Assembly: GCA_937770485.1 (NCBI GenBank)
Contig: CALJHX010000016.1
Coordinates: forward strand, 40,943-104,942
Source: an uncultured Verrucomicrobiae bacterium
Lineage (GTDB): Bacteria; Verrucomicrobiota; Verrucomicrobiia; Limisphaerales; UBA1096
Direction of reading: 5' to 3'
Length of the DNA: 64,000 nucleotides
Shown: one piece after another, positions 1-64,000 of the stretch
Position numbering within the stretch: position 1 is the first letter of the stretch
Layout: every line of letters begins with the position of its first letter
Notes under the pieces: generated by a model
What the model saw: only the letters and a program-made list of their open reading frames with translations
What the model was told of the DNA's origin: nothing
The model's database searches: none
Position numbers and translations under genes: made by a program

Positions 1-2
1 AC

Positions 3-1343
3 ATCGACCGCCTCAACACTCTGCTCGCCGGGGACGACGAAGCCGCTAACTCCGGCGACGAAGCCGGCAACTCGCCCCTTCACCACGCTGCATGGAACAG
101 CCAACTCGTAGCGATGCAACTGCTGCTCGGCCACGACGCCGACATCAACCAGCAAAGCGACCAACTCTGGACGCCACTCCACTGGGCCACGCGCAACGGA
201 CGGGCGCAGTCGGTCGGGTGGCTGCTCGATCACGGGGCCAAGGTGGACGTCCCGGCGCACCTTGGCCAAACCGCGCTGCACATCGCCGCAGAGCAAAATT
301 ACAGGGCAAGCCTCGCGCTGCTGCTCGCCGCCGGGGCCGACCCCAACGCGAACGACATTAACAGCCAAACGCCGGTTCACCTCGCTGCGCTCGACGGCTA
401 CACGGTGACGGCGACTCAACTACTTGACAGCGGCGGCGACATCGAGGCCAAGACTAGATGGGGCGCCACGCCGCTCAGCGCCGCCGCCGCCCGCGGTCGC
501 ACCTCGACCGTAGCCGCACTGCTCCTGCGCAAGGCTGAGGTGGATCCGAAAACCGACGCCGGCTGGACGCCGCTCTTCGCTGCTGTCGTCGGCAAATACA
601 AGGGGCCGGCGCAGTTCCTGCGTAACAGCGCCGCAGATATTCACATCGTCACCGGGGCCGGCAACACGCTACTGCACGCCGCCGCCTCGAGCGGCATGGA
701 CGAATGGATCGTCGATCTGCTTGACGCCGGGCTCGGCATCAACGCGGAGGACTCCGGCGGCCGGACGCCGCTCGACCATGCCCGTGAAAATCTCTGGGAG
801 GAAACCACCAAGCTGCTCTTGGCCAAGGGTGCCAAGCCGGGGCGAAAGCTGACACTGCATCACGCTGCCATTTCCGGCGACCTGGGCAAGGTGCGGCAGC
901 TTGTCGCCGCTGGGGCTGACTTGGCCAAGCGCGACGACTGGCACCTCCCGCCGCGCAACCGGACGCCCCTCCACTACGCCGCCGAGGGAGGCAATGTGGC
1001 CGTGGTCGATACCCTCATCCGGGCCGGGGCCGACCCGCGCGCGGTCGATTACTCAGGCTGGACGCCGATGATCGTCGCATTGTCCAAGCGCCACATCGAG
1101 GCCGCGAACGTGCTGAAGAAATGGCAGTCGCTCCCCGGCATCGTAAGTGTGAACCACGATGGGCAGATGAACTTCGAGGTGATCGGAGTCGATGGCACGC
1201 AATGCGACATCGAAGTGTCGGTGGACTTGAAAAAGTGGAGCCGCGTTGGCCAGGTGAGTCTCGAAAACGGCCGGGGCAGTTTTCTGGATGCCCGCCGTAT
1301 CTGGCTGCCCCACTGCTTCTACCGGGCTAAGACGGTGGAGTAG
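3..1343 (+). CDS. Ankyrin-repeat protein, 5' truncated by window edge
   Basis: The reading frame is open from base 3 with ankyrin-type sequence before the first ATG (114), so the gene starts outside the window. About ten ankyrin repeats are visible (repeated TPLHWA, TALHIAAEQ, TPVHLAALDG, TPLHYAAEGG), a protein-interaction fold. The last 75 residues change character: a beta-rich module with VSVDLKKWSRV and a terminal CFYRAKTVE. This resembles the C-terminal module that ends many verrucomicrobial surface proteins (a DLxxW ... RFYRA pattern). No signal peptide can be judged. It ends two bases before the convergent flippase gene. Partner and function are unknown. The C-terminal module suggests export, by inference only. 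Confidence 0.85.
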   Translation: MDRLNTLLAGDDEAANSGDEAGNSPLHHAAWNSQLVAMQLLLGHDADINQQSDQLWTPLHWATRNGRAQSVGWLLDHGAKVDVPAHLGQTALHIAAEQNYRASLALLLAAGADPNANDINSQTPVHLAALDGYTVTATQLLDSGGDIEAKTRWGATPLSAAAARGRTSTVAALLLRKAEVDPKTDAGWTPLFAAVVGKYKGPAQFLRNSAADIHIVTGAGNTLLHAAASSGMDEWIVDLLDAGLGINAEDSGGRTPLDHARENLWEETTKLLLAKGAKPGRKLTLHHAAISGDLGKVRQLVAAGADLAKRDDWHLPPRNRTPLHYAAEGGNVAVVDTLIRAGADPRAVDYSGWTPMIVALSKRHIEAANVLKKWQSLPGIVSVNHDGQMNFEVIGVDGTQCDIEVSVDLKKWSRVGQVSLENGRGSFLDARRIWLPHCFYRAKTVE

Positions 1344-1345
1344 TT

Positions 1346-2668
1346 TCAAGCCGACTCCAGCCGCGAACGCCTCGCCGCCCAGGCGAACGCCAACGCCGAA
1401 AACAGCATCAGCGTCGACTCCGCACCGAGCGTCAGCCAGGCGGCGGCGGTGTTGCCGTGAATCGGCAGCAGCCAAAAATACAGCACGCCGGAGACAAGGC
1501 AGCACGGCAGGCAGCACAGCACCGGCAGCTTGTCTCGATGTTCCGCCCACAGCGCCCAGGTGAACATCGCCGTGCCAACCGCGAAAAACTTGCCGAGCAC
1601 CAGCACCGGCAACAACCCCGCCGCACTCGCGTAGGCCTCCCCGAAAATCAGCGGGTACAGCCACTCAACGATCAGCCAGAGACCGCCGGAAAAAAGCAAT
1701 CCCGCCGCCGCCGCGCCGCCCGCCAGAAGAAGCACCCGCCGCCGGAACATCGCCACGTCGGCCTGCCTCCACACCACAAGCCGCGGCGCCATGATGATGC
1801 CGAAGTAGTGCAGGAACATTTGCAGTGCGACCACAAGTTGTTGCGCCGAACCGAACAGCCCGCTGTCCGTTTTGCCGAGTAAAAAGTAGGTCATCGGCAG
1901 CGCCATGTTGGCCAACAGGAAATAGCTCAAGTTGAACGCCCAAATCAGCCTTGCCTCGCGGAACAACGCACCAGCCTTGGCCAAGCGCTCGATGCTTAGG
2001 CAACGGAAGCCCAGCTCGCGCGACATCCGCCACCAAACGAAACCGACCACCAGCGCGTTGACCCCGAGCAGCACAAACAAGTCGCTGCCAAGCGCCTGGC
2101 CTTTCTCGAAAAACAGGATGAACCAAAGGCTCGCCGCGACCGATGAGAGCAGTTGAAACCGCGACGCGCGCGGCATTTGTTCCGTGGCCTGAAACAGCCA
2201 ACTGTAGTCGAGACTGATCACGAGCAGGAACAGCGCACCGGCCAGCCACGTCCAGCGCTCCAGCCCCTCGAGTGGGCTCAGCCAAACACCCGCCGCCCAA
2301 AGCACAGCGGCGACGAGGCCCAACACGAGCCGAAACGTAAAAATCGCCGGGGCAATCCCGCCCGCCTTGGCCGTGCCCTTGGCAACGTGCCGCACCGCGA
2401 CGGTGTCCAACCCAAACGCGAGGCACAACTGCAGCGTCATCGCCAGCGTGATGATTGTGCGCGACACGCCGATGTTGTCCGGGCCAAGGCAGCGCGTGGC
2501 GTACACCATGCCGACAACCTGAAACAGTTTGCCCAGCACCTGCCACAGCATCGTGCCGGAGAAGTCGCGGAACAGCTTGGCCCGGGACAGGTCGTCCGCT
2601 GCTGTGCCTTGACTGTTTGTTCCCATCGCTCCCCGCGACAGTAGCAAACCAAGCCGCCGATGAGCCAC
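1346..2668 (-). CDS. Polysaccharide flippase (Wzx/MATE-like MOP superfamily)
   Basis: A protein of about 440 residues with 10-12 hydrophobic segments. It begins with the flippase-type segment GKLFQVVGMVYATRCLGP, followed by helices typical of the polysaccharide_synt family that moves lipid-linked saccharide units across the inner membrane. The first possible start is a GTG directly abutting the mqnA stop codon; an ATG at 2626 (MGTNSQG) is an alternative with a poorer spacing to its purine-rich stretch. It is the last gene of the menaquinone operon but has no obvious role in that pathway; co-transcription follows from zero spacing. Substrate cannot be told from sequence. Confidence 0.8.
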   Translation of the reverse strand: MAHRRLGLLLSRGAMGTNSQGTAADDLSRAKLFRDFSGTMLWQVLGKLFQVVGMVYATRCLGPDNIGVSRTIITLAMTLQLCLAFGLDTVAVRHVAKGTAKAGGIAPAIFTFRLVLGLVAAVLWAAGVWLSPLEGLERWTWLAGALFLLVISLDYSWLFQATEQMPRASRFQLLSSVAASLWFILFFEKGQALGSDLFVLLGVNALVVGFVWWRMSRELGFRCLSIERLAKAGALFREARLIWAFNLSYFLLANMALPMTYFLLGKTDSGLFGSAQQLVVALQMFLHYFGIIMAPRLVVWRQADVAMFRRRVLLLAGGAAAAGLLFSGGLWLIVEWLYPLIFGEAYASAAGLLPVLVLGKFFAVGTAMFTWALWAEHRDKLPVLCCLPCCLVSGVLYFWLLPIHGNTAAAWLTLGAESTLMLFSALAFAWAARRSRLESA

Positions 2669-3442
2669 CTAAAACCCGGCGATGTATTTCGGCCCGTATA
2701 CGGTCTCGTCGGTGATGGCTCGGAGGCGTTCGACGAAGCAGGCGATGCCCTGTTTTTCGCGTTCGCCCAGGTCGAAGCGGATGTGTTCGCGGAGGTAGGC
2801 GGCTCGCAGCTCAGCGTCGAACTCGGGATGCGTGGCGATGATTTCGTCGAGCTTGGCCAAACCGTCCCGCTTAGCTTGCAGGAGCTTTTGACCAAGGCCG
2901 GGCGGACGTTGATCGCGGCGAATCGCCCAGACGGCGAAGACAAACGGCAGGCCGGTGTCCTCGCGCCAAGCCTGGCCAAGGTCGAAGATTTTGTGGTCGT
3001 GCCGCGAGCGCAAAAACTCGAGACCGGGATTGCCGATCAGCAGCACGGCATCCCGCTCGGCGGCGCGGTCGTAGTCGCCGAACGGCTCGAGCCTCGGTGA
3101 GTGCCCGCGCTTTGCCAAGGTCACCTTGAGCAGGTTGACGCTCGAGAGCGACGCCGTGTCGCAGTGGATGACATCGACTTGCTCTAGCGGTTTTTTATGC
3201 GCGACGAAAACACTCTTCACCGGCCCGTCGGATGCCACCGCCACACCGTCGAGAATGTCGTACAGATCATTGAACAACACCTCGGTGATGCTGACCAAGC
3301 CGGCGGCAAATGCACCGGCGCGCAGGCGCTTGGCCAGGCTGCTCGGCGGCAAAAACTCGGTCTCGCCCTCGATCCCGAAGGTCAACGGCGCGGAATTGAG
3401 ATACGGCACGGAGCCGATTCGCTTGGCCTTCGACTCCCCCAT
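2669..3442 (-). CDS. mqnA: MqnA, chorismate dehydratase (futalosine menaquinone pathway)
   Basis: 257 residues, the usual size for the MqnA/MqnD periplasmic-binding-like fold. The N-terminus GSVPYLNSAPLTFGI carries the VPYLNSxPL motif of MqnA. The enzyme dehydrates chorismate to 3-[(1-carboxyvinyl)oxy]benzoate, first step of the futalosine route. It follows mqnE by three bases and precedes the flippase with no gap. Neighbouring mqnE, mqnP and a UbiX-type gene support the assignment over MqnD. No mqnB, mqnC or mqnD is seen here, so the rest of the route must lie elsewhere. Confidence 0.92.
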   Translation of the reverse strand: MGESKAKRIGSVPYLNSAPLTFGIEGETEFLPPSSLAKRLRAGAFAAGLVSITEVLFNDLYDILDGVAVASDGPVKSVFVAHKKPLEQVDVIHCDTASLSSVNLLKVTLAKRGHSPRLEPFGDYDRAAERDAVLLIGNPGLEFLRSRHDHKIFDLGQAWREDTGLPFVFAVWAIRRDQRPPGLGQKLLQAKRDGLAKLDEIIATHPEFDAELRAAYLREHIRFDLGEREKQGIACFVERLRAITDETVYGPKYIAGF

Positions 3443-3445
3443 CTC

Positions 3446-4564
3446 TCAGGCCTTGGCCATGGCCTCCTCTCCGCTCCATTCGCGCACCGGCTCGTAAAAC
3501 GTATCGCGCTGCACCGGCACCCGGCCGGCCTCGCGGATGGCTTGGATCATGTCGGTTTCCGTTTGCAGTTGCGGCGTGTCGGCGCCGGCCATGTGAAAAA
3601 TCTTCTCCTCAAGAATCGTGCCGTGCACGTCGTCTGCGCCGTAGTTCAGCGCGACCTGCGCGAGTTTCATCCCCATGCCAACCCAGTACGCGGTGATGTG
3701 GTCGAAGTTGTCGAGGTACAGCCGCGCGACGGCGAGCGTACGCAGCATGTCGAAACCGGTCGGCGAGTGCTCGACCGGGATCTCGTTGTTGTCCGGCTGA
3801 TACGGAAGCGGAATGAAGCCAGTAAAACCGCCGGTCTCATCCTGCAACTCGCGAAGTTGCCGCATATGGTCGACACGATCCCCAAGCGTCTCGAGGTGGC
3901 CGAACAACATCGTGCAAGTGCTCCGGCCGCCGAGCGTGTGCCACGCGCGATGCACGTCGAGGTACTCTTCAGCCGTCTCCTTACCGCGCGCGATGCGGTC
4001 GCGCACCTCTTTGCGGAAAATCTCCGCGCCACCGCCGGTCAGCGAGTCGAGGCCAAGCGACTTGAACTCAGCGAGCACCTCCGGCACCGGTTTTTTCGCG
4101 AGCCAGGCGAGATGCAAAATTTCAATCGCGGTGAAGCACTTGAGCTGGAGCCGCTCGTCAACAGCCTTCAACTCGCGGATCATTTCCGTGTAGTGACTAA
4201 ACGGCAGCGACGGGTGCAACCCGCCGACGATGTGCAACTCGGTGATGCCGATCGACAGCGCCTCCCTCGCCTTTTGCACCATGTCGGGGATTGCCAACTC
4301 GAAGCCATCGGCGTCGCGTTTCTTGCGCGAGAAGGCGCAGAACTGACAGCTCAGGATGCAGTAGTTTGAATAATTGAAATAGCGGTTGAGAATGTAGCTG
4401 GCGCGGTTGTTGTTTTTGCGGCGGTTGGCCTCGTCGGCGAGTTGGCCAAGCGCGTTGAGGTCGCCGCACTCGAGCAGTCGCAGCGCGTCGGCCTCGTCGA
4501 TCCGTTGGCCAAGCGCGGTTTTTTCGCGGATGCCTTGCAGTTCATCTGGAATAAAAAAACTCAC
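3446..4564 (-). CDS. mqnE: MqnE, aminofutalosine synthase (radical SAM)
   Basis: 372 residues. A radical-SAM cluster motif C69-x3-C73-x2-C76 (CILSCQFCAF) is visible, followed by IVGGLHP and GGGAEIF, all characteristic of the MqnE/MqnC family. The C-terminal HMAGADTPQLQTETDMI and PVQRDTFY fit MqnE better than MqnC. It joins the MqnA product to S-adenosylmethionine, giving aminofutalosine. The GTG start overlaps the stop of the upstream prenyltransferase (GTGA), implying translational coupling. MqnC is the main alternative. Confidence 0.9.
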   Translation of the reverse strand: MSFFIPDELQGIREKTALGQRIDEADALRLLECGDLNALGQLADEANRRKNNNRASYILNRYFNYSNYCILSCQFCAFSRKKRDADGFELAIPDMVQKAREALSIGITELHIVGGLHPSLPFSHYTEMIRELKAVDERLQLKCFTAIEILHLAWLAKKPVPEVLAEFKSLGLDSLTGGGAEIFRKEVRDRIARGKETAEEYLDVHRAWHTLGGRSTCTMLFGHLETLGDRVDHMRQLRELQDETGGFTGFIPLPYQPDNNEIPVEHSPTGFDMLRTLAVARLYLDNFDHITAYWVGMGMKLAQVALNYGADDVHGTILEEKIFHMAGADTPQLQTETDMIQAIREAGRVPVQRDTFYEPVREWSGEEAMAKA

Positions 4565-5580
4565 TGGATTCGGCGGAAGAAAGGAAACAGTATTTCAGTG
4601 GCCACGACGAAAAAAAAGACCGAGCTGATAAGGGCGTTGAGCTTGAAAAATGACGTGTTGATCCAGCTCAAGCTGCGCTTGCGGGCGAGCCAATGCTCGA
4701 ACGCGAGGCAAAACAAAATAATCAGCCAACCGATGAGAAACGCGACTCGCATCTTGAGCAAAATGCCAAACAGCAATATTAGCCCGAGCATGATCATGTG
4801 CGAGAGGAAGGCAGCAGTGAGCGCATTTTTTGGTCCCCAAGCCGTCACGAGAGAGCGCAGGCCGTGTTGACGGTCGAACTCGAAATCCTGCATCGCATAA
4901 ATGATGTCGAACCCAATCAGCCAAAACACCACGGAAATGCCAAGCACGAGCGGCGGCAGCAGGCTTTGGCCAAGCGGCAGCATTTGGAACAACTCCGCCA
5001 TCGTGCCGCCCTTCACCGCGATCCATGCACCGACCGGCGCCAGCGCCAGCGCGATACCTAGCCAAAGGTGCGTGTAGTCGGTGAACCGTTTTGTGAGCGA
5101 GTAAAAGCAGATGAAAAACAGCGCCACCGGCCCAAGCACAAGGCAGGCAGTGTTGATAAAACCGGCCGCAATGAGAAAGCCCGCGCCGCTCAAGAGGCAA
5201 AGCGACCACGCACTGAACAGGCTAATCTCGCCGGCCGGCAGATGGCGTTCGGCGGTGCGCGGGTTTTTCGCGTCGAACTTGCGATCGACGATGCGGTTGA
5301 ATGCCATCGCGCACGTCCGCGCGCAAACCATGCAGACGATGATCAGCACAAAAAGCTTCACGCCGGGAAAACCGAACCGAAGCGCCAATTCCGGTAACCC
5401 GTCCTTGGCACCTTCCATGTAAAAGTAATGCTCACGCGAGGCGACCATCATCGAGGCGAGGGCGAACGGCATCGCAAAAAGCGTGTGCGAAAATTTCACG
5501 AATCCGCCCCACTTGACGAGCAACCCGGACAACCCGCGCGGCTTGGGCTTCGGTGCGTTGACTAGTTTCATCTCGCTCAT
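4561..5580 (-). CDS. mqnP: UbiA-family prenyltransferase, probable MqnP
   Basis: 339 residues with eight or nine membrane helices. Both Asp-rich motifs of the UbiA family are present: NRIVDRKFDAKNPRTA (about residue 97) and DIIYAMQDFEFDRQHG (about 225), which bind Mg-prenyl diphosphate. Position between a UbiX-type gene and mqnE points to prenylation of the naphthoate intermediate in the futalosine pathway (MqnP) rather than ubiquinone synthesis. The ATG overlaps the upstream TGA (ATGA) and its stop overlaps the mqnE start. Function as UbiA cannot be excluded from sequence alone. Confidence 0.88.
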   Translation of the reverse strand: MSEMKLVNAPKPKPRGLSGLLVKWGGFVKFSHTLFAMPFALASMMVASREHYFYMEGAKDGLPELALRFGFPGVKLFVLIIVCMVCARTCAMAFNRIVDRKFDAKNPRTAERHLPAGEISLFSAWSLCLLSGAGFLIAAGFINTACLVLGPVALFFICFYSLTKRFTDYTHLWLGIALALAPVGAWIAVKGGTMAELFQMLPLGQSLLPPLVLGISVVFWLIGFDIIYAMQDFEFDRQHGLRSLVTAWGPKNALTAAFLSHMIMLGLILLFGILLKMRVAFLIGWLIILFCLAFEHWLARKRSLSWINTSFFKLNALISSVFFFVVATEILFPFFRRIQ

Positions 5581-6131
5581 TCCTCCTCCTGCCAGCGCGG
5601 CGAGGCCTCGTTCTCCACGCCCAAGTGGTCGAGCACCCGCGCCACCACCGTGTCGGCCACTTCCTCAACCGTCTGCGGCTTAAAATAAAAATGCGGGTTC
5701 GCCGGCAGGATCGTCGCGCCGGCCAGCAGCAACAGTTCCATGTTTTTGAGTTGCACCAAATTCAGCGGCGTCTCGCGTGTCACGAGAATCAGCTTCCGGT
5801 TTTCTTTCAGCGAAACATCGGCGGCGCGCAGCAAAACGTTGTCAGCGAAGCCGTGTGCGATGCGCCCCATCGTGCCCATCGTGCACGGGATGACGACCAT
5901 CGCGTCGCACGCGTTCGAGCCACTGGCAAACGGCGCGTTCATGCTCTTGAGCCCATGCTTCTCGATGCCCTTGGCCAGGCGCAGGCCGTTCGGCAACTCC
6001 TGCTTGATCACCGTTTGCGCGTAGGCGCTGAGCACGACGTGTGTCTCGTGCCCGTACACCCCCAGGCGGTCGAGTAGGCGCTGGGCATAAATCATCCCGC
6101 TGGCTCCGGTTATGGCAACAAGAATTCTCAT
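5577..6131 (-). CDS. ubiX: UbiX/MqnQ-type flavin prenyltransferase
   Basis: About 184 residues from the ATG at 6131 (MRILVAITGASG); an upstream in-frame ATG would add nine unlikely residues. The Rossmann-like start ITGASGMIYAQRL and VVIPCTMGTMGRIAHG (with the family Cys/Ser-rich loop) identify the UbiX/Pad1 flavin prenyltransferase family, which makes prenylated FMN for a UbiD-type decarboxylase. In futalosine clusters this partner is called MqnQ. It heads the five-gene minus-strand operon and shares an ATGA overlap with mqnP. The UbiD/MqnL-type decarboxylase itself is not in the window. Confidence 0.9.
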   Translation of the reverse strand: MRILVAITGASGMIYAQRLLDRLGVYGHETHVVLSAYAQTVIKQELPNGLRLAKGIEKHGLKSMNAPFASGSNACDAMVVIPCTMGTMGRIAHGFADNVLLRAADVSLKENRKLILVTRETPLNLVQLKNMELLLLAGATILPANPHFYFKPQTVEEVADTVVARVLDHLGVENEASPRWQEEE

Positions 6132-6236
6132 TTCGACGCAAAAACACCCCTCCATCAAGGGACGTCGAATATGCGTCAGGCCAAGCCGTCTTGTCGAGCT
6201 AACGTGCCGCGCGCGGCTTGACAGTCACGCCTCCGG

Positions 6237-7217
6237 ATGACACCAAGCGGCGTGACCGACGCACCTCACACCCTCATCACCGGCGGCGCCGGCTTCATCG
6301 GATCGCACCTCACCGAGCGCCTGCTTGGCCAAGGCGAACGCGTCGTTGTGATCGACGATTTCTCCACCGGCTCACGAGCCAATCTAGCCGCCGTCGCCGA
6401 CGATCCGAACCTCACGGTGATCGAAAGCACCGTCACCGGCTGCAAGTCGCTTGGCTCGCTAGTCGCCGAGTCGGGCTTCGTGTTTCACCTAGCCGCCGCG
6501 GTAGGGGTGGATCTCGTCGTGCAGTCGCCGATCCGCACCATCGAGACCAACCTCAAGGCCACCGAGGCCATCCTCGAGGCCGCCGCGCCCAACCGCAAGC
6601 CGATGCTGCTGCCATCCAGTTCCGAGGTGTACGGCAAAAGCTTGCGCGAAGGGTTTAAGGAAACCGACGACCTGCTCATCGGCCCGCCGACGCTTGGCCG
6701 CTGGAGCTACGCCTGCTCAAAGCTGATGGACGAATTCCTCGCACTCGCCTTTCACGCCGAGCGCCAGTTGCCGGTCATCGTGGCACGAATTTTCAACACC
6801 GTCGGCCCGCGGCAAACCGGGCGGTACGGCATGGTTCTGCCGCGTTTCGTAGAGGCCGCCAAGGCAGGCGAACCGCTGCGCGTGTTCGGCGACGGCCAGC
6901 AGTCGCGCTGCTTCGGCCATGTTGCTGACACGGTCGAGGCGTTGCTGCGCCTGGCGAAGTGCGACCGCGCTCCGGGGGGGGTGTTCAACATCGGCTCCAC
7001 CGAGGAGGTGACCATCCTCAGCTTGGCCAAGCGGGTGATCGAGTTGACTGGATCAACTTCCGAGATCGAACTCGTGCCGTACCACGAGGCCTACGACAAC
7101 GGCTTCGAGGACATGCAACGTCGCCAACCGGTCACCGACAAACTCGAACAGTTCACCGGCTTCCGGCCGACGACTCCACTGGATGACATTATCCGAAGCA
7201 CCGCCGGCTTGGCCTAA
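6237..7217 (+). CDS. NAD-dependent epimerase/dehydratase (extended SDR)
   Basis: 326 residues. The nucleotide-binding motif TGGAGFIGSHL is at the N-terminus (residues 15-25), with an acidic residue after the second strand (VVVIDDFS). The catalytic set is SSSEVYGKS and YACSK (YxxxK), as in UDP-glucose 4-epimerase and UDP-glucuronate decarboxylase. NTVGPRQTGRYGMVLPRFV is typical of UDP-xylose synthase/GalE relatives. Exact nucleotide-sugar substrate is not decidable. Divergent from the mqn operon; 105 bp between them must hold both promoters. Contains two copies of the TTGGCCAA palindrome (6325, 7023). Confidence 0.88.
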   Translation: MTPSGVTDAPHTLITGGAGFIGSHLTERLLGQGERVVVIDDFSTGSRANLAAVADDPNLTVIESTVTGCKSLGSLVAESGFVFHLAAAVGVDLVVQSPIRTIETNLKATEAILEAAAPNRKPMLLPSSSEVYGKSLREGFKETDDLLIGPPTLGRWSYACSKLMDEFLALAFHAERQLPVIVARIFNTVGPRQTGRYGMVLPRFVEAAKAGEPLRVFGDGQQSRCFGHVADTVEALLRLAKCDRAPGGVFNIGSTEEVTILSLAKRVIELTGSTSEIELVPYHEAYDNGFEDMQRRQPVTDKLEQFTGFRPTTPLDDIIRSTAGLA

Positions 7218-7526
7218 TGACGCCTCGCTCGAAGGCGCAGCCAAAGTGCCAATCGTAGCAGAAAACGAGTAACGAAAGCCAATTACACGCCGAGTCGAGA
7301 CCGACCGACGATAAGGTTCACTTATAATAAAAAATGTTTTCCCCTGTTAAGCTATCCTTAAAATGGGTTGCTTGGTGACGGTCGGGGCGCTACGGTTTCC
7401 GTTTGGGTGCGTTGTCGCCAAATCACGACTCTTGTGTCAGGCAGGATACAGCTCGGCGGTTGTATCTTGTTTTCTGTTTCCCCACAGGCAACGCCTCAAA
7501 CATGGAGGAACTCTTTTAAATAAAAC
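7218..7526. other. Intergenic leader of the oxidoreductase gene
   Basis: No gene supported. A TATAAT box sits at 7323-7328 within an AT-rich stretch, but I see no convincing -35 at 17 bp. A GGAGG lies at 7504-7508, 18 bases before the ATG at 7527, longer than usual spacing. The 62-codon open frame starting at 7363 overlaps the next gene and has no coding character. Confidence 0.4.
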
Positions 7527-12224
<4,698 letters not shown>

Positions 12225-12243
12225 CCCCTTACTCCATCTCTCC

Positions 12244-12275
12244 AAAAAGCCCCCGAACAACGGGGGCTTTTTTAT
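12244..12275 (+). terminator. Rho-independent terminator after the oxidoreductase
   Basis: A GC-rich hairpin AAAAGCCCCCG / CGGGGGCTTTT with a five-base loop (AACAA) is followed by a T run. It is symmetric enough to also serve the convergent PQQ-propeller gene. Confidence 0.9.
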
Positions 12276-12316
12276 TGCCCTTTGCCAAGCGGGGTATATT
12301 CCTGAAAGCTAAGCGA

Positions 12317-13579
12317 TCATCCCTTGGGCTCCTCGATGCGGTACAGGTGGGTGTCGCTTCGAAGGAACAGCGCGCCGTCGCTCACGGCTGGGGAAGCTTT
12401 GAACGTACCGTCCAATTGACTGACTGCCAGGACCTCGAATTTGTCCGAAGCAGCGATGACTGTGGTTTTCCCCTCGCGGTTGCAGAAGTAGATGCGACCG
12501 CGAATCTCGACGGGCGATGCGTCGTAGTTGCCGCCAAGACGTTCGCGCCAATGCTCCTTGCCGGTCAAGGCGTCAACACAACTCGCCACGCCCCCGTCGT
12601 GCACGACAAAAAGTTCCCGGCCGACCAGAATTGGTGATGGAACATGAGGAATGCTGATGGAACGCTGCCAAACAACCTGATCGTCGCGGAGCCTCCCCTT
12701 GCCGGGGCGGACGGCATAGATACAGAAATGATCCTGACGGATGGAGCCCACGACATAAAACAGGCCGTTTCCATACGAGGGACGGCCCACGATGGAGAAA
12801 CCGTTGTACGGCATCCACCACAGTTCCGAGCCGGTCGTGAGGTCATACGCCGCGACATGGTCAGCCCCGGAGCAAACGAGTTGTGGGACGCCGTCAACGG
12901 GCTGAACGAGCGGCGTGGAATAGGCCATTTTTGCGATAGACCGCTTCTTAGCGGCGGCCTCGAGATGCGCGCGTGGCTGCTTCCACTTGACCTTCCCCGT
13001 CCGCTTGTGGAGTACTGCGATGAATTGGTTGTCGATGCCGTCGCAGGTGAGAATCAACAGGTCGCCATGAAGAATCGGCGAACTGGCTCCTCCCTGGATC
13101 ACGTTGTATTCGAACTCGGTATTTTTCCATAGGATACGGCCAGCCGTGTCCAGGCACGCGGTGCCGCGCGGGCCGAAGTTGACAAACACGCGCTCGCCGT
13201 CCAGCACCGGCGTCGGCGAGGCGTAGCCGTTCAAACGATGGCGCGGGCCTGCGTCCCCCGGCGTCAACACCTCGACATTGTGCAGCAACGTGCCGCTGGT
13301 TTTGTCGATGCAAACGGCATGGAGGGACTTTCCCTCGGCATCGGCGCTGGTCATCCAGACTTGGTTGCCTGCAATCACCGGTGACGACCAGCCCTGACCG
13401 GGCACTCCGGTTTTCCAAGTGATGTTTTTGCCTTCCTCCCAGTGGACAGGAATGCCCTTTTGGTCGGAGTGCCCCTGCCCGTCGGGACCGCGAAACTGTG
13501 GCCAGTCGGCTGACGAATAGACGGCGGCAAGCAGAAAGGCCAAGCTTGTAAAACTAAGATGGAATGAATTCGATTTCAT
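12317..13579 (-). CDS. Secreted PQQ-like beta-propeller protein
   Basis: 420 residues from ATG 13579, chosen because a signal peptide follows directly (MKSNSFHLSFTSLAFLLAAVYSSA). The mature start DWPQFRGPDGQGHS is the hallmark of planctomycete/verrucomicrobial PQQ-repeat proteins. Repeated blades such as SSPVIAGNQVWM, ASPTPVLDGERVFV and SSPILHGDLLIL each pair with a D/T-rich G..LW segment. Whether it binds PQQ or is a non-enzymatic scaffold cannot be seen. The gene is convergent with the oxidoreductase and lies just downstream of a coding remnant on the same strand. Confidence 0.88.
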   Translation of the reverse strand: MKSNSFHLSFTSLAFLLAAVYSSADWPQFRGPDGQGHSDQKGIPVHWEEGKNITWKTGVPGQGWSSPVIAGNQVWMTSADAEGKSLHAVCIDKTSGTLLHNVEVLTPGDAGPRHRLNGYASPTPVLDGERVFVNFGPRGTACLDTAGRILWKNTEFEYNVIQGGASSPILHGDLLILTCDGIDNQFIAVLHKRTGKVKWKQPRAHLEAAAKKRSIAKMAYSTPLVQPVDGVPQLVCSGADHVAAYDLTTGSELWWMPYNGFSIVGRPSYGNGLFYVVGSIRQDHFCIYAVRPGKGRLRDDQVVWQRSISIPHVPSPILVGRELFVVHDGGVASCVDALTGKEHWRERLGGNYDASPVEIRGRIYFCNREGKTTVIAASDKFEVLAVSQLDGTFKASPAVSDGALFLRSDTHLYRIEEPKG

Positions 13580-13647
13580 GGAAACAGAATTGGCAAGTGG
13601 TGAAAGAAAGTAGAACCACCAACCCGCGGCGTCAAAGCCCTTTCGGC

Positions 13648-13965
13648 TTATTTTTGAGGATCGAGCCACTCCGGGTCGAACGGCGTATTCGCGGTCAATC
13701 CGGGGAGGTGGTGCAGCAGTTTCGACAGCTTGGGATCAGCGTCAAGCGCCCAGCCGAAACCGATTGCGCCGGCGTTGAACACCGTGCCACCTTGGGGCCT
13801 CTCCCGGTAAATCATGTCCACCAGGGTTCCCTTTTTCTGCTGACCGAAGTGCGCGTTGTCGCGCTGGAGGCTGGCAATGGTCTCGCTGCCTACCGACTCT
13901 TTGGTAAGAAATGCCCCGCCCGGAACAAGGCCCGGTAGGCGGCGCGTATGAGGAGAGACAAATGT
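13648..13965 (-). pseudogene. C-terminal coding remnant, no start
   Basis: Between two genes the minus strand is open for about 105 codons from an in-frame TAG near 13967 to a TAA at 13648, without a start codon. The peptide has protein-like composition and a recognisable ending: GGTVFNAGAIGFGWAL, DPKLSKLLHHLPGL and PFDPEWLDPQK. GG-x-VFNAG-x-x-x-x-G resembles the end of N,N-dimethylformamidase-like/secreted catalytic domains common in this phylum; that match is tentative. Best read as the 3' end of a gene whose front was lost. Confidence 0.45.
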
Positions 13966-14331
13966 CTATCTCTGCCCTTAGCCAAACGCTGCTTCGCAAG
14001 TCTGCAATGCGTCAGCCCATGCTAGTACGATGGCTACAAATGCCAAAACAGCGTGCCTGTTGTCAGGCCGTGAGCGACCGCAGTTCGCCTCCGGTCAAAC
14101 TTGATTATCAATAGTCTCATTGTCTTTTTCATTTTGAATAAATGCCCTTGGCCAAGGGCCGCTTCCTTGGTTGGTTATGCGGAGGCCGATGCAGGTGTGA
14201 TTGTGCTGAATGTCAAAACACTTTGAAAAAGTCTTCCCCTGACAAAATAAACTCGCGTTGCTTAAAATCAGCAAAGTAGGGTTGCACGCATGTGCTTCAC
14301 CCGCTTCCGCCGAAAGGAGGAGACCGAATAA
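13966..14331. other. Intergenic region upstream of the MFS gene
   Basis: No gene supported. It contains a perfect 16-bp palindrome at 14144-14159 (GCCCTTGGCCAAGGGC), one of the extended TTGGCCAA copies. A strong AAAGGAGG at 14313-14320 sets the MFS start. Confidence 0.5.
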
Positions 14332-15732
14332 ATGTCGAATGACTCCAGGACTGACTCTCGCCCGTGGCACTCGGGTATCACACGCTATCAATGGATGGTA
14401 TTGGTTGTTGCCTCGCTTGGGTGGGTCTTCGATATTTTCGAGGGCCAAATTTTCGTTGCATCGATGCGCGATGCCATGCCGGATCTGCTAGGGGTATCCC
14501 CCGATCATGACTCGGTGCGCATATGGAACGACCGTGCCTTTGGCTTCTTCCTGCTGGGTGGCGCGTTTGGCGGCGTGGTGTTTGGCATGATCAGCGACCG
14601 CATTGGCCGCGCCCGGACGATGATCTACACCATTCTGTTTTACTCGCTCTTCACCTGCCTGAGTGCCTTTTCACAGGATCCGTGGCACATGGTTGTACTG
14701 CGGTTCCTCGTGGCAATGGGCGTCGGCGGCGAATGGGCCGTGGCCAGCGCCATGGTGGCCGAGGTGATGCCCAAGCGATCGCGCCCGGTGATGAGTTCAA
14801 TTTTTCATGCCTCGAGTGTCTTTGGCACCTTGCTTGCAGTGGCGGCTATTTATTTGCTGATTGGAAACCCGGAATTAAACGCGTGGCTGGCGGGCAAAGG
14901 CATCGACGGCTGGCGTGTGGGGTTTGCCATCGGCGTGTTGCCGGCATTTCTCACGCTTTGGATTCGCTGGAAACTGCACGAACCGGAGAGTTGGACCGCC
15001 GCCCGCGACCGCGCCCTGCGGGATGAAACACAGCGGACAGGCCGGATCAGCGAGCTCTTTTCCGCAGCCCACCGGCGTAACACACTGATCGGCGTGACCC
15101 TTGCGACCATCGGTCTGGTCACGTTTTGGGGAGGCCACATTTATGGCAAAAACGCCCTCATGCGCCAGGCACAGACCGAGGTTTTGATGATGGAAAACAT
15201 CGGCCCCAAAGCTGATAAAACGGTGAAGAATGCGGCTTTTGAAAAGCACAAATCCGAAATCAAACGGGCCGAGATGACGAGCATGGCGCTGAACACCACC
15301 GGAGCGGGCCTGGGCCTCGTGCTCTTTGGCGGCATCTCGATCCGACTCGGGCGAAAGGGCGCCTTTGTACTCTACCACGCGATGGCGTTCGTGATGATGC
15401 TGGTGATGTTCCAGTGGCTGATCCCCGGCGACGCCTCCAAGGGAGTGCTTATGGTGTGCCTGCCTGTATTCGGGTTTTTCACCGTGGGCATGCATGCAGG
15501 CTATGCCGTGTATTTTCCGGAACTGTACCCAACCCGCCTGCGCGGCACGGGAACGGGCTTTTGCTTCAACATGGGCCGACTGGGCACCGCCGCCGCGTTC
15601 TTTGGTTTTGCCGCCATGGCCAGCCCGCCCACACCAGAAACGAAGGCCATGTGGCTCGCGCCCCTGTTCCTGCTCGGCGTGGTCGTGGTGTTGTTCGCCA
15701 AGGAAACTCGCGACGATGATTTGCCGGAGTAA
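14332..15732 (+). CDS. MFS transporter, sugar/organic-acid type
   Basis: 466 residues with twelve predicted membrane segments. The loop 2-3 motif GMISDRIGRART and the symmetric GGISIRLGRKGAF in the second half are the MFS motif A pair. GVGGEWAVASAMVAEVMP and YFPELYPTRLRGTG are typical of the aromatic-acid:H+ symporter / SV2-like group. A long hydrophilic insert lies between helices 7 and 8 (about residues 280-320). Preceded by AAAGGAGG eleven bases before the ATG. Substrate unknown. Confidence 0.88.
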   Translation: MSNDSRTDSRPWHSGITRYQWMVLVVASLGWVFDIFEGQIFVASMRDAMPDLLGVSPDHDSVRIWNDRAFGFFLLGGAFGGVVFGMISDRIGRARTMIYTILFYSLFTCLSAFSQDPWHMVVLRFLVAMGVGGEWAVASAMVAEVMPKRSRPVMSSIFHASSVFGTLLAVAAIYLLIGNPELNAWLAGKGIDGWRVGFAIGVLPAFLTLWIRWKLHEPESWTAARDRALRDETQRTGRISELFSAAHRRNTLIGVTLATIGLVTFWGGHIYGKNALMRQAQTEVLMMENIGPKADKTVKNAAFEKHKSEIKRAEMTSMALNTTGAGLGLVLFGGISIRLGRKGAFVLYHAMAFVMMLVMFQWLIPGDASKGVLMVCLPVFGFFTVGMHAGYAVYFPELYPTRLRGTGTGFCFNMGRLGTAAAFFGFAAMASPPTPETKAMWLAPLFLLGVVVVLFAKETRDDDLPE

Positions 15733-15746
15733 TGCGAGGACGCCTC

Positions 15747-16721
15747 CTACACCAGCGAAAACCCATCCGCCGCAAACTTGGCCAAGCGCATCTCGTGTGC
15801 CCCGTTGGCGCGGGTGAGTTCGTGGATGAAAACAATCTCATCGCCCATCCGCTGCGCGTCGATGTAGCGCAACGAACCGGAGGCGTGGGGACTGAGCACG
15901 GCCGGGCCGTCCGGCGAGAGTACTTCCCATGACTTCAAGTCGTCCGAGACGGCCAAGCCGGTTTTTTCCTCGTAGTTTTCATGATGACCGGCGCTGCCAT
16001 CGTAGAATGCGTAGTAACGGCCATTGAGCGGCAACACACTGTTGATGCGACGGCAATATTTATCCCACGCAGTGGCGCCCTCAGGCTCCAGCACGATGCC
16101 CTGCCAGTCCCACTGGTCAAGATCGGTCGAGGTGGCCAGCGCAGTGGCGCTGACGCATTCGCCGGTGTTGAAAATATCCAGCGAGTCATGCGATTTATCG
16201 CCGGTGGTCGAGGTGCTTTTTGCGACGCTGAGGAAGAGATAATAAACGCCATCAACCTCCATCAGCCACGGGTCCTTCACGCCCTCCAGCCCCAACTCGG
16301 TGGCGGTGAACAGGCGTTTCGTGTTGCCAGGATCAAGCGCCTCCACTGTATCCGCCCGGTTGACGGTGGTGCACCAGCGGCCATCTTCCGGAGCCACATA
16401 GCTGGTGAAGTAGCGCCATTGGCCGTCCGGGCCGCGCTTGAGCGTGCTCTTCTCGATTGAGGCGGAATCGTACTGGCTTTTGCGCACCGACCACACGTCT
16501 TCAAACGATTCGAAATCGATCGTCTTGGCGATTCGCGACTCGCCGCCGCGGTCAGGCTCCACCCCTCGCGGACGGCGGATTCGATAAGTGAGATACGCAG
16601 CCTTGTCAGCCTCATCCCAGCACCAACCGGGCGCACCCACCCAATATCCTTTTTCGTCACCCACAGGCTCGCGAATAATCGCTCCCTCCAACAGTTCCCT
16701 TTCAATTTTCAACCGGTTCAT
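15747..16721 (-). CDS. GH43/GH32-like five-bladed beta-propeller glycosidase
   Basis: 324 residues from ATG 16721. Longer upstream reading is the wrong frame of the preceding dehydrogenase gene. Propeller-like strands carry family-style segments: GVKDPWLMEVDGVYYLFLSV (conserved DPW, a likely active-site Asp), ATSTDLDQWDWQGIVL and RYYAFYDGSAGHHENYEEKTGLA. These resemble the GH43/GH32/GH130 propeller clan; family-level placement needs a profile search. No signal peptide is seen, so it may act in the cytoplasm. The ATG overlaps the stop of the dehydrogenase (ATGA), indicating one transcript with the Gfo/Idh and SASA genes. Confidence 0.7.
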   Translation of the reverse strand: MNRLKIERELLEGAIIREPVGDEKGYWVGAPGWCWDEADKAAYLTYRIRRPRGVEPDRGGESRIAKTIDFESFEDVWSVRKSQYDSASIEKSTLKRGPDGQWRYFTSYVAPEDGRWCTTVNRADTVEALDPGNTKRLFTATELGLEGVKDPWLMEVDGVYYLFLSVAKSTSTTGDKSHDSLDIFNTGECVSATALATSTDLDQWDWQGIVLEPEGATAWDKYCRRINSVLPLNGRYYAFYDGSAGHHENYEEKTGLAVSDDLKSWEVLSPDGPAVLSPHASGSLRYIDAQRMGDEIVFIHELTRANGAHEMRLAKFAADGFSLV

Positions 16722-17764
16722 TTGATCGTGATTATTTTTCTTGTGCGTATGGATTCCTCCGCCGCGATGGCCAGCAAAGTGCCGTCGATGCAGTTGGCCA
16801 CCGAGGTCAACTGTGTCTCCCCTGTGCGGATGGCGCGGATGAAGGCCGGATGAATCTCCGCAAAACCCAGGTGCCCACCCCAGCCAACACCACGCTTGGC
16901 CTTCACCTTGATGACTCTCGGCTCGCCTTTCCGTTTGCCGTGCTGCCAATGGAGTATTTGCAGGTTGCCTAGGTCGGTCTGCAAAACACCTTGGTCACCC
17001 ACCACGCCCATCTCGAGCGTCTCCCTCGGCGGCTCGTGTGCAAACAGGCAAAGATGCAGCGTGCCCTTCGCGCCGTTGGCGTAATCCCAACTCACCGTCG
17101 CGTGGTCGTGTACTTGGTTGGCGCCGGGGATGACGCGGTTGACGGCGTTGCTGCCGAACGCACTCACACGTCTGGGCCGGGCACCCACCCACCAGTTCAT
17201 CAAGTCAAAGTGATGGCAGTTTTTATCGACGAGACAGCCGCCGCTCTTTCGCCGGTCCTGAATCCATTCGCGCGACTTGGGCTGGAACGGCCCGCGGAAT
17301 TCCTTGCACCATGTCATGTGCGGCGTGCCAACCGCGCCCGCATCCACCAGCTTTTTGAACTTTCCAAAAAACGGCGAATACCGCAACTCATGGCCAATCA
17401 GCAGCACCCGATCGCTTTTCGCCGAGGCGCGCAACAACTTGCGGCACTCGGCCGGCGTGATGCCGACGGGCTTCTCGAGAAAAAGATGTTTTCCTGCCTT
17501 GAGCGCCTCCAGCGCCAGCGGCACATGGGTGAAGTTGGGCGAGGAAACCACCACCGCATCGAGGTCGCTGTGGATGAGGTCGCGTTCATTGTGAAACAAC
17601 CGCATCTCCGGTGCCACCTCCATTGCGCGAGCGATGCGTCCGGGATCACTAGCGCACAAGGCGACCGCCTCCGCCTGCCCCCGGCATTCCCGGTGAAACA
17701 ACTCCAGATGGCTGAAGCCCATGGCTCCCGCGCCAATAAAACCTATGCGTATTTTCCGCGCCAC
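16718..17764 (-). CDS. Gfo/Idh/MocA-family oxidoreductase
   Basis: About 348 residues if the GTG at 17764 is the start (VARKIRIGFIGAGAMG). Longer frames run into the upstream esterase gene. The Rossmann motif GFIGAGAMGFSHLE is followed by VVSSPNFTHVPLALEALKAG and the family signature EKPVG, plus a C-terminal GFO_IDH_MocA_C-like half (HHFDLMNWWVGARP). NAD(P)-dependent oxidation of a sugar or inositol-type substrate is usual for the family. Lies between the SASA esterase and the GH43-like gene, suggesting a saccharide catabolic unit. Confidence 0.87.
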   Translation of the reverse strand: MARKIRIGFIGAGAMGFSHLELFHRECRGQAEAVALCASDPGRIARAMEVAPEMRLFHNERDLIHSDLDAVVVSSPNFTHVPLALEALKAGKHLFLEKPVGITPAECRKLLRASAKSDRVLLIGHELRYSPFFGKFKKLVDAGAVGTPHMTWCKEFRGPFQPKSREWIQDRRKSGGCLVDKNCHHFDLMNWWVGARPRRVSAFGSNAVNRVIPGANQVHDHATVSWDYANGAKGTLHLCLFAHEPPRETLEMGVVGDQGVLQTDLGNLQILHWQHGKRKGEPRVIKVKAKRGVGWGGHLGFAEIHPAFIRAIRTGETQLTSVANCIDGTLLAIAAEESIRTRKIITIK

Positions 17765-17859
17765 GCGGCGCGGATTCTGCCCGAAGCCGTGCTTGTCAGG
17801 CAAGCCCGGCGTAATTTCGGCAGCCGAATAACTCCGTCTTTGGCCAAGCGGCGAACAAT

Positions 17860-19002
17860 CTATTTGCCACCGCGCAGTTCGAGTATCGCTTGGCCAAGCG
17901 CTCGGCCGATTTTGGTGAAGGTGATCGTGCTGCCGAGGTAGTGGTACGGGAAGTCGGAGCCTAGTTTTTCCCACTCGGCGACGTTGTCGCGCCACGTGGG
18001 GAACGCCGCATCGGCGCGCTTATCCCAGTACACGTCGGTCGGGATGGCGCGGACGTTGCCCGAAAATTCGGGTACATCGTTCATCGACGCCTGCGCCGCC
18101 TTGACTATGGCCATGTTGCCCTTGGCCGGCGCAAAGCCGTTCTGCCCCATGATGCCGATGGCGAACGGGAGGTTCGGCTTGGCCAAGTCCTTCCTCACGT
18201 CGCGGATAAAGTTTTTCATATTCACCGCGTACTCATCCTGAAAGCCGTTGTACATGTCATTCCAGCCCTGGAACCAGGCGAAGCCGGCGATGTCGTAGCC
18301 GCGCCCGTCGTAGTCGGGGAACCGTTGTTTCAACTCGCTCAACGTCGTTTCAATTTCCGACATCATCAGTCGATAAAAGTGGCCGTAACTGTCGATGACC
18401 TCCCTGCTGTATTCGCCGGCCTTGGCTTTGCGGATCGCGTCGATTGAGGCGTCACTCTTTTCCTCGATCTGTTTGCGGGTGATTTTCGGGTTGTCTTTCT
18501 TCGCTTGGTTCCACTCGTTGCGAATGAGGTTGTTGTAGTCGCGCTTTACCATGTTTTCAACGAACTCGTCGATCTTCCCCTTGGACTGCAGACCGGAGCT
18601 TGGCGGCCGAAAGTCGCGGCCGATGCTCTTGCCTCCCCAAGCGGCCTTGATGAGCAGCACCGGTTCCTCGAAGTGGTTGCCCATCACGTGACCAAACTCC
18701 AGCTCCAGCCCGATGCGCCCCGGAGAACCGTAACCCACAGTCAACTTGCCCCGGCGCTTGAGGTAGTTGATCCACACGTCGTCGCGCTCGATGTACTTCC
18801 CGTCCTTGTGCAGGTGCGCGAAGAAACCCTTCGTCTCCGGCGCGGTGATCTGGTGTTTCAGCAGCGGGTCAACCCTGCCCTTGCCCTCCATGTTCGATTG
18901 ACCGGCCAGGATGAACACCTTCACCGGTTTTTTGTCCGCCAACGCGGCACAGTTCAGGACGAGGGCAAGCGAGAACAACAGAATATACTTCAAGGATTTC
19001 AT
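17860..19002 (-). CDS. SASA-type (DUF303) SGNH carbohydrate esterase, secreted
   Basis: 380 residues with a clear signal peptide (MKSLKYILLFSLALVLNCAALA). FILAGQSNMEGKG gives the nucleophile GQSNM block of sialate-O-acetylesterase-like SGNH enzymes. IKAAWGGKSIGRDFRPP is the Gly block, and FAWFQGWNDM resembles block III. The terminal YHYLGS..TFTKIGRALGQAI supplies the final block. Likely removes acetyl groups from polysaccharides outside the cytoplasm. Two TTGGCCAA palindromes lie in or near its 3' end (17840, 17890) and one at 18179. Confidence 0.87.
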   Translation of the reverse strand: MKSLKYILLFSLALVLNCAALADKKPVKVFILAGQSNMEGKGRVDPLLKHQITAPETKGFFAHLHKDGKYIERDDVWINYLKRRGKLTVGYGSPGRIGLELEFGHVMGNHFEEPVLLIKAAWGGKSIGRDFRPPSSGLQSKGKIDEFVENMVKRDYNNLIRNEWNQAKKDNPKITRKQIEEKSDASIDAIRKAKAGEYSREVIDSYGHFYRLMMSEIETTLSELKQRFPDYDGRGYDIAGFAWFQGWNDMYNGFQDEYAVNMKNFIRDVRKDLAKPNLPFAIGIMGQNGFAPAKGNMAIVKAAQASMNDVPEFSGNVRAIPTDVYWDKRADAAFPTWRDNVAEWEKLGSDFPYHYLGSTITFTKIGRALGQAILELRGGK

Positions 19003-19098
19003 GGCTCATGCCAATCCTAACGAATGCGCCTGCACCCGCAAGTGAAATTCCAATTTTGCTTTGCCGCCGAAAGCCCCCTGCTACCATCCGCGCCACGC

Positions 19099-20127
19099 AT
19101 GGCGCGCAAAATTCTCATCCTCACAGAGGGGCTCTCTTCGCCGCACTCAGCGAAGACCGCATGCGGTGTGATCCGCTTTCGGCGCGATGAAGTGGTGGGC
19201 GTGCTCGACACCACCGTGCCGCCGCAGCCGGCGCAGGCACTGCTCGAGGTCGGCGGAGACTTGCCGGTGGTAAACTCCCTCGACGCCCTGCCCGAGGCCA
19301 ACGTGCTGCTCATAGGCATCGCCCCCTCCGGGGGTACTCTGCCCGCGCCGATGCGAGCGCTGGTGCTCGGCGCGATCGAGCGCGGTATGGACGTGGACTC
19401 GGGTCTGCACGAGTTTTTGAATGACGACACCGAGTTCGCCGCTGCTGCCGCGGCCAGCGGCTCGACCCTTCGCGACCTACGCCGCAACAGCGAGCGCAAC
19501 GTGGCCAGGCGGCAAAACATCTCCGTCGACTGCCTCCGCATCCACACTGTCGGTCACGATTGCAGCGTCGGCAAAATGGCGGTCTCCATCGAGGTGGCAC
19601 GCGGCTTGGCCAAACGCGGCGTGGACGCCAAGTTCATCGCCACCGGCCAGACCGGCATGCTCGTGGAGGGTGACGGCTGCCCGGTCGACGCCGTGGTTAC
19701 CGACTTCATCAGCGGCGCGGTGGAAAAACAAATCCTCGCGCACCAGCACCACAAGGTGCTCGTCATCGAGGGCCAGGGCAGCATCACGCACCCGTGCTAC
19801 TCCGCCGTGACGCTTGGCCTGCTGCATGGCTGTATGCCGCACGGCCTCATCTACTGCTTCGAGATGGGCCGCAAAATGGCCAAGGGCGCAAGTCACACCG
19901 AGCTGCCCTCAATGGAGTCGCAGCGCGACCTCTACCTCGCCATGGCCAACGCTGCCCATCCGTGCCGGTTCATCGGCGTGGCCATCAACAGTCGATGTGT
20001 GGAGGAGCCGGCGTACCGCGCCGAGCGCGATCGCATCGAGTCGGAATGGAACTTGCCGGCGTGCGACGTGTTCCGCAAAAACGCCGAGCCCCTGGTGGAA
20101 ACAGTGCTCGAAATGCTAAAAGACTAA
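19099..20127 (+). CDS. dgcN: DUF1611 protein, probable D-glutamate N-acetyltransferase (DgcN-like)
   Basis: 342 residues from ATG 19099 (MARKILILTEGL). A P-loop GHDCSVGKMAVSIEVARGL lies near residue 155, followed by KFIATGQTGMLVEG, DAVVTDFISGAVE and VLVIEGQGSITHP, the standard DUF1611 blocks. Members characterised as DgcN acetylate D-glutamate, and the product is racemised by an enolase-superfamily DgcA. The next gene, one base away, is exactly such an enzyme, which supports the role. The symbol is given by family and neighbourhood; the acyl acceptor in this organism is inferred. Confidence 0.72.
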   Translation: MARKILILTEGLSSPHSAKTACGVIRFRRDEVVGVLDTTVPPQPAQALLEVGGDLPVVNSLDALPEANVLLIGIAPSGGTLPAPMRALVLGAIERGMDVDSGLHEFLNDDTEFAAAAAASGSTLRDLRRNSERNVARRQNISVDCLRIHTVGHDCSVGKMAVSIEVARGLAKRGVDAKFIATGQTGMLVEGDGCPVDAVVTDFISGAVEKQILAHQHHKVLVIEGQGSITHPCYSAVTLGLLHGCMPHGLIYCFEMGRKMAKGASHTELPSMESQRDLYLAMANAAHPCRFIGVAINSRCVEEPAYRAERDRIESEWNLPACDVFRKNAEPLVETVLEMLKD

Positions 20128-20128
20128 A

Positions 20129-21151
20129 ATGGAACTACTCCTGCACGAATACGAATTGCCGTTGAAGCATCCGTTCACAATCTCGCGCGGCACCACCACG
20201 GCGCAGCCCACGTTGATTGTGGAATTGCAACAGGACGGCGTTAGCGGTTTCGGCGAAGCCATCGCCAACACCTACTACAACTCGCCGATGAACTCGATGC
20301 GTGCGCGACTGCAATCCGTCCAAACAATGCTCGCCGGCGAGACATTTCGCGACACGGAATCGTTTTGGAAACTCTGCGCCGAGCGCCTTGCCGACGCATC
20401 GTTTGTGTTATCCGCGCTCGACTGCGCGGCGCACGATCTTTGGGGACGCCTCGAGGGCATGCCGGTGCATCGGCTTTGGGGACTCGACCCGGCAGACGCG
20501 GTTAATTCATCCTACACGATCGGCATTGCCGGGGTGGAAAAAATGGTGGCCAAGCTCGCCGAGATGTCGGGGTGGCCGGTGTACAAAATCAAGCTCGGCA
20601 CGGGAAACGACGTGGGAATTATCCAAGCCCTGCGCGAGCACACCGAAGCCGTGTTTCGCATCGATGCCAACTGCGGCTGGGCTCCGGATGAGGCCGCCAG
20701 GCTCTCCGTCGAGATGGCACGGCACGGCGTGGAGTTTATCGAACAGCCGCTCCCTCCCGGTGAACGCGAAGCGCAAGCGCAACTCTTTCACGAATCGGCA
20801 CTGCCTATCATTGCCGACGAAAACTGCATCGGCATAGCTGACGTGCCGCTGTGCGTCGACCACTTCCACGGCATCAACATCAAGCTCTGCAAATGCGGCG
20901 GCCTCACGCCGGCACGCCGGATGATTGCGGCCGCGCGCGACCACGGCCTCAAGGTGATGGTCGGTTGCATGACCGAAAGCTCCGTCGGCATTTCTGCCGC
21001 AGCGCAGCTCACCCCGTTGCTCGACTATGCCGACCTCGACGGCGCCGTGCTTCTAGCCAAGGACGCTGCTGTCGGAGTGCAACTACACCAAGGGCAGTTC
21101 CTGTTCCCAAATGAACCGGGCCTCGGCATCCAGGCGCTGAAAACTCCCTGA
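20129..21151 (+). CDS. dgcA: Enolase-superfamily racemase/epimerase (DgcA or dipeptide-epimerase type)
   Basis: 340 residues with the MLE/AEE subgroup pattern. YKIKLG is the second-strand Lys; the metal ligands are in DANCGW, EQPLPPG and ADENC. IKLCKCGGLTPARRM follows, and the other catalytic Lys is in LKVMVGCMTESSVG. These fit L-Ala-D/L-Glu epimerases and N-acetyl-D-glutamate racemase DgcA. Coupling to the DUF1611 gene (one base gap) favours DgcA: together they would convert D-glutamate, such as that from peptidoglycan, into N-acetyl-L-glutamate. Dipeptide epimerase remains an alternative. Confidence 0.78.
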   Translation: MELLLHEYELPLKHPFTISRGTTTAQPTLIVELQQDGVSGFGEAIANTYYNSPMNSMRARLQSVQTMLAGETFRDTESFWKLCAERLADASFVLSALDCAAHDLWGRLEGMPVHRLWGLDPADAVNSSYTIGIAGVEKMVAKLAEMSGWPVYKIKLGTGNDVGIIQALREHTEAVFRIDANCGWAPDEAARLSVEMARHGVEFIEQPLPPGEREAQAQLFHESALPIIADENCIGIADVPLCVDHFHGINIKLCKCGGLTPARRMIAAARDHGLKVMVGCMTESSVGISAAAQLTPLLDYADLDGAVLLAKDAAVGVQLHQGQFLFPNEPGLGIQALKTP

Positions 21152-21573
21152 TCCATGGGTTGAGCCGGTTTTGCTTTGAACCCACAGGGTAGATTAGCAA
21201 ATGGTAGCATGATGGAACTTTCCGCATGCCTCATCCGCTTGAAGGTATTTTGGATACGCGAAATGCCCGAAAAATAGATTTAAACCACCGGCATTGAAAA
21301 AACGGTTGCCCTTCTGTTTAGCCAAGCGGCAACTGTTTTGGGTTGCCAATATAAGGGCAAAATTTGGGCGAAACTCAGGAAAGAAACTGAAAAAACTGAG
21401 GCGCTAACAAAACAAAGAATTATTATACGCGCGGAACCTTTTAAATGTTACATTAAACGGTTTTTTTTACTAGACAAGGTAGTTTAAAAGGATGAACATC
21501 AGCTTACGTCTCATACTATTATTCTTGTACCAAACAGGTTTGACACCGACGTGGCTACATTTAATCAGTACAA
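21152..21573. other. AT-rich intergenic region before the pseudopilin
   Basis: No gene seen. Holds the hairpin at 21299-21343 and then about 230 AT-rich bases leading to the pseudopilin. TTGACA occurs at 21540-21545, but no -10 box sits at proper spacing before the ATG at 21574, so I do not call a promoter. Confidence 0.45.
21299..21343. terminator. Long hairpin, possible bidirectional terminator
   Basis: AAAACGGTTGCC pairs with GGCAACTGTTTT (one G-T pair) around a 17-base loop. The A/T-flanked stem would terminate in either direction. It lies 148 bases after the racemase gene, so it could also be a structured leader element. Confidence 0.45.
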
Positions 21574-22419
21574 ATGAAAATACATCGACGAAATGCCTTT
21601 ACGCTTATTGAGTTACTAGTTGTTATTGCCATCATCGCGATCCTGGCTTCCCTGCTGCTGCCTGCTTTAGCTAAGGCCAAAGCCAAGGGAGTGCAGACAG
21701 TTTGCCTGAGCAACCTCAAGCAGTGGGGACTTGTCTGGCAGTATTACACTGACGACAACGAGGGCTACTTCAGTCAAGGGATCAATGTTAAAAACATGAG
21801 CGGCTGGTGGCGCGGTGAATGGGTGGCCTCACTGGAAAAGCTGTGGCGAAAACAGGACATCCTGCTCTGCCCGTCTGCCAAGCTGGCCCGTAGCAACCGT
21901 TCCCCCAACTACACATTAAAGCCGGTGAACAAATACAAGAACGACTCATGGGATGCGGTCGGTAGCTGGAACGCCTCATACCGACACGGTCATATTTCCA
22001 CCGAAGCCATCCCCACTCGGTCAAGTTACGGCAATAACAACTGGCTCTACAATGCGCCTTCCGACATCCAGGGCAGGAAGAAGGATTGGCACTGGCGCAC
22101 GATCAATCCTTCGGGCCATGATCTGCACAATATCCCGATGTTTATGGATATGATGTGGCGTGGCGGCGGGCCACACCACGGCGGCGGAAATAAGTTCATG
22201 CCGGGCAACTACAACGGCGACTGGCAGGGTGCCGGACATGAAATGAAACACTTCGCCTTCGACCGGCACGCAGGCGGTATCCAGGGCGTATTCATGGATC
22301 ACTCCGCAAGGCATATTCCTATCAAGAAACTTTGGCGGCTAAAATGGCATCGCACGTTTGATACAAGCCGGAAAATGACTTGGCCAAAATGGATGACAGG
22401 CTATCCCAATTACTATTAA
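21574..22419 (+). CDS. Type II secretion/pilin-like protein, H-X9-DG type
   Basis: 281 residues. The N-terminus [20 protein letters not shown] is the class III prepilin signature. The residue before the cleaved Phe is Ala (RNAFTLIE) rather than the usual Gly. The C-terminal half ends in a [14 protein letters not shown] segment, an H-X9-DG-like ending common in Planctomycetota and Verrucomicrobiota, where dozens of paralogues are found. Probably a minor pseudopilin or surface fibre subunit. It precedes the 1890-residue surface protein by 46 bases and may be co-transcribed. Confidence 0.87.
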
Positions 22420-22465
22420 TCCCAATTTTTAACACCAAACCAAAACAACTCATATAACAACCCGA

Positions 22466-25400
22466 ATGAATACAATACCAAGAAAACTAATAGCGGTAAC
22501 CACTGCAATCCTGATGGGCTTAACATCAGCGTTTGCGGCGGTTAAGAACGGTGCCTCGTTGAAGGGAAACGAATACACCAAAGGCGGAAACAATGCCAAG
22601 GGAGGAGGCGTGATTGCGTGGAACTCATATTCCTCGGTCGACCCTACCACGTTCAACCATGACCTGACATCCGGCGATCTCACGGTCCTGAAGGATGGGG
22701 ACTACTTGGTCGCATTTACAGTTCCGTTTAACACAATCAATGCACAGCGAAATACCCATCGGGCAGAATTGTTGGTCAACGGTAAAGCTATCACCACTGC
22801 GCTTGGTGAGTCGGGGTATTTGAGGTTTTCCAACGCTCATACGGAAGCGTCTGACCACTTTGCAGGACTTATCTCTGGCCTTAAAGCCAACGACATCATC
22901 ACCTTAAAAACTACTCCAGTTGCTGCAGTTGCTCTGGAATCATTCATTGAAACCGCAAACCTCTATGTCGAGTTGTTGGAGGCTGACCGCAATGTATTCT
23001 CCGCCACTGCCACGGCGATCCAGTCCGGCACCAACCTTAATATGGCCCCAGACACGGGGGACCAAAATCTGGTTTGGACATCGGAAAGGAAAGGAAGCGG
23101 TTACTCTCACAGCAATGGGGATCCGGGTGTCACCATTAAGGACGGTGGCAACTACATCGTTTATGTGAATGTCCCACTAAACGGTGACATTGCCCGCGGC
23201 TCGGTCGGACTGACTGTCACACTTGATGACGATTACGTGGAGGGCGCGCGTGGACAGCAGGGTTATATCCGCAATTCAAACGCTCACAAAAATTCCTCCA
23301 TTCACTTTTCCGGTGTAATCAGTGCAGAGGCCGGCCAGGTTCTTGCTGTATACACCGAGCAATTGGCTTTGGCTGGCACCGTCAAGGTTCAGCCAAACAG
23401 GGCTGCCTCAATCTACATCGAGAAGTTAGAGGACGATGGCCTTTATGTTGATTCCTTCACAGGAACAACTGCGGGTGAAAACCTGAACCCGGACAACAAG
23501 TTCGCACTGTCACTTGTTGGAGACGGCATTAGCCCGGACCTTATAGACGATGCCAGCTACAGCAACGAGGGCGATAATGAGGAAAATATCGTAATCAAGA
23601 AGGCTGGCAGTTACTTGCTTTCATTCAACAGTACGTTCACCGGTGGTAATTCCCGCGCCAATCCTCGAGTCACCGTGGAGATTAACGGGAGCGTAGTTCC
23701 GGGAGCAACCAGCACGGCCCATTATAACCGTCACTCGGATGGCCACGACGAGACTACCGGTTCGTTTGTTGCCCTGCTGAACGATCTGGCCGTGGATGAT
23801 GTGGTCACGATCAGTGTCCAGCGCGAGGCTAACGGAGGTGTCGTCACTTCACCCGAAGGCGGCAAGGTTTCTCTGCAGGCCAAGGATGCCTACAAATCAG
23901 CCGCAGGCGATAGCAACCCGCCGAAGATTGCCTACTTCACCGCTCTTGGACTCGATGGTTTTGAGGCTCGAATTGAGGATTTTGGTCTTTCAGTAAACGC
24001 TGCCAGCATCAAGGTAACTGTCGATGGAGCCGAGGCCGCTTTTACCACCAGCAAGAGCGAAGGCGTGACCATCGTTAATTATGCGTTTGCCACTATACCA
24101 ACCCCTAAGAGTGTCCACCCGGTCAAATTGACCTACTCAGACTCAGGAGGGAACAGTCACAGCCATGCCTTGTCTGTTGCCATCACGGTTGATTATAAAG
24201 GTATCCCAGCCAGTTTTGCAGCCACCTCCGTTGACAAGTCAGCCAGAGGCTTTGTCGCCAATGTCAGTCAGGTCAGCATTATTCAGACTGAGACAGCACA
24301 GTTTATTCACGGGGGCAGCATTGCAGGAGCGGAGAAGCAGTTGCGCGGAGAATACCTCAACCCGGATGATCTGGACGACAACGACAATCCACGCCCCTAT
24401 CTGAACGAGGCGGACCCCGAAGCTTGGGAGGGGTGGAGCATTGCACCGGTTGATGTGGACGGGACCATCAACTGGAACCAGGATGAGGGTGCCGCCATCG
24501 GCAACTTCGGCGAAGACCAACCGATCCCGCAAATCCCCGGCTGGGGCGATAGCTCCGATGGTGTCGCGGCAGAAATGCTGGCCTACCTGGAACTCTCAAA
24601 AGGCCTACACACACTCGGCGTGAATAGCGATGACGGATTCAAGCTCTCCTTTGGCCCCAACGCCAAGGATCTACTGGGAGTTAATGCCGGCCAGTTTGAC
24701 GGCGGCCGAGGATCTGCCGATAGCATCTTTAACATCGTGGCAGAGGCAGACGGACTCTACCCGGTACGCCTGCTCTGGTACGAGAACGGTGGTGGAGCCA
24801 ATGTAGAGTTTTTCTCAGTAGCTGATGGCAAAAAGATACTGATCAACTCTGACAACGCCAATGCAATCAAGGCTTATCGCTCCGGCGATACAGCGCCTTA
24901 CATAAGCCGAGTATTCCCTCTCCAAGGCGACTTGTCCCAGACCATCGAGTTTGATTTCACCAATGCCGACCTATCAGTGGACAAGGCCTCAATCAAGTTG
25001 AAGTTAAACGGACAAGATGTAGCTTCATCATCCAGTTCTACAGAAGACGGGGTAGCGGTCGTTTATAATCACGGCGCTTATCTGCCAGCGGGAAATCACA
25101 CAGTAGAGTTGTCCTACACCGAAAGCGGTGGGACAAGCAGGGTACGGGAATACAGTTTCAGTATTCCCAAGGGTCGGATAGACATCCTGGAAGACAAACC
25201 CGTTATCTATATTCCTTTTGATGACACCTCAGGAGAAAATGCAGTTGCCTCTGTAGGCACCCCAACTCCCCAACTGGTCTATGGCAATGGACCAGAACTG
25301 GGAGTCCCTGCCCTCTACCCGAACGGGGTAGGAACTGCGGTTCGATTTGATGGATCAAAGGATCAGGATCTTAAGTTCAACGATTCTCCTCTAGTCAATA

Positions 25401-28138
25401 CAGGTGGAACATGGCCAAGAGGTGCCTTGACCTGGGAATTCTGGTTCAAACCAGAAAAATTACCCACCACTGGTCAAATTAATACTCTTTGGGAGCAGGG
25501 TGGCGTAACTCGTGGTATTCATTTCTACCTTAATGGCACACAGGATTCGGATGCAACAGAAGCTGAAATCTACATGATGGCTTGGAACCGTGGAGAAACC
25601 TTATGGGGCGGCGCTTTGAACCAGGTAGGTTCTGACAACATCACCGCAGTAAAAAGCACAGTCAAATTGGGTCATGTTTATCATCTGACATTTGTGCTCG
25701 TTGGAGATGAGAGTGGCGACTTGGAAGGAACACTGACTGGCTATCTTAATGGTCGTTCTATTGGAACAGTTTCTGGTGTTCACATGTTACATTCACATGG
25801 TGACGACTCTGCGTTTGCCAACATGTGGACAAACGCAGTGGACCATAATGGCGACTTAAACGGGACCGGAGGCTTGGGCTTTACAGGTGTAATTGATGAT
25901 GCGGTATTTTACCACAAATCACTAACCGCGGAACAGGTTGCATCAAACTTTGAGGGAGGCTTTGCGCAAAAGGCCATCGAAATCACTACCCAGCCACAGG
26001 ACAGCTCTACGCCGGAAGGAAGTACAGCAACATTTAGCGTCAAACTCACTGGAACTCCACTGGTAGACGTGAAATGGCTCGTTAATGGGGAAGAGGCAGC
26101 AACTGATGCCGTCATCTCTGATTCAACCCTGAGCATCGTAGCTACCGAGGCAAACAATGGAGCTAAGATTAAGGCGGAACTAACTAACAAAAGTGGCTCG
26201 GTCACAACGGCGGAAGTAATCCTGACTACCGTGGTGGACAAGGCCGCACCTGAAGTTGCATCTATAGTTGCCTATGCAGGCACAATCAACCAAGTCGCTA
26301 TTTCATTCAATGAACCTCTTGATCCCGCTTCTGCTGAGACGGTTGCTAACTATACCATTGAGGGGCTAACCGTTAATAGTGCTGTACTTGGAGCCGATGG
26401 CAAAACGGTCACCCTCTCAACCAGCCAACAGGCTTCAGGTAGCTACACAGTGGCTATATCGGGAGTGAAGGACCTTTCCGCTCGAGCAAACACAGTCAAC
26501 ACATCTGCTTCATTTGAATCCTCGCTCAGTTATGCACAGGAAGTAATGTCTGATGGCCCCATCATTTACTGGAAACTGGGTGAAACCGCGGGAACAGTGG
26601 CAAACGATGAAATGGGCAACAGAACAGGAATCTATGTCAGTGCCAGTGGTTCCGGTCTTCCAACATTAAACGCAGACAGCCTCGTACCCGCATCCAATGA
26701 TGGCGCAGTACATTTTGATGCGGCAAAGGATCAAAAGATCAACATAGCCGACCATAAGCTGATGAATACCGGCACATTTAAGGAAAAGACTCTTGAATTC
26801 TGGTTTAAAGCCGACTCACTTCCTCAGTCAAAAACAGATGTTCCCTACCAGCAAAAAGTAGTCATCTGGGAACAAGGCGGCGGCTGGAAAGGATTGCGTT
26901 TCTACCTAACAGCAACCGACGATTCAGACACGCCATCAAAAGCTGATCTTTATTTTATGGCTAATTCACATATCGGAGGAGGCACAACAAGTGATCCAGC
27001 GGCTTGGACATCTCCTCCATTGAACTTGAAGTGGGGAGGGTCTACTGATGAAAGAGGCCCCGCTTCTCATTTTGGTTACGAGGACTCGGTTCCCGTCTTT
27101 GTTAAAAGTGCAATTCAAGTCAACAAGATCTACCATGTAGTAGGCATTATTGAGGGAGACAGTGAAGGCTTGGACGGTAAACTTAAACTGTACGTCAATG
27201 GAAAGCTTGCAGATGAAGCAGGTGGCGTCAGCCAGATGTATTCTCACGGAAACGACGCAGGGATTGGAGGAATTAATGCCGGCACAATATTCCATGATGA
27301 GATCGCCGATGGTGATCTATTGGAGGGTGACTTACATCATTTTACTGGAACGGTTGATGAGATTGCTCAATACAATCTTGTACTCACAGCTGACCAGATA
27401 GCAGGACGCTATGAGGTCGGCAACACGTCCGCGCCTGCCCCTGACGCACCGTCGACAATCCTCATCGACTTTGCTGGCACCGGTGCAAACTCGGCTGGAG
27501 CTTCTCCCGACCCGTGGATATCGATTAATAACCTCGTGATGGATGAAGCGGTAGATTTGGGAGGCGGCGTCACGATCACAGCACTGGACGATGGCTTTAA
27601 CCCGAACAATCCAGCGCAGCCAGGCGAGGGAGCTGAATACGATGGGGTAAGCGTGCCGCAGGAGGCTCGCAACGACTACTTCTTCAAGATTGCTGATGCA
27701 GCAGGAACCACGGCGCGCATGCGGATTGATGGCCTTGCGGCGGGCACCTACAACGTGACGGTTTTCGAAGGCCGGACGACGGATGCAAGCCAGTTCGCCA
27801 AGATCTGGACCGGTGAAGAGCCGGCGGCAGAGAACACGGGGGATTTCGCCAAGGGCAGTGCCACGGTCACGGTGACAGTGGCTGCGGGAGAACCGCTCTG
27901 GTACATGCACCTGGAAGACGGCAGCGGCGGTGTCAGTGGTATGATGATTCGCCAGGCTGCAGACACTCCGGGGCTGAGCATCGTGAACAACGGTGACGGC
28001 ACGGTGACGGTCACCTATGAGGGTAGACTGCAAGCCGCAACCTCGGTGAATGGCCCTTGGGCCGATGTCGAGGGTGCGACCAGTCCCCAGATCATTCCCT
28101 CCAACCAGGCGATGCAGTTCGGCCGTGCGGTGAAATAA
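22466..28138 (+). CDS. Giant secreted multidomain LamG/PA14/Ig-like protein
   Basis: 1890 residues with a signal peptide (residues 1-24, ending SAFA). Three successive beta-jelly-roll domains with C1q/TNF-like spacing are visible (about 30-160, 180-315 and 325-470), each with KDGDYLVAF / KDGGNYIVYV / KKAGSYLLSF and an SxHFAG or TGSFVA strand. A PA14-like domain follows (about 640-790, SKGLHTLGVNSDDGFKLSF). The remainder holds LamG (about 900-1165), an Ig-like domain (1170-1255), a Big_5-like domain (1256-1350), a second LamG (1355-1645) and a C-terminal beta domain. It ends with a short module (EGRLQAATSVNGPWADVEG) like other surface proteins here. Probably an adhesin or matrix protein; ligand unknown. 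A strong terminator follows. Confidence 0.85.
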   Translation: MNTIPRKLIAVTTAILMGLTSAFAAVKNGASLKGNEYTKGGNNAKGGGVIAWNSYSSVDPTTFNHDLTSGDLTVLKDGDYLVAFTVPFNTINAQRNTHRAELLVNGKAITTALGESGYLRFSNAHTEASDHFAGLISGLKANDIITLKTTPVAAVALESFIETANLYVELLEADRNVFSATATAIQSGTNLNMAPDTGDQNLVWTSERKGSGYSHSNGDPGVTIKDGGNYIVYVNVPLNGDIARGSVGLTVTLDDDYVEGARGQQGYIRNSNAHKNSSIHFSGVISAEAGQVLAVYTEQLALAGTVKVQPNRAASIYIEKLEDDGLYVDSFTGTTAGENLNPDNKFALSLVGDGISPDLIDDASYSNEGDNEENIVIKKAGSYLLSFNSTFTGGNSRANPRVTVEINGSVVPGATSTAHYNRHSDGHDETTGSFVALLNDLAVDDVVTISVQREANGGVVTSPEGGKVSLQAKDAYKSAAGDSNPPKIAYFTALGLDGFEARIEDFGLSVNAASIKVTVDGAEAAFTTSKSEGVTIVNYAFATIPTPKSVHPVKLTYSDSGGNSHSHALSVAITVDYKGIPASFAATSVDKSARGFVANVSQVSIIQTETAQFIHGGSIAGAEKQLRGEYLNPDDLDDNDNPRPYLNEADPEAWEGWSIAPVDVDGTINWNQDEGAAIGNFGEDQPIPQIPGWGDSSDGVAAEMLAYLELSKGLHTLGVNSDDGFKLSFGPNAKDLLGVNAGQFDGGRGSADSIFNIVAEADGLYPVRLLWYENGGGANVEFFSVADGKKILINSDNANAIKAYRSGDTAPYISRVFPLQGDLSQTIEFDFTNADLSVDKASIKLKLNGQDVASSSSSTEDGVAVVYNHGAYLPAGNHTVELSYTESGGTSRVREYSFSIPKGRIDILEDKPVIYIPFDDTSGENAVASVGTPTPQLVYGNGPELGVPALYPNGVGTAVRFDGSKDQDLKFNDSPLVNTGGTWPRGALTWEFWFKPEKLPTTGQINTLWEQGGVTRGIHFYLNGTQDSDATEAEIYMMAWNRGETLWGGALNQVGSDNITAVKSTVKLGHVYHLTFVLVGDESGDLEGTLTGYLNGRSIGTVSGVHMLHSHGDDSAFANMWTNAVDHNGDLNGTGGLGFTGVIDDAVFYHKSLTAEQVASNFEGGFAQKAIEITTQPQDSSTPEGSTATFSVKLTGTPLVDVKWLVNGEEAATDAVISDSTLSIVATEANNGAKIKAELTNKSGSVTTAEVILTTVVDKAAPEVASIVAYAGTINQVAISFNEPLDPASAETVANYTIEGLTVNSAVLGADGKTVTLSTSQQASGSYTVAISGVKDLSARANTVNTSASFESSLSYAQEVMSDGPIIYWKLGETAGTVANDEMGNRTGIYVSASGSGLPTLNADSLVPASNDGAVHFDAAKDQKINIADHKLMNTGTFKEKTLEFWFKADSLPQSKTDVPYQQKVVIWEQGGGWKGLRFYLTATDDSDTPSKADLYFMANSHIGGGTTSDPAAWTSPPLNLKWGGSTDERGPASHFGYEDSVPVFVKSAIQVNKIYHVVGIIEGDSEGLDGKLKLYVNGKLADEAGGVSQMYSHGNDAGIGGINAGTIFHDEIADGDLLEGDLHHFTGTVDEIAQYNLVLTADQIAGRYEVGNTSAPAPDAPSTILIDFAGTGANSAGASPDPWISINNLVMDEAVDLGGGVTITALDDGFNPNNPAQPGEGAEYDGVSVPQEARNDYFFKIADAAGTTARMRIDGLAAGTYNVTVFEGRTTDASQFAKIWTGEEPAAENTGDFAKGSATVTVTVAAGEPLWYMHLEDGSGGVSGMMIRQAADTPGLSIVNNGDGTVTVTYEGRLQAATSVNGPWADVEGATSPQIIPSNQAMQFGRAVK

Positions 28139-28166
28139 AATTCACACCACAACTAAACCAATCAGA

Positions 28167-28200
28167 AGGGTCCGGCCTCGGCCGGGCCCTTTTTGTTTTT
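28167..28200 (+). terminator. Rho-independent terminator after the giant surface protein
   Basis: AGGGTCCGGCC / GGCCGGGCCCT hairpin with a two-base loop, followed by TTTTTGTTTTT. Confidence 0.9.
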
Positions 28201-28253
28201 GCACTGAATTGAGCACTGGGGATATATTCGCCAAGCGCAGTTGACGCTGAGCT

Positions 28254-28907
28254 ATGACCTTCGACCAACAAACACTCGATCAATACAAGGAAACGCTCCT
28301 CATCATGGCAAGCCACGCTGAGAGTGTGGTTAGCCTCGCAGTGCGCGCCCACCTCGACCGCGACGAGGGCCTGGCAAAGCAGACGCTTGAGACCGACGAG
28401 ACCATCGACCAGTTCGAAATCCAAATCGACCACATCGCGCTTGGCCTGCTGTCACAAGCCCCGGGTGAATTCGAACTGCGCCAGATCACCTGCGGCATGA
28501 AGATTGCCCGTGAACTCGAGCGCGTCGGCGACGAAGCCACCACCATCGCCCGAAGGGCAGTCGAGCTCATGGCCCTCCCGCCCCTTTCCTCTCCGCTCGA
28601 CATTGCCAAGATGACTTTCCTGGCTAACGCCATGCTCAAGGATGCGCTCGACGCCTTTGTCAACGGCAACACTGTGCTCGCCCGTGGAGTGATTCCCCGC
28701 GACAAACAGATCGACAAAATGAACAAAAGTTATCAGGACAACCTGACAGGTTTGATGGAGGAATCCACCGAAAACATCCAGCGTTGCCGCCACTTGGCCG
28801 TGATCAGCAAGTGCCTTGAGCGGATTGCCGATCACGCAAAAAACATCGCCGAGGACGCCGTCATGCTGCACGAGGCCGAGGACATTCGGCACGCAGGCGT
28901 TCAGTAA
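28254..28907 (+). CDS. phoU: PhoU phosphate-signalling regulator
   Basis: 217 residues, two tandem three-helix PhoU repeats. ETDETIDQFEIQID and then ELERVGDEATTIARRA in repeat one match CLERIADHAKNIAEDAV in repeat two (the E/DxxxD metal-binding helix). PhoU restrains PhoR when phosphate is plentiful. It is the first gene of phoU-phoB-phoR; the pst transporter genes are not adjacent. No Pho-box-like direct repeats were recognised upstream. Confidence 0.93.
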   Translation: MTFDQQTLDQYKETLLIMASHAESVVSLAVRAHLDRDEGLAKQTLETDETIDQFEIQIDHIALGLLSQAPGEFELRQITCGMKIARELERVGDEATTIARRAVELMALPPLSSPLDIAKMTFLANAMLKDALDAFVNGNTVLARGVIPRDKQIDKMNKSYQDNLTGLMEESTENIQRCRHLAVISKCLERIADHAKNIAEDAVMLHEAEDIRHAGVQ

Positions 28908-28911
28908 TTTC

Positions 28912-29613
28912 ATGCCCCAAAAAAACGACATCCGAATCCTGGTGGTCGATGACGAACCGGATGTGCTGGAGTTGGTCGTTTTCCATCTAGAAAAGCAGCA
29001 GTACAAGGTCGCTGTTGCGGACACGGGTGACAAGGCCCTCAAGATGGCACGCGAGAACCTTCCCAGTCTGTTGGTTCTCGACCTAATGCTTCCGGGAATC
29101 AACGGGCTTGAGATTTGCCAATTGCTCAAACGCGATCCCAAAACGCGCGACATCCCCATCCTCATGCTCACCGCCCGCGCCGCCGAGGAGGATCGGGTGA
29201 AGGGGCTCGAGTTGGGGGCGCACGATTACGTGACCAAGCCGTTCAGCCCGCGTGAACTGGTACTGCGAGTCAAGAACCTCCTGCGGCTCAGCAACGGAAC
29301 TCCAGATGGAGTCGAATTCATCGAGGTTGGCCCATTCAAGCTGGATACCGTCCGGCACCAAGCCACGGTCGATGGTCAGGCGCTGAACATCACCGCCACC
29401 GAGTTCAGGTTGCTCTGCCTCCTGGCCAGTCGTCCCGGCGAGGTTCAACCGCGCGAGACCCTCCTGCGCGATGTCTGGGGCTACGAACCCACGCTCGACA
29501 CCCGCACTGTGGACACCACTGTACAGCGTCTCCGGGCCAAGCTTGCCCAAGCGGCGGACCACTTGGAGACGGTTCGTGGCGTCGGCTATCGCTTGATCGA
29601 CTTGAACGCATGA
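28912..29613 (+). CDS. phoB: PhoB-like OmpR-family response regulator
   Basis: 233 residues from ATG 28912, four bases after phoU. Receiver domain: acidic pocket VVDDEPD, phospho-acceptor D57 (LVLDLMLPG), Thr in MLTARA and Lys in VTKPFSP. The C-terminal winged helix (about 130-230) contains ITATEFRLLCLLASRPGEV and TVDTTVQRLRAKL. This is the standard PhoB/OmpR layout. The last four bases overlap the kinase start (ATGA), so both partners are translated from one message. Confidence 0.92.
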   Translation: MPQKNDIRILVVDDEPDVLELVVFHLEKQQYKVAVADTGDKALKMARENLPSLLVLDLMLPGINGLEICQLLKRDPKTRDIPILMLTARAAEEDRVKGLELGAHDYVTKPFSPRELVLRVKNLLRLSNGTPDGVEFIEVGPFKLDTVRHQATVDGQALNITATEFRLLCLLASRPGEVQPRETLLRDVWGYEPTLDTRTVDTTVQRLRAKLAQAADHLETVRGVGYRLIDLNA

Positions 29614-30779
29614 CCGGCTGGATTGTTGCCATACTACTTTTGTCTGGGCTTATCGGGCTACACCTTGGGTGGCGACGGCGCTACCGCTCGTTGGAGCTTG
29701 CCCAAACGGTCAAACCTGCAGGACTGACTGATGCGCTTGGCGTAACCGCCATGTTTGAGAACATGGCCGAAGGCGTGCTCGTCACTAACCAGAAGGGCAT
29801 CATCGAGTTTGCCAATCCGTCCTTCTGCAAATTGTTCGAACTGGCCGACGATCCAAAAAACCGAACCGTGATGGAGGCCATCCGTATCCACGAGGTATAC
29901 GAGTTGGTCAATCTCCTGAAGCAGGACAACCAAGTCGTCCAGGAGGAAATCATGTTGCCCAGCCTCAACCAGCAATTCCTGCAAGTCAACGGGGTGGCCA
30001 TCCGCGACAGGAACGAAAAGTACCGGGGTGCCATCTTTGTCTTCCACGACCTCACCCGACTCAAGCGACTGGAGAACCTTCGTCAGGAATTCGTGGCCAA
30101 TGTCAGCCACGAGTTGCGAACACCGCTCTCGATCATCAAGGGATACGTCGAGACGCTGCTCGACACCGAGACAGACACAGAATCTCTCCCCCATCGGTTC
30201 CTCAAAAAGATCGAGAATCATTCTGACCGGTTGACCTTCCTGATCGAGGACATACTTACGCTGTCCCACCTCGAGTCCGGCGACACCGGTCTCGACCAGA
30301 GGGAAGTGAACGTCAGCCAACTCGCCGAAGGTGTGCTCGAGGGCCTTCACGAAATGGCCGACAAAAAAAAGGTGGAACTGAAAAACAGTGTGCCGGTAAA
30401 TCTCACCTTATATGCCGACAGCCAGCGGCTGTTTCAGGCCCTCAACAACCTGGTCGAAAATGGAATCAAATACGGCGGCGCGTGCGTCTGCGTCTCAGCC
30501 AGCCAGTCGGACGGCGAACTTGACCTGTGCGTGGAGGACGACGGCCCCGGCATCCCGGCCGAGGTGTGCGATCGGATTTTTGAACGGTTCTTCCGCGTGG
30601 ACAAGGCACGCTCCCGGGAACTGGGAGGCACCGGCCTCGGCCTGAGCATCGTCAAGCATATCACCCAACTCCACGGTGGCACCGCCCGGGTCGAAAGCAC
30701 GCTTGGCCAAGGCGCAAGTTTCCACCTCACCTTCCCTCCCCACAAACCGGAAGCAGCGGAGTCGCAAACGTCCGGCTAA
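29610..30779 (+). CDS. phoR: PhoR-like sensor histidine kinase
   Basis: 389 residues: one N-terminal membrane segment (residues 4-20), a PAS domain (about 45-150, GVLVTNQKGIIEFANPSF) and the phospho-acceptor helix FVANVSHELRTPLSIIKGY. The catalytic domain has N (LVENGIKYGG), D/G (VEDDGPGIP), F (IFERFFRVD) and G (GGTGLGLSI) boxes. One membrane helix plus PAS is PhoR architecture. The stop codon overlaps that of the convergent nupC gene by three bases. Confidence 0.92.
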   Translation: MTGWIVAILLLSGLIGLHLGWRRRYRSLELAQTVKPAGLTDALGVTAMFENMAEGVLVTNQKGIIEFANPSFCKLFELADDPKNRTVMEAIRIHEVYELVNLLKQDNQVVQEEIMLPSLNQQFLQVNGVAIRDRNEKYRGAIFVFHDLTRLKRLENLRQEFVANVSHELRTPLSIIKGYVETLLDTETDTESLPHRFLKKIENHSDRLTFLIEDILTLSHLESGDTGLDQREVNVSQLAEGVLEGLHEMADKKKVELKNSVPVNLTLYADSQRLFQALNNLVENGIKYGGACVCVSASQSDGELDLCVEDDGPGIPAEVCDRIFERFFRVDKARSRELGGTGLGLSIVKHITQLHGGTARVESTLGQGASFHLTFPPHKPEAAESQTSG

Positions 30780-32020
30780 CGCATCAACAATCCGGCCACT
30801 GTTGCCGTCAAGTAGCAAGCCAGCAGCCCACCGACCATCGCCCGCAGGCCGAGCTTGGCCAAGTCCGCCCGGCGACCCGGGGCCAGCGTGCTAATGCCTC
30901 CAATCTGGATCGCAACGCTGGCGAAGTTCGCGAAACCGCACAGCGCATAGGTCGCGATCGCACTGCTTCGCGGGCTGAGAGCGCCCTCCCCCTCCATCAT
31001 GCCCGATAGGTGCAGGTAACCGACAAACTCGTTGAGCACCACTCGCTCGCCGAGCACCGCACCCACCCGCACACACTCGTCCGGCGGCACCCCCATCAGC
31101 CAGGCGAACGGCACGTTCAGCCAGCCGACCGCCTCCTGAATTGTGAAGTTCCACGCCGTCCACGACAGCGCCCAACCGAGAATGGAATTGGCCATGTACA
31201 CTAATGCAACAAACGCGATGAGCATCGCGATGACGTTGATCGAGAGTCGCATCCCATCCGATGCGCCCCGGCACAGGGCGTCAATGCTGTTGGCCGCCGC
31301 GCTCTTGGGCAGCTCGCACGCTTCATCCGCCGTAGCGCTCTTTTCCGCCTCCGGAAACATCAGCTTCGCGATCACCAGCGTGCCCGGCGCGCTTAGGATG
31401 GACGCCGTCAGCAAATGCCCGGGGTCGATCCCCAGCGAGGCATAGGCAGCCGCCACGCCGCCGGCGATCGTCGCCATCCCACCGACCATCAGCGCCATCA
31501 ACTCGCTGCGCGTCATCCCGTCCAGATACGGCTTCACCACCAGCGGCGCCTCGGTCTGCCCCATAAAAACATTGGCCGCTGTGGCGAGCGTCTCGCTGCC
31601 ACTAGTGCGCATCGTCCGTCGCATCACCCACGCGATACCGATCACCACCCATGGTAGAATGCGCCAATGGTAAAGCAGCGATGAAAGGGCTGAGACAAAG
31701 ATGATCGTGGCCGGAATCGAAATGGCAAAGATGACCCCTTCCCCAAAGGTCTCCTGCATTTTCCCCCCATCGCCAAGTGCGCCAAAAACAAGCTTTGCCC
31801 CCTCGCCGGCGAATTCGTTCAACTTGGCAATCGCGACATTGGCCGCATCAAACATCCCCTGGCCAAGCGGCGTCCTAAAAACAACCAGGCCAATGATCAA
31901 CTGCAACCCCATGCCCCATGCCACCACGCGCCACGGAATTCGGCGGCGATTGGCCGACAAGCCCCATGCCAAGCCAAGAAACGAGACAATCCCCAATAGA
32001 CTGATCAGTTTGAGTGTCAC
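30776..32020 (-). CDS. nupC: Concentrative nucleoside transporter (NupC/CNT)
   Basis: 414 residues and about ten membrane helices. Family blocks are clear: GQTEAPLVVKPYL, MTRSELMALMVGGMATIAGG, SAPGTLVIAKLMFPE and, in the second half, RVGAVLGERVVLNEFVGY and YALCGFANFASVAIQIGG. It imports nucleosides with H+ or Na+. Transcribed alone, convergent with phoR. Contains TTGGCCAA at 30855. Confidence 0.92.
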   Translation of the reverse strand: MTLKLISLLGIVSFLGLAWGLSANRRRIPWRVVAWGMGLQLIIGLVVFRTPLGQGMFDAANVAIAKLNEFAGEGAKLVFGALGDGGKMQETFGEGVIFAISIPATIIFVSALSSLLYHWRILPWVVIGIAWVMRRTMRTSGSETLATAANVFMGQTEAPLVVKPYLDGMTRSELMALMVGGMATIAGGVAAAYASLGIDPGHLLTASILSAPGTLVIAKLMFPEAEKSATADEACELPKSAAANSIDALCRGASDGMRLSINVIAMLIAFVALVYMANSILGWALSWTAWNFTIQEAVGWLNVPFAWLMGVPPDECVRVGAVLGERVVLNEFVGYLHLSGMMEGEGALSPRSSAIATYALCGFANFASVAIQIGGISTLAPGRRADLAKLGLRAMVGGLLACYLTATVAGLLMR

Positions 32021-32038
32021 AATAACTTCCGAAAACTA

Positions 32039-32245
32039 TTGAACCGCTTGATCAAGCGCAAGCCCATCGACCTACTCGGGGCCGAAACCCATGGCTGGCT
32101 CGATTCCGGCACACTGAAGATGGCCATCCAAAACATGGGGCTGGGACAATACGGCATGTCAGCGCGACCTCCGGAAAACAGGGATGTGCAATACATGAAA
32201 CGGGGCTACGCGCACGACTACTCAAAAACAAGACTCCTACCCTGA
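32039..32245 (+). CDS. Small ORF of unknown function, possible fragment
   Basis: 68 codons from a TTG. The first twenty residues (NRLIKRKPIDLLGAE) resemble the N-terminus of APC-family amino-acid permeases, but no membrane segment follows. The rest (MGLGQYGMSARPPENRD, KRGYAHDYSKTR) is not recognised. It lies between the divergently oriented nupC and PSD1 genes. More likely a fusion of gene remnants than a working protein. Confidence 0.25.
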   Translation: MNRLIKRKPIDLLGAETHGWLDSGTLKMAIQNMGLGQYGMSARPPENRDVQYMKRGYAHDYSKTRLLP

Positions 32246-32335
32246 AAAGGCACTGGAGTTAGGATGCCCTTGGATGCCATCAATCTTTTCAATTGAAATC
32301 CCAATTTCTAGGATTTAGTTTGGCTCCCTTAAAAG

Positions 32336-35113
32336 ATGATTCGAGTTGAACAGAATGAGCGTGACTATGTCTGCCATTTAAAGCCGAAACTATTCAGCTT
32401 GATCATGTCGCTACTGTTCGGCACCGCAATCTTGGCACTACCGCTTAACAGCATTGCGAAAACAGTCGCGACAAAGAAGCGTCCGGTTAATTTCAATCAG
32501 GCCATTAGCCCCATCCTCTCCAAGAATTGCCTGGAATGCCACGGTCCTGATGCCAATCAGCGTAAGGCTCGGTTGCGCCTGGATATTTATGATAAGGCAA
32601 TCTCGCCCCGCAAATCGAAGCCTGCCGCTATTCTTCCGGGGAACAGCGCTGAAAGCCTCCTGGTTGAGCGGATTACATCCAAAAATCCAGATGAGCGTAT
32701 GCCGCCGCCCGGGAATGGCCCCAAATTAAGTGAAATTGAGATCGAAACGCTCAAAACCTGGATCGATGAGGGCGCATCCTATCAACGACACTGGGCGTTT
32801 GAAACTGTGGCCGATCAACAACTGCCAAGAGTGAGGGATAACGCCTGGCCAAGTCAGTCGATGGACCACTTTATTCTGGCCAAACTCGAGCAGGTCGAAC
32901 TGGCTCCGGCAAGGCGAGCCAGTCGACGAACCTTGATTAGACGGGCATATCTCGACCTGATCGGCCTGCCTCCAACGCCAAAAGAAGTCAGGGCGTTTAT
33001 TGAAGACACATCACCGCAAGCATGGCAGCGGGTTGTGGAAAAATTACTCGCTCTTCCTTCATACGGGGAACGGTGGGGACGGCATTGGCTGGACGTGGCG
33101 CGCTACGCCGACTCGAACGGGAGCGATGAAAATCATGCCTACCCACACGCGCACCATTATCGCAACTATGTCATTGGCGCACTCAATCGTGACCTGCCAT
33201 ACGACGAGTTTCTATCTGAGCAAATTGCGGGTGATCTCCTCAACCACAAGGAAGGTTCCGATTCCAGAAGCGCGGCCCTGACCGCCACCGGCTTCCTTTC
33301 CATCGGGACCAAAATTCTTGCAGAACAGGATCCCGTGAAAAAAAGGGCAGACAGCATCGACGAACAGATTGATACATTCAGCAAGGCCATCCTTGGGCTC
33401 ACAATAAGCTGTGCTCGTTGCCACGATCACAAGTTTGATCCCATTCCGAGCAAGGACTACTACTCCCTGGCCGGAATCCTGCATAGCACCAATGTGAATG
33501 ATCAACCGATAGAAACCCCAGAGTTTCTTGCCGGAAAAAAAGCTTTCAAAAAGGTGTCCGAGACGCTCAAGAGTCGCCTTAAAGACGCAGAGAAAAAAAT
33601 TGAAGGTGTCCTTGATTCAGAAAACCGAAGCCAGTTACAGGCGGAAAAATTTGACCGTGGTAATGTTATTGTAGACAACGAAAATTACGGGAAAGGCATT
33701 GGGGTCATATCCGATCCCGGATCACAGAAAAATTTTGTGGAATACGATCTGACCTTCAAATCGCCGATGTTGCTCCAATTGGAACTTCGTTACGCCGCAG
33801 CATCTTCTAGACCAGGACGCATTCTGATGAATGGCAAGGTGATAAGGGAGAACGCGATGGCAAAAACGACCGGCGGATGGCTTCCGGAGCATCAACAGTG
33901 GCATTCAGAAGGCCTGTTCAAAATCACAGCCAAGCAGTTTACGCTGCGAATTGAGTCCGAACCCATGATGTCCCATATAGACCAGATACGCCTGACACCG
34001 CTTAAGGGAGATTCAAACGTATTGGAAATAGTGAATGCTGAAATCAGGGAATTAAACAAGCAACTGGCCGAGAAACAAAAGGCCGCACCAAAACCAAGAA
34101 TGGTCATGGCAGTAAAGGATGGAAAAATTCAGGATATCAAACTCCATGTTCGTGGCAGTCATCGGGACCTGGGAAACATGATTCCCAGGGGTGCTCCCAT
34201 TGGCTTTGGTTTCGAGGGCATCCCGGATATTCCCAAGGACCAAAGCGGTCGATTACAGCTGGCCAAATGGTTGGCTCGTCCCGATCACCCCCTAACAGCG
34301 CGGGTGATGGTAAACCGGGTCTGGCGGTGGCATTTTGGCCGGGGAATTGTTGCCACCCCAAACAATTTTGGTACAAAGGGGCAACGACCCACACACCCTA
34401 AGCTGCTGGATCACTTGGCATTAAAATTCATGCGATCGGGTTGGTCACTTAAGTCGCTGCACCGCGAAATTCTCAACTCCAGCACCTATCAGATGGCATC
34501 AAACGTGGAGAATCCAGCCGCAATGGAAAGGGATCCAAGCAATGTTTTACTCTGGAAAAGGGAGATGCGCCGGATGGAAGCCGAGGTTTTTCGGGATAGC
34601 TTGCTTCACCTCTCCGGTCGACTTCGATGGGCATTGGGTGGCGGGCCGATGGGGGTTAAATCGCAGGATCCGTCTCCAAAGGACTTGGCCAATAACCAGG
34701 GTTTCTATGAGAAAAACGATCGGCGGAGCGTCTATCTTCCGGTTGTTCGATCCAATGTTTATGATCTTTTGACCCTACTTGATTTCCCAAATGCGGCGAC
34801 ACCGGTCGGCAGCAGGGTTACCACAACGGTGCCAACCCAGGCGCTATTGATGATGAACGGGGATTATCTTATGAATGAATCCCGGAGCATCGCAAAAAAT
34901 TGGTTAAACGCCACTGACAAAGCCTTGAAACCCTCACTGAACCTGCTCTATGAAGCCTTATTGACGCGCTCCCCTACTCCTGATGAATTGGAGTGGGCTA
35001 AAGATTTTTTGGAGGATTTTTCGCCTGAAGATTCAGACCCGAACAAGACTGAATCGTGGAATGCCCTTTGTCACACCCTTGTGATGTCGAATGATTTTAT
35101 TCATGTGAGATGA
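32336..35113 (+). CDS. PSCyt1-DUF1549-DUF1553 (PSD1) cytochrome-like protein
   Basis: 925 residues. A hydrophobic export segment (about 20-41) is followed by a haem-type CLECH at residues 65-69 inside ILSKNCLECHGPDANQRKARLRLD, which matches planctomycete cytochrome C domain PSCyt1. DUF1549/PSCyt2 (about 160-370) contains YGERWGRHWLDVARYADSNG and a second CARCHDH. A divergent middle holds lectin-like strands. The C-terminal PSD1 (about 640-910) has RVMVNRVWRWHFGRGIV and FPNAATPVGSRVTTTVPTQ. Such proteins pair with DUF1501 partners and are thought to take part in degradation of complex carbon; the biochemical role is unknown. The DUF1501 gene follows after 15 bases. Confidence 0.92.
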   Translation: MIRVEQNERDYVCHLKPKLFSLIMSLLFGTAILALPLNSIAKTVATKKRPVNFNQAISPILSKNCLECHGPDANQRKARLRLDIYDKAISPRKSKPAAILPGNSAESLLVERITSKNPDERMPPPGNGPKLSEIEIETLKTWIDEGASYQRHWAFETVADQQLPRVRDNAWPSQSMDHFILAKLEQVELAPARRASRRTLIRRAYLDLIGLPPTPKEVRAFIEDTSPQAWQRVVEKLLALPSYGERWGRHWLDVARYADSNGSDENHAYPHAHHYRNYVIGALNRDLPYDEFLSEQIAGDLLNHKEGSDSRSAALTATGFLSIGTKILAEQDPVKKRADSIDEQIDTFSKAILGLTISCARCHDHKFDPIPSKDYYSLAGILHSTNVNDQPIETPEFLAGKKAFKKVSETLKSRLKDAEKKIEGVLDSENRSQLQAEKFDRGNVIVDNENYGKGIGVISDPGSQKNFVEYDLTFKSPMLLQLELRYAAASSRPGRILMNGKVIRENAMAKTTGGWLPEHQQWHSEGLFKITAKQFTLRIESEPMMSHIDQIRLTPLKGDSNVLEIVNAEIRELNKQLAEKQKAAPKPRMVMAVKDGKIQDIKLHVRGSHRDLGNMIPRGAPIGFGFEGIPDIPKDQSGRLQLAKWLARPDHPLTARVMVNRVWRWHFGRGIVATPNNFGTKGQRPTHPKLLDHLALKFMRSGWSLKSLHREILNSSTYQMASNVENPAAMERDPSNVLLWKREMRRMEAEVFRDSLLHLSGRLRWALGGGPMGVKSQDPSPKDLANNQGFYEKNDRRSVYLPVVRSNVYDLLTLLDFPNAATPVGSRVTTTVPTQALLMMNGDYLMNESRSIAKNWLNATDKALKPSLNLLYEALLTRSPTPDELEWAKDFLEDFSPEDSDPNKTESWNALCHTLVMSNDFIHVR

Positions 35114-35128
35114 TTAAACTGGCTAGTC

Positions 35129-36619
35129 ATGAGGTTCCATAACATCAAACAAAATGAATATTTATCATCAATGAACCGGCCTTATTCACGACGGACACTG
35201 CTACAGCAGATGTGCCTTGGGTTTGGCGGAGTCGCCTTGCAGGGACTGATGCCAAATTCCGCTCATGCCACTCGGACAGGGACAGCATCAAATTCTCCAC
35301 TGGGACCGAAACAACCCCATATTCGGGCTAGAGCCAAGCGGGTTATTTTTCTCTTCATGCATGGAGGCCCTTCACACGTGGATCTGTTCGACTACAAGCC
35401 GCGCCTGTACAAGGAGCACAACAAACCACTTCCCTTCAAGGAGCGCGAAGTCCAGTTTGCAAATCGGGCCAATATCATGAAACCGCCCTGGGACTTCCGA
35501 CAAGTAGGCGCATCCGGGCAATGGATGTCGGAGTTATGGGAACATCTCCCGGGAGTCTCAGATGAATTGTGTGTCATCAATTCCGTGTGTGAAACAAATG
35601 TCGCTCATGGCGGAGCTTGCATGAAAATTCACTGCGGCGATGAGGCATTCCTTCGTCCCAGCATGGGCTCATGGGTCAGTTACGGCCTGGGAACGGAAAG
35701 TGACAACCTTCCCGGCTTTATCACCATTTGCCCCACCACCCTTCATGGAGGAGTGAATAATTTTGGAGCAGCATTCCTCCCGTCAAGGCATCAGGGAGTT
35801 CCATTGGGCGCACCTGGTTATCCCAACACATTGGCCAAGGATGCCAAGTTCAACTACATGACCAACAATTCTTTGAGCCCGCGCCAGCAGAAGTTGCAAC
35901 TGGAGCTACTACGTAAATTGCACGAACGGAACCAGTCAGATTCAACAATTAACGAAGCCTTGGAAGCTCGAATTCAGTCGTTCGAACTTGCCTTTCGCAT
36001 GCAGACGCAGGCCCCGGAGGTAACCGATCTCTCAGGAGAATCTGAGATCACACGGAAACTCTACGGCATGGACGACTCAAAGACCGAAAATTTCGGGCAG
36101 ATGTGCCTGCTCGCGCGGCGCTTCGCAGAAAGGGGTGTTCGTTTCATTCAGGTCAGTCATGCCCACAGCCTTCCATTCAATAACGAGCAATGGGATCAAC
36201 ATTCCCACTTGGAAAAAGGTCATTCAATTAACGTTCGACAAATCGACAAGCCGATCACGGGATTGATTCGTGACTTGAAACGTCTTGGCATGCTTGAAGA
36301 TACACTGGTTCTTTGGGGAGGTGAATTCGGTCGAACGCCAACCGCCCAGGCAGGAGGTGGTGAGCGTGGGCGGGATCATCACCCGGACGGCTTCACGGTC
36401 TGGATGGCGGGCGGCGGGGTCAAGGGAGGTTTTCGCTACGGTGCAACCGATGAATATGGATACCATGCCGTCGAGGATCGAATGACCATTCACGATCTGC
36501 ATGCGACATTATTGCACATCATGGGACTGGACCACACCCAGTTGACGTTCGAACATGCCGGTAGGGATTACCGCCTGACCGATGTCTATGGCGAAGCCGC
36601 AACAAAGATTCTTGCTTGA
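35129..36619 (+). CDS. DUF1501 (sulfatase-fold) protein, Tat-exported
   Basis: 496 residues, or 482 if the ATG at 35171 (MNRPYSRRTLLQQ) is used, which places a twin-arginine SRRTLLQ right at the start. The DUF1501 pattern is plain: RVIFLFMHGGPSHVDLFDYKP, HGGACMKIHCGDEAF..PSMGSWVSYGLG, ARRFAERGVRFIQV, LVLWGGEFGRTP and GRDHHPDGFTVWMAGGGVKGG. The fold is alkaline-phosphatase-like and the final HAGRDYRLTDVYGE is standard. Partner of the PSD1 gene just upstream. Confidence 0.92.
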   Translation: MRFHNIKQNEYLSSMNRPYSRRTLLQQMCLGFGGVALQGLMPNSAHATRTGTASNSPLGPKQPHIRARAKRVIFLFMHGGPSHVDLFDYKPRLYKEHNKPLPFKEREVQFANRANIMKPPWDFRQVGASGQWMSELWEHLPGVSDELCVINSVCETNVAHGGACMKIHCGDEAFLRPSMGSWVSYGLGTESDNLPGFITICPTTLHGGVNNFGAAFLPSRHQGVPLGAPGYPNTLAKDAKFNYMTNNSLSPRQQKLQLELLRKLHERNQSDSTINEALEARIQSFELAFRMQTQAPEVTDLSGESEITRKLYGMDDSKTENFGQMCLLARRFAERGVRFIQVSHAHSLPFNNEQWDQHSHLEKGHSINVRQIDKPITGLIRDLKRLGMLEDTLVLWGGEFGRTPTAQAGGGERGRDHHPDGFTVWMAGGGVKGGFRYGATDEYGYHAVEDRMTIHDLHATLLHIMGLDHTQLTFEHAGRDYRLTDVYGEAATKILA

Positions 36620-36639
36620 ATCACTGCACTTGGCCAATC

Positions 36640-36936
36640 GCAACAAAAAAATCTGCGGTGAACCTGATTCAGTCCCTGTCCCACCATGGCCAAGGGGTGG
36701 CCCTTGGGATACTGAAACCCAACCTCACTTGCCTTCATGGACGAGGCATGTCCGTCAACGAACAACATCATGAACCGACCCCCCATGCCGGTTCACGATC
36801 CGTGAGGGGGCAACGGTTACTTTCCATTTGTCTGGATCCCGCTCGTTTGAGTTTTCAATGATGGCAGCGCCAGCAAGGTGAACCGTCTCCACCGGGTGTT
36901 TCACATCGTCGCACCTGATGACGTGCCACAGCTGGG
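36640..36936 (-). pseudogene. Remnant of an H-X9-DG pseudopilin
   Basis: The minus strand codes QLWHVIRCDDVKHPVET and DPDKWKVTVAPSRIVNRHGG. After a one-base shift in a run of six C (36779-36784) it continues RFMMLFVDGHASSMKA. The HGGRFMMLFVDGH segment is the H-X9-DG ending of verrucomicrobial prepilins. No start or prepilin N-terminus is present, and the 3' end runs into the DUF1501 gene. The frameshift sits in a homopolymer, so a sequencing error there cannot be excluded, but the missing 5' part is real. Confidence 0.5.
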
Positions 36937-37016
36937 ATCGTCAGATACTTAATTCATGGTTGTTCAACTCGATTCCAAAACCCTGCTGACGCTGAACCGA
37001 GGGGCATTGAACCGAT

Positions 37017-37272
37017 TCACCTCCGCCGGGCGGTCCATCGCACGGCATTTTGCACGAGACGATTAAGGTCATCCGTGGATTCTGGATGCGGACTGATACA
37101 CAGGACCCGGCCGTTGCCGTATTCACCGACGATGACAGCGGGGGGGTTCACCATGGTACCCTCCTGCGGCTTGTACTTGGACACCTCGCTTCGGTAATTT
37201 GACAGGGAACGAAAGTTGACGAGCCCCCCCTGGCTGAAGCTCCGAACTGCGTTGTTATAATTCCTGAACGGA
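37017..37272 (-). pseudogene. C-terminal remnant of a glutamine-amidotransferase-like protein
   Basis: An open minus frame without start ends at 37017. It codes YKPQEGTMVNPPAVIVGEYG, NGRVLCISPHPEST and LNRLVQNAVRWTARRR. The VGEYGNGRVLCISPHPE segment matches the end of class-I amidotransferase/BPL_N-like domains (G-x-GRV-x-x-x-SPHPE). With the adjacent pseudopilin remnant it shows that 36.6-37.3 kb is decaying DNA. Confidence 0.45.
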
Positions 37273-37304
37273 GTAAGTTGGAATACCCGATCTTCTCTCG
37301 ACCG

Positions 37305-39149
37305 TCAGCGTCTTGTGCCCCTGCTGCGGTCTCCTCCAAAGTTAAACCCGCCCCGGCTTTCATTTATATTCATCTTTAATGTACCAGCAACGGAACCCCC
37401 CTCATCCATTTCAGCTTCACTCAGTTTGAATGCACCATCTAGGGTCTTCATTGACATGAACCTGCCGAACCCAAATTCGTTTTGATCCTCATCGGCATTT
37501 AACACCGTCAGGGAACCTTGGAATGGCACGTCCTTTTTCCCGGATTCAAAGTCCTTACGGTTGATTGTCAGCGTTATTTTCACCTGTTGACTCTTATCTT
37601 CACTGACACCCTGAAAAGTAATAGTTGGATTTAGTTTCTGTGTTTGTTCAGAACGTCCCCTACCCCTTCCCCCAAACCTTCTCCGAGGTTCCTCAGGTTG
37701 ACCTAAAACTCCCAGACTGGAAAAAGTCACTTGTTCGCCATTAAGCGTAAGCTCAAGCTCGGCTTTGCCTAGGCCATTGACGTCCCTCAAACGTTCACTT
37801 TTCCAAGCGGTATCAAACCATCCTTTTAATTTTCCGATTTCGACGGAATATCTTGGGATCCTCGGATCATTTTGAACTTGGACAGGCCAATCCTGAAGTT
37901 CTGATTCGATACTGGAACGTCGATCTTCAACGAATTCAATCAATCGGCTGATACCCTGATCTATACGGTCCTGTCGGGGATGAAGGTGATCCTGGGTCAA
38001 AGCGTGGATACGTTTCACGTCATCTTTGATTTCCTCCTCTCTCCATACATCAATTAAGATATCCTCCAGTGCCGCCTTGTAACGGTTGCGAACCCCCTCG
38101 AGTTGAAAGAGGCGATTGGCGAGCATACTCTGCGTATAAACTGATTTTGGTTCATTGCCATCTCCTCTGAATCGACTAAATGGCCCCCTACTCTCGGTAA
38201 AAGCACCGTCCGCACCCCATGGCATAAAATGGAATCGCATGTCATCCTTAGGACTAGCGTAAGCATAATAATTATTTTGATTGTTGGTGTAGCCATCCCA
38301 AAAACCAAGAAGACTCTCCATTGCCCAGAACTTGATAAACTGGTCGACGTTGACGTACTTCTCCGCCTTGGCCAAGTTGAAGCTCTCCTTGGTCTCAAGG
38401 ATCTGAGCGAGTTTTTTTGACTGAGTCCGATCTTTCTCAGTGCGCTTGTTCTTGGCTTCGATATTTTCAACTGCTTTCGGATAAAAATCAGCGATTGTAC
38501 CCTCATAGAGCTCACCTGAATAGTCTTCAAAATGCTGTTTAATGAATGGGGTCCTTACTGATTCAATATGGGTATAGACCCCAAGATACTCTTCATTAAC
38601 GGTTACTTTTGCATAGCTAACCCTTGGGGCGGGGATGCCCGCTTTATTAAAAAGCTTGTAAGTGAGATATTGGCTGGCAAGTGATTCGTCTTGTACATTG
38701 TTGTTGAGGGTAAGACGGTCGAGTCCTGCAACTGGGGATTGATCCAGGTATTCATCAAATTTCACCTTTATGGATGGACGCTCCGGATTTAATGAACCTA
38801 TGAACCCCTTGGTTCGTACGCCTACGCTTGAGATCGTATTACCATCGATAGTGATATCTGCCTTGTACAAGTTGAAACGATTGCCACTTGAACGGCTACC
38901 ACCAAATATGCGACCGAATCCTCCATTGCCTCTATCGCTTTCTTTACGAAGTTTGCTCCAGTCAGATGGCAACATTCTAATCTGAATTTCAAGAAGATGA
39001 TCGGAGCGGAAAAGATCATCAACCTTCAGCTCTACTCCTATCGCAGAGTTCAGACAAGCCACCATAGCGATCATTAAAGCCAGGCTCGTTGCGAAAAAAC
39101 CTGATATCTTATTTCCATTACAACTTTGCTTTTTACTATTGGTCATCAT
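37305..39149 (-). CDS. CotH-family kinase-like protein, secreted
   Basis: 614 residues from ATG 39149 or 39146; a hydrophobic export segment follows (ISGFFATSLALMIAMVACLNSAIG). The longer frame upstream passes through a tRNA-like fragment and is unlikely. CotH blocks: VGVRTKGFIGS..RPSIKVKFDEY, LTLNNNVQDESLASQYLTYKL, YLGVYTHIESV and FMPWGADGAF. CotH proteins are atypical protein kinases of spore coats and surfaces. The end is Gly/Arg-rich (RRRFGGRGRGRSEQ and a terminal DRSRGTRR). Contains TTGGCCAA at 38368. Confidence 0.87.
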   Translation of the reverse strand: MMTNSKKQSCNGNKISGFFATSLALMIAMVACLNSAIGVELKVDDLFRSDHLLEIQIRMLPSDWSKLRKESDRGNGGFGRIFGGSRSSGNRFNLYKADITIDGNTISSVGVRTKGFIGSLNPERPSIKVKFDEYLDQSPVAGLDRLTLNNNVQDESLASQYLTYKLFNKAGIPAPRVSYAKVTVNEEYLGVYTHIESVRTPFIKQHFEDYSGELYEGTIADFYPKAVENIEAKNKRTEKDRTQSKKLAQILETKESFNLAKAEKYVNVDQFIKFWAMESLLGFWDGYTNNQNNYYAYASPKDDMRFHFMPWGADGAFTESRGPFSRFRGDGNEPKSVYTQSMLANRLFQLEGVRNRYKAALEDILIDVWREEEIKDDVKRIHALTQDHLHPRQDRIDQGISRLIEFVEDRRSSIESELQDWPVQVQNDPRIPRYSVEIGKLKGWFDTAWKSERLRDVNGLGKAELELTLNGEQVTFSSLGVLGQPEEPRRRFGGRGRGRSEQTQKLNPTITFQGVSEDKSQQVKITLTINRKDFESGKKDVPFQGSLTVLNADEDQNEFGFGRFMSMKTLDGAFKLSEAEMDEGGSVAGTLKMNINESRGGFNFGGDRSRGTRR

Positions 39150-39212
39150 AGCTAAATTAAGATAGCAACTACACAGACACAGAAGGTGACAACGTTTACA
39201 AAAAAACGCCAA

Positions 39213-39247
39213 GTTATGATCCTGACGAACCACCGGGCTGCTCCACC
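39213..39247. repeat. Partial copy of tRNA-fMet (possible att remnant)
   Basis: These 35 bases match 58105-58139 of the intact tRNA-fMet gene at 32 positions, in the same orientation. They cover the D arm and anticodon arm on the 5' side. The acceptor stem and T arm are absent, so this is not a working tRNA. Together with the tRNA it flanks the 39.2-58.1 kb region as a direct repeat. Confidence 0.6.
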
Positions 39248-39511
39248 TGGTAACCCTCAAACCGCGAGTATTGTTGGCACTGATCAAGTTATCCACACTG
39301 GTCCAGTGCTTTCGTTAGTCTGGACGGGTTGATTATTTGCTCAATGTCGTAGAGTAAGTCAATGCTGCAACATAGGGAGGGCAAAGGCGGCATGGTAAAC
39401 TTCATTGAACTGTTTGTGGCACGGATTTGTTCGTTGGCACATTGAGGGCCGAGTGGTTGCAAAAAAAAGCAAAGCAGAAAAATGAAAAAAACTAAGTAGT
39501 CGAACGGGCGG
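39248..39511. other. Intergenic region between the two CotH genes
   Basis: No coding signal or hairpin recognised; upstream region of the 37.3-39.1 kb gene and downstream of the next. Confidence 0.4.
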
Positions 39512-42500
39512 TTACGGATTCTTTTTTAGTCGAAAGAAACGGCAGATGTTTGGCTTGGCGTTCAGCGGAATCAGCAGTTGGTCACCAGCGACAGCTGCCT
39601 CTTCGACCGGAGTCCACTGCCGAAGATTCGCGGATGACTCAACGGCGTAGCCACCTGCGACGGCACCGGTCACTTTCAGGGCGAGGTTGCCCTTGGCATC
39701 GAGCACCGGAGCGGCAAGCACGAGTCGGAATTGGTCAAGCACAGCACTGTTGGCGCTGCCGGGGGTACCAAGGCGCCTGACTGACGGCGCCCAATCTTCG
39801 TGGCTACCCTCATGGCCAATGTCATCGACTCGTTCCAACGTGAAGCCGGAGCCGTCCGGCTCGCTTGGCCAAGGGCTTTTGTCATCGTACTCAACTTGAT
39901 CGACCAACGCGCCAGCGGCATCGTAGAGAAACAAACGATCGCCGCCGTTACCTAGTCCGAACTGGAACGGGCCAAGTGGCATGATACCCGGGAAAACTTG
40001 CTTGAAACTCGATGGTTCTCGGGCCACGACAACGTGGCCGTTGGGTGGAATGGTGGCTCGCGATGAGAACACATAATGTCCTCGGTCGGCCTCATCAGTC
40101 AAGGTCCAGCCATCTAGCGTAACCGCTGTTGTCCCCGGGTTGTGCAACTCCAGCCAATCGCCGGGATTTTGTTTACTGGACGGGTTGTAGTTAATTTCGT
40201 TGATGACTACTTTGGGAGACGTCAACTCGATCGGCTCAAAGCGGACCGATACGGCCTGTGCCTGCCTTGGGTTTATCTGTAGTTCGACTTTCGTCGACGA
40301 GACATCGCCGCTCCACCCCACAAAGCGATAGCCTCGATTTGGCATTGCGGCCAGTCGGACCGGCACATCGTCAAAGTACACTCCGCTCCAGGGAAATTCC
40401 CCAAGCATCAGTGAGTTGATTCGCACCTTGCCTCTAACCGGCTGATTGTTTTGGATTGTAAGTGTTCGCTGCCCCGCCAACTGGAAATGATCCATCAAAT
40501 CCAGGCGGAGCTTTTGTGGGCGATCACGGGCGAAATCACGCATCACGTTGAGGTGCTTTTCCCAGTCGGGCATCTTTCCATCCCATCGATCCAGATTCTC
40601 CTTCATCTCAGGACGGATCATTGTCTGAATTAAGTCGATTTTTTTTAGTACCATTTCGGACTGGAATCGGCTGTTCAGGAAATCAGCGCAGCGATTGATG
40701 AAGTCGGTCCTGAACTCTTCGTTTCGGAGCAGGGTACGCAGGAGGAATGTCCTCTTGGAACCGTTGGGCCACTCTCTGGACTTCGTGTGGTCCGTGAGAA
40801 ACTCAAACATGTTGTCGTAGTCGGAATAATCCCGGCGCATGGCCGAAATATAATTGTCGGGATTCCACAGGTTGAAACCGTAATCCTGGTCAAACAACAT
40901 CCACCTCCATCGCGTACCAGTCGTCTGCTCCTTCCAGCACTTGATATTACCTATGTCGAAGTTCTGAAAATACGCGACGGAGATCTGATGCGTAATAAAG
41001 TTGTCGGTGTCCATCAGGGTCTGGATTTTCCGATAGACTTTTTCCTTCAACTTTACCGAGAAGCGTGTCTCCTTTTGGATGTAATTAACCATGTAGTTGT
41101 AGTCCTTCAGACTTCCCTTCACCAGACCCGAGTGCGATTCAATGATATTCAACTTATCAGGATTCACTTCATGATGCGATGCAATGTAATGTTCACTCAT
41201 CTTTTCCCGCAGATTGTACAGGCCAAAATATTCCCCGTTGATGTACACAATAGCGGGACGATATGCCTGCGTTTCCAGGTCCGCTCCCTCCAGCAATCTG
41301 TGCATCAACGCGTCCCGGAACAGCGTATAGCTTCCATCGGTGAAATAGGTTCTGACATGATGTGACCCCGGGTTGTCATTGCCTGAGGTTCTGATGGTAA
41401 AGGATTCGTAACCATCGACATTTTCTCCAGGGAAAAGCTCATAATCGAGTCGACCTGAGCCGTGCTTTCTTCTCAAAAAAACGGCAAATGATTTTTGTGG
41501 ATAGCCCTTGGACCAACCACCAAACATCTTCAATCCAGCATCCATGTTGAAGCCAACCACCCCATCCGACTCAAACAGGGTGACATTTGCCGGTAATTCA
41601 ATATCCTTCCAGAAATTGGCCCCGTAATAAGGAAAACTGGAACTTGCAGACGGACCCTTAGCATACATGCCAGTAGCCGCATTAAACATCCTTTTGGGAT
41701 CAACACTGATCGAGACCACTGGCAGATTGTGGGTCTTCTTGATGAAGTATGTCTCTGTTCGGGTCCTGCTTTGATTAGTGACAAGGCCAAAATTTCGGGC
41801 TCGCAGGATTGTCGTTTTGGTCAACAGAATAGGTCCGATGTACCGCTTCGACTGTTTGCTGGGGACACTTCCATCGAGCGTATAACGAATCGAGCCAAGT
41901 TTGGGTCCATTGATTATTTCGATGCTTTGGGAAGCCTTATAAAAACCACCCGAAACTGAAAACTCCGGCATCTCCAGAAAAAGGTTTTTTTTTGCATAAA
42001 CATTGGACTGGGACGGTGTCGAGTTTTTCGCCGTGTACCAGTTAGCCTTGCCGTCTGGTTGCCGCCCGATGGCTTCGTCCGCGGCCAGTGGACCAAGCGC
42101 AATGCGATCCACCAGTTTCCCTGAAGGATCAAACAAATGAAGGATTTCCCCGCTTGAATTGATCCGAAAACCAGCATGAAACTCGTCGACCGTCTCTGGA
42201 GGGGCTTTCCCTGAAGCAAAGATCACAAGGAATCCACCGGGCTCGATAATTGTCATGCCGAACTTCCACTTGGCAGAGTCTGTGGCATCGTCGGTGAGGC
42301 TATAGCCATTCAGATTGATTTCGGCATCAGAGCCGTTGAACAACTCGATCCAGTCCGGGAAATCCCCGGCATAGTCGGCCATTGATGAATCGTTGTTGCT
42401 GACCACCTCGTTGATGACAAGGTTACCGGCAATTAAAGCTGTGTTCTCCCAAAGTACGGAAGTACTCAGCAGCAATATGGCTAAGCTATTTTTCGAAAGA

Positions 42501-42580
42501 ATAACCTCCATCACTCTCATCGGCTGATTCAGAATTTGAGTGAATCCAAGTGACGTAGAGTTTGACGCTTGCCGAGCCAT
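39512..42580 (-). CDS. Lamin-tail/CotH multidomain secreted protein
   Basis: About 1002-1022 residues, depending on whether the ATG at 42580 or 42520 is used; a hydrophobic export segment follows (SLAILLLSTSVLWENTALIAG). A lamin-tail domain (about 53-165) has LVINEVVSNNDSS and DFPDWIELFNGSD. A chitobiase-C-like strand pair has RYTLDGSVPS. The CotH core (about 290-650) contains YINGEYFGLYNLREKM and WRWMLFDQDYGFNLW. A second lamin-tail domain (about 790-905) has KVVINEINYNPSS and GDWLELHNPG. The end is a short module (ESSANLRQWTPV ... CRFFRLKKNP) similar to the C-terminus of the 1-1.3 kb ankyrin protein. Probably cell-surface; substrate unknown. Confidence 0.87.
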   Translation of the reverse strand: MARQASNSTSLGFTQILNQPMRVMEVILSKNSLAILLLSTSVLWENTALIAGNLVINEVVSNNDSSMADYAGDFPDWIELFNGSDAEINLNGYSLTDDATDSAKWKFGMTIIEPGGFLVIFASGKAPPETVDEFHAGFRINSSGEILHLFDPSGKLVDRIALGPLAADEAIGRQPDGKANWYTAKNSTPSQSNVYAKKNLFLEMPEFSVSGGFYKASQSIEIINGPKLGSIRYTLDGSVPSKQSKRYIGPILLTKTTILRARNFGLVTNQSRTRTETYFIKKTHNLPVVSISVDPKRMFNAATGMYAKGPSASSSFPYYGANFWKDIELPANVTLFESDGVVGFNMDAGLKMFGGWSKGYPQKSFAVFLRRKHGSGRLDYELFPGENVDGYESFTIRTSGNDNPGSHHVRTYFTDGSYTLFRDALMHRLLEGADLETQAYRPAIVYINGEYFGLYNLREKMSEHYIASHHEVNPDKLNIIESHSGLVKGSLKDYNYMVNYIQKETRFSVKLKEKVYRKIQTLMDTDNFITHQISVAYFQNFDIGNIKCWKEQTTGTRWRWMLFDQDYGFNLWNPDNYISAMRRDYSDYDNMFEFLTDHTKSREWPNGSKRTFLLRTLLRNEEFRTDFINRCADFLNSRFQSEMVLKKIDLIQTMIRPEMKENLDRWDGKMPDWEKHLNVMRDFARDRPQKLRLDLMDHFQLAGQRTLTIQNNQPVRGKVRINSLMLGEFPWSGVYFDDVPVRLAAMPNRGYRFVGWSGDVSSTKVELQINPRQAQAVSVRFEPIELTSPKVVINEINYNPSSKQNPGDWLELHNPGTTAVTLDGWTLTDEADRGHYVFSSRATIPPNGHVVVAREPSSFKQVFPGIMPLGPFQFGLGNGGDRLFLYDAAGALVDQVEYDDKSPWPSEPDGSGFTLERVDDIGHEGSHEDWAPSVRRLGTPGSANSAVLDQFRLVLAAPVLDAKGNLALKVTGAVAGGYAVESSANLRQWTPVEEAAVAGDQLLIPLNAKPNICRFFRLKKNP

Positions 42581-42680
42581 CCTTGATGAGAAGAGGCTTT
42601 TAGCCTATGGGATGTTGGGGGTATAGAGGTGACAAACTCATTCGTATCCATGCGGTATTATGGTCTTAAAGCAGCTTTGC

Positions 42681-43589
42681 CTACTGGATATCAACAAATA
42701 TCAACGTGCCTGCTAACATATCCGGCACAATCAACTTATTGGCCTTCATATCGACAAAAAAATCAGCAGCAGACAATAGGTCTTCTAGAATAACTTCACT
42801 CTTTTTCCCATTTTCAGTTAGTTTCCAAACTTTTCCTTGCGTCCAGCTCGACACATAAATGACACCCTTGCCGCCAGTATTGACAGCGTCGGCACCACGC
42901 AGTCCCTTTGCAATTACATTTAACTGCCCTTTTGCTGTTTTACGCAAAATATTCCCGGTAAAAAAATCACATAAAAGCAACCCATTCTTCCCTGCTCGCC
43001 CGACACCATTTGGCCCCGGAAGTGAGCTGTTTCCCGGAGCAACTGCATCGGTAATCTTCCCGTCGAGCGTAATCTGATAAACACAACCCTCCGCCTTTAG
43101 TTCTTTCGCTTGCTTGCTGTCCAAGGGCCAAAGCGTACGATCCTTGTCTGGATCGAACATCATGCTAACGGCACCCATATCAGTGACGAAGATACTCTTA
43201 CGATCCGAAGATGAGGCGACGTCGTTAAGGAAACTCACGTTACGCATAAAATTCTTTTTATCGACTAAGACTGAGACTTTCCCCTTTCGGTCAATTTTCA
43301 AAACCTTAGTCTGGTCGGCAGTGACAAGATATTTACCAGTGAACGCAATACCCTTTGGCTCATCCATACCCTTAGCGAATACGCTCGATTTGTCGCCATC
43401 AAGGACTTTAATCACGCCGTCACCTTCAGTGTCCGGCGAGTTCATGACAGTGACATAGTACTTACCGTCGAACCCCTTTGTCACACTTTCTGGACGCGTC
43501 CCAATCTTCAAGACCTTGTTCTTTGCACCAAGCACCGACGACCCAAAGAACATACTGGTGATGATTACAGTCAGTAATTGCTTCTTCAT
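42681..43589 (-). CDS. SMP-30/NHL-type beta-propeller, secreted
   Basis: 302 residues from ATG 43589, chosen because a signal peptide begins there (MKKQLLTVIITSMFFGSSVLG). Blade repeats such as PESVTKGFDGKYYVTVMN, PKGIAFTGKYLVTADQTKVL, FLNDVASSSDRKSIFVTD and LPGPNGVGRAGKNGLLLCDF give a six-bladed SMP-30/gluconolactonase-like propeller. NDV and GPNG resemble the metal-site loops of that family. Enzymatic activity is not proven. Confidence 0.75.
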   Translation of the reverse strand: MKKQLLTVIITSMFFGSSVLGAKNKVLKIGTRPESVTKGFDGKYYVTVMNSPDTEGDGVIKVLDGDKSSVFAKGMDEPKGIAFTGKYLVTADQTKVLKIDRKGKVSVLVDKKNFMRNVSFLNDVASSSDRKSIFVTDMGAVSMMFDPDKDRTLWPLDSKQAKELKAEGCVYQITLDGKITDAVAPGNSSLPGPNGVGRAGKNGLLLCDFFTGNILRKTAKGQLNVIAKGLRGADAVNTGGKGVIYVSSWTQGKVWKLTENGKKSEVILEDLLSAADFFVDMKANKLIVPDMLAGTLIFVDIQ

Positions 43590-43759
43590 AAAAAACACGA
43601 ACAAGTTCATAGCAACTTTGAATAAATCGTCAACGCAAATCAACGGTGCTTTACCTCTAAGCGTGAGCATGGTGCCCTTTTTTGTATTATATGAAGATTT
43701 TCATATTCACATTCAAAACTATTGCAAATAATGCGCAATTAAGCTGAGCTTTGGGCGGC

Positions 43760-44239
43760 ATGAAACACCTCCTACTAACAACAATCGCAGCCGTGGTGCT
43801 GGTGGGGTGTTGTACTCAAGAACCGCCGTCAACAAAATCGACTATCACCACAATTCACAATGCTGTAATTGAAGGAGACATCCAAGCCGTCAATCAAAGT
43901 TTAGAGGACAGTTTGGATATCAATTCGAAAGATGTAAATGGTTGGGCTGCTATGCATTTAGCGGCTATAGGGGGTAATAGTGTTATTACCGGATTACTTC
44001 TTAAAAGCGGGGCAAAAGTGAATGAACGTACAGAGTCTGGATGGACTCCTTTGCATCTTGCTGACAACAAGGATATTGCTCAATTGCTTATCACAGAAGG
44101 AGCAAATCTGAATACGAAGAATCATATTGGCGAAACACCCTTAGATTGGGCCATCAAGCGAAAAGATATCGCAACCATCGACCTTCTCCGAAAACACGGC
44201 AGCAAGACGGGTGAAGAATTGAAAGCTGAAAGAAAATGA
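43760..44239 (+). CDS. Ankyrin-repeat lipoprotein, head and tail type
   Basis: 159 residues. MKHLLLTTIAAVVLVGC is a lipoprotein signal with lipobox LVGC. Three to four ankyrin repeats follow (GWAAMHLAAIGGNSV, GWTPLHLADNKDIA, GETPLDWAIKRKDI). It ends with LLRKHGSKTGEELKAERK. The start DNA is nearly identical to genes at 47069, 48005, 48514 and the minus-strand 56708. The end DNA is the tail module found behind several unrelated genes downstream. Its TGA overlaps the next ATG (ATGA). This looks like one of the parental shells of the array. Function is presumably protein binding at the membrane. Confidence 0.87.
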   Translation: MKHLLLTTIAAVVLVGCCTQEPPSTKSTITTIHNAVIEGDIQAVNQSLEDSLDINSKDVNGWAAMHLAAIGGNSVITGLLLKSGAKVNERTESGWTPLHLADNKDIAQLLITEGANLNTKNHIGETPLDWAIKRKDIATIDLLRKHGSKTGEELKAERK

Positions 44240-44838
44240 AAAACCTACTAATCACAATCATAAGTATACTGTTCGGAGGGTTCGCCCAAGCCGACTCTAA
44301 ACCCTACAAGGGAAAGTTTCATCAGATTCCCGGCAAGATTGAGGCGGAGCATTATGATGAAGGCGCTCCCGGAATGGCCTATCATGATGTGGATGAAAAA
44401 AACCATGGGGCCGACTACCGTGAAGTCACCCAGGTGGATATTGAGAAGCGCTCGGATGCCTCCAATGGCCATGGCATAGGTTGGACGCGCAAAGGCGAGT
44501 GGATTAATTATACCGTGGATGTCAATGAATCGGGCACCTACACCATCGAGATGCCGGTAGCATCCGAAAAAGTTGGCGGACTGTTTGTTCTTGAGATTAA
44601 GGGTAAAGCCATTTGCGCACGTATACACATTCCGGATACAGGTGGATGGGATAAACTTAAACTAATCGAGTGCGGAAACGTGAATCTGGCTAAAGGGCGA
44701 CATGTCATTAGAGTGGTGATGCTCGCTGAAGGCCAATCAGGCAGTATTGGTGATATCGATTATTTCAAGTTTACGAAAAAATCTTCGACTTCAAAAGCTT
44801 CCTCCGCAAACACAGCGCCAAGGCCAAGCAAGAATTGA
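44236..44838 (+). CDS. Secreted CBM6-like carbohydrate-binding protein with tail scar
   Basis: 200 residues with a cleavable signal (MKNLLITIISILFGGFAQA). The body is CBM6-like: GKIEAEHYDEGAPGMAYHD, HGIGWTRKGEWINYTVDV, SGTYTIEMPVAS and GSIGDIDYFKF. The last fifteen residues (KASSANTAPRPSKN) do not belong to the fold: their DNA is the ankyrin tail module read in another frame. Start overlaps the preceding ankyrin gene at ATGA. No catalytic domain is attached, so it is a binding module alone. Confidence 0.82.
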   Translation: MKNLLITIISILFGGFAQADSKPYKGKFHQIPGKIEAEHYDEGAPGMAYHDVDEKNHGADYREVTQVDIEKRSDASNGHGIGWTRKGEWINYTVDVNESGTYTIEMPVASEKVGGLFVLEIKGKAICARIHIPDTGGWDKLKLIECGNVNLAKGRHVIRVVMLAEGQSGSIGDIDYFKFTKKSSTSKASSANTAPRPSKN

Positions 44839-44855
44839 AAGTTGAAGAGAAATGA
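44799..44855 (+). repeat. Tail module behind the CBM6 gene
   Basis: A diverged copy of the ankyrin tail (CTCCGCAAACAC core, AAGAATTGAAAG). It ends in ATGAAACAA, which starts a 25-codon head-like peptide (44852-44929) without a body. Confidence 0.7.
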
Positions 44856-44929
44856 AACAAACCTCTCACATATTAATCCTAAAAATTCTATTAGCACGGT
44901 CCTCCAAGCGATCTTTAAGTGAAAAATGA
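44852..44929 (+). other. Body-less 25-codon head-like ORF
   Basis: Reads MKQTSHILILKILLARSSKR and stops four residues after SLSEK. It begins exactly at the ATGA of the preceding tail module, and its stop overlaps the next gene start at 44926. Likely the remnant of a head whose body was lost, or a leader peptide that couples translation to the oxidoreductase. Confidence 0.35.
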
Positions 44930-46659
44930 TGAATCGTCGTGAAAGCTTTCTTAAATTGGGCGCCGGTGTGGCGATTACATCTGTTGGTTTAGCCGGCTGT
45001 AACTTGCTTTCCGGTCGATTGGCTAAACCGAATAGGAAGGAATTAAAAGCGGATCTGGTTGTTATCGGTGGCGGACTTGGCGGCTGCGCTGCTGCATTGT
45101 CAGCTTTAAGTTCCGGCTTGAGGGTGATCATGACTGAGGAAACTGACTGGATAGGCGGTCAGTTAACCTCTCAGGGTGTACCGCCCGATGAACATCGTTG
45201 GATTGAATCGTTCGGTTGTACCCGAACTTATCGGAAGTTCCGCAACGCTATTCGGGATTATTATCGCTACCACTACCCTCTCACAGACAATGCGAGGCAG
45301 CTAAAAAATCTCAATCCAGGCAGCGGTTCCGTCTCTCGCCTATGCCATGAGCCGAGGGTAGCACTAGCCTGTCTGGAGTCACTGCTCGCTCCGTTTAAAG
45401 CCAACGGGCAGCTGAAACTACTGTCGCAAACAAAACCGATTGCCGCTGAATTGGTTAGTGACAGTATTCGCTCTGTTGAGGTGTTCAACATTGTTACCGG
45501 GCATTCGCTTATCTTGAACGGTTCGATCTTTGCCGATGCAACGGAACTGGGTGACTTGTTACCCCTGGCCAATTGCGAGTTTGTCACCGGTACGGAGGGC
45601 AAAAAAAAGACCGGCGAACTCCACATGCCGGATAAGGCGTCCCCGGACAATCAACAGGCTTTTACCATGTGCTTTGCCGTTGACCATGTTATAGGAGCGG
45701 AACACGTAATCGATAAGCCGAAAGCGTACGATTTCTGGAGCAGTTATATCCCGGACTTGATGCCCTCATGGCCAGGGCGCTTGCTTGATTTCACCTACAC
45801 TCATCCGTCGAGCGGTGAATCCAAGCAACTGGGGTTCAATCCCAAGGGGCCACACAAGATTGGTATTATCAATCTCTGGACATATCGGCGAATCCTTGCC
45901 CAGTCAAATTTTAACCCAGGGAGCGGTCTTAGGGACATCAGTCTGGTCAATTGGCCTCAAAATGATTATTTACTCGGCAACCTTGTCGGCGTTTCAGACG
46001 AGGAACGCAACCGGCATATCGATCGATCCAAACAGTTGAGTTTGTCGCTTCTTTACTGGCTGCAAACCGAGGCCCCGAGAGATGACGGAGGAGAGGGCTG
46101 GCCCGGTTTGAGACTTAGAAAGGATGTTATGGGAACGAATGACGGCTTGGCGAAATATCCCTATGTCAGGGAGTCGCGGAGGATTAGAGCCATGACTACA
46201 ATTGTTGAGCAGGATTGCGGCAGGGAAAACCGAGCATTAGTGACGGGCAAAAAGGAAAGCCAAGTCCAAGCAAAACGCTACCACGACTCGGTAGGAATTG
46301 GTCATTACCAAATCGATTTGCATCCGAGCACGGGCGGGGACAACTACATTGACTTCGCGGCATTGCCTTTTGAGTTGCCGCTAGGCGCCCTGATCCCCGA
46401 GCGAGTCAGCAACCTCATCGCTTGCTCTAAAAACATCGGCACAACACATATCACTAACGGCTGCTATCGCCTCCACCCAATAGAGTGGAACATCGGTGAG
46501 GTCGCTGGCCATTTGGCTGCGACAGCGATAGCGAATTCCGTACAGCCAAAGGCGGTTTGGGAAAACCGCAAACTCCTCTCTTCTTTTCGGGGCTTCCTAC
46601 ATGAGATTGGCGTTGAAACCAGCTGGCCTCCTCCGCAAACACGGCGGCAAGACGGGTGA
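44926..46659 (+). CDS. FAD-dependent oxidoreductase, Tat lipoprotein, with tail scar
   Basis: 577 residues. The start NRRESFLKLGAGVAITSVGL combines a twin-arginine motif with a lipobox (LAGC, Cys25), so it is probably exported folded and lipid-anchored. ADLVVIGGGLGGCAAALSAL is the FAD-binding Rossmann motif; EETDWIGGQLTSQGVPPDEH and the later NIGTTHITNGCYRLHPIEWNIG are blocks of the FAD_oxidored family (PF12831 type) common in this phylum. The final [10 protein letters not shown] is the ankyrin tail module read out of frame, replacing the native end. Substrate unknown. Confidence 0.85.
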   Translation: MMNRRESFLKLGAGVAITSVGLAGCNLLSGRLAKPNRKELKADLVVIGGGLGGCAAALSALSSGLRVIMTEETDWIGGQLTSQGVPPDEHRWIESFGCTRTYRKFRNAIRDYYRYHYPLTDNARQLKNLNPGSGSVSRLCHEPRVALACLESLLAPFKANGQLKLLSQTKPIAAELVSDSIRSVEVFNIVTGHSLILNGSIFADATELGDLLPLANCEFVTGTEGKKKTGELHMPDKASPDNQQAFTMCFAVDHVIGAEHVIDKPKAYDFWSSYIPDLMPSWPGRLLDFTYTHPSSGESKQLGFNPKGPHKIGIINLWTYRRILAQSNFNPGSGLRDISLVNWPQNDYLLGNLVGVSDEERNRHIDRSKQLSLSLLYWLQTEAPRDDGGEGWPGLRLRKDVMGTNDGLAKYPYVRESRRIRAMTTIVEQDCGRENRALVTGKKESQVQAKRYHDSVGIGHYQIDLHPSTGGDNYIDFAALPFELPLGALIPERVSNLIACSKNIGTTHITNGCYRLHPIEWNIGEVAGHLAATAIANSVQPKAVWENRKLLSSFRGFLHEIGVETSWPPPQTRRQDG

Positions 46660-46679
46660 AGAATTGAAAGCTGAAGGGA

Positions 46680-46683
<4 letters not shown>
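46627..46683 (+). repeat. Tail module behind the FAD oxidoreductase
   Basis: In the ankyrin frame it codes [17 protein letters not shown]. The oxidoreductase enters it in another frame and stops at 46659. Over 48-49 bases it is identical to the tail at 55639-55693 on the other strand. Its last bases form the ATG of the next gene (46680). Confidence 0.8.
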
Positions 46684-47450
<767 letters not shown>

Positions 47451-47480
47451 TCAATACACCTCAACCATTTGAACGCTGAT

Positions 47481-47975
47481 ATGAAAACGAAAGATAGTAG
47501 ATGGAAAATAATTTCGAATGTTGCAGTTCTAATCTCAATTATTTTCGTAATTTACGAGTTAAGGCAGAACCACCAAGCATTGAAAGAGTCCAATCTCATT
47601 GCACGAATGGAGTCTGCAAATCACGCTTACACTGGCTCTTCACTTATGCGCCAAATGATTATTGGCAATGCTGAGGTGTGGAATAAGGCCAACAAAGGTA
47701 TCCCTTTAAACGAAGAAGAGGCATTAATAAGAAGAATGATTTCTCATACATGGTATTTTAATCACGGGCAGATGTATGAGCAGGCCGTTCACTTGAAAGA
47801 CGAGAGATTAATTAAAAGTCGCATTAGTTTGCCTCAAAGATTTGTCCCACTCTTTCCGGGGATCAAAGCAGATTGGTCATCTGTAAAGGATGAGTATATT
47901 TCTAAAGGATATGAAGCTTTGGTTGAACCATACGAAAAAGCATTTCAAAAACTTGATCAAGCCAAACAACTTTAA
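47481..47975 (+). CDS. Membrane-anchored protein of unknown function
   Basis: 164 residues from ATG 47481 (an in-frame ATG at 47469 adds four). One N-terminal membrane segment (IISNVAVLISIIFVIYEL) is followed by a helical soluble part with RQNHQALKESNLIARMESAN and NKGIPLNEEEALIRRMISH. I recognise the general layout of small hypothetical proteins of marine bacteria but no named family. It lacks the shared head and tail, yet is flanked by the CTCCACCACTTGAAC-type repeat on both sides (47452-47476 diverged, 47974-48004). Confidence 0.65.
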   Translation: MKTKDSRWKIISNVAVLISIIFVIYELRQNHQALKESNLIARMESANHAYTGSSLMRQMIIGNAEVWNKANKGIPLNEEEALIRRMISHTWYFNHGQMYEQAVHLKDERLIKSRISLPQRFVPLFPGIKADWSSVKDEYISKGYEALVEPYEKAFQKLDQAKQL

Positions 47976-48004
47976 GCCAACCCGCTCCACCACTTGAACA
48001 CAAA
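47974..48004 (+). repeat. Short spacer repeat CTCCACCACTTGAAC
   Basis: The motif CGCTCCACCACTTGAAC directly precedes the ATG at 48005. Copies lie at 48488-48513, 51031-51093 and 51448-51513, with a diverged copy at 47452-47476. Always in the same orientation, between small genes. Confidence 0.7.
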
Positions 48005-48517
48005 ATGAAACATCTCCTACTAACAACAATCGCAGCCGTGGTGCTGGTGGGGTGTGGTGAGTCCGAGCACCAGCACTCGCACGATAACGATCGCATTCAT
48101 ACCGAAGGCGTCAAAGCCGCAACTCAAGCATGGGCCGACGCCTTCAACAGTAGAGTCCTAGACAAAATCCTAGCTCACTACTCTGCGGAGGCTGTATTCT
48201 GGGGAACCGTTTCACCAACCCTTCGCGACGAACCATCTGAAGTGCGCGATTATTTCATACCTATTGGCCCGGATGCCAGAGTATTGATCGGCGAGCAAAA
48301 CCCCCGTGTTTTTGGTGATATTGCGATCAACACTGGTTTCTATACATTCACAGATGTACGTGACGGGGAAAAGATCACTTTCGCAGCGCGCTTTAGCTTT
48401 GTATATAAACGTGACGCAAATGGCATTTGGCTGATAGTAGACCACCACTCATCCGCCGTCCCTGTGCCTAAAACTGCCGACGAAACGAACCAACTCCACC
48501 ACTTGAACACTAAATGA
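48005..48517 (+). CDS. SnoaL/DUF4440-like lipoprotein
   Basis: 170 residues. The head MKHLLLTTIAAVVLVGCGES is identical at residue level to the 43760 gene up to the lipobox Cys. The body has the NTF2-like layout: VKAATQAWADAFNSRVLDKI, LAHYSAEAVFWG, FAARFSFVYKRDANGIWLIVDHHSS. This matches the SnoaL-like / CaMKII-association-domain family, whose members bind small ligands or act as isomerases. The last residues (TNQLHHLNTK) are encoded by the spacer repeat, so the native end has been replaced. Stop overlaps the next ATG. Confidence 0.8.
   Translation: MKHLLLTTIAAVVLVGCGESEHQHSHDNDRIHTEGVKAATQAWADAFNSRVLDKILAHYSAEAVFWGTVSPTLRDEPSEVRDYFIPIGPDARVLIGEQNPRVFGDIAINTGFYTFTDVRDGEKITFAARFSFVYKRDANGIWLIVDHHSSAVPVPKTADETNQLHHLNTK
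48488..48513 (+). repeat. Short spacer repeat CTCCACCACTTGAAC
   Basis: Copy of the spacer motif lying inside the 3' end of the SnoaL-like gene and directly before the next head (ATG 48514). Confidence 0.7.
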
Positions 48518-49023
48518 AACACCTCCTACTCACAACAATCGCAGCCGTGCTGGTTGTGGGGTGTGGTGAGTCGCAGCTACCAGAACCGCCGACAGCCAAA
48601 GCACCAAACATTTCAATATACGATGCTGCCAGAAGAGGTGACATCGTAGCCGTCAAACAGCACATCGCGGCTGGTACGGATGTCAATGTGATGAAGATTG
48701 TTGGTTTAGAGGCATTGACTCCTTTGCGTCTTGCGGCTCAATATAATCAATTGGAAGTCGTTGAACTGCTTATCGCCGAAGGTGCGGATGTGGATGAGAG
48801 GGTGTTCGCTGGAACGACTTCTTTGTTTGGTGCGGTTCATAAAGGTCACAAGGAAATCGCCAAACTGCTAATCGAAAAAGGTGCGGATGTGAATGCGAAG
48901 GATGATTTTGGCCGAACACCGCTAGATTTGGCCATCCAAAAAAGCCGCACTGAAACCGCCGACCTCCTCCGCAAACACGGCGGCAAGACGGGTAAAGAAT
49001 TGAAAGCTGAAGGGAAGTATTAG
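48514..49023 (+). CDS. Ankyrin-repeat lipoprotein, intact head and tail
   Basis: 169 residues: MKHLLLTTIAAVLVVGC (lipobox VVGC), then ankyrin repeats (LTPLRLAAQYNQLEVVELL, TTSLFGAVHKGHKEIAKLL, GADVNAKDDFGRTPLDLAI) and the in-frame tail [19 protein letters not shown]. This is the best-preserved shell of the array. Its DNA matches the tail modules found behind unrelated genes and the fragment at 55639-55802. Confidence 0.88.
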   Translation: MKHLLLTTIAAVLVVGCGESQLPEPPTAKAPNISIYDAARRGDIVAVKQHIAAGTDVNVMKIVGLEALTPLRLAAQYNQLEVVELLIAEGADVDERVFAGTTSLFGAVHKGHKEIAKLLIEKGADVNAKDDFGRTPLDLAIQKSRTETADLLRKHGGKTGKELKAEGKY

Positions 49024-49028
49024 TTCTT

Positions 49029-49673
49029 TTGAATAAGCAAGTTGAACATGCTTTTATGTTAAAATGTGTAGCCGTAATTATAACTACATGCTTTGTGTAT
49101 TCCAATTTGAGATATGTTATATTTGGCCCTGAGGGCGTAGCACATATTCCGTTGTTTATTATGAATAAAGCCTTGTCTTGGTCAGGGCTCGCTACTATCG
49201 GATTGTCGAAGGTGCTTCGACAGACTGAAGCGAGCAGAAAGGCAGGTTTGCTGGGTGCGTTAATGATAGGCATGCATGTGGTGGTGTCCTTACTCATCCT
49301 ACGCCCCGAGTATCTTGGTAAGTTTTTCAACAGTATAGACGGTATGCGTATGACATGGAAAGGCGAAGCAGCAATTCTATCTGGTGTACTCGGTTTGGCG
49401 TGTCTGACTTGCCTTCTTTGGAACACGGCAACCACACATAAGGAAGCAGATAAATCAATTCGGATAAGAAGCGTTTTACAGTGGAGCATTAATGCTTTGC
49501 TTTTCTGCGGCGCACTTCATGTAGCATTCATGGGGTGGGATGATTGGTTTGAGCCAACTAAATGGGCCAAGTTTGGTTACTTACCCCCCATCACAATGCT
49601 CTCCTTCTTAACAGCGGTGATATTTCTTTTCGTTCGCAGACCTAATGTGAAAACACGGCGGCAAGACGAGTGA
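49029..49673 (+). CDS. Polytopic membrane protein with tail scar
   Basis: 214 residues from a TTG; an in-frame ATG at 49056 is an alternative. Five or six membrane helices (CVAVIITTCFVYSNL, GLLGALMIGMHVVVSLLIL, AAILSGVLGLACLTCLLW, LLFCGALHVAFMGW, MLSFLTAVIFLFV). His residues in helices (GMHVVVSLL, CGALHVAF) give a ferric-reductase/MsrQ-like look, which I hold only as a possibility. The end NVKTRRQDE is the ankyrin tail read out of frame. Confidence 0.7.
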   Translation: MNKQVEHAFMLKCVAVIITTCFVYSNLRYVIFGPEGVAHIPLFIMNKALSWSGLATIGLSKVLRQTEASRKAGLLGALMIGMHVVVSLLILRPEYLGKFFNSIDGMRMTWKGEAAILSGVLGLACLTCLLWNTATTHKEADKSIRIRSVLQWSINALLFCGALHVAFMGWDDWFEPTKWAKFGYLPPITMLSFLTAVIFLFVRRPNVKTRRQDE

Positions 49674-49699
49674 AGAATTGAAAGCTGAAGGCAAATGAA
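49651..49699 (+). repeat. Tail module behind the membrane protein
   Basis: ACACGGCGGCAAGACG..TGAAGAATTGAAAGCTGAA ending in ATGAAAGCCTTACTG. The head-like start at 49696 runs immediately into antisense DNA of the serine hydrolase gene, so this junction was cut off. Confidence 0.75.
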
Positions 49700-49703
49700 A
49701 GCC

Positions 49704-50804
49704 TTACTGATTTACTTTCAAGATGCTCAACGTTTCTTTGAGTTTTGTGTATTCAATTTTGTTTTCGAGTAGCGGCTTGTCTTTAAAGGATGGAAGGAGA
49801 TATTTCCACACTAGGTCGAGTTGGTCCTGCATTTGACGACAATCGGCTGTCATGGCGATCACTGCATCCTGTTTTGGGAGTACCAAGCAAAATTGACCGT
49901 CTTTGCCATCGCCGCGATAAGCATCGTGCCGGCATTGCCAAAATTGGAACCCATAGCCTACTTGCCAATCTGTTTTGGGGTAGACAACAGATTGGTCATT
50001 GTCAACCTGCTTGCTTGTCGCAGCAGCGATCCACTTTGCCGGTACAATCTGTTTCCCATTCCACTTGCCATTCTGTAGATATAACTGGCCGAATTTTGCA
50101 ATGTCCTCAGTACGCAAGAAAAGACCATAGCCGCCAATCGTAACGCCCTGCGGGCTTGTCTCCCATTTGGGAGTAGAGATGCCGAGTGGGTCGAATAGTC
50201 GCGGCCCAAGGTAATCCACCACCTTTTCACCGGTCAGTTTTTGAACGATGGCCGATAGCATGTAGGTTGCTGCCGAATTGTATCGAAAATGTGTTCCAGG
50301 TTTATGCGGTACGGGGTGTTCCAGAAATTTTTCAGTCCAAACATCCTGACCTGTAAGTCGAATCACAGGATCTTGCCCAGTGGACATCGAAAGCAGATCG
50401 CGCACCCGCATCGCGTTCAGGTTGGCAGATGGCTTACTTGGGGCGTTTCCCGGAAAAAACTTCAGAACTTTTTCGTCTATATTCAATTTTCTTTCGGCCA
50501 CTGCTAATCCTACAGCCGTAGAGGTAAAGCTCTTACTGAGTGACCAAAGAATATGTGGTTTATCTCTCGACTCTGGGGCCCACCAGCATTCAGCGACGAC
50601 ATGCCCGTGGCGAACGAGCATGAAACTGTGCATCGTATTGATTTTTTTGTCCGCCATTTCGACAAAAGTTCGGATATCTTCAGAAGATATTCCTTGTGCC
50701 TCGGGTGTGCTTCGAAGGAGGACAGATTCAGAGACTGCATTGTTTTTGGCCAAGATAATGAACAAAAATAAAATGAAAGCACGTAATGGGTAAATTGCTT
50801 TCAT
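49704..50804 (-). CDS. Serine hydrolase, beta-lactamase class C family
   Basis: 366 residues from ATG 50804 (MKAIYPLRAFILFLFIIL, signal peptide or anchor); a longer frame adds 21 residues. The catalytic SxxK lies in ILWSLSKSFTSTAVGLA, the Tyr motif is RYNSAATYMLSAIV and the third region is VGYGFQFWQCRHDAYRG, as in the penicillin-binding/esterase EstB-like group. Probably an esterase or D-aminopeptidase-like enzyme in the cell envelope, not necessarily a resistance determinant. Opposite strand to the cassette-like array; carries the single island copy of TTGGCCAA (50746). Confidence 0.85.
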   Translation of the reverse strand: MKAIYPLRAFILFLFIILAKNNAVSESVLLRSTPEAQGISSEDIRTFVEMADKKINTMHSFMLVRHGHVVAECWWAPESRDKPHILWSLSKSFTSTAVGLAVAERKLNIDEKVLKFFPGNAPSKPSANLNAMRVRDLLSMSTGQDPVIRLTGQDVWTEKFLEHPVPHKPGTHFRYNSAATYMLSAIVQKLTGEKVVDYLGPRLFDPLGISTPKWETSPQGVTIGGYGLFLRTEDIAKFGQLYLQNGKWNGKQIVPAKWIAAATSKQVDNDQSVVYPKTDWQVGYGFQFWQCRHDAYRGDGKDGQFCLVLPKQDAVIAMTADCRQMQDQLDLVWKYLLPSFKDKPLLENKIEYTKLKETLSILKVNQ

Positions 50805-51030
50805 GAAAACAGATTGAGATAAGTATAATATCAACATGGCAAAGCTTTCTCCAGTACAGTAATGCACACCGAGCCGACTGGTTCATTATCGCAGTTGTTG
50901 GGAATCACCTTCGTGTATTTCACAGTTCGGCTGAGCCTTTTATCCATCTCGCGCAACACTTGTTAAGTCCTGAAATCGCGTCAACCTCAAAAACAATTCC
51001 GATTGTCGTAAGCGATCGGCCTCTAAACAA
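50805..51030. other. Intergenic region, no gene recognised
   Basis: Short open stretches on the plus strand near 50885-50965 look like degraded coding sequence but match nothing I can name. Confidence 0.35.
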
Positions 51031-51093
51031 CTAAACCAGCCCGCTCCACCACTTGAACGGGGCAGGGTTGTTGTTCATGGGCAACAGTTAAAA
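51031..51093 (+). repeat. Long spacer repeat, copy A
   Basis: About 65 bases starting ACCAGCCCGCTCCACCACTT and ending AACAGTTAAAACG. Aligns along its length with 51448-51513. The shorter CTCCACCACTTGAAC copies near 48 kb are its 5' part. Confidence 0.75.
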
Positions 51094-51136
51094 CGCCTTG
51101 AAAACTGCGCTCATCGGGGTGACGGTCGGCCTAGCT

Positions 51137-51451
51137 ATGCACATACTTATCATAAACTTCAATCTAAGTGATCACATCAGTCGTGATGATTTTCAAAAAA
51201 TCTGCGAAGAAGCAGTCGGCGTATTTACCAAACTAGAAGGATTACAATCTAAATACTGGTTAGCAAATCATGAGGAAAACACCTATGGCGGCGTCTACTT
51301 CTGGAAGAGTCGCGAAGCTATGCAAAACTATCTCGATTCGGACTTTTTCAAAGAGGTGTTAACCAGCAACAATCCTGACTTTAAAAATATCACGGCCAAG
51401 ACCTTTGAAAATTTGGAGGAGTTTACAAAACAGAATTTAAACATGTGCTAA
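51137..51451 (+). CDS. YdhR/ABM-like small monooxygenase-fold protein
   Basis: 104 residues from ATG 51137 (MHILIINFNLSDHISRDDF). Upstream in-frame sequence derives from the spacer repeat. Layout is a dimeric alpha/beta barrel: ILIINFNL strand, DFQKICEEAVGVFTKLEGL helix, SKYWLANHEENTYGGVYFWK (typical W..N..T..YGGVYFW of the YdhR family) and EAMQNYLDSDFFKEVL. Family members are small heme-free monooxygenase-like proteins with poorly known substrates. Sits between the two long spacer repeats like a cassette. Confidence 0.75.
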   Translation: MHILIINFNLSDHISRDDFQKICEEAVGVFTKLEGLQSKYWLANHEENTYGGVYFWKSREAMQNYLDSDFFKEVLTSNNPDFKNITAKTFENLEEFTKQNLNMC

Positions 51452-51513
51452 ACCAACCCACTCCACCACTTGAACGCCGCAGGATTGTTATTCAGCGGCA
51501 GCAGTTAAAACGG
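51448..51513 (+). repeat. Long spacer repeat, copy B
   Basis: Starts ACCAACCCACTCCACCACTT, ends GCAGTTAAAACGG. Together with copy A it brackets the YdhR-like gene as a direct repeat about 417 bases apart. Confidence 0.75.
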
Positions 51514-51703
51514 GTTGAAAAATACGGATCATCTGATCATCCAAGCTTGACCGACTAAATCGAACAATATAATTATTTTCCAGTTCCTTTACGTAAAATA
51601 AAAAAACTAACATCACTATTGGTTGTGGGATTGTGCTTGGCTGTGTGCCCTGAAGCATTTCAGAAACGTCTCCAAGGTCATTTTCTGCCTGAATTAAAAG
51701 TGA

Positions 51704-51763
51704 CTTCACAGGCTTCACAGGCTTCACAGGCTTCACAGGCTTCACAGGCTTCACAGGCTTCAC
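51704..51763. repeat. 9-bp tandem repeat CTTCACAGG x 6.7
   Basis: Six perfect copies of CTTCACAGG plus CTTCAC. On the plus strand one frame reads Q-A-S repeats; on the minus strand K-P-V repeats. A nine-base unit keeps frame, so copy number could change without breaking an overlapping reading frame. It directly abuts the excisionase remnant. Confidence 0.9.
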
Positions 51764-51859
51764 TCCAAGTCGGGCAAGCTTCGCGCTGTCCGTCTTGGTC
51801 TGGTGCTACGGATTAGGGAAGCGGACTACGAGTCATTCCTCGAACAGAACCGCGATTAG
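51761..51859 (+). pseudogene. C-terminal remnant of an excisionase-type HTH_17 protein
   Basis: The plus strand codes HSKSGKLRAVRLGLVLRIRE and then ADYESFLEQNRD before TAG at 51857. GKLRAVRLG-x-x-x-RIRE-x-D-x-x-xFL is the second half of the helix-turn-helix_17 family of MerR-like/excisionase proteins. The first helix-turn-helix half is replaced by the 9-bp tandem repeat. A terminator follows 23 bases later. Fits the recombinase remnants of the same island. Confidence 0.55.
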
Positions 51860-51881
51860 GCAGGGTAAGATGTTCATCACT

Positions 51882-51915
51882 ACCCGTACTGGCTTTCGCT
51901 GGTGCGGGTTTTTTG
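51882..51915 (+). terminator. Rho-independent terminator before umuD
   Basis: ACCCGTACT / GGTGCGGGT stem (two G-T pairs), ten-base loop and a T run. It overlaps the most upstream possible umuD start (51902), which argues for the ATG at 51932. Confidence 0.75.
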
Positions 51916-51931
51916 TTTCAATCCCCTTGCT

Positions 51932-52345
51932 ATGCAACTTTGTCAGGCAACCAGAGGGAATGAAGTAGTTTTCGACCTGTTCGATGAATGCGTCAGTGCG
52001 GGATCGCCTCAACCTCCCTTTGGTCAATCTGCCGAAAAAGTGAACCTCAACGATCTGCTAACAGTCAACGAGGTCGCTACTTTCTTTTGCCGTGTTTCGG
52101 GCCGCTCAATGGAACCGACAATGCGTGATGGCGATATTCTGATGGTGGATAAAAGTATCGAACCCAAGATTAACTTGGTGGTGATTGCCACCGTTAATGG
52201 CGAGATGACCGTGAAGCGGTTAACTGAAGTCAATGGGAACCTGACACTTACTGCTGACAACCCGAAATACCCGAATGTGAATGTCGAAGATTTCGATGAG
52301 TCAATGATTTGGGGTGTGGTAAAGAACGTAATACATTCGTTATAA
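51932..52345 (+). CDS. umuD: UmuD-like S24 self-cleaving peptidase
   Basis: 137 residues from ATG 51932, close to E. coli UmuD (139). Catalytic Ser59 is in SGRSMEPTMRDGD and Lys95 in GEMTVKRLT. An Ala-Gly bond at residues 23-24 (VSAGSPQP) sits where UmuD/LexA proteins cleave themselves on RecA contact. The processed form would be the subunit of a translesion polymerase, but no umuC follows: the next gene is an unrelated DUF2071 protein. No LexA box was recognised upstream. Confidence 0.85.
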   Translation: MQLCQATRGNEVVFDLFDECVSAGSPQPPFGQSAEKVNLNDLLTVNEVATFFCRVSGRSMEPTMRDGDILMVDKSIEPKINLVVIATVNGEMTVKRLTEVNGNLTLTADNPKYPNVNVEDFDESMIWGVVKNVIHSL

Positions 52346-52403
52346 TTACGCCCCGCAGATTTATTTTAGGTTAAATTACGTTATCTTTCTTTAAATAATT
52401 ATA

Positions 52404-53057
52404 ATGAGCGACATCATTTCTATGAACTGGACCAAGGTATTGTTCTTGAACTTAGAAGTAGATAAAGACCATCTCAGGACTCATATTCCCAGCGAGTTAG
52501 AAATAAGGACGCATAACAAAAAATCCTATATTTCACTTGTATTCTTCAATTTAGAAGGCCCAGGTATAGATTTTTTTAATATCCCTCTTTCGTTATCTGA
52601 ATTTAATATTAGAACTTATGTTCGATATAAATCTTACGAAGGTATATATTTTCTTACGCTCGATGTTAACAATTGTTTACTTCCAATATTTGTTAATAAA
52701 TTTTTCAAACTTAATTACCACAAAAATTCTGTAGATTATAATACAGAAAAAAATTTAAAACGTGCCAATTGGACGAATAGAAAATTTAATTTAACTAACT
52801 TTTCTTTCTTATTTGAAGTTGGAGAACCGATGCAAACAAGCTCCTATTCTCATTTCATAACAGAAAATTATCTTTATTTAAGTAAACCTATAAATAGTAT
52901 CTATTATAATAAGGTTTATCATAAAAAATGGGATCTTAATCATGTAGATTTACATCAGATCAAAAACCTTAAACTATTCGAAGAAAACTCAATTCATTCC
53001 GCTTTTTATGGTGATCAACTAAAGGTAAGAACCGGATTCCCGGTAAAACTAACATGA
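52404..53057 (+). CDS. DUF2071 (YqjF-like) protein, very AT-rich
   Basis: 217 residues. WTKVLFLNLEVDKDHLRTHI, PSELEIRTHNKKSYISLVFF and NIRTYVRYKSYEGIYFLTLD follow the DUF2071/YqjF family pattern (acetoacetate-decarboxylase-like fold, function unknown). Base composition is far more AT-rich than anything else here, with many AAT, TTA and ATA codons. This suggests recent arrival from a low-GC donor such as a Bacteroidota. Adjacent recombinase remnants fit that view. Confidence 0.78.
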   Translation: MSDIISMNWTKVLFLNLEVDKDHLRTHIPSELEIRTHNKKSYISLVFFNLEGPGIDFFNIPLSLSEFNIRTYVRYKSYEGIYFLTLDVNNCLLPIFVNKFFKLNYHKNSVDYNTEKNLKRANWTNRKFNLTNFSFLFEVGEPMQTSSYSHFITENYLYLSKPINSIYYNKVYHKKWDLNHVDLHQIKNLKLFEENSIHSAFYGDQLKVRTGFPVKLT

Positions 53058-53199
53058 AAATAAAGCCTAAATATCAAATATATCTTTTGTAATATAATTG
53101 CAAATACAACTGTCTATATTACTAATAAGCTTTCCCCTGAAATAAATAAAAAGCCTAAATGCGGCAAGTGTGGGCCAAGGTTTTTGCCTTTAACGGCAG
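53058..53199. other. AT-rich spacer, no gene
   Basis: Very AT-rich continuation of the DUF2071 segment up to the recombinase remnant. Two AAAAAGCCTAAAT-like stretches (about 53061 and 53146) are a possible short direct repeat. Confidence 0.3.
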
Positions 53200-53745
53200 C
53201 TATCGGCAGTGGGTCGGCAGGATAGCCCAGAATGCCTTTGCCTGCTCCTTTGTGACCGCACCGTTGTAGTCGTTCTTGAACAGCGTGGTGTTGGGGTGGC
53301 CGAGGTTCTTTGAAGTCAAACCGGCATCGTTGTGCTGGGCAAAGTGGTAAGATGCATAACAGTGGCGTAGGCAGTCGTCCGGCTAATCCCTGCCTATGAC
53401 CTTCTTGGCTTTTATAAATTTGCACTTCAGGTTTTTGACCTTCTGAAATGAACCGTCCCGTTTCTTGATGTGCTTGATCCACTTGTTGAAGTTTTGAGTA
53501 AGCGGCTCAATCCACCGGTCTTCACCGTCCTTGGCAATTTCCTTTGGGACAAATATCTGATCCTCGTTGATGTCGTCGTCGATCATATTAAGTGCTTCCC
53601 GCTCGGGTCGCAGCCCGCCAAAAACACAGAGGCAAGCGTAGGGCGTCAGCGTTGGCTCCTCGGTCTCGCAGTAGGTCAGAAGCTTTTTGACCTCTCCAGG
53701 TGTGAGCACTTGCAGTTTCCGGCGACAGGGTATGATACAATACAA
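53200..53745 (-). pseudogene. Tyrosine recombinase remnant (C-terminal catalytic part, frameshifted)
   Basis: The minus strand codes LTPGEVKKLLTYCETEEPT, VFGGLRPEREALNMI (first catalytic Arg) and WIEPLTQNFNKWIKHI. It breaks near 53383 (VIGRD stop) and continues one frame over as DCLRHCYASYHFAQ (R-H-x-x-Y-like), AGLTSKNLGHPNTTLFKNDY (H and nucleophile Tyr) and FWAILPTHCR to a TAG at 53200. The N-terminal DNA-binding half is missing: it is cut at about 53730 by a TPR fragment on the other strand. Homologous to the recombinase at 56778-57922. Confidence 0.75.
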
Positions 53746-53938
53746 CTTAGCGTGCTACTGCGCCCAACTGGGCCAACTGGATGCCGCTCAAGAGTATCTG
53801 GATAAGTCGTACGAGCTTGGGGATGCAAAGCAGATCAAGCTTATGGCGCTCGATGATGAAGATCTAAAGCCGCTATGGGAAGATGAGGCGAAGTTGCGTT
53901 ACTTGGCCCCTTCAGTTTCAATTCCTCGGCAGTCTTAG
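53732..53938 (+). pseudogene. C-terminal TPR-protein fragment
   Basis: 68 codons: MIQYNLACYCAQLGQLDAAQ, YLDKSYELGDAKQIKLMA and LDDEDLKPLWEDEAKL. This is the last tetratricopeptide repeat and ending of a common TPR protein; upstream the frame enters recombinase DNA, so the front is lost. It marks a deletion or insertion junction near 53730. Confidence 0.5.
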
Positions 53939-54037
53939 GTCCTCGTCGAAGGAGGAGACTACAAAGAAGAAGAACATATCATCTTCGCTTTAGCTGACGA
54001 GTGATTGTGTCTATCTGCATTGTTGTAAGGCTCTAGA

Positions 54038-55642
54038 TCACGGCTTCGTTGAATCGACCCAGGGCAATCGATCGAAGGCGTCTTTGAGGCGGGGATCACC
54101 GGTGGTATCCATCACCTGCTCAACCCGACCGCGCAGTGTTGTGAGGACAGAGCGCAATTCTGGAGCGGTGGCCAAATTGACCAATTGATTAGGATCCTTT
54201 TTCAAGTCGTAGAGTTCCTCGCCGGATCGGTGGTGCATCGTCAGATGGAAGAGGTCCTTGTCACCAGGCTTTTCACGCCGCGACATCATCCAGGCCTTGG
54301 TGAGGCTGCCATCGAGATCTCGGTAAGCGGGTGTTGTTGACAGTCCCATCTTGTAGAGATCATCCGACTCGGTAAGTTCCGCTGCGTTGTATGGATCGCC
54401 CATAGGCCAACGTTCGTGCTTGAAGTTACGAATGTAGAGATAGTTCTTGGTGCGGACCGCACGAATCGGATAAGGCATATTGCCTGGTCGGGAATTGTGG
54501 AAGTGAAGCTCGCGACCGATGATCACAGAGTCCCACTTCGGATCGATCCAACCGCTCTTTTTGCTGGATAGTTTATGTAAAAAGCTGCGGCCGTCCATCG
54601 TCGCTGGCACTTTAACTTCCGAGAGATCAAGTAAAGTCGGTCCTATGTCCATGACGCTGACAAAATCCTCGACGCGTCTGCCGGAGGGAATTCCTTTCGG
54701 CCAGCGAACCATCAGGGGAACACGTGTGGCGAGATCGTAACAGTTAGTCTTGCCACGCGGGACGCCGGGAATGCCATGATCGCCAGAGAGAATCACCACG
54801 GTATTATCGAGTTCACCGAAGCTTTTGAGTTCATCGAGCATCGCGCCAAGCATGAGATCGAGAGCGAGCACTTCGCCGAGGTAATCCGAAAAATCGCGCC
54901 GCACATCGTGGGCATCGGGCAGGAACTTCGGGAGCAATCCCACCAGCGAATCGGGTTCGATGCCCCAAAGATCCATCCCGGAGTCGGGGGTGTAAGGGCG
55001 ATGGACGTTGATGCTTCCAAAAACGAAGAAAAAGGACTGCTCTTCGGATCTGCCGGCTAGCACTTGCCGAATTTCCTGACGGCAGTTTTCGACAATCTCA
55101 TCGTGCCTGCTTTTGCGCTCGGCCTGGCTCTTTGCCGCCCCCACATAGAGCCCATATTGTTCATATCCGACTTTCCCCAGAGAACGCACGTTCTTCGGAT
55201 GCGGGCTTGGAGTGAAAGCAAATGTCTTCCTCGACTTCTGCACGTAATACCCACTTTCGCGGATGAGATCGCCAAACTTCGGCAGGCTTTGCATGGGATT
55301 ATAGTACCCTTTCCAATTGCTTGCCTTGCCATTGAGAAAAGCGCCTGAACCACAGTTCCAAAAGTAACGTCCTGTAGCGAGCGAGGCACGACAAGGGTTG
55401 CAGGACGCGACAGGGACAAATGCGTTATCAAAAACCACCCCTTCACGACCAATGCGATCAATATTGGGTGTTGAGATTACATCGTTGAGGGAAGGATTAT
55501 TAGTATCAGCGTAGATGCTCGCATAACGCCCCCAATCATCTGCAAAGAAGAACAAAATATTGGGCCGCTGCTCCGCTGCATGGACGCCGTCAGTTACGAA
55601 TACGATCAGTACGGCTGCAATTGCTATTAGTTTTTGTTTCAT
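54038..55642 (-). CDS. Secreted sulfatase (arylsulfatase A superfamily)
   Basis: 534 residues. Signal peptide MKQKLIAIAAVLIVFVTDGVHA, whose DNA partly resembles the shared head. RPNILFFFADDWGR supplies metal ligands, and C81-N-P-C-R85 with ASLATGR is the formylglycine C-x-P-x-R signature (Cys instead of the usual Ser in the fourth position). VILSGDHGIPG gives the second metal site. VPATMDGRSFL and RSGEELYDLKKDPNQLVNLA are typical of S1-family polysaccharide sulfatases. Its ATG overlaps the end of the ankyrin tail (ATGA at 55642). The family specificity is not decidable. Confidence 0.9.
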   Translation of the reverse strand: MKQKLIAIAAVLIVFVTDGVHAAEQRPNILFFFADDWGRYASIYADTNNPSLNDVISTPNIDRIGREGVVFDNAFVPVASCNPCRASLATGRYFWNCGSGAFLNGKASNWKGYYNPMQSLPKFGDLIRESGYYVQKSRKTFAFTPSPHPKNVRSLGKVGYEQYGLYVGAAKSQAERKSRHDEIVENCRQEIRQVLAGRSEEQSFFFVFGSINVHRPYTPDSGMDLWGIEPDSLVGLLPKFLPDAHDVRRDFSDYLGEVLALDLMLGAMLDELKSFGELDNTVVILSGDHGIPGVPRGKTNCYDLATRVPLMVRWPKGIPSGRRVEDFVSVMDIGPTLLDLSEVKVPATMDGRSFLHKLSSKKSGWIDPKWDSVIIGRELHFHNSRPGNMPYPIRAVRTKNYLYIRNFKHERWPMGDPYNAAELTESDDLYKMGLSTTPAYRDLDGSLTKAWMMSRREKPGDKDLFHLTMHHRSGEELYDLKKDPNQLVNLATAPELRSVLTTLRGRVEQVMDTTGDPRLKDAFDRLPWVDSTKP

Positions 55643-55802
55643 TCCCCTTCAGCTTTCAATTCTTCACCCGTCTTGCCGCCGTGTTTGCGGAGGGTGTCTA
55701 CGGTTTCAGTGTCATCAGCGTTGTACTTGATGGCATTATCTAGTGGTGTTTTGCCGCCATCATGCTTCGCATTTACATCAGCACCATTAGCCATCAATCT
55801 AC
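55639..55802 (-). pseudogene. Head-less ankyrin fragment with tail module
   Basis: Minus-strand frame LMANGADVNAKHDGGKTPLD then NAIKYNADDTETVDTLRKHG and the GGKTGEELKAEGE tail. Upstream of about 55802 the DNA belongs to the esterase, read in another frame. So an ankyrin gene has kept its last repeat and tail while its body was replaced. The tail end overlaps the sulfatase start. Confidence 0.7.
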
Positions 55803-56708
55803 GGTTGTCTTGATTCCCGCGGACTCGAGGAATTTCCATATATCCTGATAGATTTGCGTGAGTTCCTTAGGAGAGAATTCACCGTGTTTCTTTCCCGTGA
55901 AGGTCAGTAGCCGTTCCTTTATTCCAACTTTTCGGAGCTTTTTGTGCATGTTCACCGCTTGCTCGTATGGTACCGCTGCATCCTCGGTTCCGTGTATCGT
56001 GATAACCGGAGCGCCTCCATTACGAACATAGTTGATCGGTGAAAGTGTGCGCACATATTCGTCGATATCAGCATCCTCGCCGAACCAATGAATTGGTGCC
56101 GGATTTATCGAAAAGTCAGTTGCCCCGTACCAATTTACAATCGCAGCAACTTTTTTGTTTTCGCCTATTTTCAATTTTCCACCGCATAGGATATCGCCTT
56201 CTCTGAGCATGCCGGTTAAAAGTGAAAGAAGTCCACCTGCTGACCCGCCGCTAACCACAACTCGGTCGGGGTCGATGTCGTACTTCTCGGCGTTGGCATA
56301 CACCCACTCCAAAGCGACTAGGCAATCGTCCACTGCAGCTGGGGCTTTGGCATCTTGAGCCAAGCGGTAGTTGATGCTGATTACAACCCAATCTCGATAA
56401 ACATAGGGCAGCACATTTAGAGCACGTTCGTCTTTGGATCCTTCAACCATACCCCCGCCATGGATATACAACAATGTTGGCTTTTTACCCTTACCATCGT
56501 TCACCCACCATGGATGTTCGCCGATGTATTTGTCCGGGAGGTATATGTTGAGGCGCAGTTTTTTTTCGCCAACCGTTCGATAAACTACATCATGCTTTAC
56601 GAGCCCCATATTCAACGCCGCGGCTTGATCGATTGATTGGGCGGGGCGGAAGGCGCATCCGGCAGTCAAAATTACGGCTGCGATTGTTGTGAGTAGGAGG
56701 TGTTTCAT
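55794..56708 (-). CDS. Alpha/beta-hydrolase (BD-FAE/HSL-like) esterase lipoprotein
   Basis: 304 residues. The head MKHLLLTTIAAVILTAGC is the shared array head with lipobox TAGC. The body has the oxyanion motif YIHGGGMVEGSKDE, INYRLAQDAKAPAAVDDCLV, nucleophile VSGGSAGGLLSLL (GxSxG), the acid loop VITIHGTEDAAVPYEQA and the His in GKKHGEFSP: a complete catalytic triad of the BD-FAE/carbohydrate-esterase group. The native end (FLESAGIKTTVD) runs eight bases into the ankyrin fragment. An esterase inside an ankyrin-lipoprotein shell. Confidence 0.87.
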   Translation of the reverse strand: MKHLLLTTIAAVILTAGCAFRPAQSIDQAAALNMGLVKHDVVYRTVGEKKLRLNIYLPDKYIGEHPWWVNDGKGKKPTLLYIHGGGMVEGSKDERALNVLPYVYRDWVVISINYRLAQDAKAPAAVDDCLVALEWVYANAEKYDIDPDRVVVSGGSAGGLLSLLTGMLREGDILCGGKLKIGENKKVAAIVNWYGATDFSINPAPIHWFGEDADIDEYVRTLSPINYVRNGGAPVITIHGTEDAAVPYEQAVNMHKKLRKVGIKERLLTFTGKKHGEFSPKELTQIYQDIWKFLESAGIKTTVD

Positions 56709-56777
56709 TTCAACATGACCTAGAAAGTTGAGAAGATGCTCCTATAATTATCACACGGCGTAAAGCCCTTCCCCCCC

Positions 56778-57922
56778 CTACCCCCCGGGTGCAATTGACC
56801 AGAACCTCTCCGCCTCCGCCCGGGTCACGGCGTTGTTGTAGTCCTTCCTCAGCAGCGTTGGGCTTGGGTGGCCTAGGTTCTTTGCTGTCAGCCCGGCGTC
56901 CCGGTACATGGCAAAGTGGTAGCTCGCATAGGAATGACGCATGGCATCGTGTGGCCAGCCCTACCCAGCACCTCCCTAGCCCGCTCCCAGCGCCGCCTGA
57001 GGTTTCTTAAGGGTAACGGTGATTTACTGCTGTCCCTGATAGCCCTGATCCATTCCACGAGGTTCGGCGTCAATGGCTCTATGATCCGGGTCTCTGCATC
57101 CTTCGCAATACTGGCATCCACCGTGATGTGCTCCAGCGTGACATCCGCCCAGTCCATGCCGGTCGCCTCCAGTTCGGGCCGCAACCCTGCAAAGAGGCAA
57201 AGCACGGGATAAACCAGGAGGCCAGGGTCGTTCGTCTCCACCCATCGCATGAGTTTGTGCAATCCTCCACGCTCAATACCTGCTCCTTCCTGCGGCTGCG
57301 CTTGGCAAGCATGATCCGCTTCCTTGTCGCCCGGCCGGGCATGGCAGCCACCACCGGGTTCACCTCAATGAGTCCCTTCTGGACGCCCCAAGAGAAGATG
57401 GTTCGCAGGTCGGTGAGGTAGCCCAGTCGGGTCCTTAGGCTAACACCAAGGGTATCAACGAAGGTTGTCGCGTCTGCAGCATCCAGCTCATCCATCAACC
57501 TCCCTTCATGTCTGGAGGCGAACCGTAGCAGGACCGAGCGCAGGGATTGCAGGCTCCTTGGTGACACACCCTCGGCTTCCTTGTCTTCCAGGCAGCGCTT
57601 TACGGCGTTCCCAATCTCGATCCCCGGGACCCTTTGCTTGCTCAAGCTGCCTCTCGTGTAACCTGGCCACGTCCCAGAGTTCGTAACCTTTTTCCCTGGC
57701 GCGTTCGTGGATGGCAAAGAGTTCGCGCTTCTCGTGGGGAGGCAGCAGGTCAAACGGTTCGGGTGCGTTGCCTTGGGCGAGGAGTTCCAGTCGGCGTTGT
57801 TTCTCCTGCTCGGCCTCCTGCCTGGTGGGATAACTCCTTGTTCGTTCCCTGCCCTGCTCGAACCACACGACATGGTAGACGTTTCGTTCCCGCTTATGCC
57901 TTACAAAGACGGCTTGTTTCAT
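56778..57922 (-). pseudogene. Tyrosine recombinase/integrase with three frameshifts, next to tRNA-fMet
   Basis: Start ATG 57922 (MKQAVFVRHKRERNVYHVVW). Frame 1 runs through RSYPTRQEAEQEKQ to about 57635. Frame 2 carries the core-binding domain (LRSVLLRFASRHEG, VDTLGVSLRTRLGYLTDLRT) to about 57263. Frame 3 has the catalytic part with LFAGLRPELEATGMD and IEPLTPNLVEWI to about 56955. A last shift gives DAMRHSYASYHFAMY, AGLTAKNLGHPSPTLLRKDY (catalytic Tyr) and RFWSIAPGG, ending at 56778. Total about 380 codons, normal integrase length. Its 5' end faces the tRNA gene 146 bases away, the classic island position. Dead as it stands. Confidence 0.8.
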
Positions 57923-58067
57923 TTTGGTCCCGTGATGGTCCCGTGATTTCGACCCAAAAAAGCGTATTTCAGGTGCTATACACGTGGACGTTAACGGCAG
58001 GAAACAAGGGAACAATGGACACCAAAAAACCCCCGGCATCATTGAAGATACTCCGAGGGTTTTAAAG

Positions 58068-58144
<77 letters not shown>

Positions 58145-58233
58145 TTCCGAAGGGAAGGTCATCCTGCCACTTAACCACTAACTGTTCAAGCTCATTCCGA
58201 AAACATTTAAAATTGTGCCGAGCCAAGCGCGTT

Positions 58234-58647
58234 CTATTTGCCAATCAAGCCGCTGACATATCCAGCCTGCCGCAGTCGCTCCGCCAGTGTCTCCTCGCCC
58301 TGCGGCAATCCGACGCCGGGAAGCTCATTGCGATGGCCAATGGGATTGGACTCATAGCCGAAGCGGGTTTGATATCGTCCCGTTATTAGGCCCGCCCTTG
58401 AGGCACTACAAAATGGTGCCGTGACGTAGCCGTTAGTGAATCGCACGCCATTGCCAGCAATCGAGTCGATGTGCGGAGTGGGAATCTCCGTGTTCCCCTG
58501 GCAGCCCAGTTCCCTATAACCCAGGTCATCCGCCAACAGGATGACTATATTTGGCTTGCCCAAGCTACGATCCGCTGCTCGCGTTTGGCCAAACGCTGTA
58601 AAGCTGAGCGCAAACTGACAAATCAGCTTGGCCAACCGGTGTCGCAT
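58234..58647 (-). pseudogene. Sulfatase cut off after the active-site region
   Basis: 137 residues: signal peptide MRHRLAKLICQFALSFTAFG, metal site PNIVILLADDLGYRELGC and formylglycine motif C80-S-A-S-R84 (AGLITGR), then a stop right after AGYVSGLIGK, where full sulfatases continue GKWHLG for another 300 residues. The lost part would lie toward the tRNA-fMet gene 90 bases on. It is the third gene of a minus-strand unit with two Gfo/Idh genes (four bases after the second). Contains palindromes at 58585 and 58628. Confidence 0.7.
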
Positions 58648-58650
58648 GAC

Positions 58651-59739
58651 TTAGCCCTCAGGGTACTCCACGTCGAACCAAGTTTTCTCGGCAGCCGCCT
58701 TGAGCGCAAGGTCCATCACGGATTGCACTCGTGCGCCCTGGAGGAAGGACGGATTGCACTCGCGCTGGTTTTGAATGGCGTCGATGAACTCGAAATCCTG
58801 ATCCCAGCGAAAGGCAATGCCGGGATCGCCCTGCGAAGGATCCCGGCTGCTTCCCTGCCAAGTGAGGAACTCACGGGGAACATCGACTGTCTCTAGGCCG
58901 GCCTGGCCCCTGCGCGCGATTTGAAATTGGTTGGGGTTTGCGAGCTGGAACACCATCGTAGCCTCGCTGCCGTTGATCTCGCAATAATCCTGGCTGCGAG
59001 CACCCTCACCACGACCCGTGGCCAGCTTGCTGCTCTCGAGCACGCCGGTTGCCTGGTTTTCAAACTCGGCGATCACGGTGACCCAGTCCTCGAGATCGGA
59101 CTCGAGCCCCTGCCTGTCGTCGATGAATCGGCGTGTATCGGCAGTGAGGCGTTTCATGTCGCCAATGAGAAAATGCGCATAGTCGAGTCGGTGCGAAAGC
59201 ATGTCGCCCAATTCGCCCGAGCCGGCCATGTGGCTAAGCTGCCGCCAGCCGATGCTGCGGTCGCCCCAGTCCTGAAGACGGCAGGTGCGGATGTGATACG
59301 GCTGACCGATATCGCCATTCTCGACGAGGTGTTTCATGTAGCGCATCGCCGGCACAAAGCGATAGGTGAACGCGGTCATGTGGCGGACGTTGTTCTCGCT
59401 GGCGCAACGGAACATGTCGAGCGTCTCCTGACGGTTCATACCAAGCGGTTTTTCGCAGAGGACGTGCTTGCCGTTTTTGGCGGCGGCAATCGCCATTGGT
59501 GCGTGGGTGAAGTTAGGCGTGGCGATGATGACGGCGTGAATGTCGTCGCGCTGAACGAGTTCGTTGTAATCCTGCGTGTGCACCGGTGCACCGGTTTGCT
59601 GTACGGCGCGCTGAAGCACCTCGGCGCTATTGTCACACAGCCCCACCAGCCTTGTGTCCGGACAGAGTTCCAGTCCCGGAAGATGATTCTGCAACGCAAT
59701 GCCGCCGCAGCCGATGATTCCTACTCCAATAGTTGCCAT
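58651..59739 (-). CDS. Gfo/Idh/MocA-family oxidoreductase
   Basis: 362 residues from ATG 59739 (MATIGVGIIGCGGIALQNHL). An ATG seven codons earlier lies inside a 14-bp palindrome and is less likely. Family blocks: GIIGCGG, HAVIIATPNFTHAPMAIAAA, CEKPLGMNRQE and the C-terminal SGELGDMLSHRLDYAHFLIG. NAD(P)-dependent sugar dehydrogenase by family; substrate unknown. Between another Gfo/Idh gene and the truncated sulfatase, which hints at use of sulfated sugars. Confidence 0.88.
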   Translation of the reverse strand: MATIGVGIIGCGGIALQNHLPGLELCPDTRLVGLCDNSAEVLQRAVQQTGAPVHTQDYNELVQRDDIHAVIIATPNFTHAPMAIAAAKNGKHVLCEKPLGMNRQETLDMFRCASENNVRHMTAFTYRFVPAMRYMKHLVENGDIGQPYHIRTCRLQDWGDRSIGWRQLSHMAGSGELGDMLSHRLDYAHFLIGDMKRLTADTRRFIDDRQGLESDLEDWVTVIAEFENQATGVLESSKLATGRGEGARSQDYCEINGSEATMVFQLANPNQFQIARRGQAGLETVDVPREFLTWQGSSRDPSQGDPGIAFRWDQDFEFIDAIQNQRECNPSFLQGARVQSVMDLALKAAAEKTWFDVEYPEG

Positions 59740-59782
59740 GTCAAACAAGCGCTTGGCCAAGCGGCGGCACTCGCCACCGAGA

Positions 59783-60943
59783 TCACCCCAGCTTGGTCCA
59801 GCAGGCGTTGTTTTTGGACGACTTCACGACGGCCTCTATGAAAGCCATGCCTCGTATGCCGTCCTTGATTTTTGGGTAGTCCAGCGCGGGATCGTCCTTG
59901 GCCAGTTTACGGCGATCGAGCTTGGCGCGGATATGGTTGGCAAAGTTCACGTAAATATTCGCGAAAGCCTCGAGATAACCCTCAGGGTGAGACGGCGGGG
60001 TGCGGGTGGCGTTGGCCGCGGCGGCACCGAGGTAGCCGTTGCCGGTTCGGTAAACCTGCATCGGCTGGTCGGGCCACTTGAGAAGCATGGTGTTCGGCTC
60101 GTTCTGATGCCACTCGAGGCTACCGCGCTCACCATACACGCGGATGTTGAGATTATTTTCTTCGCCCACTGAAATCTGCGAACTGTGCAGCACACCCTTG
60201 GCTCCCCCGGTGAATCGCAGCAGAACGTTGCCGTCGTCATCGAGTTTGCGGCCGCTGACGAAAGCTGTCAGGTCAGCGGCGAGTTCCTTGATTTTCAGTC
60301 CGGTGATGTACTCGGCCAGGTTCTCGGCGTGCGTCCCGATGTCGCCGATGCAGCCGGCTGCGCCGCTGCGCTTGGGGTCGGTGCGCCAGCCGGCCTGTTT
60401 CTGACCGGTCGTTTCCAGCCGAGTGGCGAGCCAGCCCTGCGGGTACTCGACGACGACCTTGCGAATCTTGCCCAGCTTGCCGGTGGCGACCATATGACGC
60501 GCTTCTTTCACGAGCGGGTAGCCGGTGTAATTATGGGTAAGGCCGTAGAGGCGCTTGCTTTTTTTAATGATCTTCTCTAGCTCCTTGGCCTCCTTGAGGC
60601 TGAAGGTGGCGGGCTTGTCGCTCAGCACGTGAAAGCCATTTTCCATCGCCATCTTGGCGGGTGGGAAATGCATGTGGTTGGGCGTGACGATGGACACAAA
60701 ATCCATGCGCTCCTCCGCTGGCAACGCCGCCTCACTGCTGATCATCTCCTCAAACGTGCCGTAGCAGCGTTTGGACGGCAGGAAAAAATCCTTGCCGCTG
60801 GCCTTGGATTTGCTGGGGCTGGACGAAAACGCGCCGCACACCAACTCGATCTGGCCATCCATGTTTGCGGCGATACGGTGCACCCCGCCGATGAATGCGC
60901 CGCGGCCGCCGCCGACCATTCCGTAACGAATTTTTCTGCTCAT
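59783..60943 (-). CDS. Gfo/Idh/MocA-family oxidoreductase
   Basis: 386 residues. [18 protein letters not shown] is the nucleotide-binding start, then [18 protein letters not shown] and [16 protein letters not shown], where DKP stands for the usual [23 protein letters not shown] is the substrate-side helix. The PNHMH/DKP variant is typical of a widespread subgroup in Planctomycetota and Verrucomicrobiota. First gene of the unit with the second dehydrogenase and the sulfatase remnant. Confidence 0.88.
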
Positions 60944-61060
60944 AATTTCAGGTTAAACGAACTGATTTATTGAAAGATGTTTGCCTTAGGGCGGGCGCGA
61001 TTTATAGTGAGTTAGGTGCGACAAGTCAACGGTGGCTTGTGAACCAAGTTATAGATGACC

Positions 61061-61423
61061 ATGCAGATTCATCTACTCAAGGGAAAATTACACAGGGCGT
61101 TGGTGACCGATGCCAACGTCGAATACGAGGGCAGCCTCACCATTGACCATGACTTGATGGACAAGGTGCGCCTCCTCCCGTTCGAGCGCGTTGTCTGCGG
61201 CAATATGGCCAACGGCAACCGGTTTGAGACCTACGCGATCCCCGGCAAACGCGGCTCCGGCGACATCGTCCTCAACGGCGCCACGGCACACCTTGGCAAA
61301 GCCGGCGACCTTTTAACTATTATGTTCTTCAGCTTGCTCGACGAGAAATCTGCGCCTAACCACAAGCCGCGCATCATCGTCCTCGGCGAAGGCAATGCCG
61401 TCATCGAGGGGCGCAACATCTAA
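61061..61423 (+). CDS. panD: PanD, aspartate 1-decarboxylase proenzyme
   Basis: 120 residues from the second ATG (61061), which puts the self-cleavage bond exactly at Gly24-Ser25 (YEGSLTID), as in characterised PanD; an ATG at 61055 adds two residues. LLKGKLHRALVTDANVEY and NGATAHLGKAGDLLTIMFF are family blocks. Cleavage forms the pyruvoyl cofactor, and the enzyme makes beta-alanine for pantothenate and CoA. Six bases before lpxD. Confidence 0.93.
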   Translation: MQIHLLKGKLHRALVTDANVEYEGSLTIDHDLMDKVRLLPFERVVCGNMANGNRFETYAIPGKRGSGDIVLNGATAHLGKAGDLLTIMFFSLLDEKSAPNHKPRIIVLGEGNAVIEGRNI

Positions 61424-61429
61424 CGCCAC

Positions 61430-62467
61430 ATGAAATTCACCGCTAGCGAGATCGCCGAACAAGTCGGGGGAGAAGTCGTTGGCGACGGCGGCATCGAGAT
61501 TGCCGGCTTCGCCCAGGCCGACGCGGCTAAGCCGGGCGACCTCACCTTCGCCGAGAACGATAAATACTTCCGCTTGGCCGAGGAGAGCCCAGCGAGCGCC
61601 ATCCTTGCCCCCGAGAAATTCGCCTCAGAGACGAAGACAGTCATCCGAGTGAAGAATGCCCGTATCGCCTTCGCCCGAGTACTGCCGCTGCTCTTTCCGG
61701 AGAAAGAATTTTCCCCAGGCATCCACCCAAGCGCCGTCATCGCCGACTCAGCCCAAGTCGCCGGCACTGCGCACATCGGCCCGAACTGCGTCATTGGCGA
61801 AAGTGCCACCATCGGCGACCACTCGGTGCTCGAGGCCAACTGCACCGTCGGTGACCACTCGGTGCTTGGCCACTCGGTGCGCCTGTTTGCCAACGTCACA
61901 ATTTACTCGCAAAGCCGGATCGGAGACTGTGTCCGCATTCACGCCGGCACCGTCATCGGCTCCGATGGCTACGGCTACGTTTTTGATAAGGATCATCACC
62001 GAAAAATCCCGCAAGTTGGCGGCGTCGTGATCGAGAACGACGTCGAGATCGGGGCCAACTGCACTATCGATCGCGGCGCACTCGGCGACACCCTCATCGG
62101 CGAAGGCACCAAGATCGACAACCTCGTGCAGATCGCCCACAACGTCGTCATTGGTAAACACTGTATTATCGTCGCCCAAAATGGTATCGGCGGCAGCGCC
62201 CAAATCGGCGAATACTCTATGCTCGGGGGGCAATCGGGAATCCTCGGGCACATCACAATCGGACCGAAAGCCATGATCGCTGCTAAGTCCACGGTGCTGA
62301 ATAATCTCGAGGGCGGCAAGCAGTACATGGGCTTCCCCGCGATCCCCAATTTTCAAGCCAAGCGCCAACTCATCGCCGCCCAACAGCTCCCCGAGTTGAT
62401 CAAGCGCGTCCGCGAACTGGAAAAGCAGCTCGCCAACAAAGACAAACCAGCGGCCGACGACGCCTAA
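61430..62467 (+). CDS. lpxD: LpxD, UDP-3-O-acylglucosamine N-acyltransferase
   Basis: 345 residues: N-terminal uridine-binding domain (residues 1-100), then a left-handed beta-helix with hexapeptide repeats ([20 protein letters not shown] and on), and a C-terminal helix. [19 protein letters not shown] and [16 protein letters not shown] (catalytic His) are LpxD signatures. It adds the N-linked acyl chain in lipid A synthesis, so the organism makes LPS. Confidence 0.94.
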
Positions 62468-62515
62468 AGTTCTTCTCTCGCTACGGCTTCCCCCTTACCC
62501 TCCGGTCATTCAATC

Positions 62516-63832
62516 ATGAAATGGTACCGGAAACTCCACTGGCAGATCATCCTTGGGATGATCCTCGGACTGATCTACGGCATCGCAGCAGCGAAATACC
62601 AATGGGTCGGTTTCGCAACAAATTGGGTCGTTCCCTTTGGCGACATCTTCATGAACCTGCTCAAGCTCATTGCCGTGCCGCTGGTGCTCACCTCCCTCGT
62701 CGCCGGCGTGGCGTCGCTCTCCGACTTCAAAAAACTGTCGCGCATGGGCACCAAAACCATCGGTCTCTACATTGCCACCACCGCCGTCGCCGTGACCATC
62801 GGCCTGCTGGTGGTCAACGTCCTCCAACCCGGAGCTAAGCTCCCAGAAGCAACCAAGGCCAAGCTCGAGGCACAATTCCAAGCCAACGCCGCCGACAAGG
62901 CCAAGGGCGACAGCACCGAAGCCGCCCGCCAACGCGGCCCGCTGCAGCCGTTGGTGGATATGGTGCCGGACAACTTTTTCGGCTCGGCATCGAGCAACCG
63001 AAACATGCTGCAACTCGTCTTCGTTTCATTGCTCATCGGCATTTCGTTGGTGCAAGTGAGCAGCGAGCATCGAAAGCCGGTGCTCTCGCTGTTCGAGGGC
63101 ATGCAGGCGGTGGTCATCAAGCTGGTGAACATGATCATGCTCATGGCTCCGATCGGCGTGTTCGCGCTCATTACAAAAACCATCACCAGCCTCGCAATCG
63201 GCGAAGACGGCCAAGCCGACCTTGGGCAAATCGGGGCGGTACTCGGGGCGCTCGGCTACTATTGCATCGCCGTGATTATCGGGCTGCTGCTGCACATCTC
63301 CATCGTTTACCTTGGGCTGCTTAAGCTATTAACGCCGCTGAAGATTCCGCAATTCTTCAAGGCGATCGCACCGGCACAACTGCTCGCATTTTCCACTAGT
63401 TCGAGCGGAGCCACGCTGCCGGTCACCATGCGCCAGTGCAAAGAGAAACTGGGTACCTCAAAGGAAACGACCTCGTTCGTCCTCCCGCTTGGCGCGACCA
63501 TCAACATGGACGGCACGGCCCTTTACCAAGCGGTCGCGGCAGTGTTCATCGCCCAGGCCTCCGGCATGTCGCTCGACATGGGCGACCAACTCACCATCGT
63601 CATCACCGCCGTGCTGGCTTCCATCGGCACCGCCGCTGTACCCGGGGCCGGGATCATCATGCTGGTCATCATCCTTGAGGCCGTGGGTATTCCCGGGGAA
63701 GGCATTGCGCTCATCCTCGGCGTGGATCGCATCCTCGACATGCTGCGAACCACGACCAACGTCACGGGCGATGCCGCCGTCTGCGCCATCATCGCCCATT
63801 CCGAGAAACAACTCCATCCCCCCAGCGAATAA
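62516..63832 (+). CDS. Dicarboxylate/amino acid:cation symporter (DAACS, GltP/DctA-like)
   Basis: 438 residues, eight helices with two re-entrant hairpins. SSSGATLPVTMRQCKEKLG is the serine-rich HP1, LPLGATINMDGTALYQAVAA the NMDGT helix 7 and ASIGTAAVPGAGIIMLVIIL HP2, ending in DRILDMLRTTTNVTGDA (helix 8 substrate site). Imports glutamate, aspartate or C4-dicarboxylates with H+ or Na+. Helix 8 with T-x-x-N-V-x-GD fits either substrate class. Confidence 0.93.
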   Translation: MKWYRKLHWQIILGMILGLIYGIAAAKYQWVGFATNWVVPFGDIFMNLLKLIAVPLVLTSLVAGVASLSDFKKLSRMGTKTIGLYIATTAVAVTIGLLVVNVLQPGAKLPEATKAKLEAQFQANAADKAKGDSTEAARQRGPLQPLVDMVPDNFFGSASSNRNMLQLVFVSLLIGISLVQVSSEHRKPVLSLFEGMQAVVIKLVNMIMLMAPIGVFALITKTITSLAIGEDGQADLGQIGAVLGALGYYCIAVIIGLLLHISIVYLGLLKLLTPLKIPQFFKAIAPAQLLAFSTSSSGATLPVTMRQCKEKLGTSKETTSFVLPLGATINMDGTALYQAVAAVFIAQASGMSLDMGDQLTIVITAVLASIGTAAVPGAGIIMLVIILEAVGIPGEGIALILGVDRILDMLRTTTNVTGDAAVCAIIAHSEKQLHPPSE

Positions 63833-63847
63833 GCCAAGCGCTGCGGG

Positions 63848-64000
63848 TCAGCGAAAAGGGATTTCAGCGACGGTGGCCTGGCCTTGGACAGACTCCCGTA
63901 CGGTCAAGACTTGGCCGGGGGTTTCACTGCCGCGCTTGGCCAAGCCAAGGGCGATCAGGCCAAACCGCGGTGACTCGATCACACTAGTCAGCGTGCCAAC
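63848..64000 (-). CDS. 3' end of a GcvT/YgfZ-like folate-binding protein
   Basis: The last 50 codons on the minus strand read VGTLTSVIESPRFGLIALGL, AKRGSETPGQVLTV and QATVAEIPFR before TGA at 63850-63848. V-G-x-[VL]-TS...SP-x-x-G-x-IALG with the closing A-x-VAE-x-PF is the C-terminal barrel of aminomethyltransferase GcvT and its YgfZ relatives. The rest lies beyond the window. Contains TTGGCCAA at 63936. Confidence 0.7.
   Translation of the reverse strand, partial: VGTLTSVIESPRFGLIALGLAKRGSETPGQVLTVRESVQGQATVAEIPFR

What the first reader, a model, noticed from the sequence alone, without database searches (positions are those of the whole stretch)
43760..56708. Array of interchangeable gene bodies inside shared lipoprotein heads and ankyrin tails
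Genes at 43760, 47069, 48005, 48514 and minus 56708 share nearly identical start DNA (signal peptide plus lipobox). Genes at 43760, 47069, 48514 and the fragment at 55639 share a tail of about 50 bases. The same tail DNA sits behind unrelated genes (CBM6, FAD oxidoreductase, membrane protein, esterase), read in the wrong frame. Tail and next head overlap at ATGA. This looks like a tandem ankyrin-lipoprotein family in which bodies are swapped by recombination between conserved ends: a modular surface-protein diversification system or a graveyard of one.
Basis: partly seen in the sequence, partly recalled or inferred. Interest (0 to 1): 0.85.

Follow-up and report, generated by a model that had tools for sequence, protein, structure and literature searches.

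The report
Swappable genes between shared start-stop joints
In one genus of ocean bacteria, a short DNA joint that ends one gene and starts the next is repeated up to dozens of times per genome, and quite different genes sit in, and have changed places between, copies of it, likely by ordinary recombination at the joint, which gives unrelated enzymes the same predicted export tag.

Summary
The genome has 56 tail (T) and 28 head (H) copies. T and H often form one ~100-nt junction: stops in all three frames, SD-like GAAGGG, ATGA overlap, signal-peptide-like start. T occurs in 16 of 20 other genomes of the genus and 0 of 77 others of the order. T is constrained as DNA, not only as protein. Between species, shared blocks of 0.5-4 kb end at T/H in 47 of 62 free edges, against 16% at random. 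Neighbours are reassorted, in one case order is swapped, while nifJ loci of four relatives stay collinear. CotH homologues exist with native ends, with H plus T in frame 1, and with another head plus T in frame 0. FAD oxidoreductase carries T right after its native end motif in 51 of the 120 listed homologues. No IntI over cut-off (14 genus genomes), no foldable attC, no fixed crossover. Best reading: homologous exchange at T-H plus illegitimate capture at gene ends. Exchange is seen in assemblies; enzymology and benefit are inferred. Many copies are decayed.

The parts
43760..44239 (+). Ankyrin lipoprotein gene with head H (43760-43795) and in-frame tail T (44186-44230)
44186..44230 (+). Tail T, ankyrin frame, 2 of 45 mismatches; the gene's stop overlaps the next start (ATGA)
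44236..44838 (+). CBM6 protein gene (PF03422), weak head, ends in a worn T (44802-44846, 9 of 45 mismatches) read in frame 1
44926..46659 (+). FAD_oxidored gene (PF12831) whose last codons and stop come from T (frame 2)
46631..46675 (+). Tail T, 0 mismatches, behind the FAD oxidoreductase
46680..47069 (+). 129-aa lipoprotein-like protein (no Pfam hit), H-like head, overlaps the next start
47069..47425 (+). Ankyrin lipoprotein gene, head one codon shorter than H, frameshifted before T (47397-47441, 0 mismatches)
47469..47975 (+). 168-aa protein without Pfam hit, between T and element E
47979..47999 (+). Element E (spacer module) before H
48005..48517 (+). H head (48005-48040) fused in frame to a SnoaL/DUF4440 body; E (48488-48508) in its 3' end
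48514..49023 (+). Ankyrin lipoprotein gene with exact H (48514-48549) and exact T (48967-49011)
49029..49673 (+). 214-aa predicted membrane protein (no Pfam hit) ending in T (49645-49689, 5 mismatches) in frame 2
51038..51111 (+). E-P4 spacer module, first copy, before the ydhR gene (51137-51451)
51455..51528 (+). E-P4 spacer module, second copy, behind the ydhR gene
54038..55642 (-). Sulfatase gene (PF00884), weak H-like head starting on an ATGA overlap behind T
55639..55839 (-). Ankyrin remnant with exact T (55648-55692, minus strand)
55794..56708 (-). H head (56673-56708) fused in frame to a BD-FAE esterase body (PF20434)

Best explanation
A repeated ~100-nt junction, made of the last ~50 nt of one ankyrin-lipoprotein gene (T) and the first ~50 nt of the next (H), is the joint at which unrelated gene bodies have changed places within and between species of this Verrucomicrobiota genus, likely by homologous recombination between junction copies plus occasional illegitimate joining of new genes to its edges. 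Shown from sequence: most T copies hold a stop codon in all three frames, T-H overlaps at ATGA, H encodes a signal-peptide-like start with a lipobox-like motif in frame with many unrelated bodies, T is constrained as DNA, and blocks shared between species end at T/H. Inferred: arrays of co-directed, translationally coupled genes carry many near-identical junctions, and these give RecA-type recombination enough homology to move a body from one junction to another or to import one from a relative. Inferred: a gene is first captured by one-sided homology at T-H and short-homology joining at its own 3' end or signal peptide; selection keeps joins that leave the domain whole and in frame with H. 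The junction would then work as a frame-tolerant stop, ribosome site, start and export adaptor. Many copies have decayed, so the arrays hold both likely working fusions and debris.
For: DNA-level constraint: T codons are nearly fixed (GGC 98% in T against 20% in the bodies of the same ORFs; CTC 88% against 12%; ACG 86% against 16%), and copies outside the ankyrin frame are nearly as conserved (3.2 against 2.7 mismatches per 45). Stops: 157 of 216 T copies have a stop in all three frames, 13.7% in shuffles. T ends genes in several frames: CBM6, CotH, MFS, sulfatase and isochorismatase (frame 1); FAD oxidoreductase, PhoPQ-related and sulfatase (frame 2). Exchange: 47 of 62 free edges of 38 inter-species blocks lie within 60 nt of T/H, random 16.1%. 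X-T-Y in the own genome, X-T-other in G007, other-T-Y in G009. Order A-B in G006, B-A in G017. A sulfatase-like body (by reading) has three different left contexts in G006, G009 and G008. nifJ loci of G006, G008, G009 and G013 are collinear with the own genome over 6-10 kb. Some blocks exceed core identity (G006-G009 98.7%, 97.4% against 90.3%; own-G009 98.5% against 90.8%). End replacement: CotH homologues with native ends (P0135-P0140, 63-66% identical), H + T frame 1 (own, P0121 at 96%), other head + T frame 0 (P0134 at 81%); FAD oxidoreductase, T right after the native 'GVExxWP' in 51 of the best 120 homologues by a motif count; sulfatase with H in G017, native signal in G006 and P0241. 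Crossovers are spread over the junction rather than at one point.
Against: No experiment or read data; all genomes are metagenome assemblies, and in relatives T copies sit near contig ends more than expected (22 of 145, expected 6.5), though 0 of 71 do in the own genome, so some apparent reassortments in relatives could be misjoins. Junctions kept with both neighbours between assemblies are rare: four block pairs, which are only two distinct and worn elements (7-10 mismatches), and one intact T-H between ankyrin genes (own against an ALOHA contig, 86.4% over 940 nt). Many block identities equal core identity, so horizontal transfer is not needed for those. 15 of 62 edges are not at T/H. Of 165 heads, 40 lead to short frames, 23 lack ATG and 6 lead to out-of-frame ankyrin bodies. 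T is not frozen everywhere: several FAD oxidoreductase homologues carry worn tails. RecA dependence, capture steps and reinitiation are not tested. ComEC was not detected in the own, incomplete genome.
Confidence: 0.68

Rival explanations
1. Ordinary tandem paralogues: the ankyrin lipoprotein genes are recent duplicates that still share ends, and unrelated genes were inserted among them at random and then trimmed by deletions, with no special role for T-H.
For: 49 of 165 heads lead in frame into ankyrin bodies and 88 of 196 tails are in the ankyrin frame; many copies are decayed.
Against: T codons are nearly fixed while bodies vary; T is joined to at least seven Pfam-named families in two frames besides its own; block edges sit at T/H about 4.7 times more often than random; CotH homologues show three combinations of ends.
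Confidence: 0.14
2. An integron-like site-specific system: T-H (or the spacer E-P4) is the recombination site of an unrecognised recombinase that excises and inserts cassettes.
For: Cassette-like, co-directed units (66 sense against 5 antisense non-ankyrin segments), order swapping, conserved short element behind many genes, a mild cluster of 5' breakpoints at the ATG (7 of 25 at +48 to +51).
Against: No IntI over cut-off in the 14 genus genomes searched, while 2 of 7 other genomes of the order had one; no significant fold of T-H (z -0.91) or E-P4 (-0.56, +0.26); breakpoints spread over about 100 nt.
Confidence: 0.1
3. Assembly artefact: identical ~100-nt junctions made assemblers join wrong neighbours in metagenome data, so bodies only appear to be swapped.
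For: In relatives, T lies within 250 nt of a contig end in 22 of 145 copies against 6.5 expected. Junctions with both neighbours kept are rare: two distinct worn elements, one intact one.
Against: The own genome has 71 T copies and none within 250 nt of a contig end. Fusions with T or H cut at odd places, such as FAD oxidoreductase-T in 51 of the best 120 homologues from several databases and the CotH fusions, are not made by joining at an intact repeat. The same H-headed sulfatase-like gene occurs in G006, G008 and G009 assemblies.
Confidence: 0.1
4. Spread by copying from RNA (retro-insertion of transcripts), which would explain one orientation and gene-end joins.
For: Sense bias 66 to 5.
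Against: Reverse transcriptase (PF00078) in 1 of 21 genus genomes and not in the own, incomplete genome.
Confidence: 0.02

Closest known systems
Integron gene-cassette arrays (and CALINs)
   Same: Co-directed arrays of mostly single, unrelated genes, many followed by a conserved short element; order and content differ between relatives.
   Different: No integron integrase over cut-off in the 14 genus genomes searched, no foldable attC seen, no fixed crossover; the joint is coding DNA that supplies stop, start and a signal-peptide-like head. Definition of integrons taken from passages of PMC8618304.
T6SS effector-immunity arrays in Vibrio cholerae, formed by homologous and possibly homology-facilitated illegitimate recombination (PMC5361080)
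   Same: A conserved flank is proposed as anchor while non-homologous genes are joined behind it; arrays grow; no specific integration site (passages seen).
   Different: There T6SS clusters and effector-immunity pairs; here many loci, many enzyme families, and a two-sided joint that replaces both the gene end and the signal peptide.
Polymorphic toxins and Amoebophilus APD lipobox proteins with conserved N-termini (PMC3482391)
   Same: Constant export-related 5' part, variable rest; for the toxins, variation by recombination (passages seen).
   Different: There the constant part is a trafficking domain and the variable part a toxin or effector; here the constant parts are a signal peptide and a stop module, and the bodies named so far are mostly enzymes.
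Mycoplasma variable lipoprotein families such as Vpma
   Same: A lipoprotein gene family diversified by recombination (search listing and starts of abstracts only; a shared 5' signal region is recalled, not seen).
   Different: Vpma switching is Xer1-mediated site-specific recombination (abstract); here unrelated bodies, many loci, no fixed site.

Membership tests
Integron / CALIN | Integron integrase IntI | tested here: not met
   TIGR02249 over cut-off in 0 of 14 genus genomes (2 of 7 other genomes of the order); sub-threshold hits also ring in all 14 control genomes. 7 of the 21 genus genomes were not in this search, and the genomes are incomplete.
Integron / CALIN | attC sites: imperfect palindromes that fold as single strands | tested here: not met
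   T-H z -0.91, T alone 0.03, two E-P4 copies -0.56 and +0.26; 9 E-P4 copies share only a 6-bp predicted stem. No attC covariance model was available.
Integron / CALIN | Exchange at one fixed position of the site | tested here: not met
   48 breakpoints mapped near T/H range from -59 to +140 around the junction (T start 0, head ATG 50), with a mild cluster of 5' breakpoints at the ATG; BLAST edges are fuzzy.
Integron / CALIN | Co-directed gene cassettes with variable order and content | tested here: met
   66 sense to 5 antisense non-ankyrin segments; swapped order G006 against G017; reassorted neighbours.
Homology-facilitated illegitimate recombination arrays | Conserved anchor on one side, non-homologous join on the other | tested here: met
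   T joined at varying points to unrelated gene ends: FAD oxidoreductase, CotH, MFS and others. The process itself was not observed.
Homology-facilitated illegitimate recombination arrays | RecA dependence / DNA uptake | not testable with these tools
   Only gene content: DprA family in 12 of 21, ComEC family in 9 of 21 genus genomes; the three genomes at least 90% complete have both. The own genome has DprA, no ComEC hit.
Polymorphic toxin cassettes | Variable part is a toxin domain with a linked immunity gene | not tested
   No toxin or immunity library was run. 16 of the 20 proteins scanned got Pfam names (sulfatases, CotH, MFS, hydrolases and similar), 4 none.
REP/MITE-type intergenic repeats | Inverted-repeat structure | tested here: not met
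   T has only a 4-bp predicted stem, z 0.03.
Bacterial lipoprotein head | Signal peptide with lipobox ending in Cys | tested here: inconclusive
   H reads MKHLLLTTIAAV followed by VLVGC or similar; lipobox rule recalled, no signal predictor was run. Some fusions have lost the Cys.

The most novel reading that the evidence does not exclude
The T-H junction is an evolved plug-in adaptor: one ~100-nt piece of coding DNA that is at once a three-frame stop, ribosome site, overlapping start, export tag and recombination joint, so that almost any gene body dropped between two copies becomes a correctly ended, coupled and exported product. It is an integron-like gene-capture platform without integrase or att sites, with which a genus of ocean bacteria keeps trading surface and periplasmic enzymes.
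Probability: 0.35. Interest if true: 0.92.

Novelty: new variant of a known kind. Interest (0 to 1): 0.76.

Why it matters
It would show that gene-cassette shuffling does not need an integrase: a conserved gene border can serve as the joint and at the same time solve the expression problem of a captured gene (stop, start, export). It gives a concrete route by which marine Verrucomicrobiota could recombine their stock of sulfatases and other secreted enzymes. It may also explain why assemblies of the relatives break at these places, and it makes bacterial 'signal-exon shuffling' directly testable in population long reads.

Tried and rejected
Integron: rejected on IntI, folding and spread of crossovers. 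Retro-insertion: reverse transcriptase in 1 of 21 genus genomes. Phage- or plasmid-borne origin: the exact T pattern is in 0 stretches of the viral collection; two adjacent head genes (48005-49023) gave no match in the plasmid collection. RNA element: Rfam at gathering thresholds finds only a tRNA in the window. Horizontal transfer for every shared block: not needed, as many blocks are near core identity. A consensus fold of nine E-P4 spacers gave nothing convincing. Eight literature searches in the held open-access library listed no paper that describes this junction; subscription papers and preprints are not held.

Rows dropped before counts: one search used 62 of 76 edges of 38 blocks (14 edges lie less than 100 nt from a stretch end); one of the 38 blocks is the sulfatase flank right of the array, not an array unit. 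One search counted orientation for 71 of 77 non-ankyrin segments (longest ORF at least 100 aa), and a few of these are ankyrin genes missed by my word filter. The filter also files several ankyrin genes as non-ankyrin in frame 0, and two or three short frame-1/2 ORFs there are probably spurious; the frame claims rest on Pfam-named bodies. Stretches were chosen because they hold T; the random control used the same stretches. Of the 16 other genus genomes with T, array stretches were fetched from 7, and from those only part of their copies. The homologue tables show the best 120 of 7997, 957 and 1113 hits; the print of their ends was cut and partly repeated.
Full report
What is there. The window is part of a 3.3-Mb assembly in 46 contigs, 83% complete. 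The head DNA H (36 nt used as pattern) occurs 28 times and the tail DNA T (35 nt used) 56 times at 3 mismatches or fewer in this genome; reversed control patterns gave 0. In the fetched array stretches T columns are mostly 80-100% identical and H columns mostly 80-100%, while the ankyrin sequence further than about 15 nt from T falls to 30-60%. T and H often stand as one unit with the head ATG exactly 50 nt after the start of T. Its text is: ankyrin C-terminus, GAAGGG a few bases before the start, ATGA overlap, signal-peptide-like start and a Cys-containing motif. In the window the units are interrupted by a CBM6 protein, a FAD oxidoreductase, small proteins without Pfam hits, a SnoaL protein, a membrane protein, an esterase and a sulfatase.

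Not ordinary paralogue ends. In 88 in-frame ankyrin copies the codons of T are nearly fixed although the same amino acids use other codons in the bodies of the same genes: second Gly GGC 98% against 20%, Leu CTC 88% against 12%, Thr ACG 86% against 16%. Copies not in the ankyrin frame are almost as conserved (mean 3.2 against 2.7 mismatches in 45; 108 and 88 copies, all within a 9-mismatch cut-off). Between this genome and G009 the FAD oxidoreductase genes are 82.2% identical, but the 48 nt at T are identical, and none of 1651 body windows of that size reaches 47. T carries a stop in each frame in 157 of 216 copies; shuffled T does so in 13.7%.

Distribution. T is found in 16 of the 20 other genomes of the genus that were searched (1 to 41 copies) and in 0 of 77 other genomes of the order. 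In 84,980 species genomes the exact pattern hits 63 stretches; 52 belong to Verrucomicrobiota bins (Pedosphaera, Verrucomicrobia and the like), 11 to bins of other phyla, on contigs of 3.4 to 10.3 kb that may be misbinned. None is in the viral collection.

Exchange between species. I fetched 60 stretches from 7 relatives and compared them with each other and with 20 stretches of the own genome plus the window. After removing duplicates, 38 blocks of at least 500 nt and 85% identity remain. Of their 62 edges with free sequence on both sides, 47 lie within 60 nt of T or H in at least one genome; random points in the same stretches do so in 16.1%. Examples: a 4162-nt block shared by G006 and G009 at 98.7%; two blocks in order A-B in G006 and B-A in G017; two adjacent units of G017:C412, one matching G007:C22 (98.1%), the other G006:C143 (93.3%). 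In the own genome a prepilin-like body and a propeller-like body flank one T; in G007 the first is followed by something else, and in G009 the second is preceded by something else (body names are my reading, not a family search). A sulfatase-like body in G006, G009 and G008 has three unrelated left contexts that end at its start codon. At the nifJ locus G006, G008, G009 and G013 are collinear with the own genome over 6-10 kb. Core identity there is 90.3% for G006-G009 and 90.8% for own-G009, below several blocks (98.7%, 97.4%, 98.5%) but near others. Some exchanges thus look horizontal, others could be rearrangements. For G007 and G017 no usable core locus was found.

End replacement of individual genes. 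Homologues of the FAD oxidoreductase that lack T end soon after a motif such as GVEIRWPENLETAS; in 51 of the best 120 the motif is followed at once by T-derived residues (motif count). CotH homologues P0135-P0140 (63-66% identical) have other signal peptides and end LRLWRVPSIF or similar; the own gene and P0121 carry H and T in frame 1, and P0134 carries another head and T in frame 0. A sulfatase has H in G017, but a native signal in G006 and in its nearest homologue P0241 (96%); 0 of 120 listed homologues have an H-like head. Pfam domains of such bodies are often whole: FAD_oxidored 1-407 of 416, Sulfatase 1-300 of 301, DUF4440 1-107 of 107, 3keto-disac_hyd 1-187 of 187; the isochorismatase (108-150 of 175) and GDPD (1-69 of 244) matches are partial. 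Across 8 genomes 37 of 165 heads run in frame for at least 80 aa into bodies that the ankyrin word filter does not flag; a handful of these are still ankyrin by eye, and the rest include, by Pfam or by reading, sulfatases, cytochrome-type proteins, beta-lactamase-family hydrolases, CotH and a pectate-lyase-like protein.

How it works, shown and inferred. Shown: joints, reassortment in assemblies, replacement of both gene ends, three-frame stops, one orientation (66 sense, 5 antisense). Breakpoints on the 5' side of shared blocks spread over -21 to +140 and on the 3' side over -59 to +109, counted from the start of T; 7 of 25 of the 5' ones lie at the ATG (+48 to +51). That is what homologous recombination over a short repeat gives rather than a fixed-site recombinase. 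Joins of T to new genes at various points are as expected for illegitimate joining with homology on one side. DprA-family genes are found in 12 and ComEC-family genes in 9 of 21 genus genomes, both in the three genomes at least 90% complete, so DNA uptake is possible but unproven; ComEC was not found in the own genome. Inferred: RecA-type exchange, capture order, coupled translation, lipoprotein export and any advantage.

Against my reading. All data are assemblies. In relatives T is near contig ends in 22 of 145 copies (6.5 expected), in the own genome in 0 of 71. Junctions kept with both neighbours between assemblies are rare: four block pairs that are only two distinct worn elements, and one intact T-H between the own genome (C3) and a contig of an ALOHA bin (86.4% over 940 nt, ankyrin genes on both sides). 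One search also shows blocks with intact T repeated inside one assembly (MED719). Fifteen edges are elsewhere. Many heads and tails are debris: 40 of 165 heads lead to short frames, 23 lack ATG, 6 lead to out-of-frame ankyrin bodies. Worn tails exist behind FAD oxidoreductase homologues.

Comparison. It looks like an integron array but fails the defining tests made here (definition from passages of PMC8618304). The nearest process seen in print is the anchoring of new modules at a conserved flank proposed for T6SS immunity arrays (PMC5361080, passages); the nearest architecture is that of proteins with constant export heads and variable bodies (PMC3482391, passages). I therefore file it as a new variant of repeat-mediated module exchange, with a two-sided coding adaptor as the new feature.

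Noticed in passing
window 58068-58144 and 56888-58042, 53114-53745 (minus): A tRNA-Met with pieces on its left that I read as two broken tyrosine-recombinase genes; Pfam finds no family in the pieces scanned. A 38-nt match to part of the tRNA stretch also lies at 39210-39247 (89%), so the array may sit on a decayed island.
   Followed up: partly
window 58236-58241: Several relatives have about 1 kb more between the tRNA-Met side and the sulfatase than the own genome; the two matches overlap by 6 nt, as in a short-homology deletion.
   Followed up: no
window 51038-51111 and 51455-51528; L065, L052, L117: A second junction type, E-P4 (about 75-85 nt), lies between genes and before a related head; 19 E copies in the own genome at 2 mismatches or fewer.
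   Followed up: partly
heads at C1:46814, C16:97650, C1:40620; C28:2145, C16:84702; C2:77867, C30:52926: Upstream of some heads there are at least three further recurrent ~50-nt leaders, possibly promoters.
   Followed up: no
window 51704-51766: Nine-base tandem repeat CTTCACAGG, about seven copies.
   Followed up: no
window 51902-52345: S24-type peptidase domain gene (PF00717, LexA-like) not far from a broken recombinase-like piece.
   Followed up: no
own genome: 105 Ank_2 matches in a 3.3-Mb genome, many in clusters.
   Followed up: partly
L182, L185, L191, L193, L220, L221, L225, L226, L233, L235, L238: Exact T copies on contigs of bins named for other phyla; probably misbinned, but transfer is not excluded.
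   Followed up: no
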